From a virus: a DNA stretch of 60,754 bases. Shown here piece after piece: positions 1 through 60,754 of the stretch (position 1 is the first letter of the stretch; each line of letters starts with the position of its first letter). Below the pieces are notes generated by a model. The model had not been told where the DNA came from, searched no databases, and saw only the letters and a program-made list of their open reading frames with translations. Position numbers and translations under genes: made by a program. Location of the stretch: the IMG/VR virus record IMGVR_UViG_3300042527_000444, positions 1 through 60,754 of that record; one strand, written 5' to 3'.

Positions 1-19
1 ACAGCATCTAGGGAGCAGA

Positions 20-62
20 GCCAGTGGTTATATTCGCCGTAGAAACGGGTAGCGTGACTGGC
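20..62 (+). other. Structured inverted-repeat element upstream of the tRNA cluster
   Basis: GCCAGT at 20-25 pairs perfectly with ACTGGC at 57-62. Inside lies a second hairpin, CCGT (37-40) and ACGG (45-48) around an AGAA loop. No complete tRNA cloverleaf or T-arm is visible. A TATAAT box (66-71) follows immediately and probably drives the tRNA-Leu gene at 83. It could be the end of an upstream transcript, a terminator or a small RNA; the window start prevents a decision. Confidence 0.35.
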
Positions 63-82
63 ACTTATAATTGCGTAGTTTA

Positions 83-155
83 GCCCTTGTAGCCCAGTGG
101 TAGAGGCACACGACTTAAAATCGTGACAGCGTTGGTTCGAATCCAACCAGGGGCA
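83..155 (+). tRNA. tRNA-Leu, anticodon TAA
   Basis: Full cloverleaf: acceptor 83-89 with 148-154, D stem 92-94 with 105-107, anticodon stem 109-113 with 121-125, loop CTTAAAA with anticodon TAA at 116-118, and T arm 131-147. The variable region (126-130) is only 5 nt, whereas bacterial tRNA-Leu normally has a long class II variable arm. CCA is not encoded. A TATAAT box at 66-71 is its likely promoter. Reading UUA would suit an AT-rich phage translated in a richer-GC host. Confidence 0.88.
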
Positions 156-171
156 CTACAATTAAATACTT

Positions 172-247
172 TGGTCTGTAGTTCAGTTGGTAGAACACTC
201 GACTGTTAATCGAGATGTCGCAGGATCGAGACCTGCCAGACCAGCCA
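172..247 (+). tRNA. tRNA-Asn, anticodon GTT, CCA encoded
   Basis: Acceptor 172-178 pairs with 237-243, the discriminator is G244, and CCA is encoded at 245-247. The anticodon stem is 198-202 with 210-214, and the anticodon GTT is at 205-207. The T stem is 220-224 with 232-236; its loop starts with A rather than T. It lies 16 nt after tRNA-Leu and abuts the -10 box of the halogenase gene. Confidence 0.92.
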
Positions 248-256
248 TGATACAAT
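248..256 (+). promoter_or_regulatory. Extended -10 promoter of the halogenase gene
   Basis: TGATACAAT (TGn plus TACAAT at 251-256) begins directly after the CCA of tRNA-Asn. No -35 match is seen. The predicted transcription start lies about 10 nt before the ATG at 273, leaving a very short leader with a GTGGAG ribosome-binding site. Confidence 0.5.
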
Positions 257-272
257 TTAGTGTGGAGTTAAT

Positions 273-1877
273 ATGTCAATAAACAAAATAGTAATTGTTG
301 GCGGTGGATCTGCTGGATGGATGTCAGCAGCAACACTAATAAAAGCATTTCCAGATAAAGACATAAGTGTAATAGAATCTAAACATGTTCCAATTATAGG
401 TGTTGGAGAGTCTACATTGGGTCAGATTAAACGCTGGACAGATTTTATAGGATTACAAGATAAAGATTTTTTAAAGGCTACAGATGCTACATATAAATTA
501 AGCATAAAATTTACTGATTTTTATAAAAAAGATTCTGGCGGATTTCATTATCCATTTGGAACCCCAATGGTATATAAAAATAGAAATCCATTTTACGATT
601 GGCATATTAAAAAATATATATCTCCAGAGACACCAGTTACAGATTTTGTAGAATGTTTATTTCCAGCAGCAGCATTATTTGCAAAAAATAAATACTCTGA
701 AAATCTTAATAATGAGTTCGATAATTTTGATACTAAGAGGGCTGTTGCATATCATTTTAATGCTGTTAAGTTTGGGCAGTGGCTTAAGGATTTTGTATGT
801 TTGCCAAATGGAGTAAAACATATTGAAGCAACTGTTACTAATGTTATTAAAGATGATGAGGCAGGAATTAAATATCTTGAATTAGATAATAACGAAATTG
901 TTAATGCAGATTTGTTTGTAGATTGCACAGGCTTTAAAAGTCTGTTACTTGGTGAAACTTTAAATGAACCATATATTTCTTTTCAACATTTAATTCCAAA
1001 TAACGGTGCTTGGGCTGCACAGGTGCCGTACAAGGATAAAGAAAAAGAAATGGAATCCTATACAAACTGTACAGCCCTTGGAAATGGATGGTGCTGGAAT
1101 ACCCCACTATATTCTAGATTAGGAACTGGATATGTCCATTCAACAAAATTTATTACAAAAGAACAGGCGCTAGATGAGTTTAAGCAATACCTAATGTCAG
1201 ATAAAATGATAATTCCTAGAACTAAAGAAGAAGTCGAAGATTTAAAGTTTAGATACATTGACATGAAAATTGGTATTCACGAGAGAACATTTGTAAAAAA
1301 TGTAGTAGCAATAGGAATGGCTGCTGGTTTTATTGAGCCACTAGAATCTAACGGCTTATATACAGTACATGAATTTTTGTTTAAGTTAATAGATATATTA
1401 CAAAGAGATAATATAAGTCAGTTTGATCGAAACATGTATAATCAATCAACTAAGTCTATATATCAAGGATTTGCTAAATTTGTATCCTTACATTATTTAT
1501 TGTCTCACAGAGATGATACAGAATATTGGAGAAGCATTAAAAATGGAACCACAATAGATGTGGAAAATGAAATGCTAACTTCTTTATTTGATAAAGAAGA
1601 TCCTTTTAATGATTTAGTTCAAAGATATATGACAAAACAGGAGCACCCTTTCGGTCCTGCTGGAATAACATACATAGCCACTGGAATGAACTTAAACATG
1701 ATGAATATTGCTAGGGCAAAAGCGGATTACTTTGGAACAGGAATACCGCTAGGACATTCGGCCTTTCAATTTAATTCAATCTGGGAAGAAAGAAAGCAAA
1801 AATGGAAGAATAATGCAATTAATGCACCGTCCTTATATGAGTATTTAAAAAATAATTATTTTGACGGAGAAGAATAA
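273..1877 (+). CDS. Flavin-dependent tryptophan-halogenase-like protein
   Basis: This 534-residue protein matches the FAD-dependent tryptophan halogenase family (PrnA/RebH type), which uses reduced FAD, oxygen and chloride or bromide to halogenate aromatic carbons. Visible signatures are the N-terminal dinucleotide fold VGGGSAGW (residues 9-16), the segment ESKHVPIIGVGEST with the candidate catalytic lysine at about residue 37-38, and the LEPLESNGLY loop that places substrate and flavin. The usual GWxWxIP motif reads GWCWNTPL, so Ile is replaced by Thr. Length is typical. A flavin reductase partner is not seen in the window. It lies between tRNA-Asn and tRNA-Asp in the + strand island. The substrate may be free Trp, an indole or a peptide. 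Confidence 0.88.
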   Translation: MSINKIVIVGGGSAGWMSAATLIKAFPDKDISVIESKHVPIIGVGESTLGQIKRWTDFIGLQDKDFLKATDATYKLSIKFTDFYKKDSGGFHYPFGTPMVYKNRNPFYDWHIKKYISPETPVTDFVECLFPAAALFAKNKYSENLNNEFDNFDTKRAVAYHFNAVKFGQWLKDFVCLPNGVKHIEATVTNVIKDDEAGIKYLELDNNEIVNADLFVDCTGFKSLLLGETLNEPYISFQHLIPNNGAWAAQVPYKDKEKEMESYTNCTALGNGWCWNTPLYSRLGTGYVHSTKFITKEQALDEFKQYLMSDKMIIPRTKEEVEDLKFRYIDMKIGIHERTFVKNVVAIGMAAGFIEPLESNGLYTVHEFLFKLIDILQRDNISQFDRNMYNQSTKSIYQGFAKFVSLHYLLSHRDDTEYWRSIKNGTTIDVENEMLTSLFDKEDPFNDLVQRYMTKQEHPFGPAGITYIATGMNLNMMNIARAKADYFGTGIPLGHSAFQFNSIWEERKQKWKNNAINAPSLYEYLKNNYFDGEE

Positions 1878-1899
1878 GTATGATAGTATATTTATTGTT

Positions 1900-1973
1900 G
1901 GTCCGTTAGTTCAGTTGGTTAGAACGCTACCCTGTCACGGTAGAGGTCGTCGGTTCAAGTCCGATACGGATCG
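1900..1973 (+). tRNA. tRNA-Asp, anticodon GTC
   Basis: Acceptor 1900-1906 pairs with 1966-1972 with one G-T pair; the discriminator is G1973. The anticodon stem is 1927-1931 with 1939-1943, the loop CTGTCAC, and the anticodon GTC at 1934-1936. The T loop is TTCAAGT. CCA is not encoded. Confidence 0.92.
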
Positions 1974-2001
1974 CTAGAGCCTGGTGTATCCGTTATTGGT
2001 G

Positions 2002-2007
2002 TATAAT
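2002..2007 (+). promoter_or_regulatory. -10 box (TATAAT) 6 nt before an ATG: leaderless promoter
   Basis: TATAAT is followed by GATTGT and then ATG at 2014. Transcription normally begins about 7 nt after the -10 box, which falls on the A of this ATG. No good -35 is seen. The same 6-nt spacing recurs at eight other genes in the window. Confidence 0.55.
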
Positions 2008-2013
2008 GATTGT

Positions 2014-2583
2014 ATGCAACAAAATAATTATTTGGTAAATGAGTGTGTCCCTCACCTACTTACATATAATAGAAGTGGGATGCATTTTTTTGATGATAAT
2101 CTATATGAAATAGAAAAAATTCATTTTACTCAATCACACCTTATAGAACAACTATTTGATGAAAACAACAATAAGAAAAGAGTGATAGTAACAATAGCAA
2201 GAGAGCCGACTGGAAGTATTCCTTCTTATATAGCACATCTTGGTAATTATTATTTAGAAAATGCTATCGATTTTGGAATTAGAGAAAAAATAACAGAGTA
2301 TATACTAATGTATTCTTTCTTATGTGAACATGCAGACTATGTCATAGATTTTAATGATCTCATAAAATATCCAAAAATTGTAATTAAAAAATTATTAGAG
2401 TTATTAAATATAGATAAAGATAAATATGTTTATTTTGAAAGAGACATTATACCTAGAAGTGAACACTATATTCCATCAAGCAAGTCGTTACCAAACTATA
2501 AAGAAAATCTGTTAGATGGCTATAATCTTGATTTATGTTATTATTACTATCATAAACTTTTAGAAAAGAAAATTATAATTTAG
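2014..2583 (+). CDS. Divergent sulfotransferase-like protein
   Basis: The 189-residue protein resembles a degenerate P-loop sulfotransferase. An early segment LTYNRSGMHFF sits where such enzymes have the 5-prime phosphosulfate loop (YPRSGST), and IAREPTGSIPSY matches the RxPxxxxxS segment that binds the 3-prime phosphate of PAPS. The later DYVIDFNDL segment is shared with the sulfotransferase-like protein at 3936. I start at ATG 2014 rather than GTG 1984 because a TATAAT box sits inside that upstream stretch and is correctly placed for a leaderless ATG. It lies between tRNA-Asp and tRNA-Glu. The missing Lys/Gly in the loop leaves activity uncertain. Confidence 0.55.
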   Translation: MQQNNYLVNECVPHLLTYNRSGMHFFDDNLYEIEKIHFTQSHLIEQLFDENNNKKRVIVTIAREPTGSIPSYIAHLGNYYLENAIDFGIREKITEYILMYSFLCEHADYVIDFNDLIKYPKIVIKKLLELLNIDKDKYVYFERDIIPRSEHYIPSSKSLPNYKENLLDGYNLDLCYYYYHKLLEKKIII

Positions 2584-2596
2584 TTTTATTTGTAAC

Positions 2597-2625
2597 TTTA
2601 CAAAACTACTGAATCAATGTATAAT
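2597..2625 (+). promoter_or_regulatory. Promoter for tRNA-Glu (TTTACA, 17-nt spacer, TATAAT)
   Basis: TTTACA at 2597-2602 and TATAAT at 2620-2625 are separated by exactly 17 nt. The predicted start at about 2632 is 15 nt before the tRNA. Confidence 0.65.
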
Positions 2626-2646
2626 GGTAATATGTCTACCAATCAT

Positions 2647-2721
2647 GGCACTATCGTCTATCGGATAGGACATCGCCCTTTCACGGCGGAAAGACGGGTT
2701 CGATTCCCGTTAGTGCTACCA
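2647..2721 (+). tRNA. tRNA-Glu, anticodon TTC, CCA encoded
   Basis: Acceptor 2647-2653 pairs with 2711-2717, discriminator A2718, and CCA at 2719-2721. The anticodon loop is CTTTCAC with anticodon TTC. The T arm at 2694-2710 has the standard loop TTCGATT. The first acceptor pair is G-T. Confidence 0.93.
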
Positions 2722-2724
2722 GTT

Positions 2725-2733
2725 TGGTATAAT
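2725..2733 (+). promoter_or_regulatory. Extended -10 promoter of ahpC-ahpD
   Basis: TGGTATAAT directly follows the tRNA-Glu CCA end. There is no recognisable -35. The predicted start lies about 23 nt upstream of the ahpC ATG at 2763, leaving room for the purine-rich GAAAGAAG ribosome-binding site. Confidence 0.55.
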
Positions 2734-2762
2734 AGAATGACTACTAGTAGAAAGAAGAGCAA

Positions 2763-3332
2763 ATGAGAACTATCGGAGATAAGTTAGAGCCGTTTCGTAT
2801 CATTGGAGTAAAACCAGGTAGACTGGATGCTTCTGATGATGTATTTGAAGTATTGGATGAAAAATCATTTCCAGGAAAATGGAAGGTAATTGTATATTAT
2901 CCAAAGGATTTTACATTTGTATGCCCGACAGAAATTGTGGCATATGATAAATTAGTTAACGATTTTAATGATCGTGACGCAGTATTGTTAACAGGATCAA
3001 CAGATAACGAGTTCTGTAAAATTGCATGGCGTAACGCACATGAAGATTTAAAAAAGACTAATTCTTGGTCTTTTGCAGATCAAATTCGTGAATGGTCTTG
3101 GGCAGAAGATGAAGGCTATACTGGACTTGCAAACCAATTAGGGATCTTAAATAAAGATGGTGTTGCACTTCGTGCTACCTTTATTGTTGATCCAGATAAT
3201 GTTATTCAACATGTAACTGTAAATAATCTTAATGTAGGTCGTAGTCCAGAAGAAACTCTTCGTGTACTTGATGCCTTGCAAACAGGAGAACTTTGTGCCT
3301 GCAATAGAAGCCTTGGTGGAGAAACACTGTGA
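2763..3332 (+). CDS. ahpC: Alkyl hydroperoxide reductase AhpC (2-Cys peroxiredoxin)
   Basis: This 189-residue peroxiredoxin reduces hydrogen peroxide, organic peroxides and peroxynitrite through cysteine chemistry in the cytoplasm. The peroxidatic cysteine is in FTFVCPTEI near residue 60, and the resolving cysteine is in the C-terminal GELCACN near residue 177. The sequence resembles actinobacterial AhpC, whose reductant is AhpD rather than AhpF. The next gene is ahpD and overlaps by 4 nt (GTGA), so the two are translationally coupled. It was probably acquired from a host and serves as an auxiliary gene against oxidative stress during infection. It is transcribed from an extended -10 just after tRNA-Glu. 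Confidence 0.95.
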   Translation: MRTIGDKLEPFRIIGVKPGRLDASDDVFEVLDEKSFPGKWKVIVYYPKDFTFVCPTEIVAYDKLVNDFNDRDAVLLTGSTDNEFCKIAWRNAHEDLKKTNSWSFADQIREWSWAEDEGYTGLANQLGILNKDGVALRATFIVDPDNVIQHVTVNNLNVGRSPEETLRVLDALQTGELCACNRSLGGETL

Positions 3333-3841
3333 GTTGGGTAGATGAAGTAAAGGAACTTGTTCCTGAGTATGCTAAAGACATTAAGTTAAATCTTGATGCT
3401 GTGATCAATAGAAGTACTTTTGATTACGATTACTCTTCATCCCTTGCACTTGCAGCAGCCCTTGCAACAGGTAATCAGGACATTGTCGCTATGGTTTCTG
3501 ATGGTGTTACAGATGAGGTAGAAAAAAATGCAGCCTTTACAGCAGCAGCCTTGATGGCACAGAACAATGTATGGTATCCATATACTGAGATGGCAGATGA
3601 TCCAAATCTAACTGGATTACCAGCACAACTTAGAATGAATGCTATTGCATCTCATGGCGGTACAACTAAGGCGAAGTTTGAGTCGTATGCGCTTATTGCA
3701 TCTATTATTGGAAAATGTCATTTCTGTGTAAAGGCTCATTATGAAACCTTAAAACAAGAAGGATATACAACTGAACAACTTCGTGATATCGGAAGAATTG
3801 CTGCAACAATTAATGCTATCGCCAAGGTTGTCGTAGCGTAA
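3329..3841 (+). CDS. ahpD: Alkyl hydroperoxidase AhpD
   Basis: This 170-residue protein matches the AhpD/CMD family. The catalytic CxxC is the CHFC in GKCHFCVKAH near residue 131, followed by the conserved histidine. In mycobacteria AhpD is a weak peroxidase and, charged by lipoamide and dihydrolipoamide acyltransferase, transfers electrons to AhpC. Start is GTG 3329, overlapping the ahpC stop, as is usual for this gene pair. The length is normal and nothing is missing. tRNA-Thr begins 5 nt after the stop, so the two are probably cotranscribed. Confidence 0.94.
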   Translation: MSWVDEVKELVPEYAKDIKLNLDAVINRSTFDYDYSSSLALAAALATGNQDIVAMVSDGVTDEVEKNAAFTAAALMAQNNVWYPYTEMADDPNLTGLPAQLRMNAIASHGGTTKAKFESYALIASIIGKCHFCVKAHYETLKQEGYTTEQLRDIGRIAATINAIAKVVVA

Positions 3842-3846
3842 TGGTT

Positions 3847-3918
3847 GCCTCCTTAACTCAGGGGTAGAGTACTCGCCTTGTAAGCGAGATGTCGTAGGTT
3901 CAAATCCTACAGGAGGCT
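3847..3918 (+). tRNA. tRNA-Thr, anticodon TGT
   Basis: Acceptor 3847-3853 pairs perfectly with 3911-3917; the discriminator is T3918. The anticodon stem is 3872-3876 with 3884-3888, and the anticodon TGT is at 3879-3881. The T loop is TTCAAAT. CCA is not encoded. It starts 5 nt after the ahpD stop. Confidence 0.93.
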
Positions 3919-3935
3919 CTGATATGATTAACAAT

Positions 3936-4535
3936 ATGAGTAAAGAGATACATCTTATTACATATCCTAGATGTGGATCAACTTATCTTTCTAAATTATT
4001 AAGTGACAGTTTTCAAAAAGAAATTTATAGAAGACATCTTAATGGAACAAAGAAGATGGATCCCGAATATAGTAAAGATAACGATTATTATAATGATGCA
4101 GGATCAAAATCTTTTAAAGAAAACAATTATGCAATTACCGTATTAAGAAATCCTGTAGACTCTATCTCATCTTTATGTTCTATGGAAAATTTTTATAATA
4201 AAAATATTGATATTGATTTTAATATTAAACAATATACTGAATATTATATTTATTTTTTTAAAGATATTTTAAAAATTGTAGATTTAATGATAGATTTTAA
4301 TGATATCAATATACATAAAGATAATATTTTAAAATATGTAGGTGATAAAACTAATAATAGTATTATAAATAAAAATTATTCACCAGATATATCAGATCTT
4401 TCAGATCATCAATTTTTAAAATCTTCTAAAATAAATAAAAACTATGAATGCATTAAAGAAAAGGTTAAAAATAATGACTTAACTGAATGCTTTAACGTTT
4501 ATAATAGTTTGATAACAGAATGCAAAAAATTTTAA
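3936..4535 (+). CDS. Sulfotransferase-family protein
   Basis: The 199-residue protein begins with LITYPRCGSTYLSKLL, a convincing P-loop sulfotransferase signature for PAPS binding, and continues with VLRNPVDSISSL, the matching RxPxxxxxS element of the 3-prime phosphate site. DLMIDFNDI resembles the same position in the gene at 2014, so the two are probably related. Such enzymes move a sulfuryl group from PAPS to hydroxyls or amines of glycans, peptides or small molecules. I use ATG 3936; an in-frame ATG at 3924 lies inside a TATGAT box. The encoding DNA is very AT-rich after codon 90. The substrate is unknown, but hydroxylated or glycosylated products of neighbouring enzymes are candidates. 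Confidence 0.75.
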   Translation: MSKEIHLITYPRCGSTYLSKLLSDSFQKEIYRRHLNGTKKMDPEYSKDNDYYNDAGSKSFKENNYAITVLRNPVDSISSLCSMENFYNKNIDIDFNIKQYTEYYIYFFKDILKIVDLMIDFNDINIHKDNILKYVGDKTNNSIINKNYSPDISDLSDHQFLKSSKINKNYECIKEKVKNNDLTECFNVYNSLITECKKF

Positions 4536-4556
4536 ATAGTTTAAAAACTATTTTTT
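4534..4556. terminator. Bidirectional terminator between convergent genes
   Basis: AAATAGTT (4534-4541) pairs perfectly with AACTATTT (4546-4553) around a 4-nt loop, followed on the + strand by more T residues. The reverse strand has an A/T-rich tail. Stop codons of both convergent genes (4533-4535 and 4548-4550) fall in the stem. Confidence 0.6.
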
Positions 4557-4688
4557 ATCTTTGTTATACTCGCCGTATTTTCCAAGAACAGCCTTTACAG
4601 TACCATCTTTACGAAGACGAACGATCATTCCATCTTTAATTTGTATAGGGTTAAACTTATCGTGTCTTTTAAATTTACCAGATGACAT
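4548..4688 (-). CDS. Small basic protein, unknown function
   Basis: A 46-residue frame too short for most ORF callers. It begins MSSGKFKRHDKFN and continues with MIVRLRKDGTVKAVLGKYGEY. It is rich in Lys and Arg, with a strand-like central part that looks like a small beta barrel or KOW/SH3-like fold; that fold call is a guess. Its ATG at 4688 overlaps the stop of the upstream gene (4688-4969), indicating translational coupling. It ends inside the bidirectional terminator. The long + strand open frames covering this region are shadows. Confidence 0.6.
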   Translation of the reverse strand: MSSGKFKRHDKFNPIQIKDGMIVRLRKDGTVKAVLGKYGEYNKDKK

Positions 4689-4969
4689 TATTTTTGCTTT
4701 CTTTCAAAGGCAGAGCCTTCCCAAAATATCTTTTCTACTGGTATACAATTAGGAACCATTTTTCCATCTTGTTCTTTCATTCCTCTTTGTACGTATCCTT
4801 CCCAGCATGGGTTATCAGCCTTTATATTGCCCTCAGAGCGGTTTATAGCATAGATCTGTGCTGCAGCCTCAGAACGAGTCTTATGGCATCCCATAACCTC
4901 TCCTGTGTCCTTCATAGCGGGGTATCCAGAGCATCCTCCAGAACCTTTAGCACCTACATGATACGGCAT
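4688..4969 (-). CDS. Phage protein with CHxTxxEAxxQ motif, unknown role
   Basis: The 93-residue protein opens PYHVGAKGSGGCSGYPAMKD and contains GEVMGCHKTRSEAAAQIYA. This pattern (xGCHxTxxEAxxQxxA) occurs in many phages as a short domain, often alone or appended to head-maturation proteins. The C-terminal half contains NPCWEGYVQRGMKEQDG and KMVPNCIP, which recur with it. Four cysteines could bind a metal or form disulfides. It is expressed from a TGGTATACT box (4977-4985) 7 nt before the ATG, implying a leaderless message. Its role is unknown; a virion-associated or assembly role is inferred only from family company. Confidence 0.65.
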   Translation of the reverse strand: MPYHVGAKGSGGCSGYPAMKDTGEVMGCHKTRSEAAAQIYAINRSEGNIKADNPCWEGYVQRGMKEQDGKMVPNCIPVEKIFWEGSAFERKQK

Positions 4970-4976
4970 AATAAAT

Positions 4977-5002
4977 AGTATACCATATTCTTATGGTAAA
5001 AT
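4977..5002. promoter_or_regulatory. Divergent pair of extended -10 promoters forming a palindrome
   Basis: On the - strand TGGTATACT (4977-4985) is 7 nt before the ATG at 4969. On the + strand TGGTAAAAT (4994-5002) is 6 nt before the ATG at 5009. The core TACCATA-TTCT-TATGGTA is a perfect inverted repeat. Both predicted transcripts are leaderless or nearly so. Confidence 0.6.
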
Positions 5003-5008
5003 AGATAT

Positions 5009-5188
5009 ATGGAACAAACACTGACATCAGAGCAACAGGCAGAAATTCTTATTAATAAAATTATGCAAATAACAAAAGATAGGATTGTATCTATACTACA
5101 GCCAGAGTTTGATAAAATATCGGATGGACACTATCATTTTGATAAAGCACTAGCAGATGCTATTATTACTGATATTAAAAATGCTTAA
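5009..5188 (+). CDS. Small helical hypothetical protein
   Basis: A 59-residue frame (MEQTLTSEQQAEILINKIMQ...) with predicted helical character, rich in Ile, Glu and Asp. No family is recognised. Its ATG lies exactly 6 nt after the TAAAAT -10 box, so a leaderless transcript is likely. The stop overlaps the ATG of the methyltransferase gene by 8 nt, so the two form a coupled pair. The arrangement suggests the small protein and the methyltransferase are made together. Confidence 0.6.
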   Translation: MEQTLTSEQQAEILINKIMQITKDRIVSILQPEFDKISDGHYHFDKALADAIITDIKNA

Positions 5189-5861
5189 AAAAATAATACA
5201 ACCTTTAGGATATGATCAAGAAGTTTTATTCAAAACTAATGAAATTGAAAAGGCAATTCCTATATCCCAAAATCAATTAAACGATGCAAAACTCTTTACT
5301 TCAAAATATGAGTACGCAAAAACTTTAAATAAAAATATATCTTATTTAGAGATTGGAGTTGGTTGGGGATACTCTGCTCAAATGTTTATAGATACAACTA
5401 ATGCTAAAAGTGCTGACCTTGTAGATGTTTATAATAATTGCGACGGTGTTGTTGCAGCGGGAGGACCTGCGCCCAAAGATAGTTTACTAACACATGAGGA
5501 GTATATAAAGTCTAAATTTTCTTATCATCCTAATGTTAATATTATAAAAGGAGACGCAAGAGACATAGCACCTACCTTAAATAAAAAATATGATTTAATA
5601 TTATTAGATATGGAAAGAGAAAGATTTTTTATAAGAAATCTTTTATCAATTTGTTCCAAAATAACTAATGTAGATGGAATTATAGGATTAACCTCTTATA
5701 TAATTTATGATGGTATTTTTTATAATGAGTTGCGCCATGAGCAAGTAGGCGTATTTCAAAGTGTAAATGAATTTTTACACTTAAATAAAAATTGGTCTGT
5801 TGATGCTATGGTGTTAAATGATCTTGGGTATCATGACATATATATTAAAAGAAAATCATAA
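5181..5861 (+). CDS. Class I SAM-dependent methyltransferase
   Basis: The 226-residue protein has the class I Rossmann signature: motif I YLEIGVGWGYSAQMF near residue 56, an acidic strand-2 end (DLVDVYNN), VNIIKGDARDI before motif III, and YDLILLDME as motif IV. It looks like the methyltransferase-24 type seen near glycan-modifying genes. I start at ATG 5181, inside the preceding gene end (ATGCTTAA overlap), not at 5157, whose extra residues are leucine repeats. The methyl acceptor is unknown; its island neighbours (halogenase, sulfotransferases) suggest a sugar, peptide or small molecule rather than DNA, and no DNA-methylase NPPY/PCQ motif is seen. Confidence 0.75.
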   Translation: MLKKIIQPLGYDQEVLFKTNEIEKAIPISQNQLNDAKLFTSKYEYAKTLNKNISYLEIGVGWGYSAQMFIDTTNAKSADLVDVYNNCDGVVAAGGPAPKDSLLTHEEYIKSKFSYHPNVNIIKGDARDIAPTLNKKYDLILLDMERERFFIRNLLSICSKITNVDGIIGLTSYIIYDGIFYNELRHEQVGVFQSVNEFLHLNKNWSVDAMVLNDLGYHDIYIKRKS

Positions 5862-5862
5862 T

Positions 5863-5899
5863 AAAAGAGCAGTTTAGCCACATGCTCAGGTGGTCTTTT
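5863..5899. terminator. Possible terminator between convergent methyltransferase and hsp20 genes
   Basis: AAAAGA (5863-5868) can pair with TCTTTT (5894-5899) and CCAC (5878-5881) with GTGG (5890-5893), with an unpaired 9-nt bulge. GAGCA/TGCTC (5867-5871, 5883-5887) is an alternative stem. The position between convergent stops is right, but the structure is imperfect. Confidence 0.35.
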
Positions 5900-5901
5900 A
5901 C

Positions 5902-6321
5902 TTACTTGATTTTGATAGTTTTTGGTTTCTTTTCTTCGGGAATGTTTCTTTCCACAAAGACGCTAAGAATACCGTCTGCCATTTCAGCACGATCTACCTC
6001 CATATACTCTCCAAGAGCAAAGGTGCGTGTGAATTTTCTGGTTGCGATACCCTTATGAAGTACCTCAGAAGAGGACTCTTCGGCTTTCTCACCCTTGATA
6101 ACTAGACTTCCATTATCCACAGAAACCTCTACCTCGTCCTTGCTAAATCCAGCAACAGCCAAAGATAGTTTGTAAGTATCCTCATCTAACTTTACCAAAT
6201 CATATGGTGGAAAAGATTGACGAGTTGCCTCACGATGGATATTTGAAAGACGGTCCAACTCTCTGTTGAAACCAATAAAAAATGGATCCTTAAATAGATC
6301 CAATGCAAATGAACTTACCAT
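5902..6321 (-). CDS. Small heat shock protein, Hsp20/IbpA family
   Basis: This 139-residue alpha-crystallin-domain chaperone holds unfolding proteins in a refoldable state without ATP. An N-terminal helix-rich arm (SSFALDLFKDPFFIGF) precedes the alpha-crystallin domain with FPPYDLVKLDEDTYKLSLAV, the strand SLVIKGEK and the conserved A-x-x-x-x-G-x-L signature MADGILSVFV. The C-terminal tail carries KTIKIK, a variant of the IxI/V interlocking motif. Phages of cyanobacteria and pelagic bacteria often carry such genes, possibly to protect virion proteins during assembly. It has its own strong promoter and an AAGGAGG ribosome-binding site, the best-equipped expression signal in this region. Confidence 0.93.
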   Translation of the reverse strand: MVSSFALDLFKDPFFIGFNRELDRLSNIHREATRQSFPPYDLVKLDEDTYKLSLAVAGFSKDEVEVSVDNGSLVIKGEKAEESSSEVLHKGIATRKFTRTFALGEYMEVDRAEMADGILSVFVERNIPEEKKPKTIKIK

Positions 6322-6377
6322 TATTCCTCCTTGTTAAGCGAGTTCGTTTATACCCCCCTTTGGGCAGGTACATATAA

Positions 6378-6406
6378 ATTATAGCATAATAAAACAGGGA
6401 TGTCAA
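6378..6406 (-). promoter_or_regulatory. Perfect consensus promoter of the hsp20 gene
   Basis: On the - strand TTGACA (6401-6406), a 17-nt spacer, then TATAAT (6378-6383). Both hexamers are the exact sigma-70 consensus. The transcript would have a leader of about 50 nt with AAGGAGG before the ATG at 6321. The -35 lies inside the terminator hairpin of the preceding gene. Confidence 0.85.
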
Positions 6407-6421
6407 TTACCCATCCCTGTT
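6393..6421 (-). terminator. Rho-independent terminator after the small membrane protein gene
   Basis: AACAGGGATG and CATCCCTGTT (6393-6402, 6412-6421) form a perfect 10-bp stem with a 9-nt loop, followed on the - strand by TTATTATG. It ends the transcript that carries the gene at 6437-6745. Confidence 0.8.
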
Positions 6422-6436
6422 CTAAACCAAATACTA

Positions 6437-6745
6437 TTAAAGCATTTGTGATGGCTTACCGCCACCGCCAGACTTCTTTTTTACAGTAGCCTTTTTCTTC
6501 TTTGCAGGAGCCTTTACTGAAATGTTTTCTAAAGCATCCTGTAATGCTTTGAGTGCAGGCATTCTGCCAAATGCGGTATCGTTTGGATTGAGTGCTCTCA
6601 ATGCAACTGGTGCAATAGCAGCCACCAGCGAGTACGCAAGTGTCTTAGGATCTGTAACCCCAGACATATAGAGTGCAAGTGCAGCACCTAGAACTGATCG
6701 TCCGTATGATGCAAGCATTGCTTTGTTTTGTTCACTAAGTTTCAT
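6437..6745 (-). CDS. Small membrane-associated protein, holin-like candidate
   Basis: The 102-residue protein has an N-terminal region with two moderately hydrophobic segments (SVLGAALALYMSGV at about residues 17-30 and LAYSLVAAIAPVALRALNP at 36-54), then an Ala/Lys-rich and Gly-rich basic tail (KKKKATVKKKSGGGG). A short double-spanning region with a charged tail is typical of phage holins but also of other small membrane proteins. It follows the XapX-like gene with an AGGAGG ribosome-binding site that overlaps that gene's end. The endolysin is 15 kb away, so a lysis role is only a possibility. Confidence 0.5.
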   Translation of the reverse strand: MKLSEQNKAMLASYGRSVLGAALALYMSGVTDPKTLAYSLVAAIAPVALRALNPNDTAFGRMPALKALQDALENISVKAPAKKKKATVKKKSGGGGKPSQML

Positions 6746-6754
6746 TTTTTCCTC

Positions 6755-6913
6755 CTAGGATATGAATCTAGTTATGGCATCGTAACCTAGCCATAATCCA
6801 ATTATACCAGCAACCCCAGCAAACACGGGAGGGGCTGGAACTGGAAGTTTAAAGGCTGCAAAAATAACTCCGCATCCAAAGCCTGTCAATATTGAAAATA
6901 CTATCTCTTTCAT
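6755..6913 (-). CDS. XapX-domain-like small membrane protein
   Basis: A 52-residue frame beginning MKEIVFSILTGFGCG and containing FKLPVPAPPVFAGVAGI. It matches the XapX pattern: one hydrophobic helix, the conserved x-L-x-V-P-x-P-A-P-P turn, then a second helix ending LGYDAITRF. The function of XapX proteins is unknown. It overlaps the stop of the upstream gene by 4 nt (ATGA) and lies directly before another small membrane protein, so the two may act together at the membrane. Confidence 0.75.
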   Translation of the reverse strand: MKEIVFSILTGFGCGVIFAAFKLPVPAPPVFAGVAGIIGLWLGYDAITRFIS

Positions 6914-7101
6914 AACTCATTCTCCTTTATCTTATCTAATGGGGTTGGCAATGTTACCAACGTGCCACACTCCTTACAACTTCCATCTAAAAAATACAAG
7001 CCTATCTCATAATCTAAGGGGTCAAATTGAACAGTAGCAACAAAATATACGCATCCACAATTTGGACAACTACAAGTTGGGATTCCTCTAGCGTCCATCA
7101 T
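6910..7101 (-). CDS. Zinc-ribbon protein, unknown function
   Basis: The 63-residue protein contains two cysteine pairs, CSCPNCGC (residues 10-17) and GSCKECGTLVTLPTPL (from about residue 41), the layout of a single zinc ribbon. The segment GTLVTLP resembles one that recurs in small phage zinc proteins. It overlaps the 3-prime end of the coiled-coil gene (7088-7504) by 14 nt. The second Met (7098) could also be the start. A nucleic-acid or protein binding role is likely for the fold, with no specific partner visible. Confidence 0.6.
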   Translation of the reverse strand: MMDARGIPTCSCPNCGCVYFVATVQFDPLDYEIGLYFLDGSCKECGTLVTLPTPLDKIKENEL

Positions 7102-7504
7102 TTATCTCATTTGGCAAAAGATTTTTTAATTTTTTATATTCCTCAGATACTTTTTTAAGAGTATTGTAATGCGGGTATTGTGACATTAAAATTCCATATT
7201 CATCAAAATAGTTAAATTCTTTATCTGCAATGTCTATAAACTCTTTAATGTTTTTTTGCAATTTTTCAATTTCATTAAATGCAAGTTCTCTAGTTTCACT
7301 TAAAAAATTAATCAGATGATCTTTTTCTATATCTTCATTGGACAATACCTTTTTCTTTATTGATTCATTATCCAACTTTAATTGTGTCATTAAAAATAAT
7401 AACTCTATATTTTTATTTTTTAATCTTATATTTTCAAAAACAACACTAAAGATAACAAAAATAACTATTATGAATACTATAAAGTCAAACATTAGAAACC
7501 TCAT
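7088..7504 (-). CDS. Membrane-anchored coiled-coil protein
   Basis: The 138-residue protein starts with one strongly hydrophobic segment (FDFIVFIIVIFVIFSVVF, residues 6-23) followed by about 60 residues of heptad-like helix rich in Leu, Lys, Asp and Glu. The central DHLINFLSETRELAFNEIE segment resembles a short conserved block in phage hypothetical proteins. A bitopic membrane protein facing the cytoplasm is expected. Its start overlaps the end of the glycosylase gene by 20 nt. Function unknown; it could be a membrane-associated spacer, spanin-like or superinfection factor. Confidence 0.55.
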   Translation of the reverse strand: MRFLMFDFIVFIIVIFVIFSVVFENIRLKNKNIELLFLMTQLKLDNESIKKKVLSNEDIEKDHLINFLSETRELAFNEIEKLQKNIKEFIDIADKEFNYFDEYGILMSQYPHYNTLKKVSEEYKKLKNLLPNEINDGR

Positions 7505-7982
7505 GTGTTGGCCAATAATATTTACATGGAAGTTTGCGCTCAGGGCAACAAGGAGAGTTATTAATACTTGTTACTGCATATTGAAATTGTGAATAAAAAA
7601 GCGGATCTTTTTTAAATAAATTGGCACGATGAGTTGTTACAATACGAATTAATTTTTTTTCATCTTGGAAATACTCAGGCATATTATTGCCCCAATTTTC
7701 CCAACACATTTCTTTTAATATGTTAAGATTTATTTCATTGTTTTCGGTCTTGATGCCACGACTTTTAGCCTCAGCAATCATAGCCTGTATATAAGACCAC
7801 AGGCCTCGCTCAAAACCTTTCCACATCAATACTGCTGGATGATTACGCCAACCACCTGTAGGAGATTTACCAGATAAAACATTAAGAATCTGATAGCCTT
7901 CTAAGATTTGTTTGTTAAGTCGTTTATTATCAAGCATGTAAGCAGATACACTGTAATCGCTTTGTGGTAAAAATGTTTGCAT
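7485..7982 (-). CDS. Pyrimidine-dimer DNA glycosylase family protein (Pyr_excise)
   Basis: The 165-residue protein opens MQTFLPQSDYSVSAYMLDN, then KRLNKQILEGYQIL and NHPAVLMWKGFERGLWSYI, all typical of the Pyr_excise family that includes T4 DenV relatives. Family members excise UV-induced cyclobutane pyrimidine dimers by glycosylase and lyase action. The block KRLxKQxxExxQIL with NHPAxxMW is the strongest evidence. This branch is longer than DenV and has a Cys-rich end (CCPERKLPC) that could bind metal. It is the first gene of a transcript from a promoter with both boxes and a leaderless ATG. Confidence 0.8.
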   Translation of the reverse strand: MQTFLPQSDYSVSAYMLDNKRLNKQILEGYQILNVLSGKSPTGGWRNHPAVLMWKGFERGLWSYIQAMIAEAKSRGIKTENNEINLNILKEMCWENWGNNMPEYFQDEKKLIRIVTTHRANLFKKDPLFYSQFQYAVTSINNSPCCPERKLPCKYYWPTHEVSNV

Positions 7983-7988
7983 ATACTA

Positions 7989-8017
7989 ATTATACTCCCA
8001 AACGTCAATTAAGTCAA
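7989..8017 (-). promoter_or_regulatory. Promoter with leaderless ATG (TTGACT, 17 nt, TATAAT, 6 nt, ATG)
   Basis: The -35 TTGACT (8012-8017) and -10 TATAAT (7989-7994) are separated by exactly 17 nt. The ATG of the glycosylase gene follows after 6 nt, placing the start point at the start codon. The -35 overlaps the last codons of the upstream SGNH-like gene. Confidence 0.7.
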
Positions 8018-9024
8018 AGATGCAATGAGTCTTTTTGATATAAATTATAAAATAAATCTGCAAAATGTTGTTGAACATGAATGCCTGGATGAGCATAGTC
8101 AGTTACCTTTTTATAATTTATAATAGAATAATCTGATCCTTGAAACCAACAAACGTCATCCTTAAACTCAGACCCATGATCTGAATTACAACTATTAGAT
8201 ACAAGACTGCCAATAGGTAATGTTTTTTGTGTTTGAAATATAGAAGTAAAATTTTTTAATTTAAAATCTTTAATTTTAATTAATTCTGTCATAACTAAAT
8301 CAGTGTGTAGGTCCCATGTCGACCAATATAGTTTTATGTTATTTGTTAAACAAAATGATTCTAAAATATATATAAAGTTTACAGCATCTAAAATTAATTG
8401 GTGTGGAGAAACTGAATCTTCTATATTTGTTTTATCTTTTACTTCCATAAACAAAGAATCTTCATATAAAAGGGTAACTGGATTACAAAAGGTTAAATGT
8501 AACTGATGCTTGTTTGGATCATCACGTACTATTTTACTTGACTTATAAAATTCGTGATCTGCAACAACCATGCTTCTAAAAAAATCTGGAAATAAACAAA
8601 AAATTTCTTTTGGCATTTTGTTATTCCTACAATACTGAATGATATTAGTACAAATACTTTCTACGGATCCTCCAGGATTTCCTAAATTTGTAATATTCTT
8701 ATTAAGTTTTTTTCCTAAAATGTTTGTCCATCTTCCTAATTCTGGAACCCCAATGCCAAAAGTTATAGAGCATCCAGATGCTATTGCAGTTGCATTTTCG
8801 TCAATTTCTCCACGAAGACCAAGATGATTAATTTTGTAAGTATTCTGTTCATCAATAGTTGCAATATGAGAATCAGTTTGATTCCATTCTGTATCAACAG
8901 AATTTTTAGCATTTGCAGGATAGAATCCTAAATGATTGTTGTCTGAAAAGTATTTTTCTAAATACCATTTATTTTCGCTATTTTCTCTATAAGCATCTAA
9001 AATATTTCTCGTTAAAAATGACAT
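8014..9024 (-). CDS. SGNH/GDSL hydrolase-like protein
   Basis: The 336-residue protein carries a block-I-like motif ASGCSITFGIGVPE near residue 83, with Ser in a GCS context instead of GDS. NLGNPGGSVESIC supplies the block-II Gly and an Asn, and DYAHPGIHVQQH near the C terminus supplies the Asp-x-x-His pair. These are the catalytic elements of SGNH esterases, lipases and sugar O-acyltransferases. It is related to the pair at 28138 and 29109, though more distant. It sits 2 nt after the 2OG oxygenase gene at 9026. A role in removing or moving acyl groups on surface glycans is plausible but unproven. Confidence 0.65.
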   Translation of the reverse strand: MSFLTRNILDAYRENSENKWYLEKYFSDNNHLGFYPANAKNSVDTEWNQTDSHIATIDEQNTYKINHLGLRGEIDENATAIASGCSITFGIGVPELGRWTNILGKKLNKNITNLGNPGGSVESICTNIIQYCRNNKMPKEIFCLFPDFFRSMVVADHEFYKSSKIVRDDPNKHQLHLTFCNPVTLLYEDSLFMEVKDKTNIEDSVSPHQLILDAVNFIYILESFCLTNNIKLYWSTWDLHTDLVMTELIKIKDFKLKNFTSIFQTQKTLPIGSLVSNSCNSDHGSEFKDDVCWFQGSDYSIINYKKVTDYAHPGIHVQQHFADLFYNLYQKDSLHL

Positions 9025-9025
9025 A

Positions 9026-9619
9026 TCATCTTGTTTCTCTTACAGAATCAGGAATTGTATTTTCTGTAGATTCATATTCATTTATATTTCCACGATAAGG
9101 TGAACCTTCAAAATTAAACCACAATGTAGAAGAATATCGCTCTCCAGTATTTTTAAGCACTTCATGCAAATAATGCTGATTGCTAGGGAATGTAACAAAA
9201 CTATTTGCTTTTGGCTTAATTTTTAAATCATGCCACGGGAAGTTTATTTCTCCGCCAATATAATCATCATTAATGTAGTAGATTATAGCAAAATCTCCTG
9301 TTGTATCTACATGTTTATTCATGGAATAGTCTGTTTCAAATTTAATTAAATGAAGTTCGTGTTTGTCAAAAACACGAAACTTTACATTAAAATGTTCTTC
9401 ACACTTCTTAAAGCCAAGCCTAAAAACTTTATCTAATATGTCAATAATTTCTAAGGACAACCCTTTATCAAAACTAAAGTATTTGACTCCCCAGGGCTGA
9501 GTATGCCAATCCTTAACATTAACCGTATAGTCAAGTAATTTTTTATGATCTTCTTCAGATAAAACATTTTCTGTAATATGTATATTTTCTACAGAGTTTC
9601 CAAAATCATATTCTGTCAT
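9026..9619 (-). CDS. 2-oxoglutarate/Fe(II) oxygenase, prolyl-4-hydroxylase-like (copy 1)
   Basis: The 197-residue protein has the double-stranded beta-helix residues of the family: MNKHVDTTGDF gives the His-x-Asp iron ligands, YLHEVLKNTGERYS gives the distal His ligand and the Arg that binds 2-oxoglutarate. Between them YYINDDYIGGEINFP is the characteristic strand and turn of the prolyl-4-hydroxylase alpha-type domain. It is one of three tandem paralogues (with 9623 and 10267). Such enzymes hydroxylate proline or other residues or small molecules, consuming oxygen and 2-oxoglutarate. Substrate unknown. Confidence 0.88.
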   Translation of the reverse strand: MTEYDFGNSVENIHITENVLSEEDHKKLLDYTVNVKDWHTQPWGVKYFSFDKGLSLEIIDILDKVFRLGFKKCEEHFNVKFRVFDKHELHLIKFETDYSMNKHVDTTGDFAIIYYINDDYIGGEINFPWHDLKIKPKANSFVTFPSNQHYLHEVLKNTGERYSSTLWFNFEGSPYRGNINEYESTENTIPDSVRETR

Positions 9620-9622
9620 AAT

Positions 9623-10225
9623 TTATCCATACCATTCTTTATTTTTATTAAATGTAGAGCCAGTAAACTGAAACCATATAGTAGAACTATATCTATCACC
9701 TTTAAAGATTGTGGACACTTCATGCATATAACCTTCGTTTCCAGGGAAAAAGATTAAACTATTAGGATCTGGTTTAATGTTTAAATTAAATTTTGGAAAA
9801 CAAATTTCTCCACCAATATAGTCATCGTTAATGTAATATATTACTGCAATATGGTTTTCTTCACTTGACAGCGTGTCTACATGTGCATCCAGGAACATGC
9901 CTTGTCTAAATTTAATTAAATTAAGTCTATGTTTGTCTACTGGATTGATCTCTACACCATATAAATTTGTGCACTTTTCATAGGCAAGTGTAAAAACTTT
10001 ATTTAATATTTTAACAATTTCTTCTGGTAAATCGTCATGGAAAACAGATTCAGAATCCCATGGTTGTCGTCTCCACATCTTATTATTTTTTACATAATCA
10101 AGTATAATTTTATGTTCTTCTTCAGACAAAACATTTCGTATGTATTGTATATTTTCTTCAGAGTCTCCTATTTTGGCAACATTATTTAAATAAATGTCAT
10201 CTTTTTCAGAAGGATCGATAATCAT
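9623..10225 (-). CDS. 2-oxoglutarate/Fe(II) oxygenase, prolyl-4-hydroxylase-like (copy 2)
   Basis: The 200-residue tandem paralogue has LDAHVDTLSS (His-x-Asp), GYMHEVSTIFKGDRYS (His and Arg) and YYINDDYIGGEICFP. The N-terminal block NIQYIRNVLSEEEHKIILDY aligns with IHITENVLSEEDHKKLLDY of copy 1, so the whole protein is duplicated. Iron and cosubstrate residues are intact, so it should be active. It is the first gene after a TGGTAAAAT promoter 6 nt before its ATG, suggesting separate expression from copy 3. Confidence 0.88.
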   Translation of the reverse strand: MIIDPSEKDDIYLNNVAKIGDSEENIQYIRNVLSEEEHKIILDYVKNNKMWRRQPWDSESVFHDDLPEEIVKILNKVFTLAYEKCTNLYGVEINPVDKHRLNLIKFRQGMFLDAHVDTLSSEENHIAVIYYINDDYIGGEICFPKFNLNIKPDPNSLIFFPGNEGYMHEVSTIFKGDRYSSTIWFQFTGSTFNKNKEWYG

Positions 10226-10231
10226 ATACTT

Positions 10232-10240
10232 ATTTTACCA
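10232..10240 (-). promoter_or_regulatory. Extended -10 promoter, leaderless (TGGTAAAAT, 6 nt, ATG)
   Basis: On the - strand TGG (10238-10240) precedes TAAAAT (10232-10237), then six bases and ATG 10225. The arrangement and flanks are nearly the same as the + strand element at 4994-5009. No -35 is seen. Confidence 0.6.
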
Positions 10241-10266
10241 TACTCTCTAGGATACAACTTTTTGTC

Positions 10267-10920
10267 CTAATATTTCAATTGTTGGTTATAGATCTCACGA
10301 AGTTCTGTTGTTCCTAAAAATGTAGAACCAGCAAACTGAAACCTCATTGGAAAGGTGTATCTAAATCCTTCTAAAACCTCAAGTACTCCGTGAACATAGT
10401 TTTCGTTACCAGGAAACATAATTAAACTATTTGATTTAGGTTTAATTTTTAAATTATAATCTGGAAATTCTAATTCTCCGCCTTTATAGTTATCATTAAT
10501 ATAATACATACAGACAATATGTTGGTGTTTTTGAGCGTCTGTATCTATATGGGGGGTCATCTTACTGCCCCTGCTCCACTTAGTTAAAAGATATTCACCC
10601 ATAAAATTATCATTTGCTTCTATATCTATATCATAATAATCTATACATTTTATTCTAGCAGTTTGAAATATTTTTTTTAAAAGTTTAAGAATATTTTCTG
10701 GAATTGCTTCTTTATGGGTTCTTTCGGTGGTCCATGGCTCTTTAATCCAAATTTGATTAGAATTATTTACAAAATAAGATAATGTTTGATATTCTTCATC
10801 AGATAAAAAATTATCTACAATATATACATTTTTTGCAGAACTTCCTAACTTAGCAACATTTTTTAAATAAATTTCATCTTTTTCTAAATCAAGACGTTTT
10901 CTAAAAACTTCTTCATCCAT
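10267..10920 (-). CDS. 2-oxoglutarate/Fe(II) oxygenase, prolyl-4-hydroxylase-like (copy 3)
   Basis: The 217-residue protein has MTPHIDTDAQ (His-x-Asp), NYVHGVLEVLEGFRYT (His and Arg) and YYINDNYKGGELEFP. N-terminal KNVYIVDNFLSDEEYQTL aligns with the same region of copies 1 and 2. The first residues EIYLKNVAKLGSSAKN closely match DIYLNNVAKIGDSEEN of copy 2, so copies 2 and 3 are the nearest pair. Iron and 2-oxoglutarate ligands are all present. Its start overlaps the stop of the upstream gene by one base. Confidence 0.87.
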   Translation of the reverse strand: MDEEVFRKRLDLEKDEIYLKNVAKLGSSAKNVYIVDNFLSDEEYQTLSYFVNNSNQIWIKEPWTTERTHKEAIPENILKLLKKIFQTARIKCIDYYDIDIEANDNFMGEYLLTKWSRGSKMTPHIDTDAQKHQHIVCMYYINDNYKGGELEFPDYNLKIKPKSNSLIMFPGNENYVHGVLEVLEGFRYTFPMRFQFAGSTFLGTTELREIYNQQLKY

Positions 10921-11159
10921 TATCCCATTCCTCCTTCTCTAACTAAAAGAACAATGGCTCCATTGTCCTCAAGAGCCTTCTTTACCCTTATCATATATTG
11001 TACTGCAAGTTTTTTATCATCATCAAGCAAAGACATAAAAGATTTTTCTGAAGCACGAACGGTAATAAAACTATCATTATCTATTAAATCTAACTTAAAT
11101 CCCTTGGGTGCAAAATGATCAAGAGATCGAAAAGCCTTACGCATAGCATCTGTATACAC
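10920..11159 (-). CDS. Hypothetical protein
   Basis: A 79-residue protein (MYTDAMRKAFRSLDHFAPKG...) with a mixed alpha/beta pattern: a helix, two strands (FKLDLIDND, SFITVRAS), a second long helix and a final strand ending VREGGMG. No family is recognised. It overlaps its neighbours by one base on each side, so it is part of a tightly coupled run from 12.7 to 10.3 kb. Codon use is like the neighbours. Confidence 0.6.
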   Translation of the reverse strand: MYTDAMRKAFRSLDHFAPKGFKLDLIDNDSFITVRASEKSFMSLLDDDKKLAVQYMIRVKKALEDNGAIVLLVREGGMG

Positions 11160-11455
11160 TATAGCAATTCCTCTGGCTGTTTTCTAATAGCAGTAATAAT
11201 TGCCTTTGTGCCTTCCCACCTTACACGACCAAGGCAACCTACATTATACTTTATATCACCTTCATACTTAGATGAAATAGCATACGCATACCCATGAATT
11301 TCAAAGTCACTTGCTAATGCTTGATTTCCATTAATAAAAATTCTCCATACAAGCGGATCGTCTGCCTCTGCTTTAGTATTAAATCTTAAAATAATATCAT
11401 CATATGGGCGCATCCATCTATCTTTTATGATAGTCCAAATATATTTAATCTTCAT
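11159..11455 (-). CDS. Hypothetical protein
   Basis: A 98-residue protein with strand-rich middle (DDIILRFNT, LVWRIFINGN, SDFEIHGYAYAIS) and a conserved-looking end GRVRWEGTKAIITAI. No family is recognised. It overlaps the upstream kinase/nucleotidyltransferase gene by 4 nt (ATGA). The pattern suggests a small beta-sheet domain; function unknown. Confidence 0.6.
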   Translation of the reverse strand: MKIKYIWTIIKDRWMRPYDDIILRFNTKAEADDPLVWRIFINGNQALASDFEIHGYAYAISSKYEGDIKYNVGCLGRVRWEGTKAIITAIRKQPEELL

Positions 11456-12213
11456 AGACCCATTTCTTTTCTTTTTTGTGTTGCAGAAATAGAGTGAATT
11501 TGTTCGCCTAAATCTAATTGCTCAACCTTATAACCTACATCACGACCACATACAATGTTTGTAATGTTTGGTAATCTTAGCACCATTGCACTATCCATAA
11601 ACTTATCTTTATCAATATAACCCTTTACCTGATCAAAGGTAAATGGGTCTTTCTCACTTGTGTTATAGGTATTACGGACTCCTACTAGTACCTGGCTTGT
11701 TCTCTTCCCCGCTTCTCTGTAGAGTGCGTGATGCCCTTCATGCCATGGCTGATATCTACCAAGCATTAATGTTGTTGGTGCAGACCAATCATGTAATTTA
11801 AATTGTTTAATAATTTCTGTTGCCTTTTCGTCAGGATTCCATTCGTGACTAATAAAAGCCATATCAAAATTATTAGGAACTTCAAATATCTTATTAGTAT
11901 CTTCGAATCTGCCCTCTTCGATAGTTTCCATATAAATCAAAATATCTGGTTTACCAAATGCTGCACGAGTTAATTCTGTCGGACATACAAAATCTACAAT
12001 TACTGGCGCTACATTTTGCTTTGCAATCAACCTCGCCATCTCTCCCATACGACGAGCCTGTTCAATCCTATCTTCAGCGGTAAATCCAAGATCAGAATTA
12101 ACCGTAGCCCTGACTTCATCTGCATTAAGATGAATTGCATTAATGCGTTCTTTAAGTGCTTTTGCTAGTTCTGTTTTTCCAGAACCAGGAAGTCCTATAA
12201 TTTGAATTATCAT
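11452..12213 (-). CDS. Fusion of P-loop kinase (APS-kinase-like) and nucleotidyltransferase
   Basis: Two domains in 253 residues. The first (about 1-125) opens IIQIIGLPGSGKTELAKAL, a Walker A loop of the adenylylsulfate kinase/P-loop kinase type, with LNADEVRATVNSDLGF resembling the APS kinase DGDxVR element. The second (about 130-253) has LGRYQPWHEGHHAL (HxGH) and ISATQKRKEM (ISxTxxR), the two nucleotide-binding motifs of cytidylyl- and NMN-adenylyltransferases. NadR joins similar activities in the opposite order. I start at M14 of the open frame because GGAGAAAA precedes it and it makes an ATGA overlap with whiB. It could salvage a cofactor or activate a sugar or sulfate for tailoring enzymes. 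Confidence 0.75.
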   Translation of the reverse strand: MIIQIIGLPGSGKTELAKALKERINAIHLNADEVRATVNSDLGFTAEDRIEQARRMGEMARLIAKQNVAPVIVDFVCPTELTRAAFGKPDILIYMETIEEGRFEDTNKIFEVPNNFDMAFISHEWNPDEKATEIIKQFKLHDWSAPTTLMLGRYQPWHEGHHALYREAGKRTSQVLVGVRNTYNTSEKDPFTFDQVKGYIDKDKFMDSAMVLRLPNITNIVCGRDVGYKVEQLDLGEQIHSISATQKRKEMGL

Positions 12214-12497
12214 TTTTTCTCCATTGTTAGTGCTTGCCAAATCTCTGACCAATTATCGGAATCCTTGTGACTGTTAAATTCTTTTGATATTGATCCACCC
12301 TCTAAGTATATCCCACCCCAAACTCCCCACTCTTTACTAGAAATGCCTACGGCAAAACAAGTTTTTACTACTGGGCAGTCCTGACATAACTTATCTATGG
12401 CAGGTCTTAAAGACTCTTCTTCTTCATATTTTTCAAAAAATATATTTGTGTCGTAATCAACACAAGCAGCGCTATCTTTCCATTTTAGTTTGTGCAT
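12210..12497 (-). CDS. WhiB-family iron-sulfur protein
   Basis: The 95-residue protein shows the complete WhiB signature: an N-terminal cysteine in AACVDYDTNIFF, then LCQDCPVVKTCF (Cys-x2-Cys-x5-Cys) which with it holds a 4Fe-4S cluster, and the GVWGGIYL turn. WhiB proteins are confined to Actinobacteria and their phages, and act by binding the primary sigma factor and DNA. In mycobacteriophage TM4 a WhiB2-like protein acts as a dominant negative of host WhiB2. This is the clearest host marker in the window. It overlaps the genes on both sides. The C-terminal basic region is short, so direct DNA binding is uncertain. Confidence 0.93.
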   Translation of the reverse strand: MHKLKWKDSAACVDYDTNIFFEKYEEEESLRPAIDKLCQDCPVVKTCFAVGISSKEWGVWGGIYLEGGSISKEFNSHKDSDNWSEIWQALTMEKK

Positions 12498-12702
12498 TTA
12501 TAAAACTTTCTGGTATATCCCAACCATTTTTTCCTGGTATAAACTTACGAGTCATATACCATTTTCCATCAATATATGCACCATATTTTGAGGTTCTACC
12601 CTTTTCAGATCTATATCTATTAATAACAGACCATCCATCCCAAAATAATGTATTGCTTGAGTTTACTATTTTTTCCATTTGCTCTAATGATTTAATATTC
12701 AT
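12472..12702 (-). CDS. Hypothetical protein
   Basis: A 76-residue protein containing TLFWDGWSVINRYRSEKGRT and KYGAYIDGKWYMTRKFIPG. Its aromatic, basic composition with a two-strand pattern resembles small phage proteins of unknown role. The AGGAGA ribosome-binding site supports ATG 12702, and its last 26 nt overlap whiB. No motif suggests a function. Confidence 0.6.
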   Translation of the reverse strand: MNIKSLEQMEKIVNSSNTLFWDGWSVINRYRSEKGRTSKYGAYIDGKWYMTRKFIPGKNGWDIPESFINAQTKMER

Positions 12703-12710
12703 ATCTTCTC

Positions 12711-13061
12711 CTAGTATCTAAAGATTCCAACTTCTATATTTTTTAATTCTGCTTCCTTAACTAATTTTGAAACAGAATCGTTTGGTGTTGATAAAAATGC
12801 AAGATAATTAAAGTCTTGTATGTTTTCTTCAATCCAAGAAGGAGGCACCTTATACATTTTAATCTTCTTGCCCCTTGATCTCATACTGCGTTCAGAAACA
12901 TTAACAAATTCCATAACCATAGAATTTATTTTTGCTGGACCCGCTGTATAAATATAAAAATAAGGATCTTCTTCTTTTGCGCTTGAAAGGGCTACGCCCA
13001 TAGCACGAAGAAAAACCTGGTAGTCATCAAAAGATTTGCTACCCTGCACTCCCACTATCAT
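12711..13061 (-). CDS. SLOG-superfamily (YspA/DprA-like) nucleotide-binding protein
   Basis: The 116-residue protein starts MIVGVQGSKSFDDYQVF, the glycine-serine loop of the SLOG Rossmann fold (DUF2493/YspA type), followed by a helix, YIYTAGPAKINSMVMEFV in the position of the second GG/GxD loop, and a strand FNYLAFLSTPNDSVSKLV. SLOG proteins bind nucleotides or their derivatives and occur in stress and conflict systems. Here it is a single-domain form. GAAGGA precedes the ATG. It overlaps the upstream membrane protein gene by 23 nt. Confidence 0.65.
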   Translation of the reverse strand: MIVGVQGSKSFDDYQVFLRAMGVALSSAKEEDPYFYIYTAGPAKINSMVMEFVNVSERSMRSRGKKIKMYKVPPSWIEENIQDFNYLAFLSTPNDSVSKLVKEAELKNIEVGIFRY

Positions 13062-13464
13062 CTAAAGTTCCTTCTCTTAGTTTATCTATTATGAACAGCA
13101 TCTTGTCTAATTGTACCTTATTCATACCATCTGTGTCAACTCTTCTTGTGCTATCTTTATTTACTGTTCCATCAATTGACATATCTGCCATATAGAAGGC
13201 ATTATCTTTAATCCAGTAGGCGTTGTTATCCATAATTATAACTCTTATGTTATTTTTTGCCTCATGGATCTTAGATTGAGTTTTTTTAATTTTTTTAATT
13301 TTTGTGCCTTTTGGTAGTAACGGAAATATTAAAGAATGAATATGGCTTTGGCTATACCTTATAGGCTTTATTTTGCTTTCTTGTAATATATTATGTTTAG
13401 CCTGAAACTTTTCAAACAAATATATTAAAATAAAAGCCAATATAAATCCTGATATGTATTTCAT
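13039..13464 (-). CDS. Membrane-anchored hypothetical protein
   Basis: The 141-residue protein has an N-terminal transmembrane helix (SGFILAFILIYLFEKF, about residues 5-20) and a basic, Lys/Ile-rich cytoplasmic or external domain (KIKPIRYSQSHIHSLIFPL, TKIKKIKKTQSK). The C-terminal part ends STRRVDTDGMNKVQLDKMLF. No family is recognised. A TATAAT box lies 9 nt before the ATG on the - strand, so its message may be almost leaderless. Confidence 0.55.
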   Translation of the reverse strand: MKYISGFILAFILIYLFEKFQAKHNILQESKIKPIRYSQSHIHSLIFPLLPKGTKIKKIKKTQSKIHEAKNNIRVIIMDNNAYWIKDNAFYMADMSIDGTVNKDSTRRVDTDGMNKVQLDKMLFIIDKLREGTLDDSGSAG

Positions 13465-13483
13465 TATGGACTTATTATACTAC

Positions 13484-13807
13484 CTATTGAATCAGATTGC
13501 GCTTAATCTCCTTAAGAGAAAATTGCATGTCTTCATCTAATTCATTAATATTTGTTTCATTAAAGGCACGACTAGTTAATGAAACCATCGGATTGTTTGA
13601 AGTAACATCCATATTGATAAATCCCAATTCCCAAAGTTTCATGGCAGAAGATATAAAATTATCTAATACCAATTTATGTAACTCAGGGTTTATCTTTTCT
13701 AAATCTTTATTAAAGGTATACAGCATTTCTCCAGTATCTGGATCAAGTGCTGCTGGCTCTACTACCCCAGATAATACCAATTTGTCGAAATCACTTGGTT
13801 CTTGCAT
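13484..13807 (-). CDS. Conserved-looking phage protein of unknown function
   Basis: The 107-residue protein (from the second Met) reads MQEPSDFDKLVLSGVVEPA, then ALDPDTGEMLYTFNKDLEK and FISSAMKLWELGFINMDV, and ends DMQFSLKEIKRNLIQ. The block SGVVEPAALDPDTGEMLYTF is familiar to me from T4-like and pelagic phages, but I know no assigned function. It is predicted helical. I prefer ATG 13807 because the 12 upstream residues lie within the thermonuclease gene's end and lack a better ribosome-binding site. Confidence 0.6.
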   Translation of the reverse strand: MQEPSDFDKLVLSGVVEPAALDPDTGEMLYTFNKDLEKINPELHKLVLDNFISSAMKLWELGFINMDVTSNNPMVSLTSRAFNETNINELDEDMQFSLKEIKRNLIQ

Positions 13808-14210
13808 TTTTTGACTTTTCTCGCTGTTGGGCAAGTACAGCAAAATCTTTTACCTTGGTATCTCCAAGATATCCCCAAGCATATCCATCCTCAATCATAT
13901 GATCATTAATAGATACGGTGTCTCCATTAACATAAAGCCAACCAAGAATTCTGCCATACTTCTCAGAAGAATCTGGTTTTTCAGTTTTAATTACTATTAA
14001 CTCTGCGTCTTTTAATTTTGTTTTAAGATATTCTTTTGCTTCAAGTCCAAGACTTTTTTCAAACTTATCCTTGGTGCGTGATTCTGGAGTGTCAATACCA
14101 GCAAGGCGTACTCGTTGGGAGTAGGACACATTGAAGCCAAGGTCAATGTCCACATCAATAGTGTCTCCATCTACCACTCCCGTAATCTTTTTTACTCTAT
14201 ATTCGTACAT
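13791..14210 (-). CDS. Thermonuclease-like (SNase) nuclease
   Basis: The 139-residue protein matches the staphylococcal nuclease OB-fold: ITGVVDGDTIDVDIDLG (calcium-binding Asp), VRLAGIDTPESRT (catalytic Arg and Asp/Glu region), and SSEKYGRILGWLYV (catalytic Glu and second Arg). The ending HMIEDGYAWGYL is the usual C-terminal helix. No signal peptide is present, so it probably acts inside the host cell, for instance degrading host DNA or RNA or in repair. It overlaps the genes on both sides. Confidence 0.88.
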   Translation of the reverse strand: MYEYRVKKITGVVDGDTIDVDIDLGFNVSYSQRVRLAGIDTPESRTKDKFEKSLGLEAKEYLKTKLKDAELIVIKTEKPDSSEKYGRILGWLYVNGDTVSINDHMIEDGYAWGYLGDTKVKDFAVLAQQREKSKNARTK

Positions 14211-14467
14211 TAGTTCTCGCTTCCAACCTGTCGGTTTTCAATAAGTCGCTCTCTTTCGTCAACAATTTCTAATGCAAACTTCATCATATTGTCATACCCA
14301 ATTGCATTATCCATTGCCTTATTGTAATGATGTCCACAAAACAATAGGTCAGACCCATTCTTTCCGATCACCTTTACATAAGCCTGAGCAGAGCAACGAT
14401 CACAACGATCTGTTGCATCAAGAAGCCATACCTTTTCTTCTTCTTTGCTCTTTAGCATACTGAACAT
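14210..14467 (-). CDS. DUF7455-like actinobacterial zinc protein
   Basis: The 85-residue protein contains LDATDRCDRCSAQAYVKV and LLFCGHHYNKAMD: two cysteines in CxxC, then a C-x2-H-H, as in the small actinobacterial DUF7455 proteins that typically read DRCDRC...LLFCxHH. Function is unknown. It is another pointer to an actinobacterial host, since I know this family mainly from that phylum and its phages. Met at residue 4 could also be the start. It overlaps the thermonuclease start by one base. Confidence 0.7.
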   Translation of the reverse strand: MFSMLKSKEEEKVWLLDATDRCDRCSAQAYVKVIGKNGSDLLFCGHHYNKAMDNAIGYDNMMKFALEIVDERERLIENRQVGSEN

Positions 14468-14468
14468 A

Positions 14469-14654
14469 TTATACCTTTCTATTATCAGTTTTATAAAAAC
14501 CAGAGCCGTTAAAGGTGACTCCTATATTAGAGTATACACGAACTAAAGGTTTATCGCAAGTCTCGCAGGCATAACCTGGATCTTCATCAGACATCGATCT
14601 AACTTTTGTATATCGTACAGCACATGCCATACAATCATATTCATATGATGGCAT
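14469..14654 (-). CDS. FmdB-family zinc-ribbon protein
   Basis: The 61-residue protein begins MPSYEYDCMACAVRYTKV and has CETCDKPLVRVYSNIGV, then FNGSGFYKTDNR. This is the standard FmdB layout: MPxYEYxCxxC, second CxxC, and FxGSGFYKTD. FmdB proteins are putative regulators with one zinc ribbon; phages of Actinobacteria often carry one. It overlaps the next upstream gene by one base. Confidence 0.88.
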   Translation of the reverse strand: MPSYEYDCMACAVRYTKVRSMSDEDPGYACETCDKPLVRVYSNIGVTFNGSGFYKTDNRKV

Positions 14655-14764
14655 TATTTATTCTTTGTCTTAGCCTTTACCTGCCATACAGGAAGTTTTA
14701 AATTGTCTCCAGACCACTCATAGCCTAGAAGTTTGACAACGAACTTAATAATTTTAATACGCAT
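14654..14764 (-). CDS. Very small hypothetical protein
   Basis: A 36-residue basic protein (MRIKIIKFVVKLLGYEWSG...). The longer open frame starting at 14869 is not used, because AAGAAGGTG lies just before the internal ATG 14764, which forms a TAATG overlap with the DUF2061-like gene stop. No family is recognised. An amphipathic N-terminal helix is possible. Confidence 0.5.
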   Translation of the reverse strand: MRIKIIKFVVKLLGYEWSGDNLKLPVWQVKAKTKNK

Positions 14765-14982
14765 TATTTCACCTTCTTGCCAAATTTGGCCCAGACTCTT
14801 TCGTGAAGATAATAAAATGTCATCTCTAGTGCCATATACGATATCGCATATAGACCAACATATTCCCATTCAGCCTCACCATAAATTATATGACTTACTG
14901 CAAATAAAATTCCAGCAACAAATGTAAAATGTACAAATGGCCAACTAATTGTTTTTAGCAGGCTTTTCTTTTTTGATTCCAT
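14764..14982 (-). CDS. DUF2061-like two-helix membrane protein
   Basis: The 72-residue protein matches the DUF2061 plan: a basic start followed by SLLKTISWPFVHFTFVAGIL (helix 1), a short linker, then YAISYMALEMTFYYLHERVW (helix 2), ending in the typical YYLHERVW. DUF2061 membrane proteins have unknown function. A ribosome-binding site GGAGG lies just upstream of the ATG (CTCCTCC at about 14984 on the + strand). The gene starts a new run after the carbamoyltransferase gene. Confidence 0.7.
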   Translation of the reverse strand: MESKKKSLLKTISWPFVHFTFVAGILFAVSHIIYGEAEWEYVGLYAISYMALEMTFYYLHERVWAKFGKKVK

Positions 14983-15009
14983 AACTCCTCCTATTTATAT
15001 TATAGCACC

Positions 15010-16431
15010 CTACCTGCAGATTGTAAAGTTATATGTATTTTCCCATGCCGTGATGTCTTTTTCATCATTCAATAAAGGCTGTCCCTTTATGTTTAAACTT
15101 GTATTTAGTAGTATTGGAACCCCAGTCATAGTATACCAATTAGATAGAACCTCGTATAGACCTGGATGCTGTTGTCTATTGACCGTCTGCACCCTTGAGG
15201 TTCCGTCTTTATGAACAACAGATGGTATTTTGTCTGGCCTTAAGCATTTTACAGCATACTGCATGTATGGCGATGAAAATCTCATGTCAAACCATTTATC
15301 AGCGTGTTCTTCCATAACTACTGGAGCAAAAGGTCTAAATAGTTCTCTTTTTTTAATAAGATTAACTTTATCTTTTATGAGTGGGTCTCTAGGATCAGCA
15401 AAAATTGATCTATTGCCTAAAGCCCTAGGACCATACTCTGCTCTTCCTGTTGCTACTGCTGCCACCTTATCTCTAATTAAACTAGTAATAATTTGATTTA
15501 CTGGATACTCCCCGCCTAAATCATGACCAAGGTATGGGCTTTTCCAATTTAAATGCTTTCCATAAAACGCTGCTGCTGCACCAAGAGATGATCCTGCGTC
15601 TCCAGGATTGGGCATAATCCATACATCATCAAACATTCTCCAAAGCATCGTATTCGCTGCACAATTTAAAGCACATCCCCCCATAAAAACAAGATTGCGC
15701 TTGCCTGTAAGTTTTTGTGCCATCGACATAAAGTTTACTAATCTATTTTCATATACCCGTTGTACTGCTGCTGCAATATCAAACTTATCTTGTTCTGTAA
15801 TGGGCATATCCCAATCAAAAATGCCTTTATGAAAGTTATATTTTTGTTTTTGTAAGTCTGGGAAATATTCATTTACCTTAAGAAAATATTTTGACCAATC
15901 TCCATATGCCGCCATGCCCATAAATATATATTCTTCTTCATTAGGTTTTAGTCCAACTAACTGCGTAAATGCCGAATAAAATAATCCAAAACTAAATGGA
16001 TAATTTTTTTTATAAACAGATTTTATATCTGATCCTTGACCCACCCAAATACTTGAAGTGTTATATTCTCCGATTGCATCTAATACAACTATGACCGCAT
16101 CATTAAACTTACTTGTATAGTACCCAGCGCAAGCATGTGAATAATGATGATTAAAATATTTAATTGGTAAATCCATTGGGATATTCGGCTTCCAATCAGC
16201 AGCCCCACCCTTTAAAAATATTCTTGATCTTTTCAACTGAGGATGCTCGTAGTATGCAATATGTGTTGGCGTCCCATAATTTAAGAGATCTAGGTAAATA
16301 TCTTTATTGTTATACCAGTCATTTTTTTGCTTGCTGTACCTTTCTGCATGTCCAGAAAATAAAATTTCTCCGTCTTTAATTAAAGATACAGAAGCGTCAT
16401 GAGAAGTTTCATTTATTCCAAGTATTATCAT
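15010..16431 (-). CDS. Carbamoyltransferase (NodU/CmcH/TobZ family)
   Basis: The 473-residue protein opens MIILGINETSHDASVSLIKD, the ASKHA-fold start of the family, with the metal-binding histidines in YFNHHYSHA near residue 114. The C-terminal YrdC-like part shows TGRAEYGPRALGNRSIFADP and FRPFAPVVMEEHAD, strongly diagnostic. The enzyme uses carbamoyl phosphate and ATP to O-carbamoylate a hydroxyl on a sugar or antibiotic (NodU acts on Nod factor, TobZ on tobramycin). It is shorter than the usual 520-600 residues. It lies among glycosyltransferase- and oxygenase-like genes, suggesting surface polymer or peptide modification. Confidence 0.9.
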   Translation of the reverse strand: MIILGINETSHDASVSLIKDGEILFSGHAERYSKQKNDWYNNKDIYLDLLNYGTPTHIAYYEHPQLKRSRIFLKGGAADWKPNIPMDLPIKYFNHHYSHACAGYYTSKFNDAVIVVLDAIGEYNTSSIWVGQGSDIKSVYKKNYPFSFGLFYSAFTQLVGLKPNEEEYIFMGMAAYGDWSKYFLKVNEYFPDLQKQKYNFHKGIFDWDMPITEQDKFDIAAAVQRVYENRLVNFMSMAQKLTGKRNLVFMGGCALNCAANTMLWRMFDDVWIMPNPGDAGSSLGAAAAFYGKHLNWKSPYLGHDLGGEYPVNQIITSLIRDKVAAVATGRAEYGPRALGNRSIFADPRDPLIKDKVNLIKKRELFRPFAPVVMEEHADKWFDMRFSSPYMQYAVKCLRPDKIPSVVHKDGTSRVQTVNRQQHPGLYEVLSNWYTMTGVPILLNTSLNIKGQPLLNDEKDITAWENTYNFTICR

Positions 16432-16432
16432 T

Positions 16433-16519
16433 TTAATAAATATACCTTCTATTATTGTCTGCCTTTTTTATTTTACGAATTAAAAAATAAAGTTTAATTT
16501 TTTTAATTATTTTTTTCAT
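16433..16519 (-). CDS. 28-residue basic peptide gene
   Basis: A frame too short for ORF callers: MKKIIKKIKLYFLIRKIKK then ADNNRRYIY. ATG 16519 overlaps the stop of the oxygenase gene (ATGA) and has AGGAG five bases upstream; the stop lies just before the carbamoyltransferase ATG. The coupling and a good ribosome-binding site favour real translation. It is strongly cationic and probably helical. It could be a coupling peptide that carries ribosomes into the carbamoyltransferase gene, or a membrane-active peptide. Confidence 0.45.
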   Translation of the reverse strand: MKKIIKKIKLYFLIRKIKKADNNRRYIY

Positions 16520-17187
16520 GCTTCTCCTGTCGAATAGACCATTTCTCTCATATTATGATACCAATGAGGCAAGGAATACCTAGAACCGCTTGTTATTGGA
16601 TATACTTCGTGAACATATAAAAAGTTAGAAGGAAAAAAAATAATACTTCCTGCAGGAGGCTTAATTTTTATTTTAGAATTTTGAAACTCTATCTCTCCAC
16701 CCTCATAGTCATCGTTTAGATAACTTACAGTGGAAAGAATCCTACTGCTAATGCCGTGATCAATATGTGCAGGCAAAAATCCGCCAACTTCGTATCTTAA
16801 TAAATGAATGCTGAATTCTCTATTTTTTATATTTTTTCCACAAAAGGGATAAAGTGTGTTTGCATAATGATTGGTAGCAAAATCTAAAGATTCATATAGT
16901 TTTTTGGATATACTTAGTTGCTCATTAAAATAATAATCGCTAGGCTTTATGGCATGCCGTGGGGGTAAAAACTTTTGCCAACAAAAAGTTTCCATAGTTT
17001 TAGCGCTTTCATTTTGCCATGGCTTCCATGGCTTTATATTAGTAAAAGATGTTCCATGTTCTTTATTCTCGTATCTTTTATCTAAAGAGTTAAGGTCTTC
17101 TATAATTTGTCCAGGTTCTTTAATTACATTTTTATATAATACTAAACCAAGATCTAAAATTTCATATTCTAGCAAGAGGATATACAC
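16516..17187 (-). CDS. 2-oxoglutarate/Fe(II) oxygenase, prolyl-4-hydroxylase-like (copy 4)
   Basis: The domain is complete: FLPAHIDHGI (His-x-Asp), YVHEVYPITSGSRYS (His, Arg) and YLNDDYEGGEIEF. Residues before about 225 codons from the end (upstream of 17187) run into the neighbouring gene and look spurious, so I place the start near GTG 17187; TTG 17175 is also possible. That makes a protein of about 223 residues, overlapping the gene at 17162 by 26 nt. It lacks high identity to copies 1-3 outside the core, so it is an older paralogue. Confidence 0.82.
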   Translation of the reverse strand: MYILLLEYEILDLGLVLYKNVIKEPGQIIEDLNSLDKRYENKEHGTSFTNIKPWKPWQNESAKTMETFCWQKFLPPRHAIKPSDYYFNEQLSISKKLYESLDFATNHYANTLYPFCGKNIKNREFSIHLLRYEVGGFLPAHIDHGISSRILSTVSYLNDDYEGGEIEFQNSKIKIKPPAGSIIFFPSNFLYVHEVYPITSGSRYSLPHWYHNMREMVYSTGEA

Positions 17188-17758
17188 CAGCCTTCCATAA
17201 GCCTGGATTAGGATGATAATCTGGATCTGCATGTTGTGGCAGACTAGTATGCATAAAAAGCGCTGTAAATCTTTCACCACGGGTAACTGTAGTTATTCCA
17301 TGAATATATTCTGTTCCCGCTCCTGGAAAAAATACTGCAGAATACTGTTTTGGTTTATACTGAAAATCTTGGTTTGGAAAATAAATTACTCCACCATCAT
17401 AACTTTTTTCATCACTTAAATAAATAATTGTACTAAACTCAATAAAAGATTCGGGGTCTTGTGCATCAATATGTAGTCCGCCCTTAGTTCCAGGCACCCA
17501 GTGAGATCCAAAACCTTTAAACACATATATTGGATTTACAAATCCATTTAACGCTTTGTGCATTTCGTTAGATTTTTTCCCATATCTTATCATTATATCT
17601 TGTACCGTTTTGTTGTATGGTAATGAAGTTCCGCCATATCTATCAGAGTAATACTTTGGGTATGGATTTTTTTCTGAATTAGGGTCTAGTTGTTGCTGAA
17701 TTAGAGTCGCTGCATCATCTGGTGTAATAAAATTTTCTATAACTGTTATTCTATGCAT
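17162..17758 (-). CDS. 2-oxoglutarate/Fe(II) oxygenase, prolyl-4-hydroxylase-like (copy 5)
   Basis: The 198-residue protein has GGLHIDAQDP (His-x-Asp), EYIHGITTVTRGERFT (His, Arg) and the intervening IYLSDEKSYDGGVIYFP. The N terminus IENFITPDDAATLIQQQ matches the helix that opens this family. AGGAGATAATT precedes the ATG, with a TATAAT box at 17770-17775 directly upstream, so the leader is only a few bases long. Iron and cosubstrate ligands are intact. Confidence 0.85.
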   Translation of the reverse strand: MHRITVIENFITPDDAATLIQQQLDPNSEKNPYPKYYSDRYGGTSLPYNKTVQDIMIRYGKKSNEMHKALNGFVNPIYVFKGFGSHWVPGTKGGLHIDAQDPESFIEFSTIIYLSDEKSYDGGVIYFPNQDFQYKPKQYSAVFFPGAGTEYIHGITTVTRGERFTALFMHTSLPQHADPDYHPNPGLWKAGVYPLARI

Positions 17759-17780
17759 AATTATCTCCTATTATACTGTA

Positions 17781-18611
17781 CTAGGTTATTTGTACCTTAT
17801 TATATCCCGCTATAAATCTTGGGGCATTCATATTTTCAAGACTAATATTATAATCACTATAATAAACATCATCAACCTGATAAGGAATTTCTAGTATATC
17901 TCCAATGGATATACCGTGAAAAGATTCAAACTTATCATTATTTTCTTTTTTTATTATTGATAACATTTTGTTGTATCCATGATTTATTGAAAATGATTTG
18001 TATGTATTGGAATTTTCTTGTATTTCCTTATGGTATAAATTAGTCGGCAATGAATATATGCTATATCCCTTATTTACAAATAGCAAAGACGCAAAAAGAT
18101 CTTGTCCAATTTCTTTTAATTTTTTTAATTTAATTAAAGTCATTGCATCAATTTGAGAGCAAAATATTAAATCTGTATCAACATAATTTGTTTCTTTTAT
18201 TGAATCAGAGTATTGCCTGTCTACAACAACATGATGCTTATTTATAGATAATTTTGGCATACCGAATCCAGAAATTATTTGTTTATCATCAATGTTGGAA
18301 GTTAAATAAATATCCCATTCATTCATTAAAGAAATATTTGGATTTATTTCTAAATAATATTTACAATTACTATAATGCAATAAGGCCATGTTTCTGTAAT
18401 AGGTTATAGATTTCATATCATCCCATTTAATATGATTATATACAATATCAGCATCTACTTTATTAAACAAAAAATCTCTATTGACATTATTTTGATCATA
18501 AACATAATAGGTTATGCCATTTTGGTTGCTTTGTTTACTTATTATATCTTGTAAATTTTCTAATAAGTTTTTATTTTTATAACCATAAACAAAAACTTTT
18601 ATAGATGTCAT
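17781..18611 (-). CDS. Glycosyltransferase-like protein (GlcNAc-transferase/GT60-like)
   Basis: The 276-residue protein begins with a strand/helix IKVFVYGYKNKNLLENL and shows YYRNMALLHYSNCKYYLEINPNI, close to the R-x8-x-W-x-GE-x-Y-x-L-x-ID pattern of GT60-type GlcNAc transferases, where this leads into the metal-binding acidic motif (here EINPN in place of DxD). TDLIFCSQIDAMTLIKL and SLLFVNKGYSIY resemble later conserved parts of the family, which acts on hydroxyproline of eukaryotic Skp1 and on other acceptors. The match is moderate; the acidic motif is degenerate. Immediate neighbours are 2OG oxygenases, which is suggestive. Confidence 0.5.
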   Translation of the reverse strand: MTSIKVFVYGYKNKNLLENLQDIISKQSNQNGITYYVYDQNNVNRDFLFNKVDADIVYNHIKWDDMKSITYYRNMALLHYSNCKYYLEINPNISLMNEWDIYLTSNIDDKQIISGFGMPKLSINKHHVVVDRQYSDSIKETNYVDTDLIFCSQIDAMTLIKLKKLKEIGQDLFASLLFVNKGYSIYSLPTNLYHKEIQENSNTYKSFSINHGYNKMLSIIKKENNDKFESFHGISIGDILEIPYQVDDVYYSDYNISLENMNAPRFIAGYNKVQIT

Positions 18612-18612
18612 G

Positions 18613-19281
18613 TTATACCAATGGAATCCAGTGTTGTGGCAATGCCGAAGTCATCCTTAAAGAAGCAAGTGGAGCAATGTCATATGCCAAAGTAATTCTT
18701 GGCCCATCCCAATCCCAGTCTCCCATCGCATGAGGGTGTCCCATTTCAGAAAGAATAAGCCTGTTGTCTTTATTATGATTTTCAATAATTAATTCATCTT
18801 TATTTTCTAACTTATAAAAAGTTGATGAAGGCTCTGCCTTAATACAATAATACCCATGCCAAAATGGCGCCCAAGGACCGCCATGGTCATGCCAATTTAA
18901 CTTTCCAAGTTTACGATCATTAATATTAAACCATCCCTGAATATAATATTTTTGCTGTTTAAAGTTAACCCCATAGTAATCGCAAGCCTCAAGGGTGAGA
19001 TCTTTTACTGCAGAATAAACATTATAAATTTCTTCTGTGTAAAATTGAAAAACATTATACTCTGACCACTTAACGGTAGAAACGCTACCAGATTCGATCC
19101 AAAATTTATCGTTTTCTGATCCCACTGGAGATACTCCACGCAAATTTGTATTTTGGATATCTCTATATACCTGAATTAGATCATTTGTCATTTGGTTTAA
19201 ATCATTATTTAAATACTTTTCAAAAAATTTATGTGGTTTGTTATAAGTTTTTGGTATATTATAAATATTAAAGCCTTGCAT
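18613..19281 (-). CDS. Putative 2OG-Fe(II) oxygenase of the TIGR02466 type
   Basis: The 222-residue protein has KLNWHDHGGPWAPFWHGYYC, reminiscent of the HxH...SGVYYV block of the 2OG-FeII_Oxy_5 family, and a later EMGHPHAMGD with the histidine, then GPRITLAYDIAPL as the final Arg strand. It has LTLEACDYYGVNF in the same place as the family's helix. Iron-ligand assignment is uncertain because HxD is replaced by H-D-H. The ribosome-binding site GGAGAAAAT precedes ATG 19281, and a TATAAT box at 19308-19313 may drive it. Confidence 0.5.
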   Translation of the reverse strand: MQGFNIYNIPKTYNKPHKFFEKYLNNDLNQMTNDLIQVYRDIQNTNLRGVSPVGSENDKFWIESGSVSTVKWSEYNVFQFYTEEIYNVYSAVKDLTLEACDYYGVNFKQQKYYIQGWFNINDRKLGKLNWHDHGGPWAPFWHGYYCIKAEPSSTFYKLENKDELIIENHNKDNRLILSEMGHPHAMGDWDWDGPRITLAYDIAPLASLRMTSALPQHWIPLV

Positions 19282-19318
19282 ATTTTCTCCTTTTATGATT
19301 ACTATCTATTATACACTA

Positions 19319-20050
19319 TTAATAGTTTTTTCTTTGCCATGTAGATTTTTTATAATGTGCTGTAATGTGTGAGCGTCTTTTTTCTTCTTTTATTTTATTT
19401 TCCCAATGCTTCTCTTCGGAATAATCTAGTTCAAGAGACCAGTCTTCTCTTTTTATTGGAATCATTTGAAATAAAGGTGTACCTTTTTCTATAACCCCTT
19501 CAAAACCTCTTTTAAGAAAAAATGAAAAGAATACAGGCAGTCCCCAAATATCGCTATCCACTATTCCAGATGGACTATAAAAGGGCAAGTCATATCTATT
19601 AAAAGGATGAGTTATTAAAAGAGAATACCCTGGAGGGGTTTCATAATACCAAAACATTTTCCATCCAAAGTGGATTGGATGGCATTCTTTTGGAATAGCA
19701 AAATCTACTAAAGGTCTGGTATCAATTAATGGAACTTCTGTTTTCCAAAATAAAGACGGCTTTTCATCTTTATCTAATACAACTTCAACATCTTCTGGCA
19801 ATGTTTGAATGTATCCAGATGTCATAGCATCCATTAATGGATTACAAAGTTTAGTAGATACATCAGAGCCATCTTGACCTCGATCATTTACTGGATGTAA
19901 AAAACTTTTACTATGACTTGATCCATGACGATAACCTGCTAAATCTTTATACCAGTCTGGCAAAACTGAAAGCGCTTTTACTGGAGGAGTATTATATAAA
20001 CTATTATTTGCATTGACTCCAGTTGGAGAAAATATTACTTTATTTACCAT
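19319..20050 (-). CDS. Hypothetical protein, possibly DUF6065-like
   Basis: The 243-residue protein contains LPDWYKDLAGYRHG, QDGSDVSTKLCNPLMDAM, and FFLKRGFEGVIEKGTPLFQM followed by IPIKREDW. A beta-sandwich (cupin-like) fold seems likely from ETPPGYSLLITHPFN, and the family DUF6065 resembles it as I remember it. The conserved order suggests an enzyme or binding protein rather than structural filler. Its C terminus is basic and charged. It overlaps the gene at 20040 by 11 nt. Confidence 0.45.
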   Translation of the reverse strand: MVNKVIFSPTGVNANNSLYNTPPVKALSVLPDWYKDLAGYRHGSSHSKSFLHPVNDRGQDGSDVSTKLCNPLMDAMTSGYIQTLPEDVEVVLDKDEKPSLFWKTEVPLIDTRPLVDFAIPKECHPIHFGWKMFWYYETPPGYSLLITHPFNRYDLPFYSPSGIVDSDIWGLPVFFSFFLKRGFEGVIEKGTPLFQMIPIKREDWSLELDYSEEKHWENKIKEEKRRSHITAHYKKSTWQRKNY

Positions 20051-20705
20051 ATTCTCTTTCTACTTTATCAATAATTTCTTTATTTTCAATAATTATATCA
20101 CATATGGGTGTGTTAATTGGAATTACTCCGTAAATATAATCATTATATTTTTCTATATGGTCTCCTTCAGACTTAATTAAAAAATGAAACCAATCGCAAT
20201 TCCAATCTTCATTCTGATTTAGTTTATAAAAATTTACCTTTGTATTTAAAATTTTAAATGGAGAATCTTCTATTTCTTTTATACTTAATGTTAAATTTTC
20301 ATCAAAAATCCATGGTATGTAAAATTTATAACAAGCATTAAAATAACCTTGTAAATTACCAACAGATATTTCGGAAGGATAAAACTGTCTTTGCCATGTT
20401 TTGTCTAAAGCATATAATCCATCTCGCATTGGCTGAAACCATATTTCTGCATGTGTAAAATATCTTAAGTGTATTGTCTCGTTGTTTTTTATAATTTTTG
20501 GCCTTGGCCAAAACTCTTTGGCATAACCATTTATTGGTTTTAAAATATTATCATAGTAAAAACTATGAACAATGGGTTGTGATGATGCCCAAACCCCAGG
20601 CATAGTTATGTTTGCCTTTACTATTTCTGTAAAACTTTTATTTTCTGAATTAATCCAAAATTCGGATCCGATTCTGTTTTTGTTTACTAATCTCTTTATA
20701 TCCAT
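20040..20705 (-). CDS. Hypothetical protein, possible distant relative of its neighbour
   Basis: The 221-residue protein has IHLRYFTHAEIWFQPMRDG, FYIPWIFDENLTLSIKEI and a last part YGVIPINTPICDIIIENKE. The order IPW/TPPGY strand, later KINTP strand resembles the gene at 19319, so the two may be ancient tandem duplicates, but identity is low. No catalytic motif is seen. No ribosome-binding site is obvious before ATG 20705. Confidence 0.45.
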   Translation of the reverse strand: MDIKRLVNKNRIGSEFWINSENKSFTEIVKANITMPGVWASSQPIVHSFYYDNILKPINGYAKEFWPRPKIIKNNETIHLRYFTHAEIWFQPMRDGLYALDKTWQRQFYPSEISVGNLQGYFNACYKFYIPWIFDENLTLSIKEIEDSPFKILNTKVNFYKLNQNEDWNCDWFHFLIKSEGDHIEKYNDYIYGVIPINTPICDIIIENKEIIDKVEREYGK

Positions 20706-20714
20706 GACGTCACA

Positions 20715-20918
20715 TTAAATAAATATTCTAACTACATGTTCGCATGGGTCTCCCCCTGCTTCCCATTCCTCTAACTCTTCTTCACCCATATACTGATATC
20801 CCCCATCGTGGGTGTGACAGTATGGATCGCTAATCCAGCCTCTTTCAATACCGTTTTGCAACCAAATACCAAATTCTTGTTCCTCTGGAGACAAATCTTC
20901 CATACCCATATGATTCAT
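20715..20918 (-). CDS. Small acidic hypothetical protein
   Basis: The 67-residue protein is very acidic (MEDLSPEEQEFGIWLQNGIE, GEEELEEWEAGGDP) with a histidine-rich middle (CHTHDGGYQY) and a final CEHVVRIFI. The Cys/His cluster could bind a metal. It is expressed from a full promoter (TTGACA, 17 nt, TACAAT) with the ATG 6 nt later, so the message should be leaderless. Highly acidic small phage proteins are often DNA mimics or inhibitors, but nothing here proves that. Confidence 0.55.
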   Translation of the reverse strand: MNHMGMEDLSPEEQEFGIWLQNGIERGWISDPYCHTHDGGYQYMGEEELEEWEAGGDPCEHVVRIFI

Positions 20919-20924
20919 ATATTT

Positions 20925-20953
20925 ATTGTACTCCTAAATGCTTAGGATGTCAA
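20925..20953 (-). promoter_or_regulatory. Promoter with leaderless ATG (TTGACA, 17 nt, TACAAT, 6 nt, ATG)
   Basis: TTGACA (20948-20953) lies over the last codons of the Ntn hydrolase gene, TACAAT is at 20925-20930, and ATG 20918 follows after 6 nt. The spacer contains a small perfect hairpin, TCCTAA/TTAGGA, which may be a binding site. Confidence 0.7.
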
Positions 20954-21467
20954 TAGGACCTTTGCAAGACGTGGAATGGGTAATAGCAGCATTTACTGCA
21001 AGTACCGCCCTTTTCCTTGCATCCTTTTGTTTTTGTGTTGAATACAATGAGCCTAATGCTAAATCTCCACCAGAACCCATTGCTAAATAATCTTGTTCGT
21101 ATTGTGTTAACGACATATCGGCTGCATTATGCTCATATATTTTTCCACGCACACAGATAATCATTCCAAAATCTGATGACGTAGATGTATCTACCCACCA
21201 ACCTTCATAAAAATTACGCAAGGCTTTCAAAAACTTACTATACATAAACTTATCAATACTTCCACGACCCTCAAATTGTGGAGGCACAAATAAATGCCTT
21301 ATCCTATCTCCGTCCATTGATCCAGCGTATCCAAATAGGTAGCCTTCTTTTTTCCATATCTTAGGACTTGAAGATATATTTACTGTATTGTCATCTGAGA
21401 TAGCACGATCACCAGCCATCCATATTTTATTATTTACTTTGTCACGAACGACTGCGATACAAGTCAT
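20934..21467 (-). CDS. Proteasome-like (20S beta/HslV type) Ntn hydrolase
   Basis: The 177-residue protein begins MTCIAVVRD: removal of Met exposes Thr1, the N-terminal nucleophile of proteasomal peptidases. WMAGDRAISD supplies Asp17-like and SSPKIWKK the Lys33-like residue, and LAMGSGGDLALGSL is the GSGxxxAxG element. These are the signatures of the 20S-type fold. The protein lacks a propeptide. Proteasomes are characteristic of Actinobacteria and archaea, so a host-like origin is likely. It may cleave phage or host proteins, or act as a mimic that alters host proteolysis. It has the strongest promoter in this neighbourhood. Confidence 0.85.
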   Translation of the reverse strand: MTCIAVVRDKVNNKIWMAGDRAISDDNTVNISSSPKIWKKEGYLFGYAGSMDGDRIRHLFVPPQFEGRGSIDKFMYSKFLKALRNFYEGWWVDTSTSSDFGMIICVRGKIYEHNAADMSLTQYEQDYLAMGSGGDLALGSLYSTQKQKDARKRAVLAVNAAITHSTSCKGPIDILSI

Positions 21468-21493
21468 TACATACCCTTCTGTGTTTAGTATTT

Positions 21494-21522
21494 AGTATAG
21501 CATTGAACTAAAAATGTGTCAA
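21494..21522 (-). promoter_or_regulatory. Strong promoter of the Ntn hydrolase gene
   Basis: TTGACA (21517-21522), 17-nt spacer, TATACT (21494-21499). The -35 begins directly after the endolysin stop. The leader is about 20-25 nt and carries an AGAAGGGT ribosome-binding site. Confidence 0.8.
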
Positions 21523-22116
21523 CTACTTAATAGTTTGTCCACATTCTGGACATGTTTTAGGCTTCTTAGCAGTCTTATTAGGCTTTGAAGATTCATCAGA
21601 TTTCTTTACTGCTGCCCCGCCAAACTTGGGACGACCAAAACCTACGATAGATATCATTATATTCTTTTTATTTTTTTTATAGGCACGGAGTTGCTTACAA
21701 ACCTCTCCACCATTTCTCTGACTGCCCTTTTTATTGCTTGAAGTATTGCCCTCAATGCACCAAACAGTACCATCGCCATTATCTTCAATAACAATACCTA
21801 CGTGAGAAATTCTATCGACACCGTCTGATGGGAAATCAAAATAGGCGATATCTCCTGGTTCTGGATCTGCTAAGTCTCCATCAATCCATGAGCCTGCTTT
21901 CTTAAATGCAGCAGCACCACTTGGAGTATAAACGGTATTGGGAACCTTTACGCCTGCCTCATTTGCACACCACATAACAAATGAACCACACCATGGTTGA
22001 AAATTGGCCTTAGCAAATTTACCATATTTAGTTTCATTATCTTTCGGACCTTCAATAGTTCCAACTTCACCCTTGGCTACTTCAATTAATTTTTCTGCTG
22101 TTCCCATTTCTGCCAT
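21523..22116 (-). CDS. CHAP-domain endolysin
   Basis: The 197-residue protein has the CHAP amidase/endopeptidase core: ANFQPWCGSFVMWC contains the nucleophile Cys, AYFDFPSDGVDRISHVGIVI contains the catalytic His, and WCIEGNTSS the third acidic/Asn position. It cuts peptidoglycan stem peptides or cross-links to release virions. A linker rich in Lys leads to a C-terminal zinc-knuckle-like TCPECGQTIK. There is no signal peptide, so a holin is needed; candidate membrane proteins follow at 22119 and 22728. It is the upstream-most gene of this small operon apart from those. Confidence 0.88.
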   Translation of the reverse strand: MAEMGTAEKLIEVAKGEVGTIEGPKDNETKYGKFAKANFQPWCGSFVMWCANEAGVKVPNTVYTPSGAAAFKKAGSWIDGDLADPEPGDIAYFDFPSDGVDRISHVGIVIEDNGDGTVWCIEGNTSSNKKGSQRNGGEVCKQLRAYKKNKKNIMISIVGFGRPKFGGAAVKKSDESSKPNKTAKKPKTCPECGQTIK

Positions 22117-22118
22117 GA

Positions 22119-22532
22119 TTAATCCTTATCCCAATCAGTATCTACTGGCTGCTCTTCTGGCATAGCACCATCTGGTTTTTTAGCAAGTCTTGCTCTAACT
22201 TCATCAAGTTCTGCATCAAGTTTATCTTCTGCCATTCTAATTTCTGAGTCTACTTTTTTATTATCCACTTGTGCTTGCATAATATCTTTTGCTCCACTTT
22301 GCCCAATCAATAAACCAGCAAGTGTTCCTGTGATAAATGTCGCTACTGATCCCAACACATTGAAGAACATCTTGTCGTTTTCTGACTGTGCTCCAATTGG
22401 TTGGGTTACAAATATAAGAGCGTACAAAATTCCTAACGATGTCGCTAATAAAATTGTTCCAAGCGTTATGCCAAGAATAAACTTAAGTCGTGCGTCAAGA
22501 TCCTGCGGTGTTAATCTTTCTTTTTTACTCAT
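22119..22532 (-). CDS. Two-helix membrane protein with coiled tail, holin candidate
   Basis: The 137-residue protein has two transmembrane helices (ITLGTILLATSLGILYALIF and VLGSVATFITGTLAGLLIG, about residues 22-41 and 60-78) and a long charged helix (IRMAEDKLDAELDEVRARLA) before an acidic tail. Position between the endolysin and the lipoprotein gene, a shared operon and this topology make it the best holin candidate in the window. It overlaps the lipoprotein gene by 8 nt. Confidence 0.6.
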   Translation of the reverse strand: MSKKERLTPQDLDARLKFILGITLGTILLATSLGILYALIFVTQPIGAQSENDKMFFNVLGSVATFITGTLAGLLIGQSGAKDIMQAQVDNKKVDSEIRMAEDKLDAELDEVRARLAKKPDGAMPEEQPVDTDWDKD

Positions 22533-22710
22533 CCTGTTTTCCTATCAAGTCTTTTGTACAAGTTCCTGTAGCCTCACATATAGGTGGGTTACACTCCGCC
22601 TTTTCCCAGTTTGCTGGATCCTGGCAAGGATAGCGATAGTGACCGTCATACCCGCAGCCACCAAGGCCTAATACAAGTATACACGATAATAAAATATGAG
22701 GAATCTTCAT
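22525..22710 (-). CDS. Phage lipoprotein
   Basis: The 61-residue protein starts MKIPHILLSCILVLGLGGC, a lipoprotein signal peptide with lipobox LGGC, followed by GYDGHYRYPCQDPANWEKAE and a Cys-rich end (CNPPICEATGTC). This arrangement recurs in pelagic phages as a small secreted lipoprotein of unknown role; a link to lysis (spanin-like) or superinfection exclusion is possible. The mature part has four or more cysteines that could form disulfides. Transcribed from a TGGTATAAT box with a leaderless ATG. Confidence 0.8.
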   Translation of the reverse strand: MKIPHILLSCILVLGLGGCGYDGHYRYPCQDPANWEKAECNPPICEATGTCTKDLIGKQDE

Positions 22711-22716
22711 ATCTGT

Positions 22717-22725
22717 ATTATACCA
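22717..22725 (-). promoter_or_regulatory. Extended -10 promoter, leaderless (TGGTATAAT, 6 nt, ATG)
   Basis: TGG (22723-22725) then TATAAT (22717-22722), six bases, ATG 22710. No -35 match. Confidence 0.6.
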
Positions 22726-22727
22726 AG

Positions 22728-22937
22728 TTATTCTTTCTCTTCACGAAGCGGGATGGTGATAAGCCATAGGGCTATTGATATTAATGTGGCTACCCCCACT
22801 ACCTGCTGGGCGGTACCTGTAAGGGTAAGCCAGGCGATAAAGAAGCCAAGGATGGTAAATACTTGGGCTATGCTCTCAATAATAGCAGCCTTAAACCACT
22901 TAAAGAGTCCTTTGACTACCTTCTTAATCATGTTCAT
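22728..22937 (-). CDS. Small two-helix membrane protein
   Basis: A 69-residue protein with a basic N terminus (MNMIKKVVKGLFKWFKA), a transmembrane helix around VFTILGFFIAWLTLTG and a second around VVGVATLISIALWLITIP, ending in charged residues. This is a class-II-holin-like topology. Two starts are defensible: ATG 22937 has AGGAGG seven bases upstream; ATG 22931 lies exactly 6 nt after the TATAAT that overlaps the first ATG. If the box is a true promoter, the leaderless form is two residues shorter. Confidence 0.6.
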   Translation of the reverse strand: MNMIKKVVKGLFKWFKAAIIESIAQVFTILGFFIAWLTLTGTAQQVVGVATLISIALWLITIPLREEKE

Positions 22938-22938
22938 A

Positions 22939-24564
22939 TTATAACCTCCTTAGTGACATAACTGAACTAACAATATTTCCTACCAAAATAACAGGTATAA
23001 CTACCTCTTGAACCTTTTCTCTTTGATCATCTGTCATATCTTTACCCCACTCTGATGGGTTTAAAACCTTAGATAAATCTATATCAGTCAATGCTGCTAT
23101 TGGATTTTCTAAAAACTTGTCTGCTTGTATTTCTGTTACAGCATCTGCTAATGTATAAGGCATAGGAGCGTCTGCATTTTCTTGTGCCCTTTCAGCAAAC
23201 TCAACAACGGCTGCTGCTACAGCAGGATTTTCTTTTGCTACTTCTGCAATAAGGGCAACTTCTTCTGCCTTAATGCCAAGATCTTCTGCCAACTCTTTCT
23301 TTGCCTCTGGATTTAATTCAGTCAAAAAGTTTGATACTGCTGACATTAATTTAGCATCATTAACGCTAATTAGTTTGTTTAACTTTTTAAGTTCTTCGTC
23401 AGAAATAGGGCTACCATCTGTGTTATCCTTATCTGGTGTTACTACAGGATCTTCATCAACAGGTTGCTCAGGTTCAGGCTCTGGGGTTGGATTTGTATCC
23501 GTTGGCTGAGGTGAAGGCTCTTCTAAAGGCTCTGGAGTTGGATCCGTCTCTTCGTTCTCCTTATCTGTGGTATCAGGGCTTGGAGTTGGATTGGGATCTT
23601 CTGGTTCAGTTTGCTCATCATCTGGCCAACGAGGATCCTCTGGAGTAACTATCTCTGGATCAACCTCAACATCAGGTTCAGGCAAATCTGGTTCTTCTGT
23701 AGAGTCAGGTGTTGGTGTAGGATCTGGCTCTGGGGTAACTTCTTCTACTGGCTCGTCACCATTAATAGAAGCAATAAGATTATTTAAGTCTGATATTTCA
23801 TTAGCGAGTTGCGCTGCCTCTGCTACCTGCTCCTGCTGTTCTTCAGGCGTTATAGGGGCTTCTGTGGGCGTTGGAGAAGGTTCTGGAGATGGTTGTTGGG
23901 TAGGAGTAGGAGAAGGTTCTGGGATAGGCTCTGCAGCAAGTGTAGGGGCTGGATCAGAGGCTGATACCTGCGTAGCACCCCATTGCTCAAGAGACACGAT
24001 AGAGCCATCATGCAATCGAACGCCTGTTCTAAGATTTTGATATTCTGGACCTTGATAACTATAGGACACTGCTATACCACCAGTATTAGTAATAGCCACT
24101 AATATATTTACTGTGCTTGGTTGTGCCCCATAGTTACCGAATGGAACCATGTTTAGGTTAATTTGAAATCCACCCTCTGAATAATATATATCCAAACCAG
24201 ATGTACCGCTTGCTCCTGGAAACCAGTCCATTGAGTATAAGGAGATAGATGGCGTATTAGGATATGCCCAGTATGTGGGATCAGGTTGTCCAAATGTAAT
24301 TACTGAATTAGTTGTAGCGTAAATGTTTTCATACTGTACCCCGTCAAAAGTCACGGTAGTTGCAATTGGTATTTGATAAGATATGTCGTCACCTGAACAA
24401 GTATCCATATGATTTACTGTAGGTTGTTCATCACCATTATATGCTGCTGCGATGGTTTGCGATTGAATATAGTTTACACAAGTAGCGTTAGCGTTTTCTG
24501 GAAGCCATAGGTTGAACCCAAAAGCCAATAAAGATGCTGTCAGTATTCGGGTTAATTTTTTAAT
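22939..24564 (-). CDS. Secreted protein with Ser/Thr-Pro repeat region and C-terminal anchor
   Basis: With an ATT start at 24564 the protein is about 541 residues: a signal peptide (KKLTRILTASLLAFGFNLWL, then PENANA) followed by a beta-rich domain (residues about 28-210), a long low-complexity Pro/Glu/Thr/Ser stretch (about 215-400) full of TP, SP, EP repeats, a helical region, and a last hydrophobic helix VVIPVILVGNIVSSVM with basic tail that would anchor it in the membrane. An ATG further upstream (24654) would lie inside a terminator and is rejected. Function unknown; it could be a surface-exposed protein or a substrate of the tailoring enzymes. Confidence 0.65.
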   Translation of the reverse strand: MKKLTRILTASLLAFGFNLWLPENANATCVNYIQSQTIAAAYNGDEQPTVNHMDTCSGDDISYQIPIATTVTFDGVQYENIYATTNSVITFGQPDPTYWAYPNTPSISLYSMDWFPGASGTSGLDIYYSEGGFQINLNMVPFGNYGAQPSTVNILVAITNTGGIAVSYSYQGPEYQNLRTGVRLHDGSIVSLEQWGATQVSASDPAPTLAAEPIPEPSPTPTQQPSPEPSPTPTEAPITPEEQQEQVAEAAQLANEISDLNNLIASINGDEPVEEVTPEPDPTPTPDSTEEPDLPEPDVEVDPEIVTPEDPRWPDDEQTEPEDPNPTPSPDTTDKENEETDPTPEPLEEPSPQPTDTNPTPEPEPEQPVDEDPVVTPDKDNTDGSPISDEELKKLNKLISVNDAKLMSAVSNFLTELNPEAKKELAEDLGIKAEEVALIAEVAKENPAVAAAVVEFAERAQENADAPMPYTLADAVTEIQADKFLENPIAALTDIDLSKVLNPSEWGKDMTDDQREKVQEVVIPVILVGNIVSSVMSLRRL

Positions 24565-24600
24565 AGTCCTTTCTTCCTCCAGATTAAATACAGGACTATT
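24562..24600 (-). promoter_or_regulatory. Inverted repeat in the leader of the Pro-rich gene
   Basis: AATAGTCCT and AGGACTATT (9 bp, perfect, 24562-24570 and 24592-24600) enclose a 21-nt loop that holds the GGAGG ribosome-binding site. The 3-prime arm contains the inferred ATT start and the 5-prime arm begins at the TTATAAT promoter box. Folding of the leader could control translation. Confidence 0.5.
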
Positions 24601-24620
24601 ATAACATTTTATTTGAAATA

Positions 24621-24651
24621 AAAGAAAAAGGGAGCCAGTTTCCTGACTCCC
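24621..24651 (-). terminator. Rho-independent terminator after the Ala-rich secreted protein
   Basis: On the - strand GGGAGTCAG, a GAAA loop and CTGGCTCCC pair with one T-G wobble, followed by TTTTTCTTTT. Confidence 0.9.
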
Positions 24652-24670
24652 CAATCTATTAATTTGTTAA

Positions 24671-25819
24671 TTACTTAACAAGTGTAACTTTTGCAGAAGG
24701 GTTCTTCTTGTTCCACTTCTTAGCAAGATCATTGAATGCCTTCTTCATTGCAGCGATTGCAGCAGCATTATCTGCCTTAACCTTTGCAAGTTCAGCAGCA
24801 TGTGCAGCAGTTGCATCAGCAAGAGCCTTATCTGCAGTAACCTTAGCGGTTACGGCATCAGCCTTCAACTTAGCAATTTCAGCAGCAGCAGTAATAGCAG
24901 CAGCATCGGCAGCAGCCTTTGCAGCAACTGCATCAGAGGCAGCCTTTGCTACAGCAGCAGCAAGAGCAGCATCTGCAGTTACCTTATCAGCAGCACGAGC
25001 AGCCTTTTCTGCAGCGAGTGCAGCATTAGCAGTAGCAAGTGCTCCAGCAAGATCAGATACTGTTACGATTGCAGTCTGAGAAGTTGTTGCCAACTTAATT
25101 GTTGGAACAGATGTTGGTGCAGTAATAGATGCTCCAACGGCAACGGTTCCAGCAGTTGCAGGAAGTGAGATCTCTGATGTGTAACGACCTGTTACAAGAG
25201 CATCAGCAGTTACTGTTCCAGCAGTTGCGCCACCGAGAGTAGTAACAGTTACTGTATCAGCAACAGCGTTGCCGAAAATATCTGCTACATCAAGAGTTGC
25301 AGTTACCTTGCCAGAAATATTTCCTGAAGCAGGGATTGACATCTTAAGATCGTATGCAGGACCTGCAACACCCTTAAGATAGATTGTTGTTGCTGCACCA
25401 GTTACAGAAACTGTAACAGCAGAAGCAGCAGTACTTGTTGTGTATGCATAAACAGTCGCTGTTGTTGAAGCAGGTGTGACTGTGATTGATGAGGATCCAG
25501 CAGATGCATTAACTGTTGAACCAATTGCAGATACGAGGCGTGTGTTCGCACCAACTGCAGTAAATGTTACTGGTGTTCCAGCAACGACAGTAGCAGTGAT
25601 TAGAAGTGCTTCGTTGTTAGTAGCAGTTGAGGTATCTGCAACGCTTACTACGTTGTCAGATGGAACCTTAACTAGAAATGGTGAGGCTGCAGTACCTGCG
25701 CCAGAAACTTCAGTGGTTACGTCTACTGAAACGGTATTGGCACTTGCAGGTGTCACTACGAGTGTGCCCAGTGTCATGGCTGCAACCACGGCAAGAGCGA
25801 TCTTCTTAAATGAATTCAT
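24671..25819 (-). CDS. Secreted Ala-rich coiled-coil surface protein
   Basis: The 382-residue protein has a signal peptide (MNSFKKIALAVVAAMTLGTL, then VVTPASA) and about 220 residues of Ala/Thr/Val-rich beta repeats (VTPASTTATVYAYTTSTAAS). It then has an alanine-heptad coiled coil of about 100 residues (AAEKAARAADKVTADAAL and repeats) ending in KKWNKKNPSAKVTLVK. Base and codon use are clearly GC-richer (GCA/GCT-rich) than the neighbours. It looks like a host-type secreted or surface-layer protein acquired by the phage. ATG 25819 is preceded by AAGGAG and starts the signal peptide; the ORF's earlier ATG is not used. Confidence 0.75.
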   Translation of the reverse strand: MNSFKKIALAVVAAMTLGTLVVTPASANTVSVDVTTEVSGAGTAASPFLVKVPSDNVVSVADTSTATNNEALLITATVVAGTPVTFTAVGANTRLVSAIGSTVNASAGSSSITVTPASTTATVYAYTTSTAASAVTVSVTGAATTIYLKGVAGPAYDLKMSIPASGNISGKVTATLDVADIFGNAVADTVTVTTLGGATAGTVTADALVTGRYTSEISLPATAGTVAVGASITAPTSVPTIKLATTSQTAIVTVSDLAGALATANAALAAEKAARAADKVTADAALAAAVAKAASDAVAAKAAADAAAITAAAEIAKLKADAVTAKVTADKALADATAAHAAELAKVKADNAAAIAAMKKAFNDLAKKWNKKNPSAKVTLVK

Positions 25820-25846
25820 TTTTCTCCTTTTATTATTCATTTTGGT

Positions 25847-27622
25847 TTATATTGTTTTTAGTCTATCCAAATAGTCTTTTATATCTTCTATTTGACTAGG
25901 TTTATATTGTATCACGTTCTCAGGGAGCGTGTCAACTCTACGAGGCTGTCCACGAAAAGTGTGAATGTCTACTTCAAGGTTTTGATCCCTTGGAGTATAT
26001 GATATCGCACCAAAGATGGAACCGCAAACTGCGTCTGCAAGGTCCTTAGATTTCTTTCGTGGATGGTCTACTTTATCATTTTTCATAATCTTAAGTTCTG
26101 TTAATTCTTCAAATAGTAATTCAATGGCAGGCATGGCAAGCCTTTCTTCGTATATAAGCATAGCCATATCTTCATAATGTTTCTTTGCTACAGATACCGT
26201 CTCTGTTCTTATGCCTACCGCCTGTAGTTCATTTTGAATATCAAATGATTGCCAACGGTCAAATGTAACAAGTCCTATATTAAACCCAAGTCTGCGTAGA
26301 TTTTGTATCCACTGTTTTACTTCAGATAAATTGACTGGTCCTTCTACCTTCGGCTCCCACCATGCCACCGCATCGACAACCACTACTGGCGATATCTGTT
26401 CATAATCTTTTATTACCTGCACATTAACCCACTTCTCAACATGTGAGATTGCTACCGCACATTTATCATGCTTTTGTGCAAGGTCAGCATGAACATAATA
26501 AATTTTGTCTGGATCTGGTTTAAAGTTTTCTTCAAATCTTCTGAATTGGTCAAGTGGATTTCTTATTGTCATACAAGAACGAACCTTGTCTGCCTGCTTA
26601 AAAAATGCATCTGATGCATATGTAGGAACACAAGCAAAGCGCATCATTGCATCTCCTAGGTCTGTCATGAAAGCAATCTTAAAATCATCTACTTTTCTAG
26701 TAGGATTTACTTCCCATGTAGGTCTTTTAAGGGCAAAAACTCCAGGATATTTATATGACTTAATATGATCTTCGTCCCAGGCTATATCAAACCAGTTATC
26801 CTTGTCATCTTCTGGTAATAGTGGGTTAATTATAAATCTATGTGTTCTTGATATTATTTCTTTATCAGCAATTACTGCTTCATACCGCTCAGAAATGAAG
26901 TCTCCGTTATAACGGGGGAATGAAAGAAGAACTACTTTTCCAAGATCAGGGAAACGAGAATCCACTGACCCACGGAATGCTTTATAAATATTATCGGCAG
27001 TTTTACCTTGTTCATTTCCTGTTGCAACCTCAGATGCAAAACCAGAAATCTCATCAAGAACTGCAAGCAAAAGATTTAGACCCTCATGTGATTCTCTTTC
27101 TGAATGTCCAGAGTAGACAGTAATTGATTTATCAAAGCCTATTGAGTCTACCTTTGCTTCATATTTACCAGCAAACCAAGGAGACTTTTCGATCTTAGTC
27201 TTAAAACCTTTAAAGAAAACATTCTTTGCTTGTTGTGCGTTAATAGCCACATTGATTAGGTCTATTGCATCTCCACTTGGTTTTCCGAAATATCTTGCAG
27301 GGTCTTTAAGACATAATAACTTATAGACAATATAAGCACAAGCAACAGTAGAGGTGAAGTCCTTCCCACTACCCTTCCCAAGTTGTAAAATGATTTCGTT
27401 TTTTGTGTATTTTTCATAATATCTTGCTCCTTCCTCTTCTCCCATAATGTTTTGTAAATCTTCTTTGCGATATATCTGACTCATTGCCTGGACTATATCG
27501 TATTGAATATCTGATAATCCTGGTTGTCCTAAATAATCTGGAGACTCAACAAATGTCTTTGCATCTACTGGAGTTTCTTCAAAATGGTTATCGGCAAGTG
27601 CCTCAAGAAAATCATTGAACAT
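25847..27622 (-). CDS. terL: Terminase large subunit
   Basis: The protein (about 591 residues) has an N-terminal ATPase with Walker A ILQLGKGSGKDFTST and Walker B LLAVLDEISGF, and a C-terminal RNase-H-type nuclease with YYVHADLAQKHDKCAVAI, VTFDRWQSFD and DLADAVCGSIFGAI carrying the three acidic metal ligands. It packages concatemeric DNA into proheads through the portal. I start at ATG 27622, since the earlier TTG-started extension overlaps terS. It is separated from the tail module by the replication genes, which is unusual. Confidence 0.93.
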   Translation of the reverse strand: MFNDFLEALADNHFEETPVDAKTFVESPDYLGQPGLSDIQYDIVQAMSQIYRKEDLQNIMGEEEGARYYEKYTKNEIILQLGKGSGKDFTSTVACAYIVYKLLCLKDPARYFGKPSGDAIDLINVAINAQQAKNVFFKGFKTKIEKSPWFAGKYEAKVDSIGFDKSITVYSGHSERESHEGLNLLLAVLDEISGFASEVATGNEQGKTADNIYKAFRGSVDSRFPDLGKVVLLSFPRYNGDFISERYEAVIADKEIISRTHRFIINPLLPEDDKDNWFDIAWDEDHIKSYKYPGVFALKRPTWEVNPTRKVDDFKIAFMTDLGDAMMRFACVPTYASDAFFKQADKVRSCMTIRNPLDQFRRFEENFKPDPDKIYYVHADLAQKHDKCAVAISHVEKWVNVQVIKDYEQISPVVVVDAVAWWEPKVEGPVNLSEVKQWIQNLRRLGFNIGLVTFDRWQSFDIQNELQAVGIRTETVSVAKKHYEDMAMLIYEERLAMPAIELLFEELTELKIMKNDKVDHPRKKSKDLADAVCGSIFGAISYTPRDQNLEVDIHTFRGQPRRVDTLPENVIQYKPSQIEDIKDYLDRLKTI

Positions 27623-28148
27623 CGTGGACAATTGTAATCACTTCATCTTTTTTAGCAATATCAGAAAGCCTACGCATGATCTCATCACGTATTTGTGGAT
27701 ATTCAGAAGCAATATCACGAAGAATTCCCATAAGTATTTCTTGCTTCTTTTCTATCTGCAACATTTCTTCTGCTAACTCTTTATTTTCTAATAGACCTGC
27801 TTTTTGAAGCATATCAATTCTTTTAGACTCAATATCCATAACAAGTTTTATGGCTTGTGTCTTAGCGCCTAAATTATTAGTCAGGCTGGCTTCATCTATA
27901 ACTTCGTATGATTTTGCAATTAATTTGTTATAGTGAGTATCAGCAATAGCAAGTGCTTCTTTTGCACGAGCACGAATAGCATCATTAGCAGATGCCATAA
28001 CTTTCCATTCATTAATATGCTGAACTACACGATTTCTTGGAATTGCCAAATCTTTAGATATTTTGGTAGCATCATTACCCTTTAGATATTCTCCTACTAC
28101 TGTATTAAGTTCATCAAGATGCTTGACTAAATCTTCTTCAGTTGACAT
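27612..28148 (-). CDS. Terminase small subunit-like DNA-binding protein
   Basis: The 178-residue protein has a helix-turn-helix region (GNDATKISKDLAIPRNRVVQ near residue 27-46) followed by long helices typical of terminase small subunits that recognise packaging sites. It lies directly upstream of terL, overlapping by 11 nt. Family assignment rests on position and helix pattern more than on motif, so confidence is moderate. Confidence 0.75.
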   Translation of the reverse strand: MSTEEDLVKHLDELNTVVGEYLKGNDATKISKDLAIPRNRVVQHINEWKVMASANDAIRARAKEALAIADTHYNKLIAKSYEVIDEASLTNNLGAKTQAIKLVMDIESKRIDMLQKAGLLENKELAEEMLQIEKKQEILMGILRDIASEYPQIRDEIMRRLSDIAKKDEVITIVHDVQ

Positions 28149-29106
28149 GATTCTCTTTCATATAAAAATCATACACTTCTGTTGACCAAAAGGAATGATA
28201 TGCGGTTCCATAATGTATTTTATCCCTTGCAACCAAATAAAACTTATCTTCTTTATTTTTCATATGATAATTCTGTATCCAGTCTGGTGAAGGCCATGTA
28301 GTCTTATAAATTGAATCTAGTTCTACTGCATTGCTATTTAAAAAATTTGCCATTGGAGGGGACCAGGAAAATATAAATAATTGTATGTTATTCATTTTAC
28401 AAAATGTTTCTAGCATTAATAAATATTGATATATATATATAAATTTTTCATAAACAATTGCTGAGTCAATTGTGTTTTGAAAGGGCATAACAGAATGAAA
28501 ATATTTATCTTTAAAATATTCAAAGTTTTCCATTTTGTTCAAAGATATTTTATCTTTCCATTCTGTTTCTGTTGAAACTATGTTTTCTATTACAGTATAA
28601 AATCTACAAACATCTGGCAAGTTTAAAAAAATTACATCTGGTTTAGAATAATTATTTATGTATCTGAAAATATCTGTTACAATCTGAAAAGTACTAATTG
28701 CTGGCATACTGATATTATAATAACCCGAAACTTTTTCTTTTTCTTTTATTTTATTATAAACTAAATAGGGCCATATTTCTTTAGAATAAAGACCTGTCCC
28801 ATAGGTTACAGAGCATCCAGCAAATAATATATGTTTTCCATCATGCTCTTTTTTAAATTCATCAGATCTAAAATTTTGAGAATTCAAAGTCAGGGTATCA
28901 GGTTCATCAATATAATTAATAATCCATGGTTCATAATTCATATCGTCAGTGTCTAATTGATCAAATACAAAGGCATGATTCCTACTCGAAATAGATTTTA
29001 ATTCTTTACCAAAAGCATTTAAAATTTTTACACGAGAAGAAACATTAAGATTCATACATCCAGCATAATTTGTTAAAAAAGTGTTTAGATTTTTTTTGTA
29101 TGACAT
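28138..29106 (-). CDS. SGNH-hydrolase-like protein (paralogue of the next gene)
   Basis: The 322-residue protein has LFAGCSVTYGTGLYSKEIWP (block I with GCS in place of GDS) at about residue 91 and ends with ARDKIHYGTAYH, the Asp-x-x-His pair. Middle segments NLPDVCRFYT and YNISMPAISTFQIVTDIF resemble the rest of the SGNH core. It shares long identical stretches with the gene at 29109, including KIKEKEKVSGYYN, so they arose by recent tandem duplication. Possible action: esterase or O-acyltransferase on glycans. Confidence 0.6.
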   Translation of the reverse strand: MSYKKNLNTFLTNYAGCMNLNVSSRVKILNAFGKELKSISSRNHAFVFDQLDTDDMNYEPWIINYIDEPDTLTLNSQNFRSDEFKKEHDGKHILFAGCSVTYGTGLYSKEIWPYLVYNKIKEKEKVSGYYNISMPAISTFQIVTDIFRYINNYSKPDVIFLNLPDVCRFYTVIENIVSTETEWKDKISLNKMENFEYFKDKYFHSVMPFQNTIDSAIVYEKFIYIYQYLLMLETFCKMNNIQLFIFSWSPPMANFLNSNAVELDSIYKTTWPSPDWIQNYHMKNKEDKFYLVARDKIHYGTAYHSFWSTEVYDFYMKENHVN

Positions 29107-29108
29107 AA

Positions 29109-30140
29109 TTATTGATTATGATCCTTTTTATACCAAGAATATGCTAATTCAGCCCAAGCATACTGATATGCAGTCCCCTCATGTATGCCATCTCTTGCGT
29201 TGATTGTAAAATTATCATTTTTATTTAACAATATGTACTCAGCCATTAAATCCTGAGTTAATTTTATATCATCTTTAGTCCTAGAAATGTTTTTAAATGA
29301 ATCCAAGTCTGTTTGATCTAAAAACCAATTTGTGCTTAAGTTATGAGAGAATATATATAATTCTATATTATTTGCTTTACAAAATGTTTCTAGCATCATT
29401 AAATATTGATACACATATATAAATCTTTCAGCATGTATTAAGTGTTGCGTTTCTGGAGGCTTTCGTTCCCCTGCCCATACAGGTCTTGCTGCTATGTTAT
29501 CATCTTCTGCATTTAGCGGAACTGTATGATGCCAACTAGGAAATGTTTTTAAAAAATTAAATTCTTTTGGAAAATGAAGAACACGATCTTTGTAAATAGG
29601 CATTGAGTAAAATCTTGATAAATTGGGTAAATTTATAAATATTGTATCTGGCTTTGAATAAGTATCAATATATTTAAAGATATCCGCAACAATTTCAAAA
29701 GTTCCTATTCCCGTAATTGCTAAATTATAATAACCAGAAACTTTTTCTTTTTCTTTTATTTTATTATAAACTATCCATGGCCAAATTTCATTATTGTAAA
29801 GTCCAACACCATAAGAATTTGAACATCCAGAAAACAATATGTGCTTTCCTTCATGTTCTTTTTTAAATTCATCAGATCTAAATAAAAGTGAATTAACCTG
29901 AAGGGGGTCTGGAGAATCTACATAATCTAAAATCCATGGTTGGTGTTCTGCTAGGTGCTCCAAAGTTTGATATGTTAGTCTATTTTGAGAAACGCTTCTA
30001 ATCTCATCTATGCTTTTATTAAATGAAAATACTAGTTCTGGAAAAGAAAATCCTACTAAATTTTTATTGAGTGGATTTTCTACTCTTTCTCCGATGTTTA
30101 CATCTACTTCAGGGATATTGTGATATTTTAAGGTTTTCAT
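29109..30140 (-). CDS. SGNH-hydrolase-like protein (paralogue of the previous gene)
   Basis: The 343-residue protein has ILFSGCSNSYGVGLYNNEIW and the terminal ARDGIHEGTAYQYAWAE with Asp-x-x-His. DIFKYIDTYSKPDTIFINL parallels its neighbour almost residue for residue. Both are longer than ordinary SGNH esterases and have an N-terminal extension with HLAEHQPWILDYVDSPDPLQ. A TATAAT box with ATG after 6 nt gives a leaderless start; the upstream stop codon serves as the TG of the extended -10. Confidence 0.6.
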   Translation of the reverse strand: MKTLKYHNIPEVDVNIGERVENPLNKNLVGFSFPELVFSFNKSIDEIRSVSQNRLTYQTLEHLAEHQPWILDYVDSPDPLQVNSLLFRSDEFKKEHEGKHILFSGCSNSYGVGLYNNEIWPWIVYNKIKEKEKVSGYYNLAITGIGTFEIVADIFKYIDTYSKPDTIFINLPNLSRFYSMPIYKDRVLHFPKEFNFLKTFPSWHHTVPLNAEDDNIAARPVWAGERKPPETQHLIHAERFIYVYQYLMMLETFCKANNIELYIFSHNLSTNWFLDQTDLDSFKNISRTKDDIKLTQDLMAEYILLNKNDNFTINARDGIHEGTAYQYAWAELAYSWYKKDHNQ

Positions 30141-30146
30141 AATATT

Positions 30147-30155
30147 ATTATATCA
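30147..30155 (-). promoter_or_regulatory. Extended -10 promoter using the preceding stop codon (TGATATAAT, 6 nt, ATG)
   Basis: The TGA stop of the gene at 30153 forms the TGn of the extended -10; TATAAT (30147-30152) is followed after six bases by ATG 30140. Confidence 0.6.
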
Positions 30156-30488
30156 CTCCCCGTTTTTTGCTTTTGCTATTTTTAATAATACTAAATATCC
30201 TATTAAGTCATCAATGTCGTTATCACCTGGGTAATCTGTACCCTTCATAAGCCTATTTAATTTATCATCAATACGGACATGGAGTTGCTCTCTTGGTCCC
30301 GCCTTTGAAAATATACGGACAGGATCTAGGGCTGAATTGCCGTAAGCGATATTTTTCTTAACAAGCATATGTGCAATTTCATGGCAGGTAGACAAAATTT
30401 CTTTACCTGCTTCTGTACCTACTGTCAATAAGGATAAGTCATCGCATTCAAAATGATCTCTATCTGGAAATACTGGTTCTAAACTCAT
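30153..30488 (-). CDS. Nucleotide modification-associated domain 1-like protein (DUF1599-like)
   Basis: The 111-residue protein contains KKNIAYGNSALDPVRIFS and LHVRIDDKLNRLMKG, then NDIDDLIGYLVLLKI. This KNxxYGNS...KLxRL...DDxxDLxGYxxLL pattern is found in the phage-encoded Nmad1 family, which has an all-alpha NTP-pyrophosphatase-like core and accompanies modified-base biosynthesis. It could sanitise or provide modified nucleotides. Its ATG overlaps the HTH gene's stop by 4 nt (ATGA). Confidence 0.7.
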   Translation of the reverse strand: MSLEPVFPDRDHFECDDLSLLTVGTEAGKEILSTCHEIAHMLVKKNIAYGNSALDPVRIFSKAGPREQLHVRIDDKLNRLMKGTDYPGDNDIDDLIGYLVLLKIAKAKNGE

Positions 30489-30640
30489 CTTTTTGACTTC
30501 CTTAATCCAAATTTAGCAAGATATACATATATGGTTTCCACGCTTGCACCACACTCCTTTGCTATCTCTTGAGGAGTCTTCTTGTCTATAAAATATCTTT
30601 TACGAAGCCAAGACTCGTTAGTATATAGTTTAGCAGCCAT
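30485..30640 (-). CDS. Small helix-turn-helix protein
   Basis: A 51-residue frame, too short for ORF callers, starting MAAKLYTNESWLRKRYFID and continuing KKTPQEIAKECGASVETIYV then LAKFGLRKSKR. The second part is a clear homeodomain-like helix-turn-helix (QEIAKECGASVETIYVYLAK), as in resolvases and small transcription factors. AAGGAG precedes ATG 30640 and its stop overlaps the next gene's start. A regulator for the adjacent DNA-metabolism genes is the natural guess. Confidence 0.65.
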   Translation of the reverse strand: MAAKLYTNESWLRKRYFIDKKTPQEIAKECGASVETIYVYLAKFGLRKSKR

Positions 30641-30642
30641 GA

Positions 30643-31215
30643 CTACTCCTTGTCAACCCCAATAGCCTTGTTCCAATTATTTATAGACCAATGCCCTATT
30701 CCACAGGCATCAGCAACATCATTATCATCAATTTTTTTATTATAAATAATATCCAATAACTTTATTGTTCTTTGTTTACGAAAATCTCTTTCATATGATT
30801 TATACCATGACTCTGATTTACCTGGATTAGAAGATCTTATCTTAAACTGTTCTTCTTTGGTTAATCTTTTATTTCCTAAATAATTTTGCCAAGTTATCGG
30901 AGATACCTTGCCTATTATTTTAATCCCTGCCAAGCCTGCTCCTCCTAAAATACCACCTTGAATTAAAGCAAGGTCTGCTGCAGTTTTTGGGGAATTCATA
31001 AATACAGTATGTTCAATAACAATAGCATCTATCAAATTATAATAATCAAATAATGCCTTAGATTTTTTACAAGCATCAGTTATTTTTTCATATATGTCAT
31101 TACCTTCAAATGTAATTTTGCCATATCGATCTAAATTTTTATTTGAGTAAATAGCAAATGCAATATTGTTAGTGCTGGCATCAATAGAACATATTGTTTT
31201 GGGCAAATTATTCAT
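30643..31215 (-). CDS. RuvC-like Holliday junction resolvase
   Basis: The 190-residue protein has the RNase-H-fold acidic set of RuvC: TICSIDASTNNIAFAIY (first Asp), DAIVIEHTVF (Glu) and NDVADACGIGHWSI (final Asp/His pair). RuvC-type enzymes cut four-way junctions formed by recombination or replication and act on branched DNA before packaging. Overlap of 8 nt with the zinc-ribbon gene upstream suggests coupled expression. Length matches phage RuvC variants. Confidence 0.82.
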   Translation of the reverse strand: MNNLPKTICSIDASTNNIAFAIYSNKNLDRYGKITFEGNDIYEKITDACKKSKALFDYYNLIDAIVIEHTVFMNSPKTAADLALIQGGILGGAGLAGIKIIGKVSPITWQNYLGNKRLTKEEQFKIRSSNPGKSESWYKSYERDFRKQRTIKLLDIIYNKKIDDNDVADACGIGHWSINNWNKAIGVDKE

Positions 31216-31486
31216 TGAGTAGCCTTTTTATTTGCTTTAGTGTTTTATTAACTTCAGAAGGATTGATTAAGCAGTTATTGCACAAAGGCTCATCGTTATA
31301 AATTGATAAACTTGTTTTGCACATTTTGCAAATCCTAACCTTTCCTTTTCTTTTTTGTCTTCGTTGAAGAATATATCTTTGTGCTATTTTTTCTTTTGTT
31401 GCTTCAGTTCTACATATTTCTGAACAATATATTTGATAAGAAACACTTGCGCTAAATAATTTATCGCACCAGTTACAGTTCTTCAT
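31208..31486 (-). CDS. Zinc-ribbon protein
   Basis: The 92-residue protein has KNCNWCDKLFSASVSYQIYC (Cys pairs with a third) and CKMCKTSLSIYNDEPLCNNC (second set), which give two zinc-ribbon-like units, linked by a Lys/Arg-rich helix. Its role is unknown; DNA or RNA binding is likely from the basic stretch. It overlaps the nuclease gene upstream by 14 nt. Confidence 0.55.
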   Translation of the reverse strand: MKNCNWCDKLFSASVSYQIYCSEICRTEATKEKIAQRYILQRRQKRKGKVRICKMCKTSLSIYNDEPLCNNCLINPSEVNKTLKQIKRLLNE

Positions 31487-32330
31487 CTTTAAGCAACTCC
31501 AGAGGTTTAATTTTAATTACCCCTGTCTCTGCTTCAGCACATGCCTTTTGAATTGGACACACCTTACATATTTTAGAATTAGATCTGTATGGCTTCTGTG
31601 GAAGTTGCCGATCTTTCCAACTACTATATGTTTCTCGCATCCAATCAAATGCCTGGTCTACCCACCGACGGTAATGATCGTTTACTACTACTGGCAACGT
31701 CAATAACTCATGATTATTTTTATTTTCATAAATCATTACACCTTTGCCAATTTTCCAAACCTTCATATAAATAAGCAATTGCATAAGATGACCCATCTTA
31801 GGCTTTCTACTATTCTTTTTATATTCAAACCCTTCATTAGTAATTGTTTTGATTTCTCCAATTACACGTTCATCGTTAATACTAAGCATAACATCACCAT
31901 ATCCATCAAATGGCGGGTCTTCTGTTTTAACCCTAAACTCCATTGCTGGATGAGTTTGCTTATTATATTTTCTTGGAAGCGGATCCATCTCCATTGTCTC
32001 ATCTAACAATCCCGATGACTCAATAGCCTCTTGAATTCTTCCATGACCAAGAGTTCCGTTTGTTCTGTTTGCTACGCCATACGCATCAGAGTTATCATAA
32101 AATACTGCCCCATCGAATGCTAGATACCAATATCTTGGACATTCCCCAGCACCATACGTTAATCCAGAAGCAGAAAAATTACTCTTTTTACTAAACTTAG
32201 GTTTAGTTTTAGCCATGTATCCAGATTCAATCTTTTCAATTAACCCCTCAATAAAACCATGGTCTTCGTTATTTTTTGAAACTTTTTTATCATTTTTTAA
32301 CATTACTTGTTGCAGTAAATTTTTTGTCAT
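31473..32330 (-). CDS. PD-(D/E)XK nuclease, Cas4/RecB-like, with Fe-S cluster
   Basis: The 285-residue protein has the RecB/Cas4 layout: GAGECPRYWYLAFDGAVF (first Cys), a core with FDGYGDVMLSI and RVIGEIKTITNEGF (catalytic Asp and Glu-x-Lys), KMGHLMQLLIYMKVWKI (Q-x3-Y motif), and a C-terminal CKVCPIQKAC with the three other Cys ligands of a 4Fe-4S cluster. Enzymes of this type resect single-stranded DNA ends. It sits in the DNA-processing block with RecA and the resolvase. No other CRISPR gene or array is seen, so it is not a CRISPR Cas4. Confidence 0.83.
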   Translation of the reverse strand: MTKNLLQQVMLKNDKKVSKNNEDHGFIEGLIEKIESGYMAKTKPKFSKKSNFSASGLTYGAGECPRYWYLAFDGAVFYDNSDAYGVANRTNGTLGHGRIQEAIESSGLLDETMEMDPLPRKYNKQTHPAMEFRVKTEDPPFDGYGDVMLSINDERVIGEIKTITNEGFEYKKNSRKPKMGHLMQLLIYMKVWKIGKGVMIYENKNNHELLTLPVVVNDHYRRWVDQAFDWMRETYSSWKDRQLPQKPYRSNSKICKVCPIQKACAEAETGVIKIKPLELLKDEEL

Positions 32331-32364
32331 TGTTATCCTTTGGTTAACTTAATTATAGCAGATA

Positions 32365-32673
32365 TCATCTGGTTATATATTTAAGAGCAGACACTAAATT
32401 ATTAATAGACTCCGCTGCAGTATAGTATAAATTCTTTTTACCCCTGTCTGACTTGTCTACATTTGCCATCCATGTAGCCTTTAAAGACATTTTAGAGGCT
32501 ATTGCTTGAAGTCTAACTATTTCTAGTGTAGCCACTTGCATGGGAATATCTGGCTTTAAAATAATCTTTGCTATTGTTGTTAAGGCAGTGGTAAACTCTT
32601 CATCTTTCATGTATTCAGCAATTTCTACAAGACCATTTATTTGCTCAAGTGTTGTTTTTTGTTCATCAAGCAT
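32365..32673 (-). CDS. Hypothetical helical protein
   Basis: The 102-residue protein is all-alpha, with segments LEQINGLVEIAEYMKDEEF, LTTIAKIILKPDIPMQVATL and KNLYYTAAESINNLVSAL. It resembles helical phage proteins that pair with helicases or polymerases, but no family is recognised. It overlaps the oxygenase gene upstream by 8 nt and ends in an untranslated gap of 34 nt before the nuclease gene. Confidence 0.55.
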   Translation of the reverse strand: MLDEQKTTLEQINGLVEIAEYMKDEEFTTALTTIAKIILKPDIPMQVATLEIVRLQAIASKMSLKATWMANVDKSDRGKKNLYYTAAESINNLVSALKYITR

Positions 32674-33484
32674 TGTTATTTTTTCTTTCTATAGCATCTT
32701 GATATCTTGCCTCTAATTCTCTTATTTTAGCCAGCCGTATTAATCCATCTTCTTTTTCTAATTTTTCCATTTTTTCTTGCCATGCATTATTATATTCATC
32801 AAATTTACTTTTTTCTTTCCACTCTTGGAATCTAATTTTTCTGGCTTCTGGGTCACGTGCTGGAATATTTAATTCATCAAAATCTTTTTGAACTGCAAAG
32901 TGTGCTGTCCAAACCTCACAGTTATCGTCTTCTTTTAATAGAATAGGATCTCTCCAATGAATTGTACCTGCCCCCCAGAAAAGCAATAAATCTCCATATT
33001 CCAGATCAAAACGATAAAGTTCTCCATTAACATCGATAACTATTGGCCAACTAATATTAGCATCTAGTTGATAATCTATTGTTAATTTAGTAAAATAATT
33101 ATCTGAATCAAAATGTGGTGGAAGTTTGGGTGATATTGCAAGATCTGTTTCATTTCCTCTGTTTTCAAATGCATTTGGGTTATGCTTTTTGTTGTAAGAA
33201 AGATAACTGTTGTGTGTCATTTTAACTTCTTCTCCAACAAAATCAGACGCAAAATCTTCTATTTTTTTTAACAATTTACCAGCAACTTTTAGTTCTATTT
33301 GTTCTCTAGCAAGTTCTGGAAGAACTAGAGGGGAGTAAAAACCACCTGGTGGCAAACCTTTTCCATGATTTATTAATTCTTTTATTTCTTTAACCTCGTC
33401 ATCAGAAAAAAATCCTTTTATAACATGGGGGATGACATCTTCATATTGTCCGAATTTTTTTGGTTTATATGCTGCGTTTATCAT
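32666..33484 (-). CDS. 2OG-Fe(II) oxygenase-like protein in the replication block
   Basis: The 272-residue protein has an iron-binding HFDSDNYFTKLTIDYQLD (His-x-Asp), TIHWRDPILLKEDD (distal His, Arg) with GDLLLFWGAGTIHW between, and KMTHNSYLSYNKKHNPNAFE early on. It resembles phytanoyl-CoA or procollagen-lysyl type oxygenases more than the P4H-like copies. The C-terminal third is a Lys/Glu-rich coiled coil (KMEKLEKEDGLIRLAKI). The leaderless promoter TGGTATAAT at 33491 begins its transcript. Substrate unknown. Confidence 0.75.
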   Translation of the reverse strand: MINAAYKPKKFGQYEDVIPHVIKGFFSDDEVKEIKELINHGKGLPPGGFYSPLVLPELAREQIELKVAGKLLKKIEDFASDFVGEEVKMTHNSYLSYNKKHNPNAFENRGNETDLAISPKLPPHFDSDNYFTKLTIDYQLDANISWPIVIDVNGELYRFDLEYGDLLLFWGAGTIHWRDPILLKEDDNCEVWTAHFAVQKDFDELNIPARDPEARKIRFQEWKEKSKFDEYNNAWQEKMEKLEKEDGLIRLAKIRELEARYQDAIERKNNNA

Positions 33485-33490
33485 ATATAT

Positions 33491-33499
33491 ATTATACCA
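33491..33499 (-). promoter_or_regulatory. Extended -10 promoter, leaderless (TGGTATAAT, 6 nt, ATG)
   Basis: TGG (33497-33499), TATAAT (33491-33496), six bases, ATG 33484. The box starts one base before the stop codon of the gene at 33492. Confidence 0.6.
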
Positions 33500-33791
33500 C
33501 TTTCCTAGAATCCAAACTTATCAATTCTTCTAATATAGAAAACTCAAGTACTGCCAATCTTACCTTCTTATTATCTTTTCCAATAACAACTATAATCGCA
33601 GGATCATTGTTATTTTTTATTGCATCGGTAACTGCTTTGGCCCAGACATCCTGATTGAGAGTAAAAGATTTTGATACCTCCTTAAAATCTATAGTAAAAT
33701 TATTCCAGGTTGCGTCACCCTTTTTAATTCCTCTACCAGAATTTTTATGTTGCTTGGCACCTATTCTTTTGCTTTCACTTTTTTCACTCAT
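33492..33791 (-). CDS. Putative PD-(D/E)XK Holliday-junction-type nuclease
   Basis: The 99-residue protein has KRIGAKQHKNSGRGIKKGDA and NNFTIDFKEVSKSF, which fit the Glu/Asp ... (D/E)-x-K arrangement of archaeal-type Holliday junction resolvases (the KGDAxxxxFxIDFKE pattern). Similar short proteins occur next to recombination genes in T4-like phages. The first acidic residue is less certain. It overlaps the zinc protein gene by 8 nt upstream and lies downstream of RecA, supporting a recombination role. Confidence 0.6.
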   Translation of the reverse strand: MSEKSESKRIGAKQHKNSGRGIKKGDATWNNFTIDFKEVSKSFTLNQDVWAKAVTDAIKNNNDPAIIVVIGKDNKKVRLAVLEFSILEELISLDSRKVV

Positions 33792-33960
33792 ATTTTTTTA
33801 CCTTTTTATATCCAACTTTAAATAATTGAACTTCTGATAAGTGTTTATCTGAGCACATCCAGGTTGCCATGCCTGTTGCAGGATAAAGTCTAATTGTTCT
33901 TACTTCTTTTTTACAAATCTTACAGGGAAACTTTCCTTCGTAGATAGTATACTTATCCAC
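33784..33960 (-). CDS. Small zinc-binding phage protein
   Basis: A 58-residue GTG-started frame, too short for ORF callers: DKYTIYEGKFPCKICKKEV, TIRLYPATGMATWMCSDKHL, then SEVQLF. The CxxC and later C-x3-H set suggests a zinc ribbon. The TIYEGKFPC...TWMCSxKHLSEV block is one I recognise from cyanophages, always without known function. It overlaps recA by 8 nt and the nuclease gene by 8 nt, so the three are translationally coupled. Confidence 0.65.
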   Translation of the reverse strand: MDKYTIYEGKFPCKICKKEVRTIRLYPATGMATWMCSDKHLSEVQLFKVGYKKVKKYE

Positions 33961-34966
33961 TAATATTATTCTTAATCATATCTTGTAGATCAAGATCCTC
34001 TCTTACTTTATTTATAAAACCTTCTCTTCCCTGAACCTTTGTACCATCAGGAAGCAAATACCATGCTCCTGTGCGCTCTACTATACCCATTAATTCAGCA
34101 GTATCAACAAGGTCAGCAATACTATCAATACCCAAATCATTGCCCCTGAAATAAAAATCATATTCGCCAGATTGAAACGCTGCTGAGGTTTTTGAAAACT
34201 GAAGATCCCAACGAATCTTTCTACCAATTTTTTCCTCAATTGCTTTATCTCCAATATATATTTTCCCCTTAATTGCCTGATTCTCTGACTCTGAAGAAAA
34301 TAGTTTAACTACGGTAGATGAATAAAACTTTGTAGCCTGACCCCCAGTTGGCTGTTGGCTTGTGTACATTGCATTAATATTATTTCTTGACTGACTAATT
34401 AAAAGTAACAGTGTTGGCTTAACTTTATTATTTGCATAGTTAAGCATTTTCCATGCGTTGCTAAAATCACGAGACTCTGCGCCAATCTGTTTTGTATTTT
34501 CTAATTGTTTTAATTCTGTAGAATCTTTTTCAAAATAAATTGCTGGCAGCAAAGAAGTAATTGAATCTACAACAATAATATCTACTCCAGCCTCCATTAA
34601 ACTTACTCCAACATCAACCATCTCATTAATAGTTCTGGCCTGAGAAACAATTAATTTAGATGTATCGACACCTAATTTTTCAGCCCAGTCTTTGTCGTAT
34701 GACATTTCTGCATCAATCCATGCACATACTTTTCCTTCTGCTTGTGCAAGGGCAATTGTCTGTAAGCATAATGATGATTTTGCACTCGACTTACTTCCCC
34801 ATATTAATACCTGCCTACCATAAGGAAGCCCTCCATTTAGTGCACGATTAAGTCCATAACTTGGAGTTGCTGCATATTCGGTTTTCGGCACCTCATCTCC
34901 AACTAAAATACTTTTACGTAGTTTAGGATTTAATTGTGCTAATACATCTTCAAGGCTAACCGACAT
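33953..34966 (-). CDS. recA: RecA/UvsX-type recombinase
   Basis: The 337-residue protein has Walker A IWGSKSSAKSSLCLQT (GSKSSAKSS), AWIDAEMSYDKDWAEKLG, Walker B DIIVVDSITSLLPA and the loop LLLLISQSRNNINAMY. It forms filaments on ssDNA and drives strand exchange, as in recombination-dependent replication of phages. Loop 2 (TGGQATKFYSSTVV) is present. It overlaps the polymerase gene by 11 nt and the small zinc protein gene by 8 nt. Confidence 0.93.
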   Translation of the reverse strand: MSVSLEDVLAQLNPKLRKSILVGDEVPKTEYAATPSYGLNRALNGGLPYGRQVLIWGSKSSAKSSLCLQTIALAQAEGKVCAWIDAEMSYDKDWAEKLGVDTSKLIVSQARTINEMVDVGVSLMEAGVDIIVVDSITSLLPAIYFEKDSTELKQLENTKQIGAESRDFSNAWKMLNYANNKVKPTLLLLISQSRNNINAMYTSQQPTGGQATKFYSSTVVKLFSSESENQAIKGKIYIGDKAIEEKIGRKIRWDLQFSKTSAAFQSGEYDFYFRGNDLGIDSIADLVDTAELMGIVERTGAWYLLPDGTKVQGREGFINKVREDLDLQDMIKNNISG

Positions 34967-37900
34967 TTACATCCTCCAATATTACTGTACCGTCTTTAGT
35001 TTTACCTAATTCAAACTTATATGCATGGCCTTCTTCAATCTTCATATATGCCTTAGCAAAGGCAGTAGGAAATACTGTTACTGGATGAAGTTCTCTAGAT
35101 GTATCTGCTAGAGTCAGCGATGCCATTTTCTTTCCTGCTTTCGTTATTCTAGGTTTAAATGATACCACAAATAACTCATCATCTTTGTATGGAAGCATTC
35201 TGTAGTTTAGAAATTTAATTAATGCAGCATCTGAGTTTTTTATTTCGTCCACAGGAATAGCACTAACAATTCTATTATCAGAACAGAGTGCAATATAACT
35301 TCGTCCAGCCTCAATTGTAGTTTGCTCTTCATCAAACACACCTATACTTCCTGTTTTATCTAATATTTCAACACGAGACCAACCTTTACCACGCTTGATA
35401 CCTTTAACCATTCCCATAAGAATAAATGATCCTTTTTCTTCAAAGTCTTCTACAGGATTAATAAAGGCATGATAGTGTGACGGAACTGTTTGTGTAAATT
35501 CTGGTAAACCCAAATACTCATAAAGATTTTCACGGATCTCATTATCATTTCTAGGATTATCTGGGAATGTAGCAGCACCAATAATTCTTAATGCTTCTAG
35601 TGCTCTACTATTTACTCCATTCCCTTTCGTAAACGTAAAATCTCTAAGTTCTTCAAAAGATTTAAAAGGTCGTGCCGATATATATCGTTCTGCAATCTTA
35701 TCAGAGATAAACTTGATCCCCGAGAGTCCAAACCGAATACCCTTACCCTCAATCTTAAAATCGATATCCGAATCATTAATGTGAGGCAACTTAATGCTAA
35801 TGCCCATTCTCTTCGCTTCAATAAGATATTCAGTTCGTGCATCTTTGTCCCTTTCATTTTTTAATAATGAGTACATAAACTCAATTGGATAATAATATTT
35901 TAGCCATGCCGTCCAATACGAGAGCGTAGAGTAAGCAACCGCATGAGACTTGTTGAACGAATAACCCGCATGCGCCTCAAAGTCATGCCATAAATCACGA
36001 GCCTGATTAGGACTAACAAACTTACTAGCACCATCAACGAACCTATCACGAAAAGCATCAAATTCTCTAGCATCTTTCTTTTTACCAATGATCTTACGAA
36101 CCTTGTCCGCTTCAGACCAAGACATCCCTCCAAGTTCAACGCAGGCCTGCATGACCTGCTCTTGGTATAGGATACACCCATATGTTTCTTGTGTGAATGG
36201 TTTCATGGTTTGATGCAGATAATTTACTGCCTGTCTACCGTGCTTGCGTTCAATATAGTCCTTGCCAATAGTATTCATTGCACCTGGACGAACCAAGGCA
36301 TTGGAAGCAGCAAGTTCTGCTAAATTCTTTACACCCATCTTAACAAGTAGGTTGGTATAAGGTGTGGCTTCACATTGGAACACACCCTTTGTATACCCCT
36401 CAGAAAGCATCTGATAAACCTTGGAATCATCCATATCAAGACTTAAAAGATCTATCTCAGTGCCCTCTCGCTCCTTGATAATATTTAATGTATCGTTAAT
36501 AACGCTTAAGGTTTTAAGACCAAGTGCGTCGATTTTGATGAGTCCGATTTTCTCAGCCTCTTCCATATCAACTGCCACAACAGGAATACGCTCATCGGAG
36601 CCAGGAGAATTACGTGTCTCCATCGGTGCGTACCTAAAAATAGGATTTTTACTAGTGACAACACCAGCAGCGTGTATGCCAGTACCTCTAATACGACCAC
36701 GAAGTTGTTCTCCATATTGCTCCACCTCTGGATATTTTTCTCTAAACCATGCCGTTGTTTTTGAAGTGCAATACTCATCCCAAGTATCTACTAACTTCAA
36801 AACTTTGTTTACGTCTGCCAACGGAATATTTAATGCACGAGCAACATCTCGTACAACACCTTTGTCTTTAAATTCTAAAAATGTAGCGATAGATGCAACA
36901 TGCTTATACTGCCTAACAAGATAATCCTTAACCTCATCACGACGAGAATCTTGAATATCTGTATCAATATCTGGGAAGTCATTACGCTCTGGATTAATAA
37001 AACGGAAGAATAAAAGACCATGCTTGATAGGATCTATGTCTGTAATTCCTAGAGCATAGCAAAGCAAAGAACCAGCGGATGATCCACGACCTGGGCCTAC
37101 CATAATTCCCTCTTTCTTAGCCCATGAAATCATACTCTGGACTACAAGAAAGTACGGACCAAACTTTTTATCTTTAATAACTTTAAGTTCTTCATCGAGT
37201 CTATCTAAATATTCTTTATTTTTATCTAAACCTTTTTCTGACAAACCCTCTATTGCAAGATCTTCTAATTGTTTGTCGGGATTTTTATATTGAACTGGAA
37301 GAAGATTTAGCCCATCCTTAACATCATAGTCTTCTACTTTATTGGCAAGTTCAATTGTATTTTCATAAATATCTGTTCTAAAAATAGCCTGCTTTTCCAT
37401 AGCAGCCTGAATCTCTTCATACGACAGAAGATGAATATCAAATTTATTAAATGACATTTGTCTATCTGCGCCATATAGGTAATCAAGACGCTTCATCAAG
37501 TCCCCTTGCTTTTTGGACTTTTCATATGTGGCATCCTTCTGAATCTTATTTGAATAAGTATTGAGAATAAGTTTTAATTCTTGAATTTCTTTTTGTGATG
37601 GATCAACATGATGGCAGTCTGGAGTTACGATTGGTTTAATCTTAAACTCATCTGCTAACTGCAATATTGTTTGATTAATGCCTTCATCATTATGTGGCAT
37701 TACTTCAAGATAATAATCATCGCCAAATTCTTCTTTAAACCACTTTATATATTTCTTTGCCATGCCAAGTTCACCTAGTTCAATTGACTTAGCAATAATT
37801 CCGCTTGGACATGCAGAAGATACAATAATGCCTTCTTTATATTTAGAAAGAACCTCAAAATCTATTCTAGGCTTTTTATAATATCCTTCTGTCCAAGCAA

Positions 37901-38234
37901 TTTCATTTAACTTATTTAAATTTTCTAAGCCTACCTTATTCTTGGCTAGAAGAATTATATGATTGTATACCATGTCTAATGGTGTAGTGCGATCTTCTTT
38001 GTCTCTTCTATCAAAACGATCCTCACACATATAACCTTCTATGCCAAGAATAGGCTTAATACCACTTGCTTTAGCAACACGATACATTTCTCTATGGCCA
38101 GAAAGGGAGCCATGGTCTGTGATTGATATTGCTGGCATACCCAATTTTGATGCACGATCTACATATTCAGAAGGCAACCCAATACCATCGAATAATGAAA
38201 AATGAGTATGTAAGTGTAGCGGTACGTAATTCAT
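34956..38234 (-). CDS. dnaE: DNA polymerase III alpha subunit, DnaE type
   Basis: The 1092-residue protein starts with a PHP domain (LHLHTHFSLFDGIGLPSEYV, then ISITDHGSLSGH), continues with the palm motif GPGRGSSAGSLLCYAL and PDIDTDIQDSRRDEV (catalytic acidic residues), then fingers (GIHAAGVVTSK and VRPGAMNTIGKDY) and a C-terminal OB-like domain. This is a replicative C-family polymerase. It has a shorter C terminus than bacterial DnaE, and no epsilon exonuclease or beta clamp gene is recognised in the window, so the PHP domain may proofread or the phage uses host subunits. Confidence 0.95.
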   Translation of the reverse strand: MNYVPLHLHTHFSLFDGIGLPSEYVDRASKLGMPAISITDHGSLSGHREMYRVAKASGIKPILGIEGYMCEDRFDRRDKEDRTTPLDMVYNHIILLAKNKVGLENLNKLNEIAWTEGYYKKPRIDFEVLSKYKEGIIVSSACPSGIIAKSIELGELGMAKKYIKWFKEEFGDDYYLEVMPHNDEGINQTILQLADEFKIKPIVTPDCHHVDPSQKEIQELKLILNTYSNKIQKDATYEKSKKQGDLMKRLDYLYGADRQMSFNKFDIHLLSYEEIQAAMEKQAIFRTDIYENTIELANKVEDYDVKDGLNLLPVQYKNPDKQLEDLAIEGLSEKGLDKNKEYLDRLDEELKVIKDKKFGPYFLVVQSMISWAKKEGIMVGPGRGSSAGSLLCYALGITDIDPIKHGLLFFRFINPERNDFPDIDTDIQDSRRDEVKDYLVRQYKHVASIATFLEFKDKGVVRDVARALNIPLADVNKVLKLVDTWDEYCTSKTTAWFREKYPEVEQYGEQLRGRIRGTGIHAAGVVTSKNPIFRYAPMETRNSPGSDERIPVVAVDMEEAEKIGLIKIDALGLKTLSVINDTLNIIKEREGTEIDLLSLDMDDSKVYQMLSEGYTKGVFQCEATPYTNLLVKMGVKNLAELAASNALVRPGAMNTIGKDYIERKHGRQAVNYLHQTMKPFTQETYGCILYQEQVMQACVELGGMSWSEADKVRKIIGKKKDAREFDAFRDRFVDGASKFVSPNQARDLWHDFEAHAGYSFNKSHAVAYSTLSYWTAWLKYYYPIEFMYSLLKNERDKDARTEYLIEAKRMGISIKLPHINDSDIDFKIEGKGIRFGLSGIKFISDKIAERYISARPFKSFEELRDFTFTKGNGVNSRALEALRIIGAATFPDNPRNDNEIRENLYEYLGLPEFTQTVPSHYHAFINPVEDFEEKGSFILMGMVKGIKRGKGWSRVEILDKTGSIGVFDEEQTTIEAGRSYIALCSDNRIVSAIPVDEIKNSDAALIKFLNYRMLPYKDDELFVVSFKPRITKAGKKMASLTLADTSRELHPVTVFPTAFAKAYMKIEEGHAYKFELGKTKDGTVILEDVNVG

Positions 38235-38237
38235 CTA

Positions 38238-38900
38238 TTACCAGTCGATATTAGTCGCTGATGTAGATGATGGGGAGTCAAACCCAAGATAGAATGCTTC
38301 TTGCTCCGCATATGGAACACGACGCAATGCTTTTTCTAATGGGTATGGCTCAATGCCTTCCCAGTTAAACGGTTCCTTATCTGGAGCCGAAGGAATCAAA
38401 GTATAGGATGTCTCAGTACCCTGACCATTGCGCTTTAACTTCCAAGTAATATTTGAGATACTTCCTGTTTCAAGAGCATACTCACGAATGGTGTTAAACG
38501 AGGACTGCTTGCTTACGCCCATGGACCAGATAGCGACATAAGGCTTATCTTCAATGCCGTCGTCTACAAGTACATTGCAATAAAAACGTAGACGGCCACG
38601 CCATCCACTATTTCCCTTTGGATCCTTGCGATACATCTCTTCAGCCCAGTCACGACCTTCGGTATCCATAGTGTCTACAGCCTTACGCTTGTAATCTTTT
38701 GGATTTGTATGTTCCTTAACGACAAGTGCAAGACCACGCTTATCGCTATAATTTGCAGAGTCCTCATCCAATTCTTCAATAAATCGGATCTTGACTGCTT
38801 GTCCGTCAGCCAACTTTAGCCAACGAACCTTTGGACCGCTTTCATCTGTTTTCTTATCGAGCAGGGCATTGATATTTTTTAGTCCCTTAATAACGCTCAT
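38238..38900 (-). CDS. gp32-like single-stranded DNA-binding protein
   Basis: The 220-residue protein begins GLKNINALLDKKTDESGP and has KVRWLKLADGQAVKIRFIEE and EMYRKDPKGNSGWRGRLRFY, an OB-fold-like arrangement typical of T4-gp32-like and other phage ssDNA-binding proteins, with aromatic and basic residues for base stacking. The C-terminal tail (SPSSTSATNIDW) is less acidic than in gp32. It has a strong promoter with AAAGGAG, expected for an abundant protein, and sits directly upstream of dnaE. Confidence 0.78.
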   Translation of the reverse strand: MSVIKGLKNINALLDKKTDESGPKVRWLKLADGQAVKIRFIEELDEDSANYSDKRGLALVVKEHTNPKDYKRKAVDTMDTEGRDWAEEMYRKDPKGNSGWRGRLRFYCNVLVDDGIEDKPYVAIWSMGVSKQSSFNTIREYALETGSISNITWKLKRNGQGTETSYTLIPSAPDKEPFNWEGIEPYPLEKALRRVPYAEQEAFYLGFDSPSSTSATNIDW

Positions 38901-38927
38901 AGTTTTCTCCTTTGTTAGTGTTATTCA

Positions 38928-38956
38928 AGTATATCCTATATGTATTTTTTTGTCAA
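38928..38956 (-). promoter_or_regulatory. Strong promoter of the ssb-dnaE-recA run
   Basis: TTGACA (38951-38956), 17 nt, TATACT (38928-38933), then a short leader with AAAGGAG before ATG 38900. Same architecture as the Ntn hydrolase promoter. Confidence 0.8.
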
Positions 38957-38964
38957 GTGTAAAG

Positions 38965-39270
38965 TTATAACACAATACCAAAATGTTTTAGTATTGCAGT
39001 TGTTGCTAGTATACACCAAAGTATGTTAAACCAAATAATGGTAGGTAAAGTTTTTACTGTTGAAGACCAGATTAGTGCTAGGCTTGAAACTAAAGCAAAA
39101 ATAAATAACCACCAAAATTGTTTTCCAAAAAGAAGGCCTGGAAATATAATAGCAATTTTTGTCATAAAAGCAAAAAACTCTACAGTATTTGGTTTATCCC
39201 AATAAGACTTATTAAACATAGTTTTAATGGCAATCCACCACTGCATATGTCTTTTATTTTTTAAATTCAT
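38965..39270 (-). CDS. Three-helix membrane protein
   Basis: The 101-residue protein has hydrophobic segments around AFMTKIAIIFPGLLFGKQ, WWLFIFALVSSLALIWS and IIWFNILWCILATTAIL, with a basic N terminus (NLKNKRHMQWWIAIKTM). A membrane protein of unknown function that overlaps the primase gene by 4 nt. It could anchor replication to the membrane; nothing supports that directly. Confidence 0.6.
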   Translation of the reverse strand: MNLKNKRHMQWWIAIKTMFNKSYWDKPNTVEFFAFMTKIAIIFPGLLFGKQFWWLFIFALVSSLALIWSSTVKTLPTIIWFNILWCILATTAILKHFGIVL

Positions 39271-40211
39271 GACAAAACTCCTAATATTGATGACTCAAAG
39301 TTAACATCTAATTTAATTATATCAGAATCTTCCATATCTCCAATATCTTTGTATTTAGTATCAAGTTTTATCACTGACACTTTATGAGCCAAGGACTCTA
39401 CCATTCTAGATGCCATTTTTGTCCCAGCCTCGTCGTTGTCTGCTATTAGAAATATGTCGCTGAAATATTTTCCTAATAATTCTATTTGCCTTGAAGATAT
39501 ATTTGCGCCAAGTGTAGCAACTGCTGGCATTCCTACTTGATCTAGTCTAATTGCATCAAAAGAAGACTCTACAACATAAACTTTAGATGCTGTTTTAATA
39601 TTATTTAAATTAAAAAGCAATTTTGATTTGGGTAATTTGGGAGTATTCTTAAAATCTTTTCCTTCAACTGACCTTGCTACAAAGCCTACGCATAAGTTTT
39701 CATGATTAAAAACAGGTATAGATATCATGTCTTGATTTTCTGAATAGCCAAGTTTAAACTTTATAACAGAATCTTTAGTAATTTTTCTTTTAACAAAATA
39801 GTCTTTTGCTCTTTCAGATGCAAGCGCCTGATCATGTAATCTTTGAACTATAGAAATATCAAACTCTGACCATTCTTCTTTTTGTATTAGTTTAGAATTT
39901 ACATCAGATAGAATGTCCGTCTCAACTTCTTTACTTTTGATAAATCTAACAGATTCAAAATATGTTCTATTTGAAAAATGCATAACTAATTCTATTAAGT
40001 CTGCAGTCTTTCCACAAGAAAAACAAAAGAATAATCCAGTATATTTATTTATTTCTCCAGCAGGGGTTCTGTGATTAGAATGAAATGGACAAAATACAAT
40101 GTACTCAGATTCTGCTTCTTTTTCTACAGTTACGCCAGATCCTGAGAGTACTCTTTTAACTTGGCTGGCTGTGTATAGATTGGTCTGGTTCCGTCTACCC
40201 CTAGTATCCAT
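39267..40211 (-). CDS. DnaG-type DNA primase
   Basis: The protein (314 residues as drawn) has a zinc finger CPFHSNHRTPAGEINKYTGL followed by FFCFSCGK (CHC2 type), and a TOPRIM domain with VYVVESSFDAIRLDQVGMP and LIADNDEAGTKMA (Glu then DxD). It makes RNA primers for the helicase-coupled replisome. The first ATG overlaps the gene upstream by 82 nt, and the AAGG before it is weak; a later GTG (near VKRVLSGSG) may be the true start, which would shorten the protein by about 17 residues. Confidence 0.9.
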   Translation of the reverse strand: MDTRGRRNQTNLYTASQVKRVLSGSGVTVEKEAESEYIVFCPFHSNHRTPAGEINKYTGLFFCFSCGKTADLIELVMHFSNRTYFESVRFIKSKEVETDILSDVNSKLIQKEEWSEFDISIVQRLHDQALASERAKDYFVKRKITKDSVIKFKLGYSENQDMISIPVFNHENLCVGFVARSVEGKDFKNTPKLPKSKLLFNLNNIKTASKVYVVESSFDAIRLDQVGMPAVATLGANISSRQIELLGKYFSDIFLIADNDEAGTKMASRMVESLAHKVSVIKLDTKYKDIGDMEDSDIIKLDVNFESSILGVLS

Positions 40212-40456
40212 TCTGCCTTTTTTCTCCCTATATATATACCGTATACGCTTAATGCAAATTCAAAATAATTTTTTTGTTCATTATATGATAGTGTAAATTC
40301 TGGGTTAATGTCAAATCTTGGAACATATCCAGATAGGCGCATTTCTGATACCAATAATCTGATATATTCTTGCTGCAGTCTATATATGGCTGAGTCATCG
40401 ACTATAATTCCGTCTAGCCCAAATCGCTTTATCGCCTTGTGTGGAAATGTTTCCAT
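40130..40456 (-). CDS. Hypothetical protein
   Basis: The 108-residue protein (METFPHKAIKRFGLDGIIVD...) contains a helical middle (YRLQQEYIRLLVSEMRLSGY) and VPRFDINPEFTLSY, then YGIYIGRKKAEWILG. No family is recognised. Its end overlaps the drawn primase start by 82 nt. A TATAAT box (40464-40469) 7 nt before ATG suggests leaderless expression, so it may head the primase transcript. Confidence 0.55.
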   Translation of the reverse strand: METFPHKAIKRFGLDGIIVDDSAIYRLQQEYIRLLVSEMRLSGYVPRFDINPEFTLSYNEQKNYFEFALSVYGIYIGRKKAEWILGVDGTRPIYTQPAKLKEYSQDLA

Positions 40457-40464
40457 AGAGCATA

Positions 40465-41691
40465 TTATACTGACTTATCTTCATAATCCTTATACCTATA
40501 ATATCCCTTGTCAAAATCAGCCTGTACTAAGAATTCTCCCATAAAACCGTTACGATTCTTACGAAATACACATTCAATAATGTCGCTATTTGTGCCTCGC
40601 CCTAAAGCCAATACCCAGTCAGCATCATATGCTATCTGTCTTGACCATGCTGTTTGACCGAGGGTCGGAACAGTTTCAAGTTTAGTTACGTCATCTGGGG
40701 TAGCAGAAGAAATAGCAATAATAGGAACCTCTTCTGCAATAGCCATTAGTTTAAGTTCACGAGAAAGATTTTTCATACGAACAGTCTCATTATCTGATTT
40801 TTGGTTTGGAGACATTAATTGCAAGTAATCAACAATAACAAAGTCTGGCTTATATTGATCTATCTTTCCACGAAGCACCATTGGATTAATATCTCCGCCA
40901 GTGTCATTTGATATGATATGGAATTCTGGTTTACCAGTTACATGCTTTGTATGCCATGACTTTAGCATATCCATCTCAACCTGACCAGCACTTAACTTTC
41001 TATGAGACCATACGCCTTCTCCCATAATTGCAAATACACGATTACGGACTTCAACCTCAGACATCTCAAGACTTATAATCATTGGGCTACGACCCTGTTT
41101 CCAAGCCTGTACAGCGAAATAGAGCGACAACCAGGACTTTCCTATGCCTGGGTATGCAAGAAAGACTCCTAACTGCCCTGGCATGATTCCAGAAGGCAAG
41201 TAGTTATCAAAACCTGGAAGTCCAGTTTTTATTCCAATTGCCCCTGTTTCTTGTTGCTTCTTAAGATTTTCAAAGTAAGCAACAGCAGAATCTAAATCTG
41301 TAACATCAATATCACGAATGGCTGCTGTATTTTTTCTAAGTTCTGCTGTTTTTGTAATAAGAGATTCTAGGGCATCTAATCCTTGCCCACCTTGCACATC
41401 TGTAGCAGCAGATCTAATAATGTCCTTAAGACTATTTGTTAAATATTCGGCTTGAAGTTCTTCAAGGTGATGCTTAGTAGAACCAACGCCATCTATTGGT
41501 TCAAAATCTCTAAACTTTTCTACAACTAATTCTTTTGGTGGAACTGTAGAATTAGTTTCATAATACTTTCTAATAAATTGCCATACATCTACATGGGTAG
41601 TTAGAATATTTTCTATGTTAGCCTGAAGTAAGACATGAGCCTGTTTATCTTTTAAGACTGCTGAGATTAATTTTGACTCTGTATTATTCAC
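40465..41691 (-). CDS. DnaB-type replicative helicase
   Basis: The 408-residue protein shows the RecA-like helicase core: GVFLAYPGIGKSWLSLYFA (Walker A), IISLEMSEVEVRNRVFAIM (motif 1a), FVIVDYLQLMSPNQKSDNE (Walker B) and an arginine finger region DFDKGYYRYKD. It has the N-terminal helical domain for primase contact. It unwinds DNA ahead of the polymerase. The ATG overlaps the upstream gene by 8 nt. Confidence 0.93.
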   Translation of the reverse strand: MNNTESKLISAVLKDKQAHVLLQANIENILTTHVDVWQFIRKYYETNSTVPPKELVVEKFRDFEPIDGVGSTKHHLEELQAEYLTNSLKDIIRSAATDVQGGQGLDALESLITKTAELRKNTAAIRDIDVTDLDSAVAYFENLKKQQETGAIGIKTGLPGFDNYLPSGIMPGQLGVFLAYPGIGKSWLSLYFAVQAWKQGRSPMIISLEMSEVEVRNRVFAIMGEGVWSHRKLSAGQVEMDMLKSWHTKHVTGKPEFHIISNDTGGDINPMVLRGKIDQYKPDFVIVDYLQLMSPNQKSDNETVRMKNLSRELKLMAIAEEVPIIAISSATPDDVTKLETVPTLGQTAWSRQIAYDADWVLALGRGTNSDIIECVFRKNRNGFMGEFLVQADFDKGYYRYKDYEDKSV

Positions 41692-41992
41692 TCAGCCACT
41701 CCTTAGCCTTTTCTCTGCGCTCTTCTCGTTCCAGTAAATCTTTTGCATGTTGTTGTTTTGCTTCCAGTATATCATGTGCTACATATGCAAAATGATTCCA
41801 TGTAGGGTTTTGCGTTACATCAAAATAATATTCAAGAAGTTCGTAACAAAGATCCATGCCATATGATTCTATAAGGGCATCAGCAGACCATTGCTCTATC
41901 CACTTGTTGTATTGTGGCTTCTGTCCTAGTTTAAAGTTATAGTGTTTATCAAACCTACTTAGCAGAGCCAGCCGCTTCTGTTTGTCTGTCAC
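41684..41992 (-). CDS. Hypothetical protein beside the helicase
   Basis: The 102-residue protein is helical and charged (KRLALLSRFDKHYNFKL, NKWIEQWSADALIESYG, KQQHAKDLLEREERREKA). Its size and position directly upstream of the helicase, overlapping it by 8 nt, are those of a helicase loader or modulator, but no motif confirms this. Confidence 0.5.
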   Translation of the reverse strand: MTDKQKRLALLSRFDKHYNFKLGQKPQYNKWIEQWSADALIESYGMDLCYELLEYYFDVTQNPTWNHFAYVAHDILEAKQQHAKDLLEREERREKAKEWLSE

Positions 41993-41993
41993 A

Positions 41994-42200
41994 CTAATTG
42001 CTTTCTTCTAGTTCAACCTTTGCCTCTGATATTTTTGCTGCCAACTTGTCTTCAACAAACTTATATACACGCTCAAAAGCCTGATCTGTATTTTCTGCAT
42101 CACGCTTTGAATCTGTTACACCAAGATCAATTCTTAGTGATTGAAAATTTCCAAGATTTAATGTGTATCCAAGTGTTACTGATACCTTAGTATCTTCCAT
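41994..42200 (-). CDS. Small conserved-looking phage protein
   Basis: The 68-residue protein reads MEDTKVSVTLGYTLNLGNFQ, then SLRIDLGVTDSKRDAENTD and FERVYKFVEDKLAAKISEA. This pattern (VSVTxGYTxNLGxFxSxRIDxG ... VxxFVEDKL) is common in phages near recombination or helicase genes, with unknown function. I start at ATG 42200: AGAAGGG lies upstream, and a TATAAT box at 42214 gives a short leader. The drawn ORF from 42233 overlaps the previous gene by 19 nt. Confidence 0.6.
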   Translation of the reverse strand: MEDTKVSVTLGYTLNLGNFQSLRIDLGVTDSKRDAENTDQAFERVYKFVEDKLAAKISEAKVELEESN

Positions 42201-42213
42201 TTCATACCCTTCT

Positions 42214-42219
42214 ATTATA
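42214..42219 (-). promoter_or_regulatory. -10 box (TATAAT) of the gene at 41994-42200
   Basis: TATAAT on the - strand with a short AGAAGGG leader before ATG 42200. It overlaps the end of the upstream gene. No clear -35 is seen. Confidence 0.45.
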
Positions 42220-42757
42220 TTGACTCTGACCAAATAGGTACAAACCTACCGTCTTCTGTTCTCGTATATGTAAGTATACCATCGCCCATTCTTCTTGTCA
42301 ATTCAGCCTTGCTGGGCGTAATGTCATTTGTTATTAAATTATCTTTACGTGGTCTACCTATGTGATAAGTTGCTAGTATATCACGAATCTCTTTAACTTG
42401 CGATTCTGAATAGTAGGATCTTATTTGCCAACCTCTTGCGCCACCCTTTTGTGATCCTGTTGGGAATGGAATGATTCCACGTTTCATTAAAGAGGGCATA
42501 TATTTTTTATGTCGATTAACCAAGTCTGCCGTTTCTCCAACAGTATAAGCCCTTTCTCTTTTATTTTTAAAATCTCCAATTAAACAACTTTCTATTCTGT
42601 CTTTTGTGATATTGTAAACAGACATTATTCCATTAGATCTATTTAAATGATAGATTCTTACTAAATCTTTATTAAGGAACCAAACCTTCTTATTGCCTGG
42701 AATTATAGGGGCGAGATTGTACTCTTCGCTCGTTCTGTTTCCTTTTTTAGCAGCCAT
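42215..42757 (-). CDS. MerR/HTH-like DNA-binding protein candidate
   Basis: The 180-residue protein has RAYTVGETADLVNRHKKYMP and RGWQIRSYYSESQVKEIRDIL, which resemble a winged-helix MerR-type DNA-binding domain that starts with a helix-turn-helix near residue 70. A C-terminal basic tail (IGRPRKDNL) is typical of AT-hook-like contacts. It lies at the junction of replication and tail modules and could switch transcription from early to late genes. Confidence 0.55.
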   Translation of the reverse strand: MAAKKGNRTSEEYNLAPIIPGNKKVWFLNKDLVRIYHLNRSNGIMSVYNITKDRIESCLIGDFKNKRERAYTVGETADLVNRHKKYMPSLMKRGIIPFPTGSQKGGARGWQIRSYYSESQVKEIRDILATYHIGRPRKDNLITNDITPSKAELTRRMGDGILTYTRTEDGRFVPIWSESI

Positions 42758-42894
42758 CTACCTTCCTCCGAATCAGATGGCGGGTGAAAAAATTTTCTTG
42801 ATCCACACACCAAACAATATATTTCTAAATGAGAAACTGAGTTGTACACTCTGTCTATTAACATTTTGCGAAAACATTTTTTGCATTTAATCAT
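42703..42894 (-). CDS. Zinc-finger protein
   Basis: The 63-residue protein has MIKCKKCFRKMLIDRVYNS and IYCLVCGSRKFFHPPSD: two CxxC pairs of one zinc ribbon, then a Lys/Glu-rich helix. It overlaps the HTH gene by 55 nt and the tail-fibre-like gene by one base. It may bind nucleic acid with the HTH protein. Start not tested beyond the open frame. Confidence 0.55.
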   Translation of the reverse strand: MIKCKKCFRKMLIDRVYNSVSHLEIYCLVCGSRKFFHPPSDSEEGRWLLKKETERAKSTISPL

Positions 42895-43337
42895 TAATTA
42901 GGTATGCCAACGATAATTAAATTAACGCCGATTGAAACGTCTCCAGTAGAATTAAAATTAACTATGCCATCTATCTTAGATGTTGTAATAGATTTTATTA
43001 CAACAGATACATTTTTGCCTGCTTCTGTTCCGCCAATATTTACTGGAGTCGCTGTTGCAATGGGAGCAAACTTAAAGTCCGCTGGAAAGTTATATGTAAA
43101 TGGTTGCTGACTACCAATACTTTGATTTGAACTTTTTACAACATCAGCATATCCTGCAATTATTCTTGTTTCAGAAGCCTTTGCATTTTGCTGAACGCCA
43201 TTAGGAACATCCACAGTAACATATTTATATATTGCAGGTGATACCTGTAGAGATAACTCATTTATTGCATTTGCTAATTGATATATATATGAAACGTCTA
43301 GCGGTTGACCTAGTTCTGGTAGTGGTATTTTTGCCAT
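42894..43337 (-). CDS. Tail-associated structural protein
   Basis: The 147-residue protein contains LGQPLDVSYIYQLANAINEL (helical coil) followed by beta-rich stretches (YKYVTVDVPNGVQQNAKAS, FTYNFPADFKFAPIATATP, VSIGVNLIIVGIP), like short tail-tip or receptor-binding tip proteins of siphophages. It is the last gene of the tail run and has AGGAGG with a TGATATAAT promoter box nearby, so it may also be expressed alone. Confidence 0.55.
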   Translation of the reverse strand: MAKIPLPELGQPLDVSYIYQLANAINELSLQVSPAIYKYVTVDVPNGVQQNAKASETRIIAGYADVVKSSNQSIGSQQPFTYNFPADFKFAPIATATPVNIGGTEAGKNVSVVIKSITTSKIDGIVNFNSTGDVSIGVNLIIVGIPN

Positions 43338-43352
43338 TATTCCTCCTGTCTA

Positions 43353-43361
43353 ATTATATCA
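43353..43361 (-). promoter_or_regulatory. Extended -10 (TGATATAAT) overlapping the stop of the gene at 43354
   Basis: The box lies over the TAA stop of the previous tail gene and is followed by AGGAGG and ATG 43337. Confidence 0.5.
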
Positions 43362-43794
43362 GACTGCCCTCATTTTCAAAGAATTCTGAGTCTGCAAATC
43401 TTTCCAATGGTATTGTTTTTGGCTGCACAGCAATATGAACATAAGTTTTGTTTGAGTCATATACAATTGAATAATTTGTTTGTGATGTTTTTGCATAATA
43501 TTTCCATCCAGAATTATTCCATTTTACATAAATAAAATACTCATCTATATTGCTTTGTGGCTCCCACGCTATATTTATTACTTTATTTTCAGTATCTATA
43601 ATCATACTATTTAATATTTCGCTTGGAGTATCTTCCGCTAATATTTTATAAACAGGTGACCAGTGGGACGTTCTATTTTTGTCTTCGGATATAAATCTAT
43701 ACCGCAAAACATACTGCCTATTTTCTCCAAAAAATCCAGGTAATTTTGATTTTGGAATAATTATTTTTTTTATTCCTTGATCTGGAGTTGACAT
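43354..43794 (-). CDS. Tail protein with fibronectin-type-III-like domain
   Basis: The 146-residue protein has YVLRYRFISEDKNRTSHWSP and VINIAWEPQSNIDEYFIYVK followed by GWKYYAKTSQTNYSI and IAVQPKTIPLE, an arrangement of seven strands with the Trp-x-x-x, YxIYV pattern of FnIII domains found on phage tail tips. Such domains help bind cell-surface carbohydrate. It overlaps the next gene by one base. Confidence 0.6.
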   Translation of the reverse strand: MSTPDQGIKKIIIPKSKLPGFFGENRQYVLRYRFISEDKNRTSHWSPVYKILAEDTPSEILNSMIIDTENKVINIAWEPQSNIDEYFIYVKWNNSGWKYYAKTSQTNYSIVYDSNKTYVHIAVQPKTIPLERFADSEFFENEGSLI

Positions 43795-44912
43795 TATTGC
43801 ACATCCATTGCAAATCTAAACTCTATATAGTTTGTAGTATTGGCAGCCTTAATGACAGTTTCTGCATTTACATTTTTTAGTACTGTATAACCTGTTAATC
43901 CATATACTGGATTTGTTGTTGAAACATTTTCAAATCTGACTGCATCTAAACCAACATAAAAATCATCAGATGGTATATTGTTTTTAATAACAGTTGTATA
44001 TATTTTTACTATACTAACATTGTTCCATGTGAAACCAGTACTTTTGTACAGTTCTTGTAATTGTTTTGTAATTACATAATATCTATTAGTTGAAAATGAA
44101 TAGTCATTTGCAGGCATAACTACCTCAAACCTGGCCCATTCTCCTGTCCCTGGGGAATCACTTTCTGCAAACTCTAAAAGAATCCTGACTTGATCTGGAA
44201 GAATTGAAGGATCTGGATCTTTACTTATAACACTGAATGCCAATTTAATTTCATCTGTAGGTGCATTTTTATTAAAATCTAATGCGGTTCCAAGTAAGTG
44301 AATATGATTTGATCCAATCGCTGGAACTAAATGATTTGATTGTATCTGTAAATTTGCAGAGTCTCCTCTCATCATTACAATATTATTAAAAAATCTAGCA
44401 CGTTCATATCTAGAAGTTCTATCTGGGTTGGTAAACAATCTGTTATCAGAGTTTGTTTGAAATGCTTCATATGTTTGATTTATTAAACCATCTTCGGCAA
44501 CGCCATCAAGCGGTTCATAAACTATTGGCAATTCGCTTGAAGATGTTTGATTATGATATTCCCAATTTTCATTAACAGTAAAAGCAAGAAGCGTTCTACT
44601 GTCGTATGCCCCCGCTGATGGGTTAGCCCCTGCTGAAAATATTCCTACTTCAGAAATCTCATATCTTTCGTCTGTAGGAAGTTCTGCCGTTAATACGATT
44701 TTATTTATTCCATCTTCATTGACATATCCTCTTGAAGTTATTGGAACTCTAAACATTTCAAAATCTAATGCCTTTTTATCTGAGTAATCGCCGAATGACT
44801 GGTTAGTTGCTAATGGCTTTGCCCCACAGCCAATTGCCACATAAGAGGCATAGGCTGGTGCCTGGCCTATTAGATATTTTGCTAAAATGCTTTTGCCTGT
44901 ATTTGTTATCAT
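43794..44912 (-). CDS. Tail-tip/baseplate protein
   Basis: The 372-residue protein has ITNTGKSILAKYLIGQAP, AIGCGAKPLATNQSFGDYSD and a long beta-rich C-terminal part (FEVVMPANDYSFSTNRYYVI, FYVGLDAVRFENVSTTNP). The ITNTGKxILAKYLxGxxP...AxGCG opening is characteristic of phage-tail baseplate J-like or side-fibre proteins that I recognise from actinophages. It overlaps the next upstream gene by 4 nt. Confidence 0.65.
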   Translation of the reverse strand: MITNTGKSILAKYLIGQAPAYASYVAIGCGAKPLATNQSFGDYSDKKALDFEMFRVPITSRGYVNEDGINKIVLTAELPTDERYEISEVGIFSAGANPSAGAYDSRTLLAFTVNENWEYHNQTSSSELPIVYEPLDGVAEDGLINQTYEAFQTNSDNRLFTNPDRTSRYERARFFNNIVMMRGDSANLQIQSNHLVPAIGSNHIHLLGTALDFNKNAPTDEIKLAFSVISKDPDPSILPDQVRILLEFAESDSPGTGEWARFEVVMPANDYSFSTNRYYVITKQLQELYKSTGFTWNNVSIVKIYTTVIKNNIPSDDFYVGLDAVRFENVSTTNPVYGLTGYTVLKNVNAETVIKAANTTNYIEFRFAMDVQ

Positions 44913-45541
44913 GGTATCACTCCGTATATTGTATCATCTAGAACAGCCCCATCTGAAATTATAGAAACTTCAACTTGTTCGTCTCGAGCCAAATTAATAA
45001 CATTTATTACTAAGTCCCCTGTATCTGAGTCTATGTAGACAATAGCGCAGTCTGGTCCTGTTCCACATTCTGGAATTTTGCTATTAAAATTAATTGGAAA
45101 CTTTTTAAAATAATTAGAATCTATATCTTGTAATGACAAAATATTTTGAGGGTTATACTGAAAATATACATTACTTAAGTTTTTAATCGGTTGATATAAA
45201 ACATTTTGCCCATTAACTAAGTCTGATCTTACTATATTGATTAACTCTTGTCCACCAATATTCTCAAATATTAAATCTGTCATTATTTCTATAGGGACTG
45301 CGTCATCATTAAATAATATAATATCTGGTGTCGCTGGCTTTACATCTGGATTGTTTTGTTGAACTAAGTCAATAACATCTGGGCTATCTGGTGTTGCGTT
45401 TAATCCAGAAATAGAATCTAGATATGAGTTCAGCGCTTCTTCGCTTGGGATTAATGTTCCTGGCTTCCATCTCATATTGACGTCTGGAGTGGCTGGATAA
45501 TCATCATAAACTATTTTTCCGCTGGAATCAAAATATACCAT
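44909..45541 (-). CDS. Tail structural protein, unknown
   Basis: The 210-residue protein has repeated MTDLIFENIGGQELINIV and PIKNLSNVYFQYNPQNI, a beta-rich composition with Asp/Pro-rich N terminus (VIDLVQQNNPDVKPATPDI). It lies between the large tail protein and the baseplate-like protein. Role unknown, but virion location is likely from context. Confidence 0.55.
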   Translation of the reverse strand: MVYFDSSGKIVYDDYPATPDVNMRWKPGTLIPSEEALNSYLDSISGLNATPDSPDVIDLVQQNNPDVKPATPDIILFNDDAVPIEIMTDLIFENIGGQELINIVRSDLVNGQNVLYQPIKNLSNVYFQYNPQNILSLQDIDSNYFKKFPINFNSKIPECGTGPDCAIVYIDSDTGDLVINVINLARDEQVEVSIISDGAVLDDTIYGVIP

Positions 45542-45543
45542 TT

Positions 45544-48500
45544 TTATACCTCACTCATATACAGGGTCATAGAGGGACCTGCAGAATCTTTTTGATAATC
45601 TATATTATACACAACAAATCTGCTTTCACTAGAAGCAACCGCATCCTTATTTTCTGAGTCTTTATATTGAATATTTACAATATCTCCAAGTTGAATTATT
45701 GGAGTGCTAAATATTTTAACTCCTACATTCTTTCTTGGTTTCATAATCTTATTTATAATCCAAGACATCAGGTCTCTTGCGTCATCTTCAGATTGTACAT
45801 AAGATGGACTTAGAGAAAATTCTTTTTTGCCATACGTGAGCCTACTTGTTTTTATTTTGTCATAATCTTGTTGTGCTCTAAATGGTGAAACAATTAAATT
45901 ATCTTTTCCTATAACTGGATCAGCAAAGTTACTATTCTTAATAAAATAACTATCAACGCTTAATTCATTTTGAGATTGCTGAGTAAAAGTTATTCCCTGA
46001 ATTCTTAAGTAGTTACCGCTTGTTTCATCTAAATTTAATGCAGTATCAGTAGAATTAAATATCAAAAATTCTGCACCATAGGATCCTGCTCTAAAGCCAG
46101 AAACCGTGTATCCTTTAATTCTGTTAAACGTTGGAGATAGTTGGGCATATAATGCTGGATATGCCTTATCATATTTTATCTTTAAATATGCTGCCTCTCT
46201 CATAATTGTTCCAAACTCATCAAAATATAAATTAAATTTAGGTGGCTCTCCAACACTTATGCCAGATAAATATGTAGACTGAACTATACCAGACATTGCA
46301 TATTTTCTAAATGATTCATTTGCATTAATTTCATTATCATCAAATGCTGCACTAACTGGTGTGTCCAATGCAAACACAGTGTTCTGGCTATAGTTATTAG
46401 TTAATGCATAAATATTTTCAAACATACATTTTGATCCGCCACGCACAAAAAGCGCAATATTATTATATATTGGCAAAGGAGAAGAGTCGTCAACTATCTT
46501 AATTAATTTATTGTTTATATATAAATAGAATCTTCTAATAGATCCTATATCTTGATATTCAACAGCAAGATCATATACTGTTGGATTTTCTTCTCCTATA
46601 ATTCTGCTTTGACCAGTGAATTTACCATCATCTACAACTATATTTCCAAACCCGCCCCATAGTTTTATTGGTATTGCATTTGATTCTGAATCTGAATAAA
46701 CTTTATAAAATAATATATTGTGAAGGCTATCTGATTCTGATGAATATTCACTTACATTTTTTTCGGTTAAAGAAACTATTTCAAAATAATATCCTACATT
46801 TGTTGCTGGATTAATCATTACTGCAATACCACCAGAACCTCCAGAAATATTAAGTCTTTGACTAGGCTGGCTTCCTGGCAAAACATAATAAGGAGTTGCG
46901 TTTATTGGGGTCTGGCCTACAGTTTCGCTGGCTTCAATTTTTCCAACTATTCTCATTCTAGTTCCGAAATGTTTATATTTATTATCTAGAGCCTTATACT
47001 GATATGATAAAAAGTTAATTGGAGTTTCTGTTGTGCCAAATGATGGGCCGTTCATAACCAAAGCAGAAGATTGAACTGATCCTGCCTGTGTTGACTTTAT
47101 TGTATTGTTTTGTGTTTCTTTAGTATAAGACGATGACATAAAATTTTTAATAATTCCAGTTCTTACATTTTGTAACGCTCTAGAATTATTTGCTCCAGCC
47201 ACGTTTGTACTTAACGATAATTCTGAAATTGATTCATTAGTTAATATATCTCCATCTACCAAACCAAACAAGTGTTTGCTTTTCATATTAAATCCACGAA
47301 CATATGCGTTATTTGACCAATAGGGGTCTAGTCCTGCTTTATGATTAACTATAGGGGTTCCAAACTGTCCTCTGCCATGTCTAGATACCTCGCCATTTTT
47401 CATTACTGTTATTCCGTTTATTTCTTCATACTTTGGCTCTGCATATATTCTAACTAGCCCCGTAGGATATATTTTTCCATTAAACGTTAGTTTTGACATA
47501 TAGTCCTGATATTCTTGATTACTGCTAATCCATACGTTTCCTATTGCGCCAACTGTTTGAGTAGTAAATGTTGGCTTTCCATTACCGTTGTCTAAAACTA
47601 TATTTTTTTGAGCACCTGGAATACTATATTGAATTGCATCAAATCTAATTATTTCTCCATTAGCATAAAAATATCCATTATGCTTTCCAAGCCAATAAAC
47701 TGCTTCTCCTAAATCAATAATATTATTAACAAGAATATTATTTGAAACATATGGAACAATTGATGATAAGTCAGAGTTTAATGGTATAGCAGAAAGACTA
47801 TATGAAGACTGACTAGAAACTTCTCCATTAATAGATCTTAAAGTTTGATCTCCAGTAACTTCCCATAACAGGGCTGGCTTGTATATCCAATTTTTTGAAA
47901 CAACTTCGTTGTCAACCATGCTGGCTTGCTTGATGGTTCCGTAAGAACGTTGAATGTATCTGCTGTTATAATTAATTTTGCCGTCATTAAATACATTTTT
48001 ATCAGAAGAAACTATATCTACTATGTTTGTTATTTTAGAGTTTTTATTTTTGTTTTCTATAACTCCAGTATCCTCAAAATCATTTGATCCGTAAAGAGTA
48101 TAGTCTATACCTCTGTCTGTTTCTAATGGTAACATGTATTGCTTACTCATCATAACAAAATTATTATATTCATCAAAAAACATTGCAGTCTGTGTTGATA
48201 TTGCTAAATCTGACAAAACTTCTGCCACACTTTTATCTGGAGCAATATAAAAAAATGGGATTACTAATTCTTTTTCTCCAGAAACTCTTTTAAAGGTGTA
48301 GTTAGAAAATCCAACAGAATCTAACAAAAGAGATACTGCATAACTTAATGATACATTGGTAACTAACATTTCTGGAGCAGTTATAGATTCAAGATAAAAA
48401 TATAAATCTCTAAGTTCTAAATTTACCTTTCTGTCGTTTGGATTGTATTTTGGGAAACCGTCACAATATAAAGTCTTTATTGGTACCAGATAATCATAGC

Positions 48501-49938
48501 CATTTACATCAACAACTATATCGTAAAATTTAATTTGAATATTATTAGAAAGATATTTATAAATAATGCTGTCTGTGTTGTTTTCATTAAATGCTGCATC
48601 ATAGTCAAAAAGTGTAAGGCTTCCAACAGAAGCAAGCAACTGTCCTACTGGCAAACCACTTGTACCTAAATCAGAAGCAGTCTTTTTTACAGAAAAGTTT
48701 GTAGTTTTGTCTGATATATCTGCTACCAATCTTGGCGACATTTCAATTAAATCAAAAGATGAATCTACCTTATTCATCGTATCTACAACTATTCTAATAC
48801 CATTAATATATTCAAATTCACGATAAATATTTTTTCCATCTATTGATGAAGAAAATGATACTGGATTAGTTAAATCTGTTACAAAGTTAGTAAGCCTATT
48901 TACAGTTTCTTCTTCTAGATACCAGCCATATTCTGGAACAAATGTTTCCCAATTATTTTCAAACCAAATATGATATGTCCCAATATCTGAATCATTCAAT
49001 TTAATTAAATATGCATAGCCATTAATAGATTTTTCAGGCAAAAATGATTCACTATTATATTCTTCAGCACGTATAAAAACATCCTTATATTTTTGTGGAA
49101 CTTTAAGGCCGTATGCCAATTCTACATATCCATCTTCTTTAATAATTCTTGTTCCATCTGATCTTATGCTTGTAGAGTCAAAATTAATAGCATCTACCCA
49201 ACTATTGTTTTTTAAATATTGAATCTTCCATCTTACTGGGGTTGTTTGATTTGATGGGCCATAAAGTGGGTCTGGAAACGATCCTGCAGAACTTGAAAAT
49301 GGTCCTAAGTCTATACCTCCAACATTAGTCTGCATTTTTATTACAATTCTATTTGCAGGCACTTGATTTTGATAAACTACAAATGGAGCAACGTCATCAA
49401 TAAAATGCTGACCACTAACAAGTTTATTTGCTATACCTCTTGCTATTCCTGATTCTGTTCTATAAGATGTCCAATATTTAAATTTATCATTTTTATCAGC
49501 CATGTAGTATCTTGGTCGATTAAACATATTTGGATTAGAATGATGTAATTTTTTTCCAGGAGAATATGATGCTTTGTTAATTCCAGATCTGGGTCGAAAC
49601 TTTTTAAAACAATCTTCTAATGAATAAATCATTGAATTTTTTTTATTTTGTGCAAGCAAAAACCAAGGCTGTTCATTATCTACTGGATCTATTCCGCCAT
49701 CTATCTTAATATCTGCGTCAGTTGCCCCAGTATAAAAATTTCCACTATCATTTGCATCAAATGTATTTGGTATTAATTTATATTTATTAGAAATATTTTC
49801 TGTTGGTCTATATCTATAATTGCCTATTCTAAAAATATTATCAGCAATATTCATATTCCATTCAGCAATGACAGCAGATTGCGTTTTGATTGTGCTAGAT
49901 GATTCTAAGTGGGCTTTTAATTCTGTATTCTGAAACAT
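45544..49938 (-). CDS. Large tail-tip (hub/Tal-type) protein
   Basis: The 1464-residue protein follows the distal-tail gene, the usual place of the tail-associated hub. An N-terminal region (SAVIAEWNMNIADNIFRIG) is followed by a domain typical of tail hub proteins, with YDKIKTSRLTYGKKEFSLSP, ARDLMSWIINKIMKPRKNV and a final VVYNIDYQKDSAGPSMTLYM near the C terminus. Central LamG-like strands (KLWGGFGNIVVDDGKF, FENIYALTNNYSQNT) suggest carbohydrate binding. It is much larger than the minimal Tal and may carry the receptor-binding region. It is not obviously an endopeptidase. Confidence 0.75.
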   Translation of the reverse strand: MFQNTELKAHLESSSTIKTQSAVIAEWNMNIADNIFRIGNYRYRPTENISNKYKLIPNTFDANDSGNFYTGATDADIKIDGGIDPVDNEQPWFLLAQNKKNSMIYSLEDCFKKFRPRSGINKASYSPGKKLHHSNPNMFNRPRYYMADKNDKFKYWTSYRTESGIARGIANKLVSGQHFIDDVAPFVVYQNQVPANRIVIKMQTNVGGIDLGPFSSSAGSFPDPLYGPSNQTTPVRWKIQYLKNNSWVDAINFDSTSIRSDGTRIIKEDGYVELAYGLKVPQKYKDVFIRAEEYNSESFLPEKSINGYAYLIKLNDSDIGTYHIWFENNWETFVPEYGWYLEEETVNRLTNFVTDLTNPVSFSSSIDGKNIYREFEYINGIRIVVDTMNKVDSSFDLIEMSPRLVADISDKTTNFSVKKTASDLGTSGLPVGQLLASVGSLTLFDYDAAFNENNTDSIIYKYLSNNIQIKFYDIVVDVNGYDYLVPIKTLYCDGFPKYNPNDRKVNLELRDLYFYLESITAPEMLVTNVSLSYAVSLLLDSVGFSNYTFKRVSGEKELVIPFFYIAPDKSVAEVLSDLAISTQTAMFFDEYNNFVMMSKQYMLPLETDRGIDYTLYGSNDFEDTGVIENKNKNSKITNIVDIVSSDKNVFNDGKINYNSRYIQRSYGTIKQASMVDNEVVSKNWIYKPALLWEVTGDQTLRSINGEVSSQSSYSLSAIPLNSDLSSIVPYVSNNILVNNIIDLGEAVYWLGKHNGYFYANGEIIRFDAIQYSIPGAQKNIVLDNGNGKPTFTTQTVGAIGNVWISSNQEYQDYMSKLTFNGKIYPTGLVRIYAEPKYEEINGITVMKNGEVSRHGRGQFGTPIVNHKAGLDPYWSNNAYVRGFNMKSKHLFGLVDGDILTNESISELSLSTNVAGANNSRALQNVRTGIIKNFMSSSYTKETQNNTIKSTQAGSVQSSALVMNGPSFGTTETPINFLSYQYKALDNKYKHFGTRMRIVGKIEASETVGQTPINATPYYVLPGSQPSQRLNISGGSGGIAVMINPATNVGYYFEIVSLTEKNVSEYSSESDSLHNILFYKVYSDSESNAIPIKLWGGFGNIVVDDGKFTGQSRIIGEENPTVYDLAVEYQDIGSIRRFYLYINNKLIKIVDDSSPLPIYNNIALFVRGGSKCMFENIYALTNNYSQNTVFALDTPVSAAFDDNEINANESFRKYAMSGIVQSTYLSGISVGEPPKFNLYFDEFGTIMREAAYLKIKYDKAYPALYAQLSPTFNRIKGYTVSGFRAGSYGAEFLIFNSTDTALNLDETSGNYLRIQGITFTQQSQNELSVDSYFIKNSNFADPVIGKDNLIVSPFRAQQDYDKIKTSRLTYGKKEFSLSPSYVQSEDDARDLMSWIINKIMKPRKNVGVKIFSTPIIQLGDIVNIQYKDSENKDAVASSESRFVVYNIDYQKDSAGPSMTLYMSEV

Positions 49939-50579
49939 TATACCTCTTCCAGGCTAATATTAATATTCCAAAAATCAAAATTACTACCGCCTCTTTTAAC
50001 TACACTATAACTAAAATCTGTAAAATACATTTGTAATAATTGATTATATTGTGGTAAGTGTGCATATGCATCTGAGTTTTTCCCAAAATTTGAGTATTTG
50101 TCATACGCAAGATATACCCAGAATGGCCCCTTATGTGTTTCATACCAGTCTAATAACTCTACCCCTCCAGCACCTCCGTCAGTCGTATATTCTAAATTAT
50201 TAGATCCAGCGTGTGGAGATATTCCAGTTGTTGCATTAAATTCTGGAACAGTAAAATATGATCTAGATGGAAGCATTTGCCACGAAGTAGTTATTTGAAG
50301 TTTGTCTGCTATATGATAAGATCGCATTCTTCCATTAATCATTCTTTCTCTTTTTTCAATTCTAATAGGCTTAAAGTCAATATCTTGCCTATTATCATCA
50401 GACAATATTAAAAATTGATTATATAAAGATGTATTTGTTTCTGATCCTGGGTCTTGTCCAACCTCAAGCCCATTTGGAATATATAAACCATTAACTAATG
50501 TGCCAGAATTATTAGACCATAACATGGCCTGTGGGCGTTGATACTTACGCCTTCCTGTAATATAACTAGCACTTGACAT
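49938..50579 (-). CDS. Distal tail (Dit-like) protein
   Basis: The 213-residue protein is in the position of Dit, between tape measure and hub. It contains SYITGRRKYQRPQAMLWSN, PIRIEKRERMINGRMRSYHI and YFTDFSYSVVKRGGSNFDFW. Size and order agree; the beta-rich C-terminal DFSYSVVKRGG is typical of distal tail proteins that connect tube and tip. Sequence evidence is weak, so the call rests mainly on synteny. It overlaps both neighbours by one base. Confidence 0.6.
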   Translation of the reverse strand: MSSASYITGRRKYQRPQAMLWSNNSGTLVNGLYIPNGLEVGQDPGSETNTSLYNQFLILSDDNRQDIDFKPIRIEKRERMINGRMRSYHIADKLQITTSWQMLPSRSYFTVPEFNATTGISPHAGSNNLEYTTDGGAGGVELLDWYETHKGPFWVYLAYDKYSNFGKNSDAYAHLPQYNQLLQMYFTDFSYSVVKRGGSNFDFWNINISLEEV

Positions 50580-53500
50580 TATATCCTATTACTCCTTAAC
50601 CTCTTTGAATCTACCTGCTTAATTTGTGTCATGACTGCTCTTGCAATTTCTTCTGGATTAGCATCAGATCTTACATTTACTGCCACGCTATAATTATACA
50701 CTGAGGCATCTGAGTATGTTCCGTTATTGATTGCTTTCATTTTATCAAGGCCAAAACTATCTACTGCATATCTGCTCATCACAAATTCTCCAGGGGTTAG
50801 CATTGATGGAATTACATCTGTTCCAATTACTGGGCCACCTACAGCAAATCTCTTAATTAGTCCGCCAGATGCTTTACCTGAAGGCCAATTAGCAAACTGA
50901 GAGGCTGCTATTGCATTTCCACCAAATTTCTTTAAATCTGCTGCTGCCTTTGCCTTTGCTGCTGCATCTGCCTTTGCTTTTTCTGCATTTGCTTTAGTAG
51001 ACGATGCTATAACCTTATTTGCTGCATTAATAACCTTAGCATCTGCTGCTGCCAAAGAATGTCCAAAATCGCTAGGCGTTGCGCCCTTACTTAAACTTTG
51101 TGTAACTTTTTTATTGTAATCATTTTTTGCATCAACTAAATTAATTGCATTAATGACCTTTTGATCTGCTGCTGCTAAAGCATGGCCCCAATCACTAGGA
51201 CTTGTTCCAGGCGTTAAAGATTTTGCAACTAACTTATCATATTCAGATTTTGCTTCATTTAAATATGGAGTAAATCCATTTACATCTCTACCAGTATAAT
51301 CTTTTTTATTTCCATCATTTGCTTTGCCATCGCCATTGTTTGTTTTATCTTTTCCGTTGTCTGTAATCGGACTAGTTGGCAAGTCATCACTAGTATCTTC
51401 ATCTTTTTTCCTAATCGCCGAAGGATCCCAATTATCTGGTATTCCGTCTGGTGTACCATTATTTCCGCCAGTACTGCCACCAGTGCTTCCACCCTCATAA
51501 ATAGTAATAATTCTATGAGTTGTTATAAATTCTCTTTCTAGACTTTTCCAATACTTTACTATATCTTCAACAATATCAAGTGCTGCTTTCATTGCATTAG
51601 TATATTCATCACTTGCTGTTTTTGCAAGATCAATTCTATTTTTTTGCTCTTCCCACTCAAGTCTAGTTTTACCAAGTACAGTAAGAGACTGTATTAACTC
51701 TCTCTTCTTTGCTTCTTCAATTCTTACTCTTTCTTGTGCTGGCTCTAATTCTGCTTCTTCGATTTTAAATATTTTATCTCTTAGTCCCTTAATTTGATCT
51801 TCAATTTGTGCACGAGTATACCCAAGAGTATTTCTTACATTTGCTAATTCGTTTTCTTTAGCAGCCTCAAGAGATTTTTGCTGTGCATCAAGAGCATCAG
51901 ATGCTTGTTGCGTACGAATATCTTGTGCTGCACGAGCAGCAGCAGAAATGTCGCCTTGAGATAATGCGTCAGCAAGAGTTAACTGACCCTTTTGTTGTCT
52001 TGATATCTGCTCGTTAAGAGATCTTAAAGAATCTAATGCTTCAAATCTAGCATCATATTTATCATTAATATCTTTTTCTTTATCTTCAATTTCAACTAAT
52101 TGTGCTTCCCAATCATCAATTTGATATTGCAGTCCAGCAATTTTATCCTGTGCTTTTTCAATAACATCTTGATCGCCCATTGTTGTTTTTTGGAAGTCAA
52201 TCTCAATCTTTGCTTCCATAGCAGAGAATCTTTCCATGGCCTTATCAAATCCATTTTGAAATACAGACTCTTTAAACTCTATACTATCAAATATTTGTTG
52301 TAGTCTTTGCTGAAATGCAGGCCCCCATTGACCATTTTTAGCCATCTCTTTAAGATTTTCATCAGACATAATGGCCATCTGCTCTATGGTTGAAAATCTC
52401 TTTGACTCTAAAGTTTTGCGTAAAGCGATTTCTTTTTGTGCGTTTTCAATATCTTGCTGAACTGCCTTTTTAGCATCAGTCTTTTTTTGCTCTGCTTGAA
52501 CTTTTTTATAAAGATCGATTAATTTCTTTGCACTCTTACTATTTCCTTCAGATGCAATCATTGCAGCAAAAGCAGCATCTGCTATTAATTCGTGTGCCTC
52601 TGCAACTCCGACTCCAGCCTCTCTTAAAATATTGTATGCTTTAGCCTGATCCTTTAATTCTTGTTGTTGACGCAATAGCGAAGATTGGAAATCTCCAGCA
52701 ACAATTGAGTTAAGGGCTTCCTGTATAGTTTTAGCATCTTTTTTGAGTCCTACAATATTTCCCTTATTATCAAACTTAAATAATGAATTTTTTCTTTTTT
52801 CATATTCTTTTGGATCCATGCCAACAATTAACTCTATAAAGTTACCTTTGGCTCCTAATTTAGTTAAATCTTGCTCTATACCGCCAAAGAAATCAATTTT
52901 CTTTTTGCCACCAAATAAATTGTCTAAAACCTTGCGAGATGCAGACCAACCCTCAGTAACCTTGATTTGATTTTTGCGAACATCCCTTAACTTCTTTACA
53001 AGTTCATCTAATGGGGATGAGTCTACTTTTCCTCCTCCAGAAGAAGGACCGCCCTTTGATCCAACAGTTGTATCTGTAGAGACCTGGGTTACCTTTTGTG
53101 CAGAAGTTATGTAATAATCAATTGGTTTTTTACCTGGATTTTGTTTTAGCCAGTTTTCTAATTCTTCTTTGTTATTGCCTTCAAGATTTGCAATTGTAGT
53201 CAATGTTTGCAAATATACCTTTTGCTGAACTGGATCTAATGAATCAAAATACTCTTGATCTTTTCTTAATGCTTCCATCTCTTCAGTTCCAAGAATAGTT
53301 GCAGCAACCTCTAAAGAAATCTTGCCCTTTTGTTCATTTATTTTATCTATAATTCCTTGTAGTTTTTCTGCTGCTTTTGGATTTTCTTGATAATACTTAA
53401 GAGCAACATCAATATCTAATACATTAGAAACCTTGGCAATATCTGAAAATAAGTCTAAATGCTTTCTTGCTTCTTCTGGACTTTTTGTTTCTATTTCGGC

Positions 53501-56500
53501 AATAAACTTTGCTGCAGTCTTTTTATTTTTAAACATAGAAGCAATACCCTGAACTTCGTTGGCAAATGTACCACCAAACTTTCCAATTATATTAATTACC
53601 TTGCTTAATGTTTTGCTATCTTTGCCAAACATTTCCATCATATCAATTAATTGCATTGGATCAATATTGCCAGTTGCTAACTGCATTTTTAAGGTATATT
53701 GTTGCTCTTGTGACACTCCAGAATCCTCAATCAATGTTTTTGCAAGAGGTGCGACATCCTCTAAAGCAGTACCCTTATACTTCTTTGTTATCGCTTTATC
53801 TACACCAGTCATAAGGGCTTCTCTTGTTGCGCCCCTAGACTTCTCAAACTGTGTCTGTATGTCAGTAACTGTTTTACCATTTTCTAAAAGTAAAGCGTTT
53901 CTATTTTTAATATATTCGTTGGTTAGTCTTTCTGCCTCAGCCTGATTTCCAGCAGCCCTGGCATTTTCAATTTTCTTTTCATACTCTAAATCTAATGAGT
54001 CTATCATTTCTTGTTGCTGTTCAAGTGCAACCTTGTTCATTGCAACAGATGCTCCAGAGGCTTCACCAATCTTACGTTGTCTTTCTTTTCCACCAATAAT
54101 GCCACCAGCAACTCCGCCAATAATTCCACCAGCAATTGCTCCTAAAGCAGTTCCAATAATTGGCACTGCAGAACCTACAACTGCACCTGCCAGAGCGCCT
54201 GCTGCTGCTCCACCAAGTGCTCCACCACCAATCTGCCTTACTCCAGTTGCGTTAATACCTCCTGCACTACGTGCTTTTTCTGCAGCGAGTCCTGCTCTTG
54301 CACGAGTTTCTTCAATCATTTTAACTCTTATTGTTAGTGGATCTTTTATTAAGTTCTCTCCATTAGGTCCAAGTAGTTCTATTAATTTTGCATTTACCTG
54401 AATTCCAAAACCATAATCTCCAAGTTCTCTTCCTATATTTCCAGCAATAGATCTAGCCTGTGCTGGAGTTAATGAACCAGATATAACTCCTGTTACTAGT
54501 TGATTAGTTAGGTCTGCCTGAGCCTGCTTTTTTCCTACCGCTTTAATATTTTGACCAACTGCAGAAAGTGTAGCCTTGCCAGTTTCTGATTGAACAAAAC
54601 TTTCTCCAAATGTTGTTTTTCCTGGCTTAATGTCAAACGGAGAAAGCCCTTCTGATCTTCTTCTTCTCATTACTTCACCAGCACTTACAGTTCCCGCAAA
54701 CTTACTCAACTCCATTATTGATTGTGAACTTGAGGCTGTAGACTCCACTAATTTCATCATTGAGTCTTGTGCTTTATCAAAAGCCATTCTTGTTGAAATT
54801 ATCGCATAGGATAGTACGCCAAGTGCTGCAACAACACCTGCAATCTTTGCTGGCATCATGGCAAGCATTGACAATACCATTAAAGGCATCATTAGTTGCT
54901 GAGAAACTTCTCCAACTTTTCCTGGCGCCATTGAGCCTGCTGCTGCTGCCATAGATAATCCCATTGCTGCTCCACCCATGCCCATTTTTTGTTTTGGCTC
55001 GGATCCATCTGCTGGAGTTGGTTTTCTAAATCTACCAAAAAACCCTCCACGTCCACCATTTCTACCGCCACCAGTATTTCCTCCAGCACCTGCTCCTCCT
55101 GCTACAAACCCAGTTATTGTAGATTGTTGATATGCTCTCTTTGTTGCAAGTTCCTGTAATCTTGCCTGTCTCTCTAATTGCCTACGTAAAGATTTTTGTG
55201 CAGGATCTATTGGCCCAGTTCCATATAGTGCTGCTCTTGATGCTGCAGCCTTTTGTGCTTGAGTTCCTTGTACTGTTGCAGCACCTAACTGCTGACCAGC
55301 AGCCCTAGCATCATCTACATATTCTTTAAGACCTATGATGGCTCCAGATGCTATATCTCCGCCGACCTTCTTTGTTACTCTTGATGGTGAGGCAACTTGT
55401 GCTCTTTCCATCATTCCCTCTACCATGCTCTTTTCTGCAAAGTCTACTAAACTAAATCCAGTTCTCTTATAGAATGTAAACCTATCTCCACCACGACGAA
55501 TCTTCATTCCTCCAACATTAACTGCACCCTTACTTCCTCCGCCAGCAACTGTTGAAAGTCCTGCAGCCTTTTGTGCTGCCTGAGATATATTAATTCTTGC
55601 TTCTCCTGCTGTTAGTGCAAGTTGTTCAAATGCCTGTACTAACTTATTATTTGCACCCATCTGTCTCTTAGCATGATCATACGCCTGCTTAACATGTACA
55701 TCTGTAATTTTAGTATTTGAATCAAGGCTTGTCAGATAATCCTTCATATGTGTGTCCAAGATTGCTAAATCTTGAGCAACATCCTGCATCTTCATTCCAC
55801 CATTACGTAATGATATCTTCCATCTATCCAAGCCTCTCTTATCCCAGTCAGCCATGAATTCGCCCTTGCCGACACCACGTCCGCCAGCCTTCATAAGATT
55901 ATTCATTGAAACTGGCTTGCCTCTTGCATCTAGTTGAGATGACATACCAGTTGTTATACCAAGTTTTCCATAAAGATTTATTTTAAGCGTATTAGCAAAT
56001 TTCATTGCAACAGCCTCTACTGCCTTCATTGCCCTATCGCTAATAATTCCTGCAGGCATTCTCTTAAGCATATTTGCCAAATCTAGTGCACCTACAGTAC
56101 GCATTCCGCCAATATGAGAGAAGTCTCCAGCGCCAGCAGTTCCAACCTTAAACTGTTGCATTACTCCGCCTGCAATCATATGGCTAATTGCTGGCTTATT
56201 GCGTGGATCTTGTGCTGGGCCTGCTGGAATAACTGCCTCACCAGGAGTTAACATTGCAGGTACTGTATCTGTTCCTTTTGCAAAATAGAATGGCTTTACT
56301 TTTTTAGTTCCATCTGCAAAGCCCTTTCTGTTTTTACCAACAACAGGTCCGCCAAAACCTCTTTGTGCAGCAATCGCTCTTTGATAAGCACTTGTTAATG
56401 CATTAAGTGCAGCAATTTCAGATGTAAATGTTTGAGATAGTTGTGTGTGGACCTGATTTAAAGAAGATGCTACGGCTGATGCCTTCAATTGTTCTGTTGT

Positions 56501-58300
56501 TAAATAACTAGTCTGATCTCCTAGTATTTTTGAAGATTGCCCAGTTCTATTAAATACACTTTTAATATTAACAAAAAGTTTAATAATGTTAGCCAAACCA
56601 TTAGCCAACAAACCGAAGGTCATTAAAAATATAGGTCCTATTCCACCTAATAAAGTAGTTAATATTACTACAAATTTCTTTGCGCCGTCGCTAAGATTAT
56701 TAAACTTTTCTAAAACATTTCCTACAAATTCTACTATGGGAGTTATTGCCTTTAAAAATTCTTCTCCAACTGGTGCTATGGCTACCTTTAGATCTTCGAT
56801 AGTTTTCTTAAACTTATAAGTTGTTGACTCTTCAACTCTTGCTAATTCTCTCTCTGAAAGAATTGCAAGTTCTTCAGTTGTTGCTTTAGTTAACTGAAGT
56901 ACACGACTTGCCTGGTTTCCCTCTTGAATAACATTTTGAAATAATGTTGATAAACGAGAAAATTGAAACTTTCCAAACAATTGTTCAATTGCACGAGCAC
57001 GATTTAGTGGATCTAGGGTGTTTAATGCTTGAGCAAAATCTGTTACTACACCCTTAACATTGCCCTGGTTTCCTTCAACAATACCTTTAATATTAATACC
57101 CATTTCTGCCAACATAGCACTTGCTTTTTCTGTTGGATTAATCAAGGCTGCTAAACCAGACTTTAAGGCGTTAGCGCCCTCTGATGCGTTGATGCCACCT
57201 TCTTTCATAGCAGTAAGGAAGAATGCTAGGTCCTCAACATCTCCACCTAATTGTTTAACAACTGGGCCTGCTTTAGGAATCGCAATAGTCAAATCTTCAA
57301 TAGATACAACTGTTTGGTTTTCAACAGAGTTTAAAAAGTTAATCTTTTTAGTCAAGTTTTCTGCTGATACAGCAAAGGCATCAGTTAAAGATATTGTTGT
57401 TTCTAATGCCTGTTCTTGTTCAACTCCACCCAATACAGAGAGTCTAGTTGCTTCATTTATCTGTGCAAGAAGATCTGCACCCATCTTACCAGAAGCAGCA
57501 GCATCTGCTGCCATCTTCATAGTACTTTCAACACTAACTCCGTACTTGGTAAATTCTTTGGCAAGAAGTTTAATGTCTGTAAGCATCTTGTCAGTTTCTT
57601 CAGTAGTAGTAAATAATTCGCCGTAAACACGCTTAAATCTAATTGCCTGCTCTTCCATCGCCATAAATGTTTTTGCAGCAGTAGTGCCAAGCATGGTAAG
57701 TGGAATTGTAAAACCAACCATTAACTGGCGACCAGCCCACTGAGTATTCTTACCGAAGTTCAACATATTTGTTGAGCCTTGCTTTAATAATTGATTAAGC
57801 AATGCCTGTCTTTGTGCAGCAATCTGTGTCTGTGTCCCAAGATTTTGCATATCTAATGCAAGTGGTCTAACTGCAATAGCCTTCATGGCGCCATTTGCAT
57901 CACGGCCCATTTTTATATATTGTGTTTGTAAGTCTTTGACTCTTTCTCTTGCTACCTTATTTATGGTGTCAAATTCAGACTGAAAAAATTTACCAAATGT
58001 TTTTGTTGCTCCCATTGAATAGCGGTAATAATCCCGCATTGATAATTTGTTTTTTTCAAGGGAATTTGTAAAAGACTCAGTTGTAGTTTTTACATTTTGC
58101 ATTGAGGCAGAGAATTTGCCTGTAGCATTTAAAGAGTTTATTAGGTTTTGTTGCATATTGGCGGAGACGGCTGCTGCTGCAGCGCCACTCTTCGCCATCG
58201 AGGAATGGAAGGCTGATATCTGTTTTTGTAAAAGTTTGATACTGGCTAATGCTTCAGACGTATCTATATTTACGTGAATATTAGATTGAACATCAGCCAT
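50579..58300 (-). CDS. Tail tape measure protein
   Basis: The 2573-residue protein is the tape measure: residues about 200-370 contain the TP901-type core (FMAMEEQAIRFKRVYGEL, EDLTIAIPKAGPVVKQLGG). Then come hydrophobic stretches near residues 1120-1175, a glycine/alanine-rich stretch (1357-1405), and long coiled coils. The motif VPAMLTPGEAVIP (residue 675) recurs as VIPSMLTPGEFVM (residue 2490), a frequent tape-measure element. Near the C terminus a segment of about 38 residues repeats twice (PGTSPSDWGHALAAADQK, GATPSDFGHSLAAADAK). At about 0.15 nm per residue its length predicts a tail of roughly 380 nm. Confidence 0.95.
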   Translation of the reverse strand: MADVQSNIHVNIDTSEALASIKLLQKQISAFHSSMAKSGAAAAAVSANMQQNLINSLNATGKFSASMQNVKTTTESFTNSLEKNKLSMRDYYRYSMGATKTFGKFFQSEFDTINKVARERVKDLQTQYIKMGRDANGAMKAIAVRPLALDMQNLGTQTQIAAQRQALLNQLLKQGSTNMLNFGKNTQWAGRQLMVGFTIPLTMLGTTAAKTFMAMEEQAIRFKRVYGELFTTTEETDKMLTDIKLLAKEFTKYGVSVESTMKMAADAAASGKMGADLLAQINEATRLSVLGGVEQEQALETTISLTDAFAVSAENLTKKINFLNSVENQTVVSIEDLTIAIPKAGPVVKQLGGDVEDLAFFLTAMKEGGINASEGANALKSGLAALINPTEKASAMLAEMGINIKGIVEGNQGNVKGVVTDFAQALNTLDPLNRARAIEQLFGKFQFSRLSTLFQNVIQEGNQASRVLQLTKATTEELAILSERELARVEESTTYKFKKTIEDLKVAIAPVGEEFLKAITPIVEFVGNVLEKFNNLSDGAKKFVVILTTLLGGIGPIFLMTFGLLANGLANIIKLFVNIKSVFNRTGQSSKILGDQTSYLTTEQLKASAVASSLNQVHTQLSQTFTSEIAALNALTSAYQRAIAAQRGFGGPVVGKNRKGFADGTKKVKPFYFAKGTDTVPAMLTPGEAVIPAGPAQDPRNKPAISHMIAGGVMQQFKVGTAGAGDFSHIGGMRTVGALDLANMLKRMPAGIISDRAMKAVEAVAMKFANTLKINLYGKLGITTGMSSQLDARGKPVSMNNLMKAGGRGVGKGEFMADWDKRGLDRWKISLRNGGMKMQDVAQDLAILDTHMKDYLTSLDSNTKITDVHVKQAYDHAKRQMGANNKLVQAFEQLALTAGEARINISQAAQKAAGLSTVAGGGSKGAVNVGGMKIRRGGDRFTFYKRTGFSLVDFAEKSMVEGMMERAQVASPSRVTKKVGGDIASGAIIGLKEYVDDARAAGQQLGAATVQGTQAQKAAASRAALYGTGPIDPAQKSLRRQLERQARLQELATKRAYQQSTITGFVAGGAGAGGNTGGGRNGGRGGFFGRFRKPTPADGSEPKQKMGMGGAAMGLSMAAAAGSMAPGKVGEVSQQLMMPLMVLSMLAMMPAKIAGVVAALGVLSYAIISTRMAFDKAQDSMMKLVESTASSSQSIMELSKFAGTVSAGEVMRRRRSEGLSPFDIKPGKTTFGESFVQSETGKATLSAVGQNIKAVGKKQAQADLTNQLVTGVISGSLTPAQARSIAGNIGRELGDYGFGIQVNAKLIELLGPNGENLIKDPLTIRVKMIEETRARAGLAAEKARSAGGINATGVRQIGGGALGGAAAGALAGAVVGSAVPIIGTALGAIAGGIIGGVAGGIIGGKERQRKIGEASGASVAMNKVALEQQQEMIDSLDLEYEKKIENARAAGNQAEAERLTNEYIKNRNALLLENGKTVTDIQTQFEKSRGATREALMTGVDKAITKKYKGTALEDVAPLAKTLIEDSGVSQEQQYTLKMQLATGNIDPMQLIDMMEMFGKDSKTLSKVINIIGKFGGTFANEVQGIASMFKNKKTAAKFIAEIETKSPEEARKHLDLFSDIAKVSNVLDIDVALKYYQENPKAAEKLQGIIDKINEQKGKISLEVAATILGTEEMEALRKDQEYFDSLDPVQQKVYLQTLTTIANLEGNNKEELENWLKQNPGKKPIDYYITSAQKVTQVSTDTTVGSKGGPSSGGGKVDSSPLDELVKKLRDVRKNQIKVTEGWSASRKVLDNLFGGKKKIDFFGGIEQDLTKLGAKGNFIELIVGMDPKEYEKRKNSLFKFDNKGNIVGLKKDAKTIQEALNSIVAGDFQSSLLRQQQELKDQAKAYNILREAGVGVAEAHELIADAAFAAMIASEGNSKSAKKLIDLYKKVQAEQKKTDAKKAVQQDIENAQKEIALRKTLESKRFSTIEQMAIMSDENLKEMAKNGQWGPAFQQRLQQIFDSIEFKESVFQNGFDKAMERFSAMEAKIEIDFQKTTMGDQDVIEKAQDKIAGLQYQIDDWEAQLVEIEDKEKDINDKYDARFEALDSLRSLNEQISRQQKGQLTLADALSQGDISAAARAAQDIRTQQASDALDAQQKSLEAAKENELANVRNTLGYTRAQIEDQIKGLRDKIFKIEEAELEPAQERVRIEEAKKRELIQSLTVLGKTRLEWEEQKNRIDLAKTASDEYTNAMKAALDIVEDIVKYWKSLEREFITTHRIITIYEGGSTGGSTGGNNGTPDGIPDNWDPSAIRKKDEDTSDDLPTSPITDNGKDKTNNGDGKANDGNKKDYTGRDVNGFTPYLNEAKSEYDKLVAKSLTPGTSPSDWGHALAAADQKVINAINLVDAKNDYNKKVTQSLSKGATPSDFGHSLAAADAKVINAANKVIASSTKANAEKAKADAAAKAKAAADLKKFGGNAIAASQFANWPSGKASGGLIKRFAVGGPVIGTDVIPSMLTPGEFVMSRYAVDSFGLDKMKAINNGTYSDASVYNYSVAVNVRSDANPEEIARAVMTQIKQVDSKRLRSNRI

Positions 58301-58322
58301 CCATTAACACCTCTTTATTTAA

Positions 58323-58652
58323 TTAATTATTTACAAGATTTCCAACAAGAGATGCTGCTTCTGATAGTTTGATTCCAGAAGCCTCTTCTACAATCTTATA
58401 AACTGTTGGAAGATCTAAAATTTCTTCTAGAGCATCCATATCTTCTGATAACTCTGGCTTATATTGTTTCATTGCAATAGCAACGCATTCCATAAGTAGA
58501 GTCATAGACTTTTCATTATCGTCTGCCACTCCTGCGATACCCTCGAACTTCTTCATAAAAGGACGGAGTAAAGAGATCTTAAGTGGTCTTACTTTTATTT
58601 CTGTGCCATCAATTAACTTAATTGACTTTTCTTCGTGCACGGTTGTAGCCAT
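58323..58652 (-). CDS. Tail assembly chaperone, short form (gpG-like)
   Basis: The 109-residue protein (TTVHEEKSIKLIDGTEIKVR..., LKISLLRPFMKKFEGIAG) is homologous to the N-terminal half of the gene at 58696 (matching INLIDGTQIYITPLKIKYLR and TVYKIVEEASGIKL). In lambda a short G and long G-T chaperone come from one gene by a frameshift; here two separate genes supply them. TGGTATAAT and AGGAGG upstream predict stronger translation of this short form, matching the usual excess. Confidence 0.75.
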   Translation of the reverse strand: MATTVHEEKSIKLIDGTEIKVRPLKISLLRPFMKKFEGIAGVADDNEKSMTLLMECVAIAMKQYKPELSEDMDALEEILDLPTVYKIVEEASGIKLSEAASLVGNLVNN

Positions 58653-58677
58653 TAGTCCTCCTTATAAGGTTTAGTTA

Positions 58678-58686
58678 ATTATACCA
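58678..58686 (-). promoter_or_regulatory. Extended -10 promoter of the short chaperone gene
   Basis: TGGTATAAT on the - strand (58678-58686) is 25 nt before ATG 58652, with an AGGAGG ribosome-binding site in the leader. It is one of the few extended -10 boxes followed by a real leader. Confidence 0.55.
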
Positions 58687-58695
58687 TAAAGGACT

Positions 58696-59382
58696 TTATT
58701 TTTTAGTTAAATCCTGATAGTCTAGTCCCATACCTATGCCAAACCCAGCCTTTTGTGCATTTATACCCTGTAAGGCTGTAATATCATTTGCATTTTGTGC
58801 CTTACCCTTACTAAATACTCTAGCCTTCATATCTTCCCAGGCATTGTTCTTTTTAGAGTTTTTGTCTAAATCTACACCCTGGATTGCTGCTAAAAATTTC
58901 TTTTCTGAATAATCTAACTCTCTTTTTATATTAAGTGTTGCTGTTAATTCTGGCATAGACATAGATGTTTCCAGTTCCTCATAGTCTTTCCATATACCGA
59001 GCAAAAATACCTCAGATTCTAACTTTACTAAATCAAGATCCTCCCATGAAGCACCGCTATCTGTGGCCTGCTTTTTGACTTCTTCTTCTGATTCTTTGTT
59101 TATTTTTATACCTGCTGCAATATCTACAATTTTATATATTGTTTTTAAATCTATACTATCTTCTAAATCTTCAATAGTATTTATTTTTGGATAATATTGT
59201 TGCATTGTTATTAATGCACATCTTGCTAATGCTGCGATTGCTTCATCATCTCCATTTGATGATTTTACAGTTTCAAATTCTTGCATAAATTGTCTAAGAT
59301 ATTTTATTTTTAGCGGAGTAATATATATTTGTGTTCCGTCTATCAAATTAATATATGCACTCTCATAAACCTCTGTAGCCAT
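58696..59382 (-). CDS. Tail assembly chaperone, long form (gpGT-like)
   Basis: The 228-residue protein has the same N-terminal domain as the short gene, then a C-terminal extension (VFLLGIWKDYEELETSMSMP, ELDYSEKKFLAAIQGVD, ITALQGINAQKAGFGI) ending in DYQDLTKK. This is the size and plan of the frameshift product GT, whose C-terminal domain contacts the tail tube. A TGATATAAT box with ATG after 6 nt implies leaderless translation, probably weaker than the short gene. It lies between tail tube and short form, as in other siphophages. Confidence 0.75.
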   Translation of the reverse strand: MATEVYESAYINLIDGTQIYITPLKIKYLRQFMQEFETVKSSNGDDEAIAALARCALITMQQYYPKINTIEDLEDSIDLKTIYKIVDIAAGIKINKESEEEVKKQATDSGASWEDLDLVKLESEVFLLGIWKDYEELETSMSMPELTATLNIKRELDYSEKKFLAAIQGVDLDKNSKKNNAWEDMKARVFSKGKAQNANDITALQGINAQKAGFGIGMGLDYQDLTKK

Positions 59383-59388
59383 ATAATT

Positions 59389-59397
59389 ATTATATCA
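59389..59397 (-). promoter_or_regulatory. Extended -10 promoter, leaderless (TGATATAAT, 6 nt, ATG)
   Basis: TGA (59395-59397), TATAAT (59389-59394), six bases, ATG 59382. It follows the terminator of the tail-tube gene. Confidence 0.6.
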
Positions 59398-59400
59398 AAC

Positions 59401-59436
59401 AGAAAAGCCCAGCCTTTTCAAATATGACTGGGCCTT
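59401..59436 (-). terminator. Terminator after the major tail protein gene
   Basis: GCCCAG (59407-59412) and CTGGGC (59428-59433) form the stem with a 15-nt loop; the - strand 3-prime side is TTTTCTG. It separates the tail-tube transcript from the chaperone genes. Confidence 0.7.
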
Positions 59437-59452
59437 CTGATATTAAGTTGTA

Positions 59453-60073
59453 TTATGCTGGGATAGTACGATCTACGATCTTACCATACGAAGCAGCGTC
59501 ATTTGGAAGAAGGCGGAATGAAACTTCAAACATTGTAGCCTCATCACGCTTTGCAGATACAGTTACATTCTCAATTGAGAGTGCACGGTATGCTACATAA
59601 ACTCTTTCAATCTGATCCGAAGCAGCACATTCTCCAGTTCCTGGACCAACCGCTACCAAACCACGCTCGACTGGGCATTCGCCGATGTCTCCTGCAGAAA
59701 GGTTTAATGTTGGGTTGCCTGAGACTGTTGTCAAATCGCCATCGCTGCTTGCAAGTGCGAAAAGAAGATTCTCAAGTGTTGACTCAGCAAATGTAGTATT
59801 TAGGTTAACCTGCATACCTTGCTTGTACAACTTAGCAACGTCAAGAACCTGGTCTACCTGCACTTCACCGAAGTCAGGCTGGAATTGAATCTCAAGACCA
59901 TTCATTGTGTAACCAACGTTACGGAAGTCTGCGTGATCTTCAAGGGTATCCTTGTAAGATGTGCCTGCTACGTACGCTGGTAAATCACCATCAGCAAGTA
60001 CGCCGTCCTCATATGTGAAGAGAGCGGCAGCACCAACGATAATGTTATTGCTTGTACCACGAGTATAAGCCAT
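59453..60073 (-). CDS. Major tail tube protein
   Basis: The 206-residue protein contains YTRGTSNNIIVGAAALFTYE, LEDHADFRNVGYTMNGLEIQ and the strand-rich C-terminal ATMFEVSFRLLPNDAASYGK, the typical plan of a siphophage tail tube subunit. It precedes the chaperone pair and tape measure in the usual order. The ribosome-binding site AGAGGTGAAAT and its own terminator fit an abundantly made protein. An inverted repeat (AAAAGGC/GCCTTTT) lies in the leader between 60102 and 60142. Confidence 0.8.
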   Translation of the reverse strand: MAYTRGTSNNIIVGAAALFTYEDGVLADGDLPAYVAGTSYKDTLEDHADFRNVGYTMNGLEIQFQPDFGEVQVDQVLDVAKLYKQGMQVNLNTTFAESTLENLLFALASSDGDLTTVSGNPTLNLSAGDIGECPVERGLVAVGPGTGECAASDQIERVYVAYRALSIENVTVSAKRDEATMFEVSFRLLPNDAASYGKIVDRTIPA

Positions 60074-60101
60074 TTATTTCACCTCTTTATTTTTCTAGAA
60101 A

Positions 60102-60142
60102 TTAAAAGGCGTGTTTCCTCATTGATAAGTATACAGCCTTTT
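60102..60142 (-). repeat. Inverted repeat between tail terminator and tail tube genes
   Basis: AAAAGGC and GCCTTTT enclose about 25 nt of the - strand leader, which also contains a TATACT box. It could be a weak terminator of the previous gene or a leader hairpin. Positions are by eye. Confidence 0.35.
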
Positions 60143-60665
60143 ATGAAAGGATTTCTGTGTCTTGATGATAATCATAATCAATAATAATCTTATTTCCAGC
60201 ATAAGTCCTAGCAGTACCAAAGTCTACTATATCTCGTGCCTCTTCTAGATGGTATATCTTAAAGTTATGGAAGAAGAATTTACACTGTAATTCTTCACCC
60301 TCAACCTCTATTGTTTTTCCTCTAGCCCATGAGTTTATTTCTTGAGCCGTTTCATCGCCACGATCCATAAATCTTAAGACGGCTTCTTGAATTTTAATCA
60401 TAGTTATGTTTGGTTGTGATCCAGAAGCATAAAAATAATATAGTATCTGCTCACATCTTATGTGTGGAAATGGACCTCTACGCATTCTAAACATTCTGTC
60501 CCAAACTGCCATAGACCCCTCTTCTGGAAATTGTGTCTGAAGAGTTTCTATTGTTGACGGCCCTGTTGGAAAAAATGGAACAACAATGTCTGCAAAACCC
60601 TCTATTTTTTCTTTTAAATATGTATTAATCCATAAAACTGGTGTATTCAATAAAGATACTGACAT
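60141..60665 (-). CDS. Tail terminator/completion protein
   Basis: The 174-residue protein (SVSLLNTPVLWINTYLKEKI, ...RMRRGPFPHIRCEQILYYFY, AVLRFMDRGDETAQEINSW) is in the position of the gpU-type tail terminator, just before the tail tube gene. Its predicted mixed alpha/beta fold agrees. Sequence signatures are weak, so the assignment depends on synteny. Its ATG overlaps the stop of the upstream gene (TAATG). Confidence 0.6.
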   Translation of the reverse strand: MSVSLLNTPVLWINTYLKEKIEGFADIVVPFFPTGPSTIETLQTQFPEEGSMAVWDRMFRMRRGPFPHIRCEQILYYFYASGSQPNITMIKIQEAVLRFMDRGDETAQEINSWARGKTIEVEGEELQCKFFFHNFKIYHLEEARDIVDFGTARTYAGNKIIIDYDYHQDTEILS

Positions 60666-60754
60666 TATCTACCAACTCCTGCATTCGCTATCCAGCGATA
60701 TCCTGTTTCATAGCCTTTTGTTTTTCCGCCACGCTTACCAGCGGATAAATTCTT
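60665..60754 (-). CDS. 3-prime end of a head-to-tail region gene (partial)
   Basis: Only the last 29 codons lie in the window, ending KGYETGYRWIANAGVGR. The reading frame is open to the window edge and the stop overlaps the next ATG (TAATG), so it is a real gene. The basic Gly/Lys-rich tail suits a head-tail connector or capsid-associated protein; the remainder is beyond the end. Confidence 0.65.
   Translation of the reverse strand, partial: KNLSAGKRGGKTKGYETGYRWIANAGVGR

Follow-up and report, generated by a model that had tools for sequence, protein, structure and literature searches.

The window, which here means the whole stretch of DNA that was analyzed, is IMG/VR virus record IMGVR_UViG_3300042527_000444, 60,754 bases in length. 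On its minus strand, a likely tail protein gene is followed, in the order of transcription, by a long gene, a short gene, and the gene for the tape measure protein. The long and short genes sit between the major tail protein and tape measure genes, as tail assembly chaperones in the G/GT role do, and the features of the region are as follows:

59453..60073, minus strand: likely major tail protein gene, directly upstream of the long gene; PHROG 2175, E 2.4e-32
59400..59439, minus strand: terminator-like hairpin between the tail protein gene and the long gene; fold -20.2 kcal/mol, z -4.12
59389..59397, minus strand: extended -10 box TGATATAAT; the long ATG lies 6 nt downstream
58696..59382, minus strand: putative long tail assembly chaperone gene, 228 aa, an N domain fused in frame to T
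59092..59382, minus strand: N domain of the long gene; PHROG 10504, E 2.3e-20
58699..59061, minus strand: T domain of the long gene; PHROG 10474, E 8.2e-15; aligns with the -1-frame T of cultured phages
58678..58686, minus strand: extended -10 box TGGTATAAT, belonging to the short gene, whose ATG follows after 25 nt
58657..58662, minus strand: Shine-Dalgarno AGGAGG of the short gene, read from the sequence
58323..58652, minus strand: putative gene for a short tail assembly chaperone, 109 aa, N domain without T; shares the N domain with the long gene
50579..58300, minus strand: tape measure protein gene, 2573 aa, directly downstream; PHROG 10030, E 2.2e-101, and Pfam PF10145, E 1.7e-25

The tail protein gene also has a weak match to PHROG 885, ‘major tail protein’ (E 0.001), and its position is homologous to that of the annotated major tail protein in phage EGole and others. 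Elsewhere, the same phage carries genes resembling those for a tryptophan halogenase, a carbamoyltransferase, and two 2OG-Fe(II) oxygenases (273-1877, plus strand; 10267-10920, 15010-16431, and 16516-17280, minus strand).

A preliminary description of this DNA had claimed that the two genes share an N-terminal domain and that only the long one bears a C-terminal extension, and both claims hold. The two proteins align by BLASTP with 45% identity over 98 aa (E 1e-26), a comparison of the N domains with hhalign, using the long and short family profiles, spans 97 columns (E 5.8e-34), and PHROG 10504 is matched by long and short proteins alike. The extension (T) is restricted to the long gene and matches the T domain that Streptomyces and Rhodococcus phages encode in the -1 frame. 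This is the pattern of a two-product chaperone: an N domain in both products, and a T extension on the longer one.

The G/GT chaperone role is suggested by the agreement of three lines of evidence: gene position, homology to proteins annotated as chaperones, and fold matches, the last of them weak. The modeled N domain resembles 3KLU, YqbN of Bacillus subtilis (Z 5.7, rmsd 4.0, 84 residues), and 2OB9, the HK97 tail assembly chaperone (Z 4.1, rmsd 4.9, 83 residues), both weak, model-based matches with Z values of a size that can arise by chance for helical folds. Confidence in the structure models is middling (pLDDT 74.3 and 72.8), and their matches in BFVD were named tail assembly chaperone. 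Foldseek against the PDB returned no match at E 0.001, a sequence search of solved structures gave chance-level matches or none, and no Pfam family was assigned to either gene, the matches falling below the curated cut-offs.

We collected 383 loci from six scans of viral contigs, one scan of genome contigs, 12 cultured-phage records, and the two loci of the window, and classed them by profile searches. Two architectures account for nearly all of them: an in-frame N+T long gene followed by a second, short N gene (DUP), and a lone N gene whose T lies in a different frame (PRF). The collection comprises 206 DUP loci, 171 PRF loci, three with an in-frame long gene at a contig edge, one with N only (Brevibacillus phage Jenst), and two from the window, read on the opposite strand; some contigs turned up in more than one scan and count as several loci, and the distinct nucleotide sequences number 132 for DUP and 131 for PRF. 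DUP and PRF never occur together in one locus (0/383). The short gene is present in 206/206 complete DUP loci, and an in-frame long gene without it was seen only in the three loci that stop at a contig edge. The lambda-like, frameshift-type G/GT layout is absent from the DUP loci, T being in frame in all 206. In PRF loci, T lies in the -1 frame in 171/171, and the overlap holds an in-phase slippery heptamer in 161/171: CCCAAAC in 80, GGGAAAC in 61, CCCAAAT in 13 (and in one more that has a second heptamer), GGGAAAA in three, CCCAAAA in two, and GGGAAAT in one. In the other ten (L083, L084, L091, L093, and L095-L100), a canonical heptamer is lacking; its place is taken by CCCGGAA, which may be a slippery site of a non-standard kind. 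The genome collection yielded a single locus, L175, in a MAG labelled as a cyanobacterium, which is too slight for naming a host.

The closest cultured-phage records (n = 135) belong to 127 Streptomyces, five Rhodococcus, and three Brevibacillus phages, and a search by the short protein found one place per record in 127 records. We examined 12 records, namely 11 from Streptomyces and Rhodococcus phages plus Brevibacillus phage Jenst. The preliminary description had proposed a comparison with related phages for an ancestral frameshift, and that layout is present in them: T lies in the -1 frame, out of frame with N, in 11/11 Streptomyces and Rhodococcus records examined. Four records (Emma1919, TunaTartare, NiceHouse, and Francesca) annotate the coding sequence as two joined pieces, and GGGAAAA stands at the end of G in the three Rhodococcus phages examined. 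The records of EGole (L083:2923-3144), BillNye (L092:1890-2159), and Trina (L090:1573-1830) give the T part as a hypothetical protein of its own and lack the frameshift product. In Jenst, the gene at L094:1336-1809 is annotated as a putative DNA polymerase III subunit gamma/tau; it matches the chaperone N profile, precedes the tape measure gene, and is probably a misannotated chaperone.

Trees bear on how often, and in which direction, the architecture changed. In a tree built from the N-terminal portion of 73 representative tape measure proteins, the 37 DUP rows form one clade (99/98), recovered in 99% of 200 bootstrap trees. Rooting this tree on the Rhodococcus phages places DUP within PRF, a layout seen in a quick tree, and the direction of change rests on the root chosen. 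Similarly, T from 83 rows puts DUP in one clade (support 76), and in the N tree of 83 rows the long and short copies each form a clade, with supports of 97 and 96, respectively. Other trees are less tidy: a first T tree needed two changes, the tail-protein tree left two DUP rows outside, and a wider tape-measure tree of 83 rows needed two changes because the frameshift-type locus L350 sits within DUP. In this last tree, the nearest sister of the DUP group containing L350 is a frameshift-type pair, L315 and L306 (support 87).

A second origin of DUP, suggested by L350, was considered and rejected. The N domain, T domain, and tail protein of L350 are closest to those of PRF loci. For its tape measure, the best matches are L359 and L356, which are themselves PRF loci, with DUP loci next; therefore, recombination fits better. 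For L350 we propose a crossover at the junction of the chaperone and tape measure genes. L350, L356, and L359 are all frameshift-type chaperone loci whose tape measures resemble DUP most after each other, and they look like natural recombinants at the border of the chaperone and tape measure genes. The claim that duplication has taken the place of frameshifting is supported by the trees and the clean split of architectures, and that split, together with the nesting of the DUP clade within PRF, supports a single conversion from frameshift to duplication in this lineage.

The reading that we favor, and consider likely, is that long and short are tail assembly chaperones, that their frameshifting ancestor was converted once to two genes, and that the ratio of the two products is probably set by initiation. 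The alternative with most in its favor concerns the source of the long copy, which might be a xenologue received by recombination from another phage, the resident gene having lost T and become the short gene. We regard this as unlikely, but several observations point that way. In the free N tree, long falls outside the group formed by short and the nearby PRF G, and recombination at this locus does occur, as in L350. The long N domain is also less like PRF G than short is. However, grouping long and short in one clade is not rejected (p 0.617) and raises the likelihood by 6.47; the faster change of long, with a mean identity of 0.528 vs. 0.66 for short, can pull it outward in the tree; and the DUP T domain is one clade within the family. 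Duplication within the lineage followed by faster change of long, or a foreign long copy, are both possible sources of the second N domain.

Long and short are only about 41% identical within one genome, as might be expected if short were a different accessory protein and long alone the working chaperone, so that the pair would be no replacement for a two-product gene. We hold this to be improbable, given that short is kept in every complete DUP locus, is the more conserved copy in 597/666 pairs, and is akin to frameshift-type G along almost all of its length. Against the frameshift-type G profile, short aligns over 105 columns with 52% identity (E 6e-50) and the long N domain over 97 columns with 43% identity (E 2.6e-36). 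PRF G of the L140-type clade is closer to short than to long in 543/555 comparisons, and among representatives short measures 98-113 aa, while PRF G (without the Rhodococcus phages) measures 101-138 aa, mostly 110-116. By these sequence comparisons, the short gene is apparently the closer heir of ancestral G, whose length, promoter, and Shine-Dalgarno sequence it has kept.

In the favored reading, the long gene also lacks the slippery site. It is a single open frame, and inspection for slippery heptamers, as the preliminary description had advised, found none that joins two frames: the sole in-phase canonical heptamer of the long gene in the window, TTTAAAA at 59149, lies in the N domain, and its -1 frame reaches a stop within a few codons. 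Among the first 171 DUP loci, 17/171 long genes have in-phase heptamers at the linker and some others, like that of the window, have them in the N domain, and one could suppose that a cryptic frameshift, an internal start, or cleavage still makes the short form from the long gene, to which the short gene merely adds. This seems very doubtful to us, as these heptamers are scattered, none is conserved at the linker, and none of those in phase is followed by a -1 frame of more than 29 codons. A working slippery site in the long gene is accordingly rejected: the heptamer of the gene in the window has no usable -1 frame, and those of the clade are not conserved. Finally, it is scarcely credible that the two-gene layout is an assembly or base-calling artefact, even if the DUP loci are metagenome contigs and 0/11 Streptomyces and Rhodococcus phage records examined have it, since 132 distinct DUP nucleotide sequences agree and the presence of a second gene coincides with loss of the heptamer and with altered start signals.

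Those start signals also count in favor of the preferred reading. In the window, AGGAGG precedes the short gene, as first described, and the long gene, first described as leaderless, has the TGATATAAT box 6 nt before its ATG. The suggested contrast in promoter and ribosome-binding site between long and short holds throughout the clade, and control genes do not show it. We compared distinct 60-nt upstream regions, using TGnTAnA[AC]T as the box pattern. Upstream of long, an extended -10 box lies at most 9 nt from the start codon in 98/103 distinct upstreams, most often at 6 nt; the remaining five have a -10-like box without an exact TGn, and a Shine-Dalgarno sequence was found in 0/103. Upstream of short, the box is present in 115/115 distinct upstreams, at 14-40 nt in 114, and a Shine-Dalgarno sequence is present in 114/115. 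PRF G has the box at 14-40 nt in 104/112 and, by the same strict rule, a Shine-Dalgarno sequence in 87/112. Within the first 291 loci, no box at 9 nt or less precedes the control genes, whether for the tail protein (0/94 and 0/70) or the tape measure (0/96 and 0/79), and after base shuffling of the long set, 0.235 of 90 upstreams would be expected to carry one. A terminator-like hairpin stands ahead of long in 110/117 distinct regions (nine when shuffled) and ahead of PRF G in 107/117 (eight when shuffled). A general promoter scan was uninformative, with 64 found vs. 58.4 expected, and the terminator rule of the general scan missed the hairpin at 59400..59439 because its loop is longer than the rule allows.

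When an extended -10 box lies 6 nt before an ATG, the usual transcription start falls at that ATG, and a leaderless mRNA is therefore predicted for the long gene. In five more open frames of the window, all on the minus strand (32666-33484, 29109-30140, 22525-22710, 9623-10225, and 4688-4969), the ATG follows an extended -10 box at a distance of 6 or 7 nt, and one of the five matches ferrochelatase weakly in PHROG; leaderless starts may, therefore, be common in this phage.

In general terms, the favored conversion can be rationalized as follows. The two genes would be equivalents in role of lambda gpG (short) and gpGT (long). In the ancestor, a -1 programmed frameshift at the end of G would have let a single gene yield both products, which still appears to be the case in the relatives. 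Once in the lineage, the N domain would have come to be present in two copies, of which one was joined in frame to T, without a slippery site, giving long, and the other kept the reading frame, length, promoter, and Shine-Dalgarno sequence of G, giving short. Each gene has a separate extended -10 promoter: the long mRNA would start at the ATG or within about three bases of it and be translated without a leader, while the short mRNA would have a leader and a strong Shine-Dalgarno sequence. With promoters of their own, and a leaderless long mRNA against a led short mRNA with a Shine-Dalgarno sequence, the short:long ratio is probably set by initiation. The preliminary description expected an excess of the short form; judging from the start signals, the short protein would exceed the long one, the start signals would set the ratio, and selection would have kept it.

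A broader statement of this model is one that we advance tentatively, as quite possible. Control over an essential ratio of proteins would have moved from translation elongation, by the -1 frameshift, to initiation, with a leaderless, promoter-coupled start for the scarce long product and a leader with a strong Shine-Dalgarno sequence for the abundant short one. The move would have happened once and been kept in every complete descendant sampled, and the DUP-type tape measure would occur beside either chaperone system. If so, the locus offers a clean case of one two-product gene splitting into two genes, and possibly one of leaderless translation used to keep an assembly helper at a low dose. 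A lineage that gave up the frameshift a single time, and that has relatives to either side of this change, also lets one ask whether the slip itself or only the product ratio matters.

Two known systems invite comparison. In phage lambda, a -1 frameshift yields gpG and gpGT at about 30:1, and the tail chaperone frameshift is described as widely conserved among long-tailed phages, except T4 (both from PMC5009743). With the lambda type, which includes the Streptomyces Stanwilliamsviridae and Rhodococcus phages, the present genes share the place between the tail protein and the tape measure and an N domain common to short and long products, and with the Stanwilliamsviridae and Rhodococcus phages also a homologous T extension. 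Unlike the lambda type, which uses one gene and a -1 programmed frameshift, T is here in frame, short has its own gene, and no slippery site joins the frames. The second system is that of some T4-like phages, in which a short gene and a fused long gene are described (PMC10885494, citing Vladimirov, Gautam and Davidson 2022, a study also cited in PMC12846349). As far as that layout is described, the likeness lies in a separate short gene and a long fused gene without a frameshift; we compare the layouts and do not claim membership. A literature search with partial coverage, including few subscription journals, found no report of this frameshift-to-duplication case. In contrast to the T4-like pair, the relatives here appear to frameshift, the change is placed on a tree, and the start signals are conserved. 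Thus, the two-gene solution itself was already known, and what appears to be new here is an origin from the frameshift that can be placed on a tree, together with conserved start signals that can be read.
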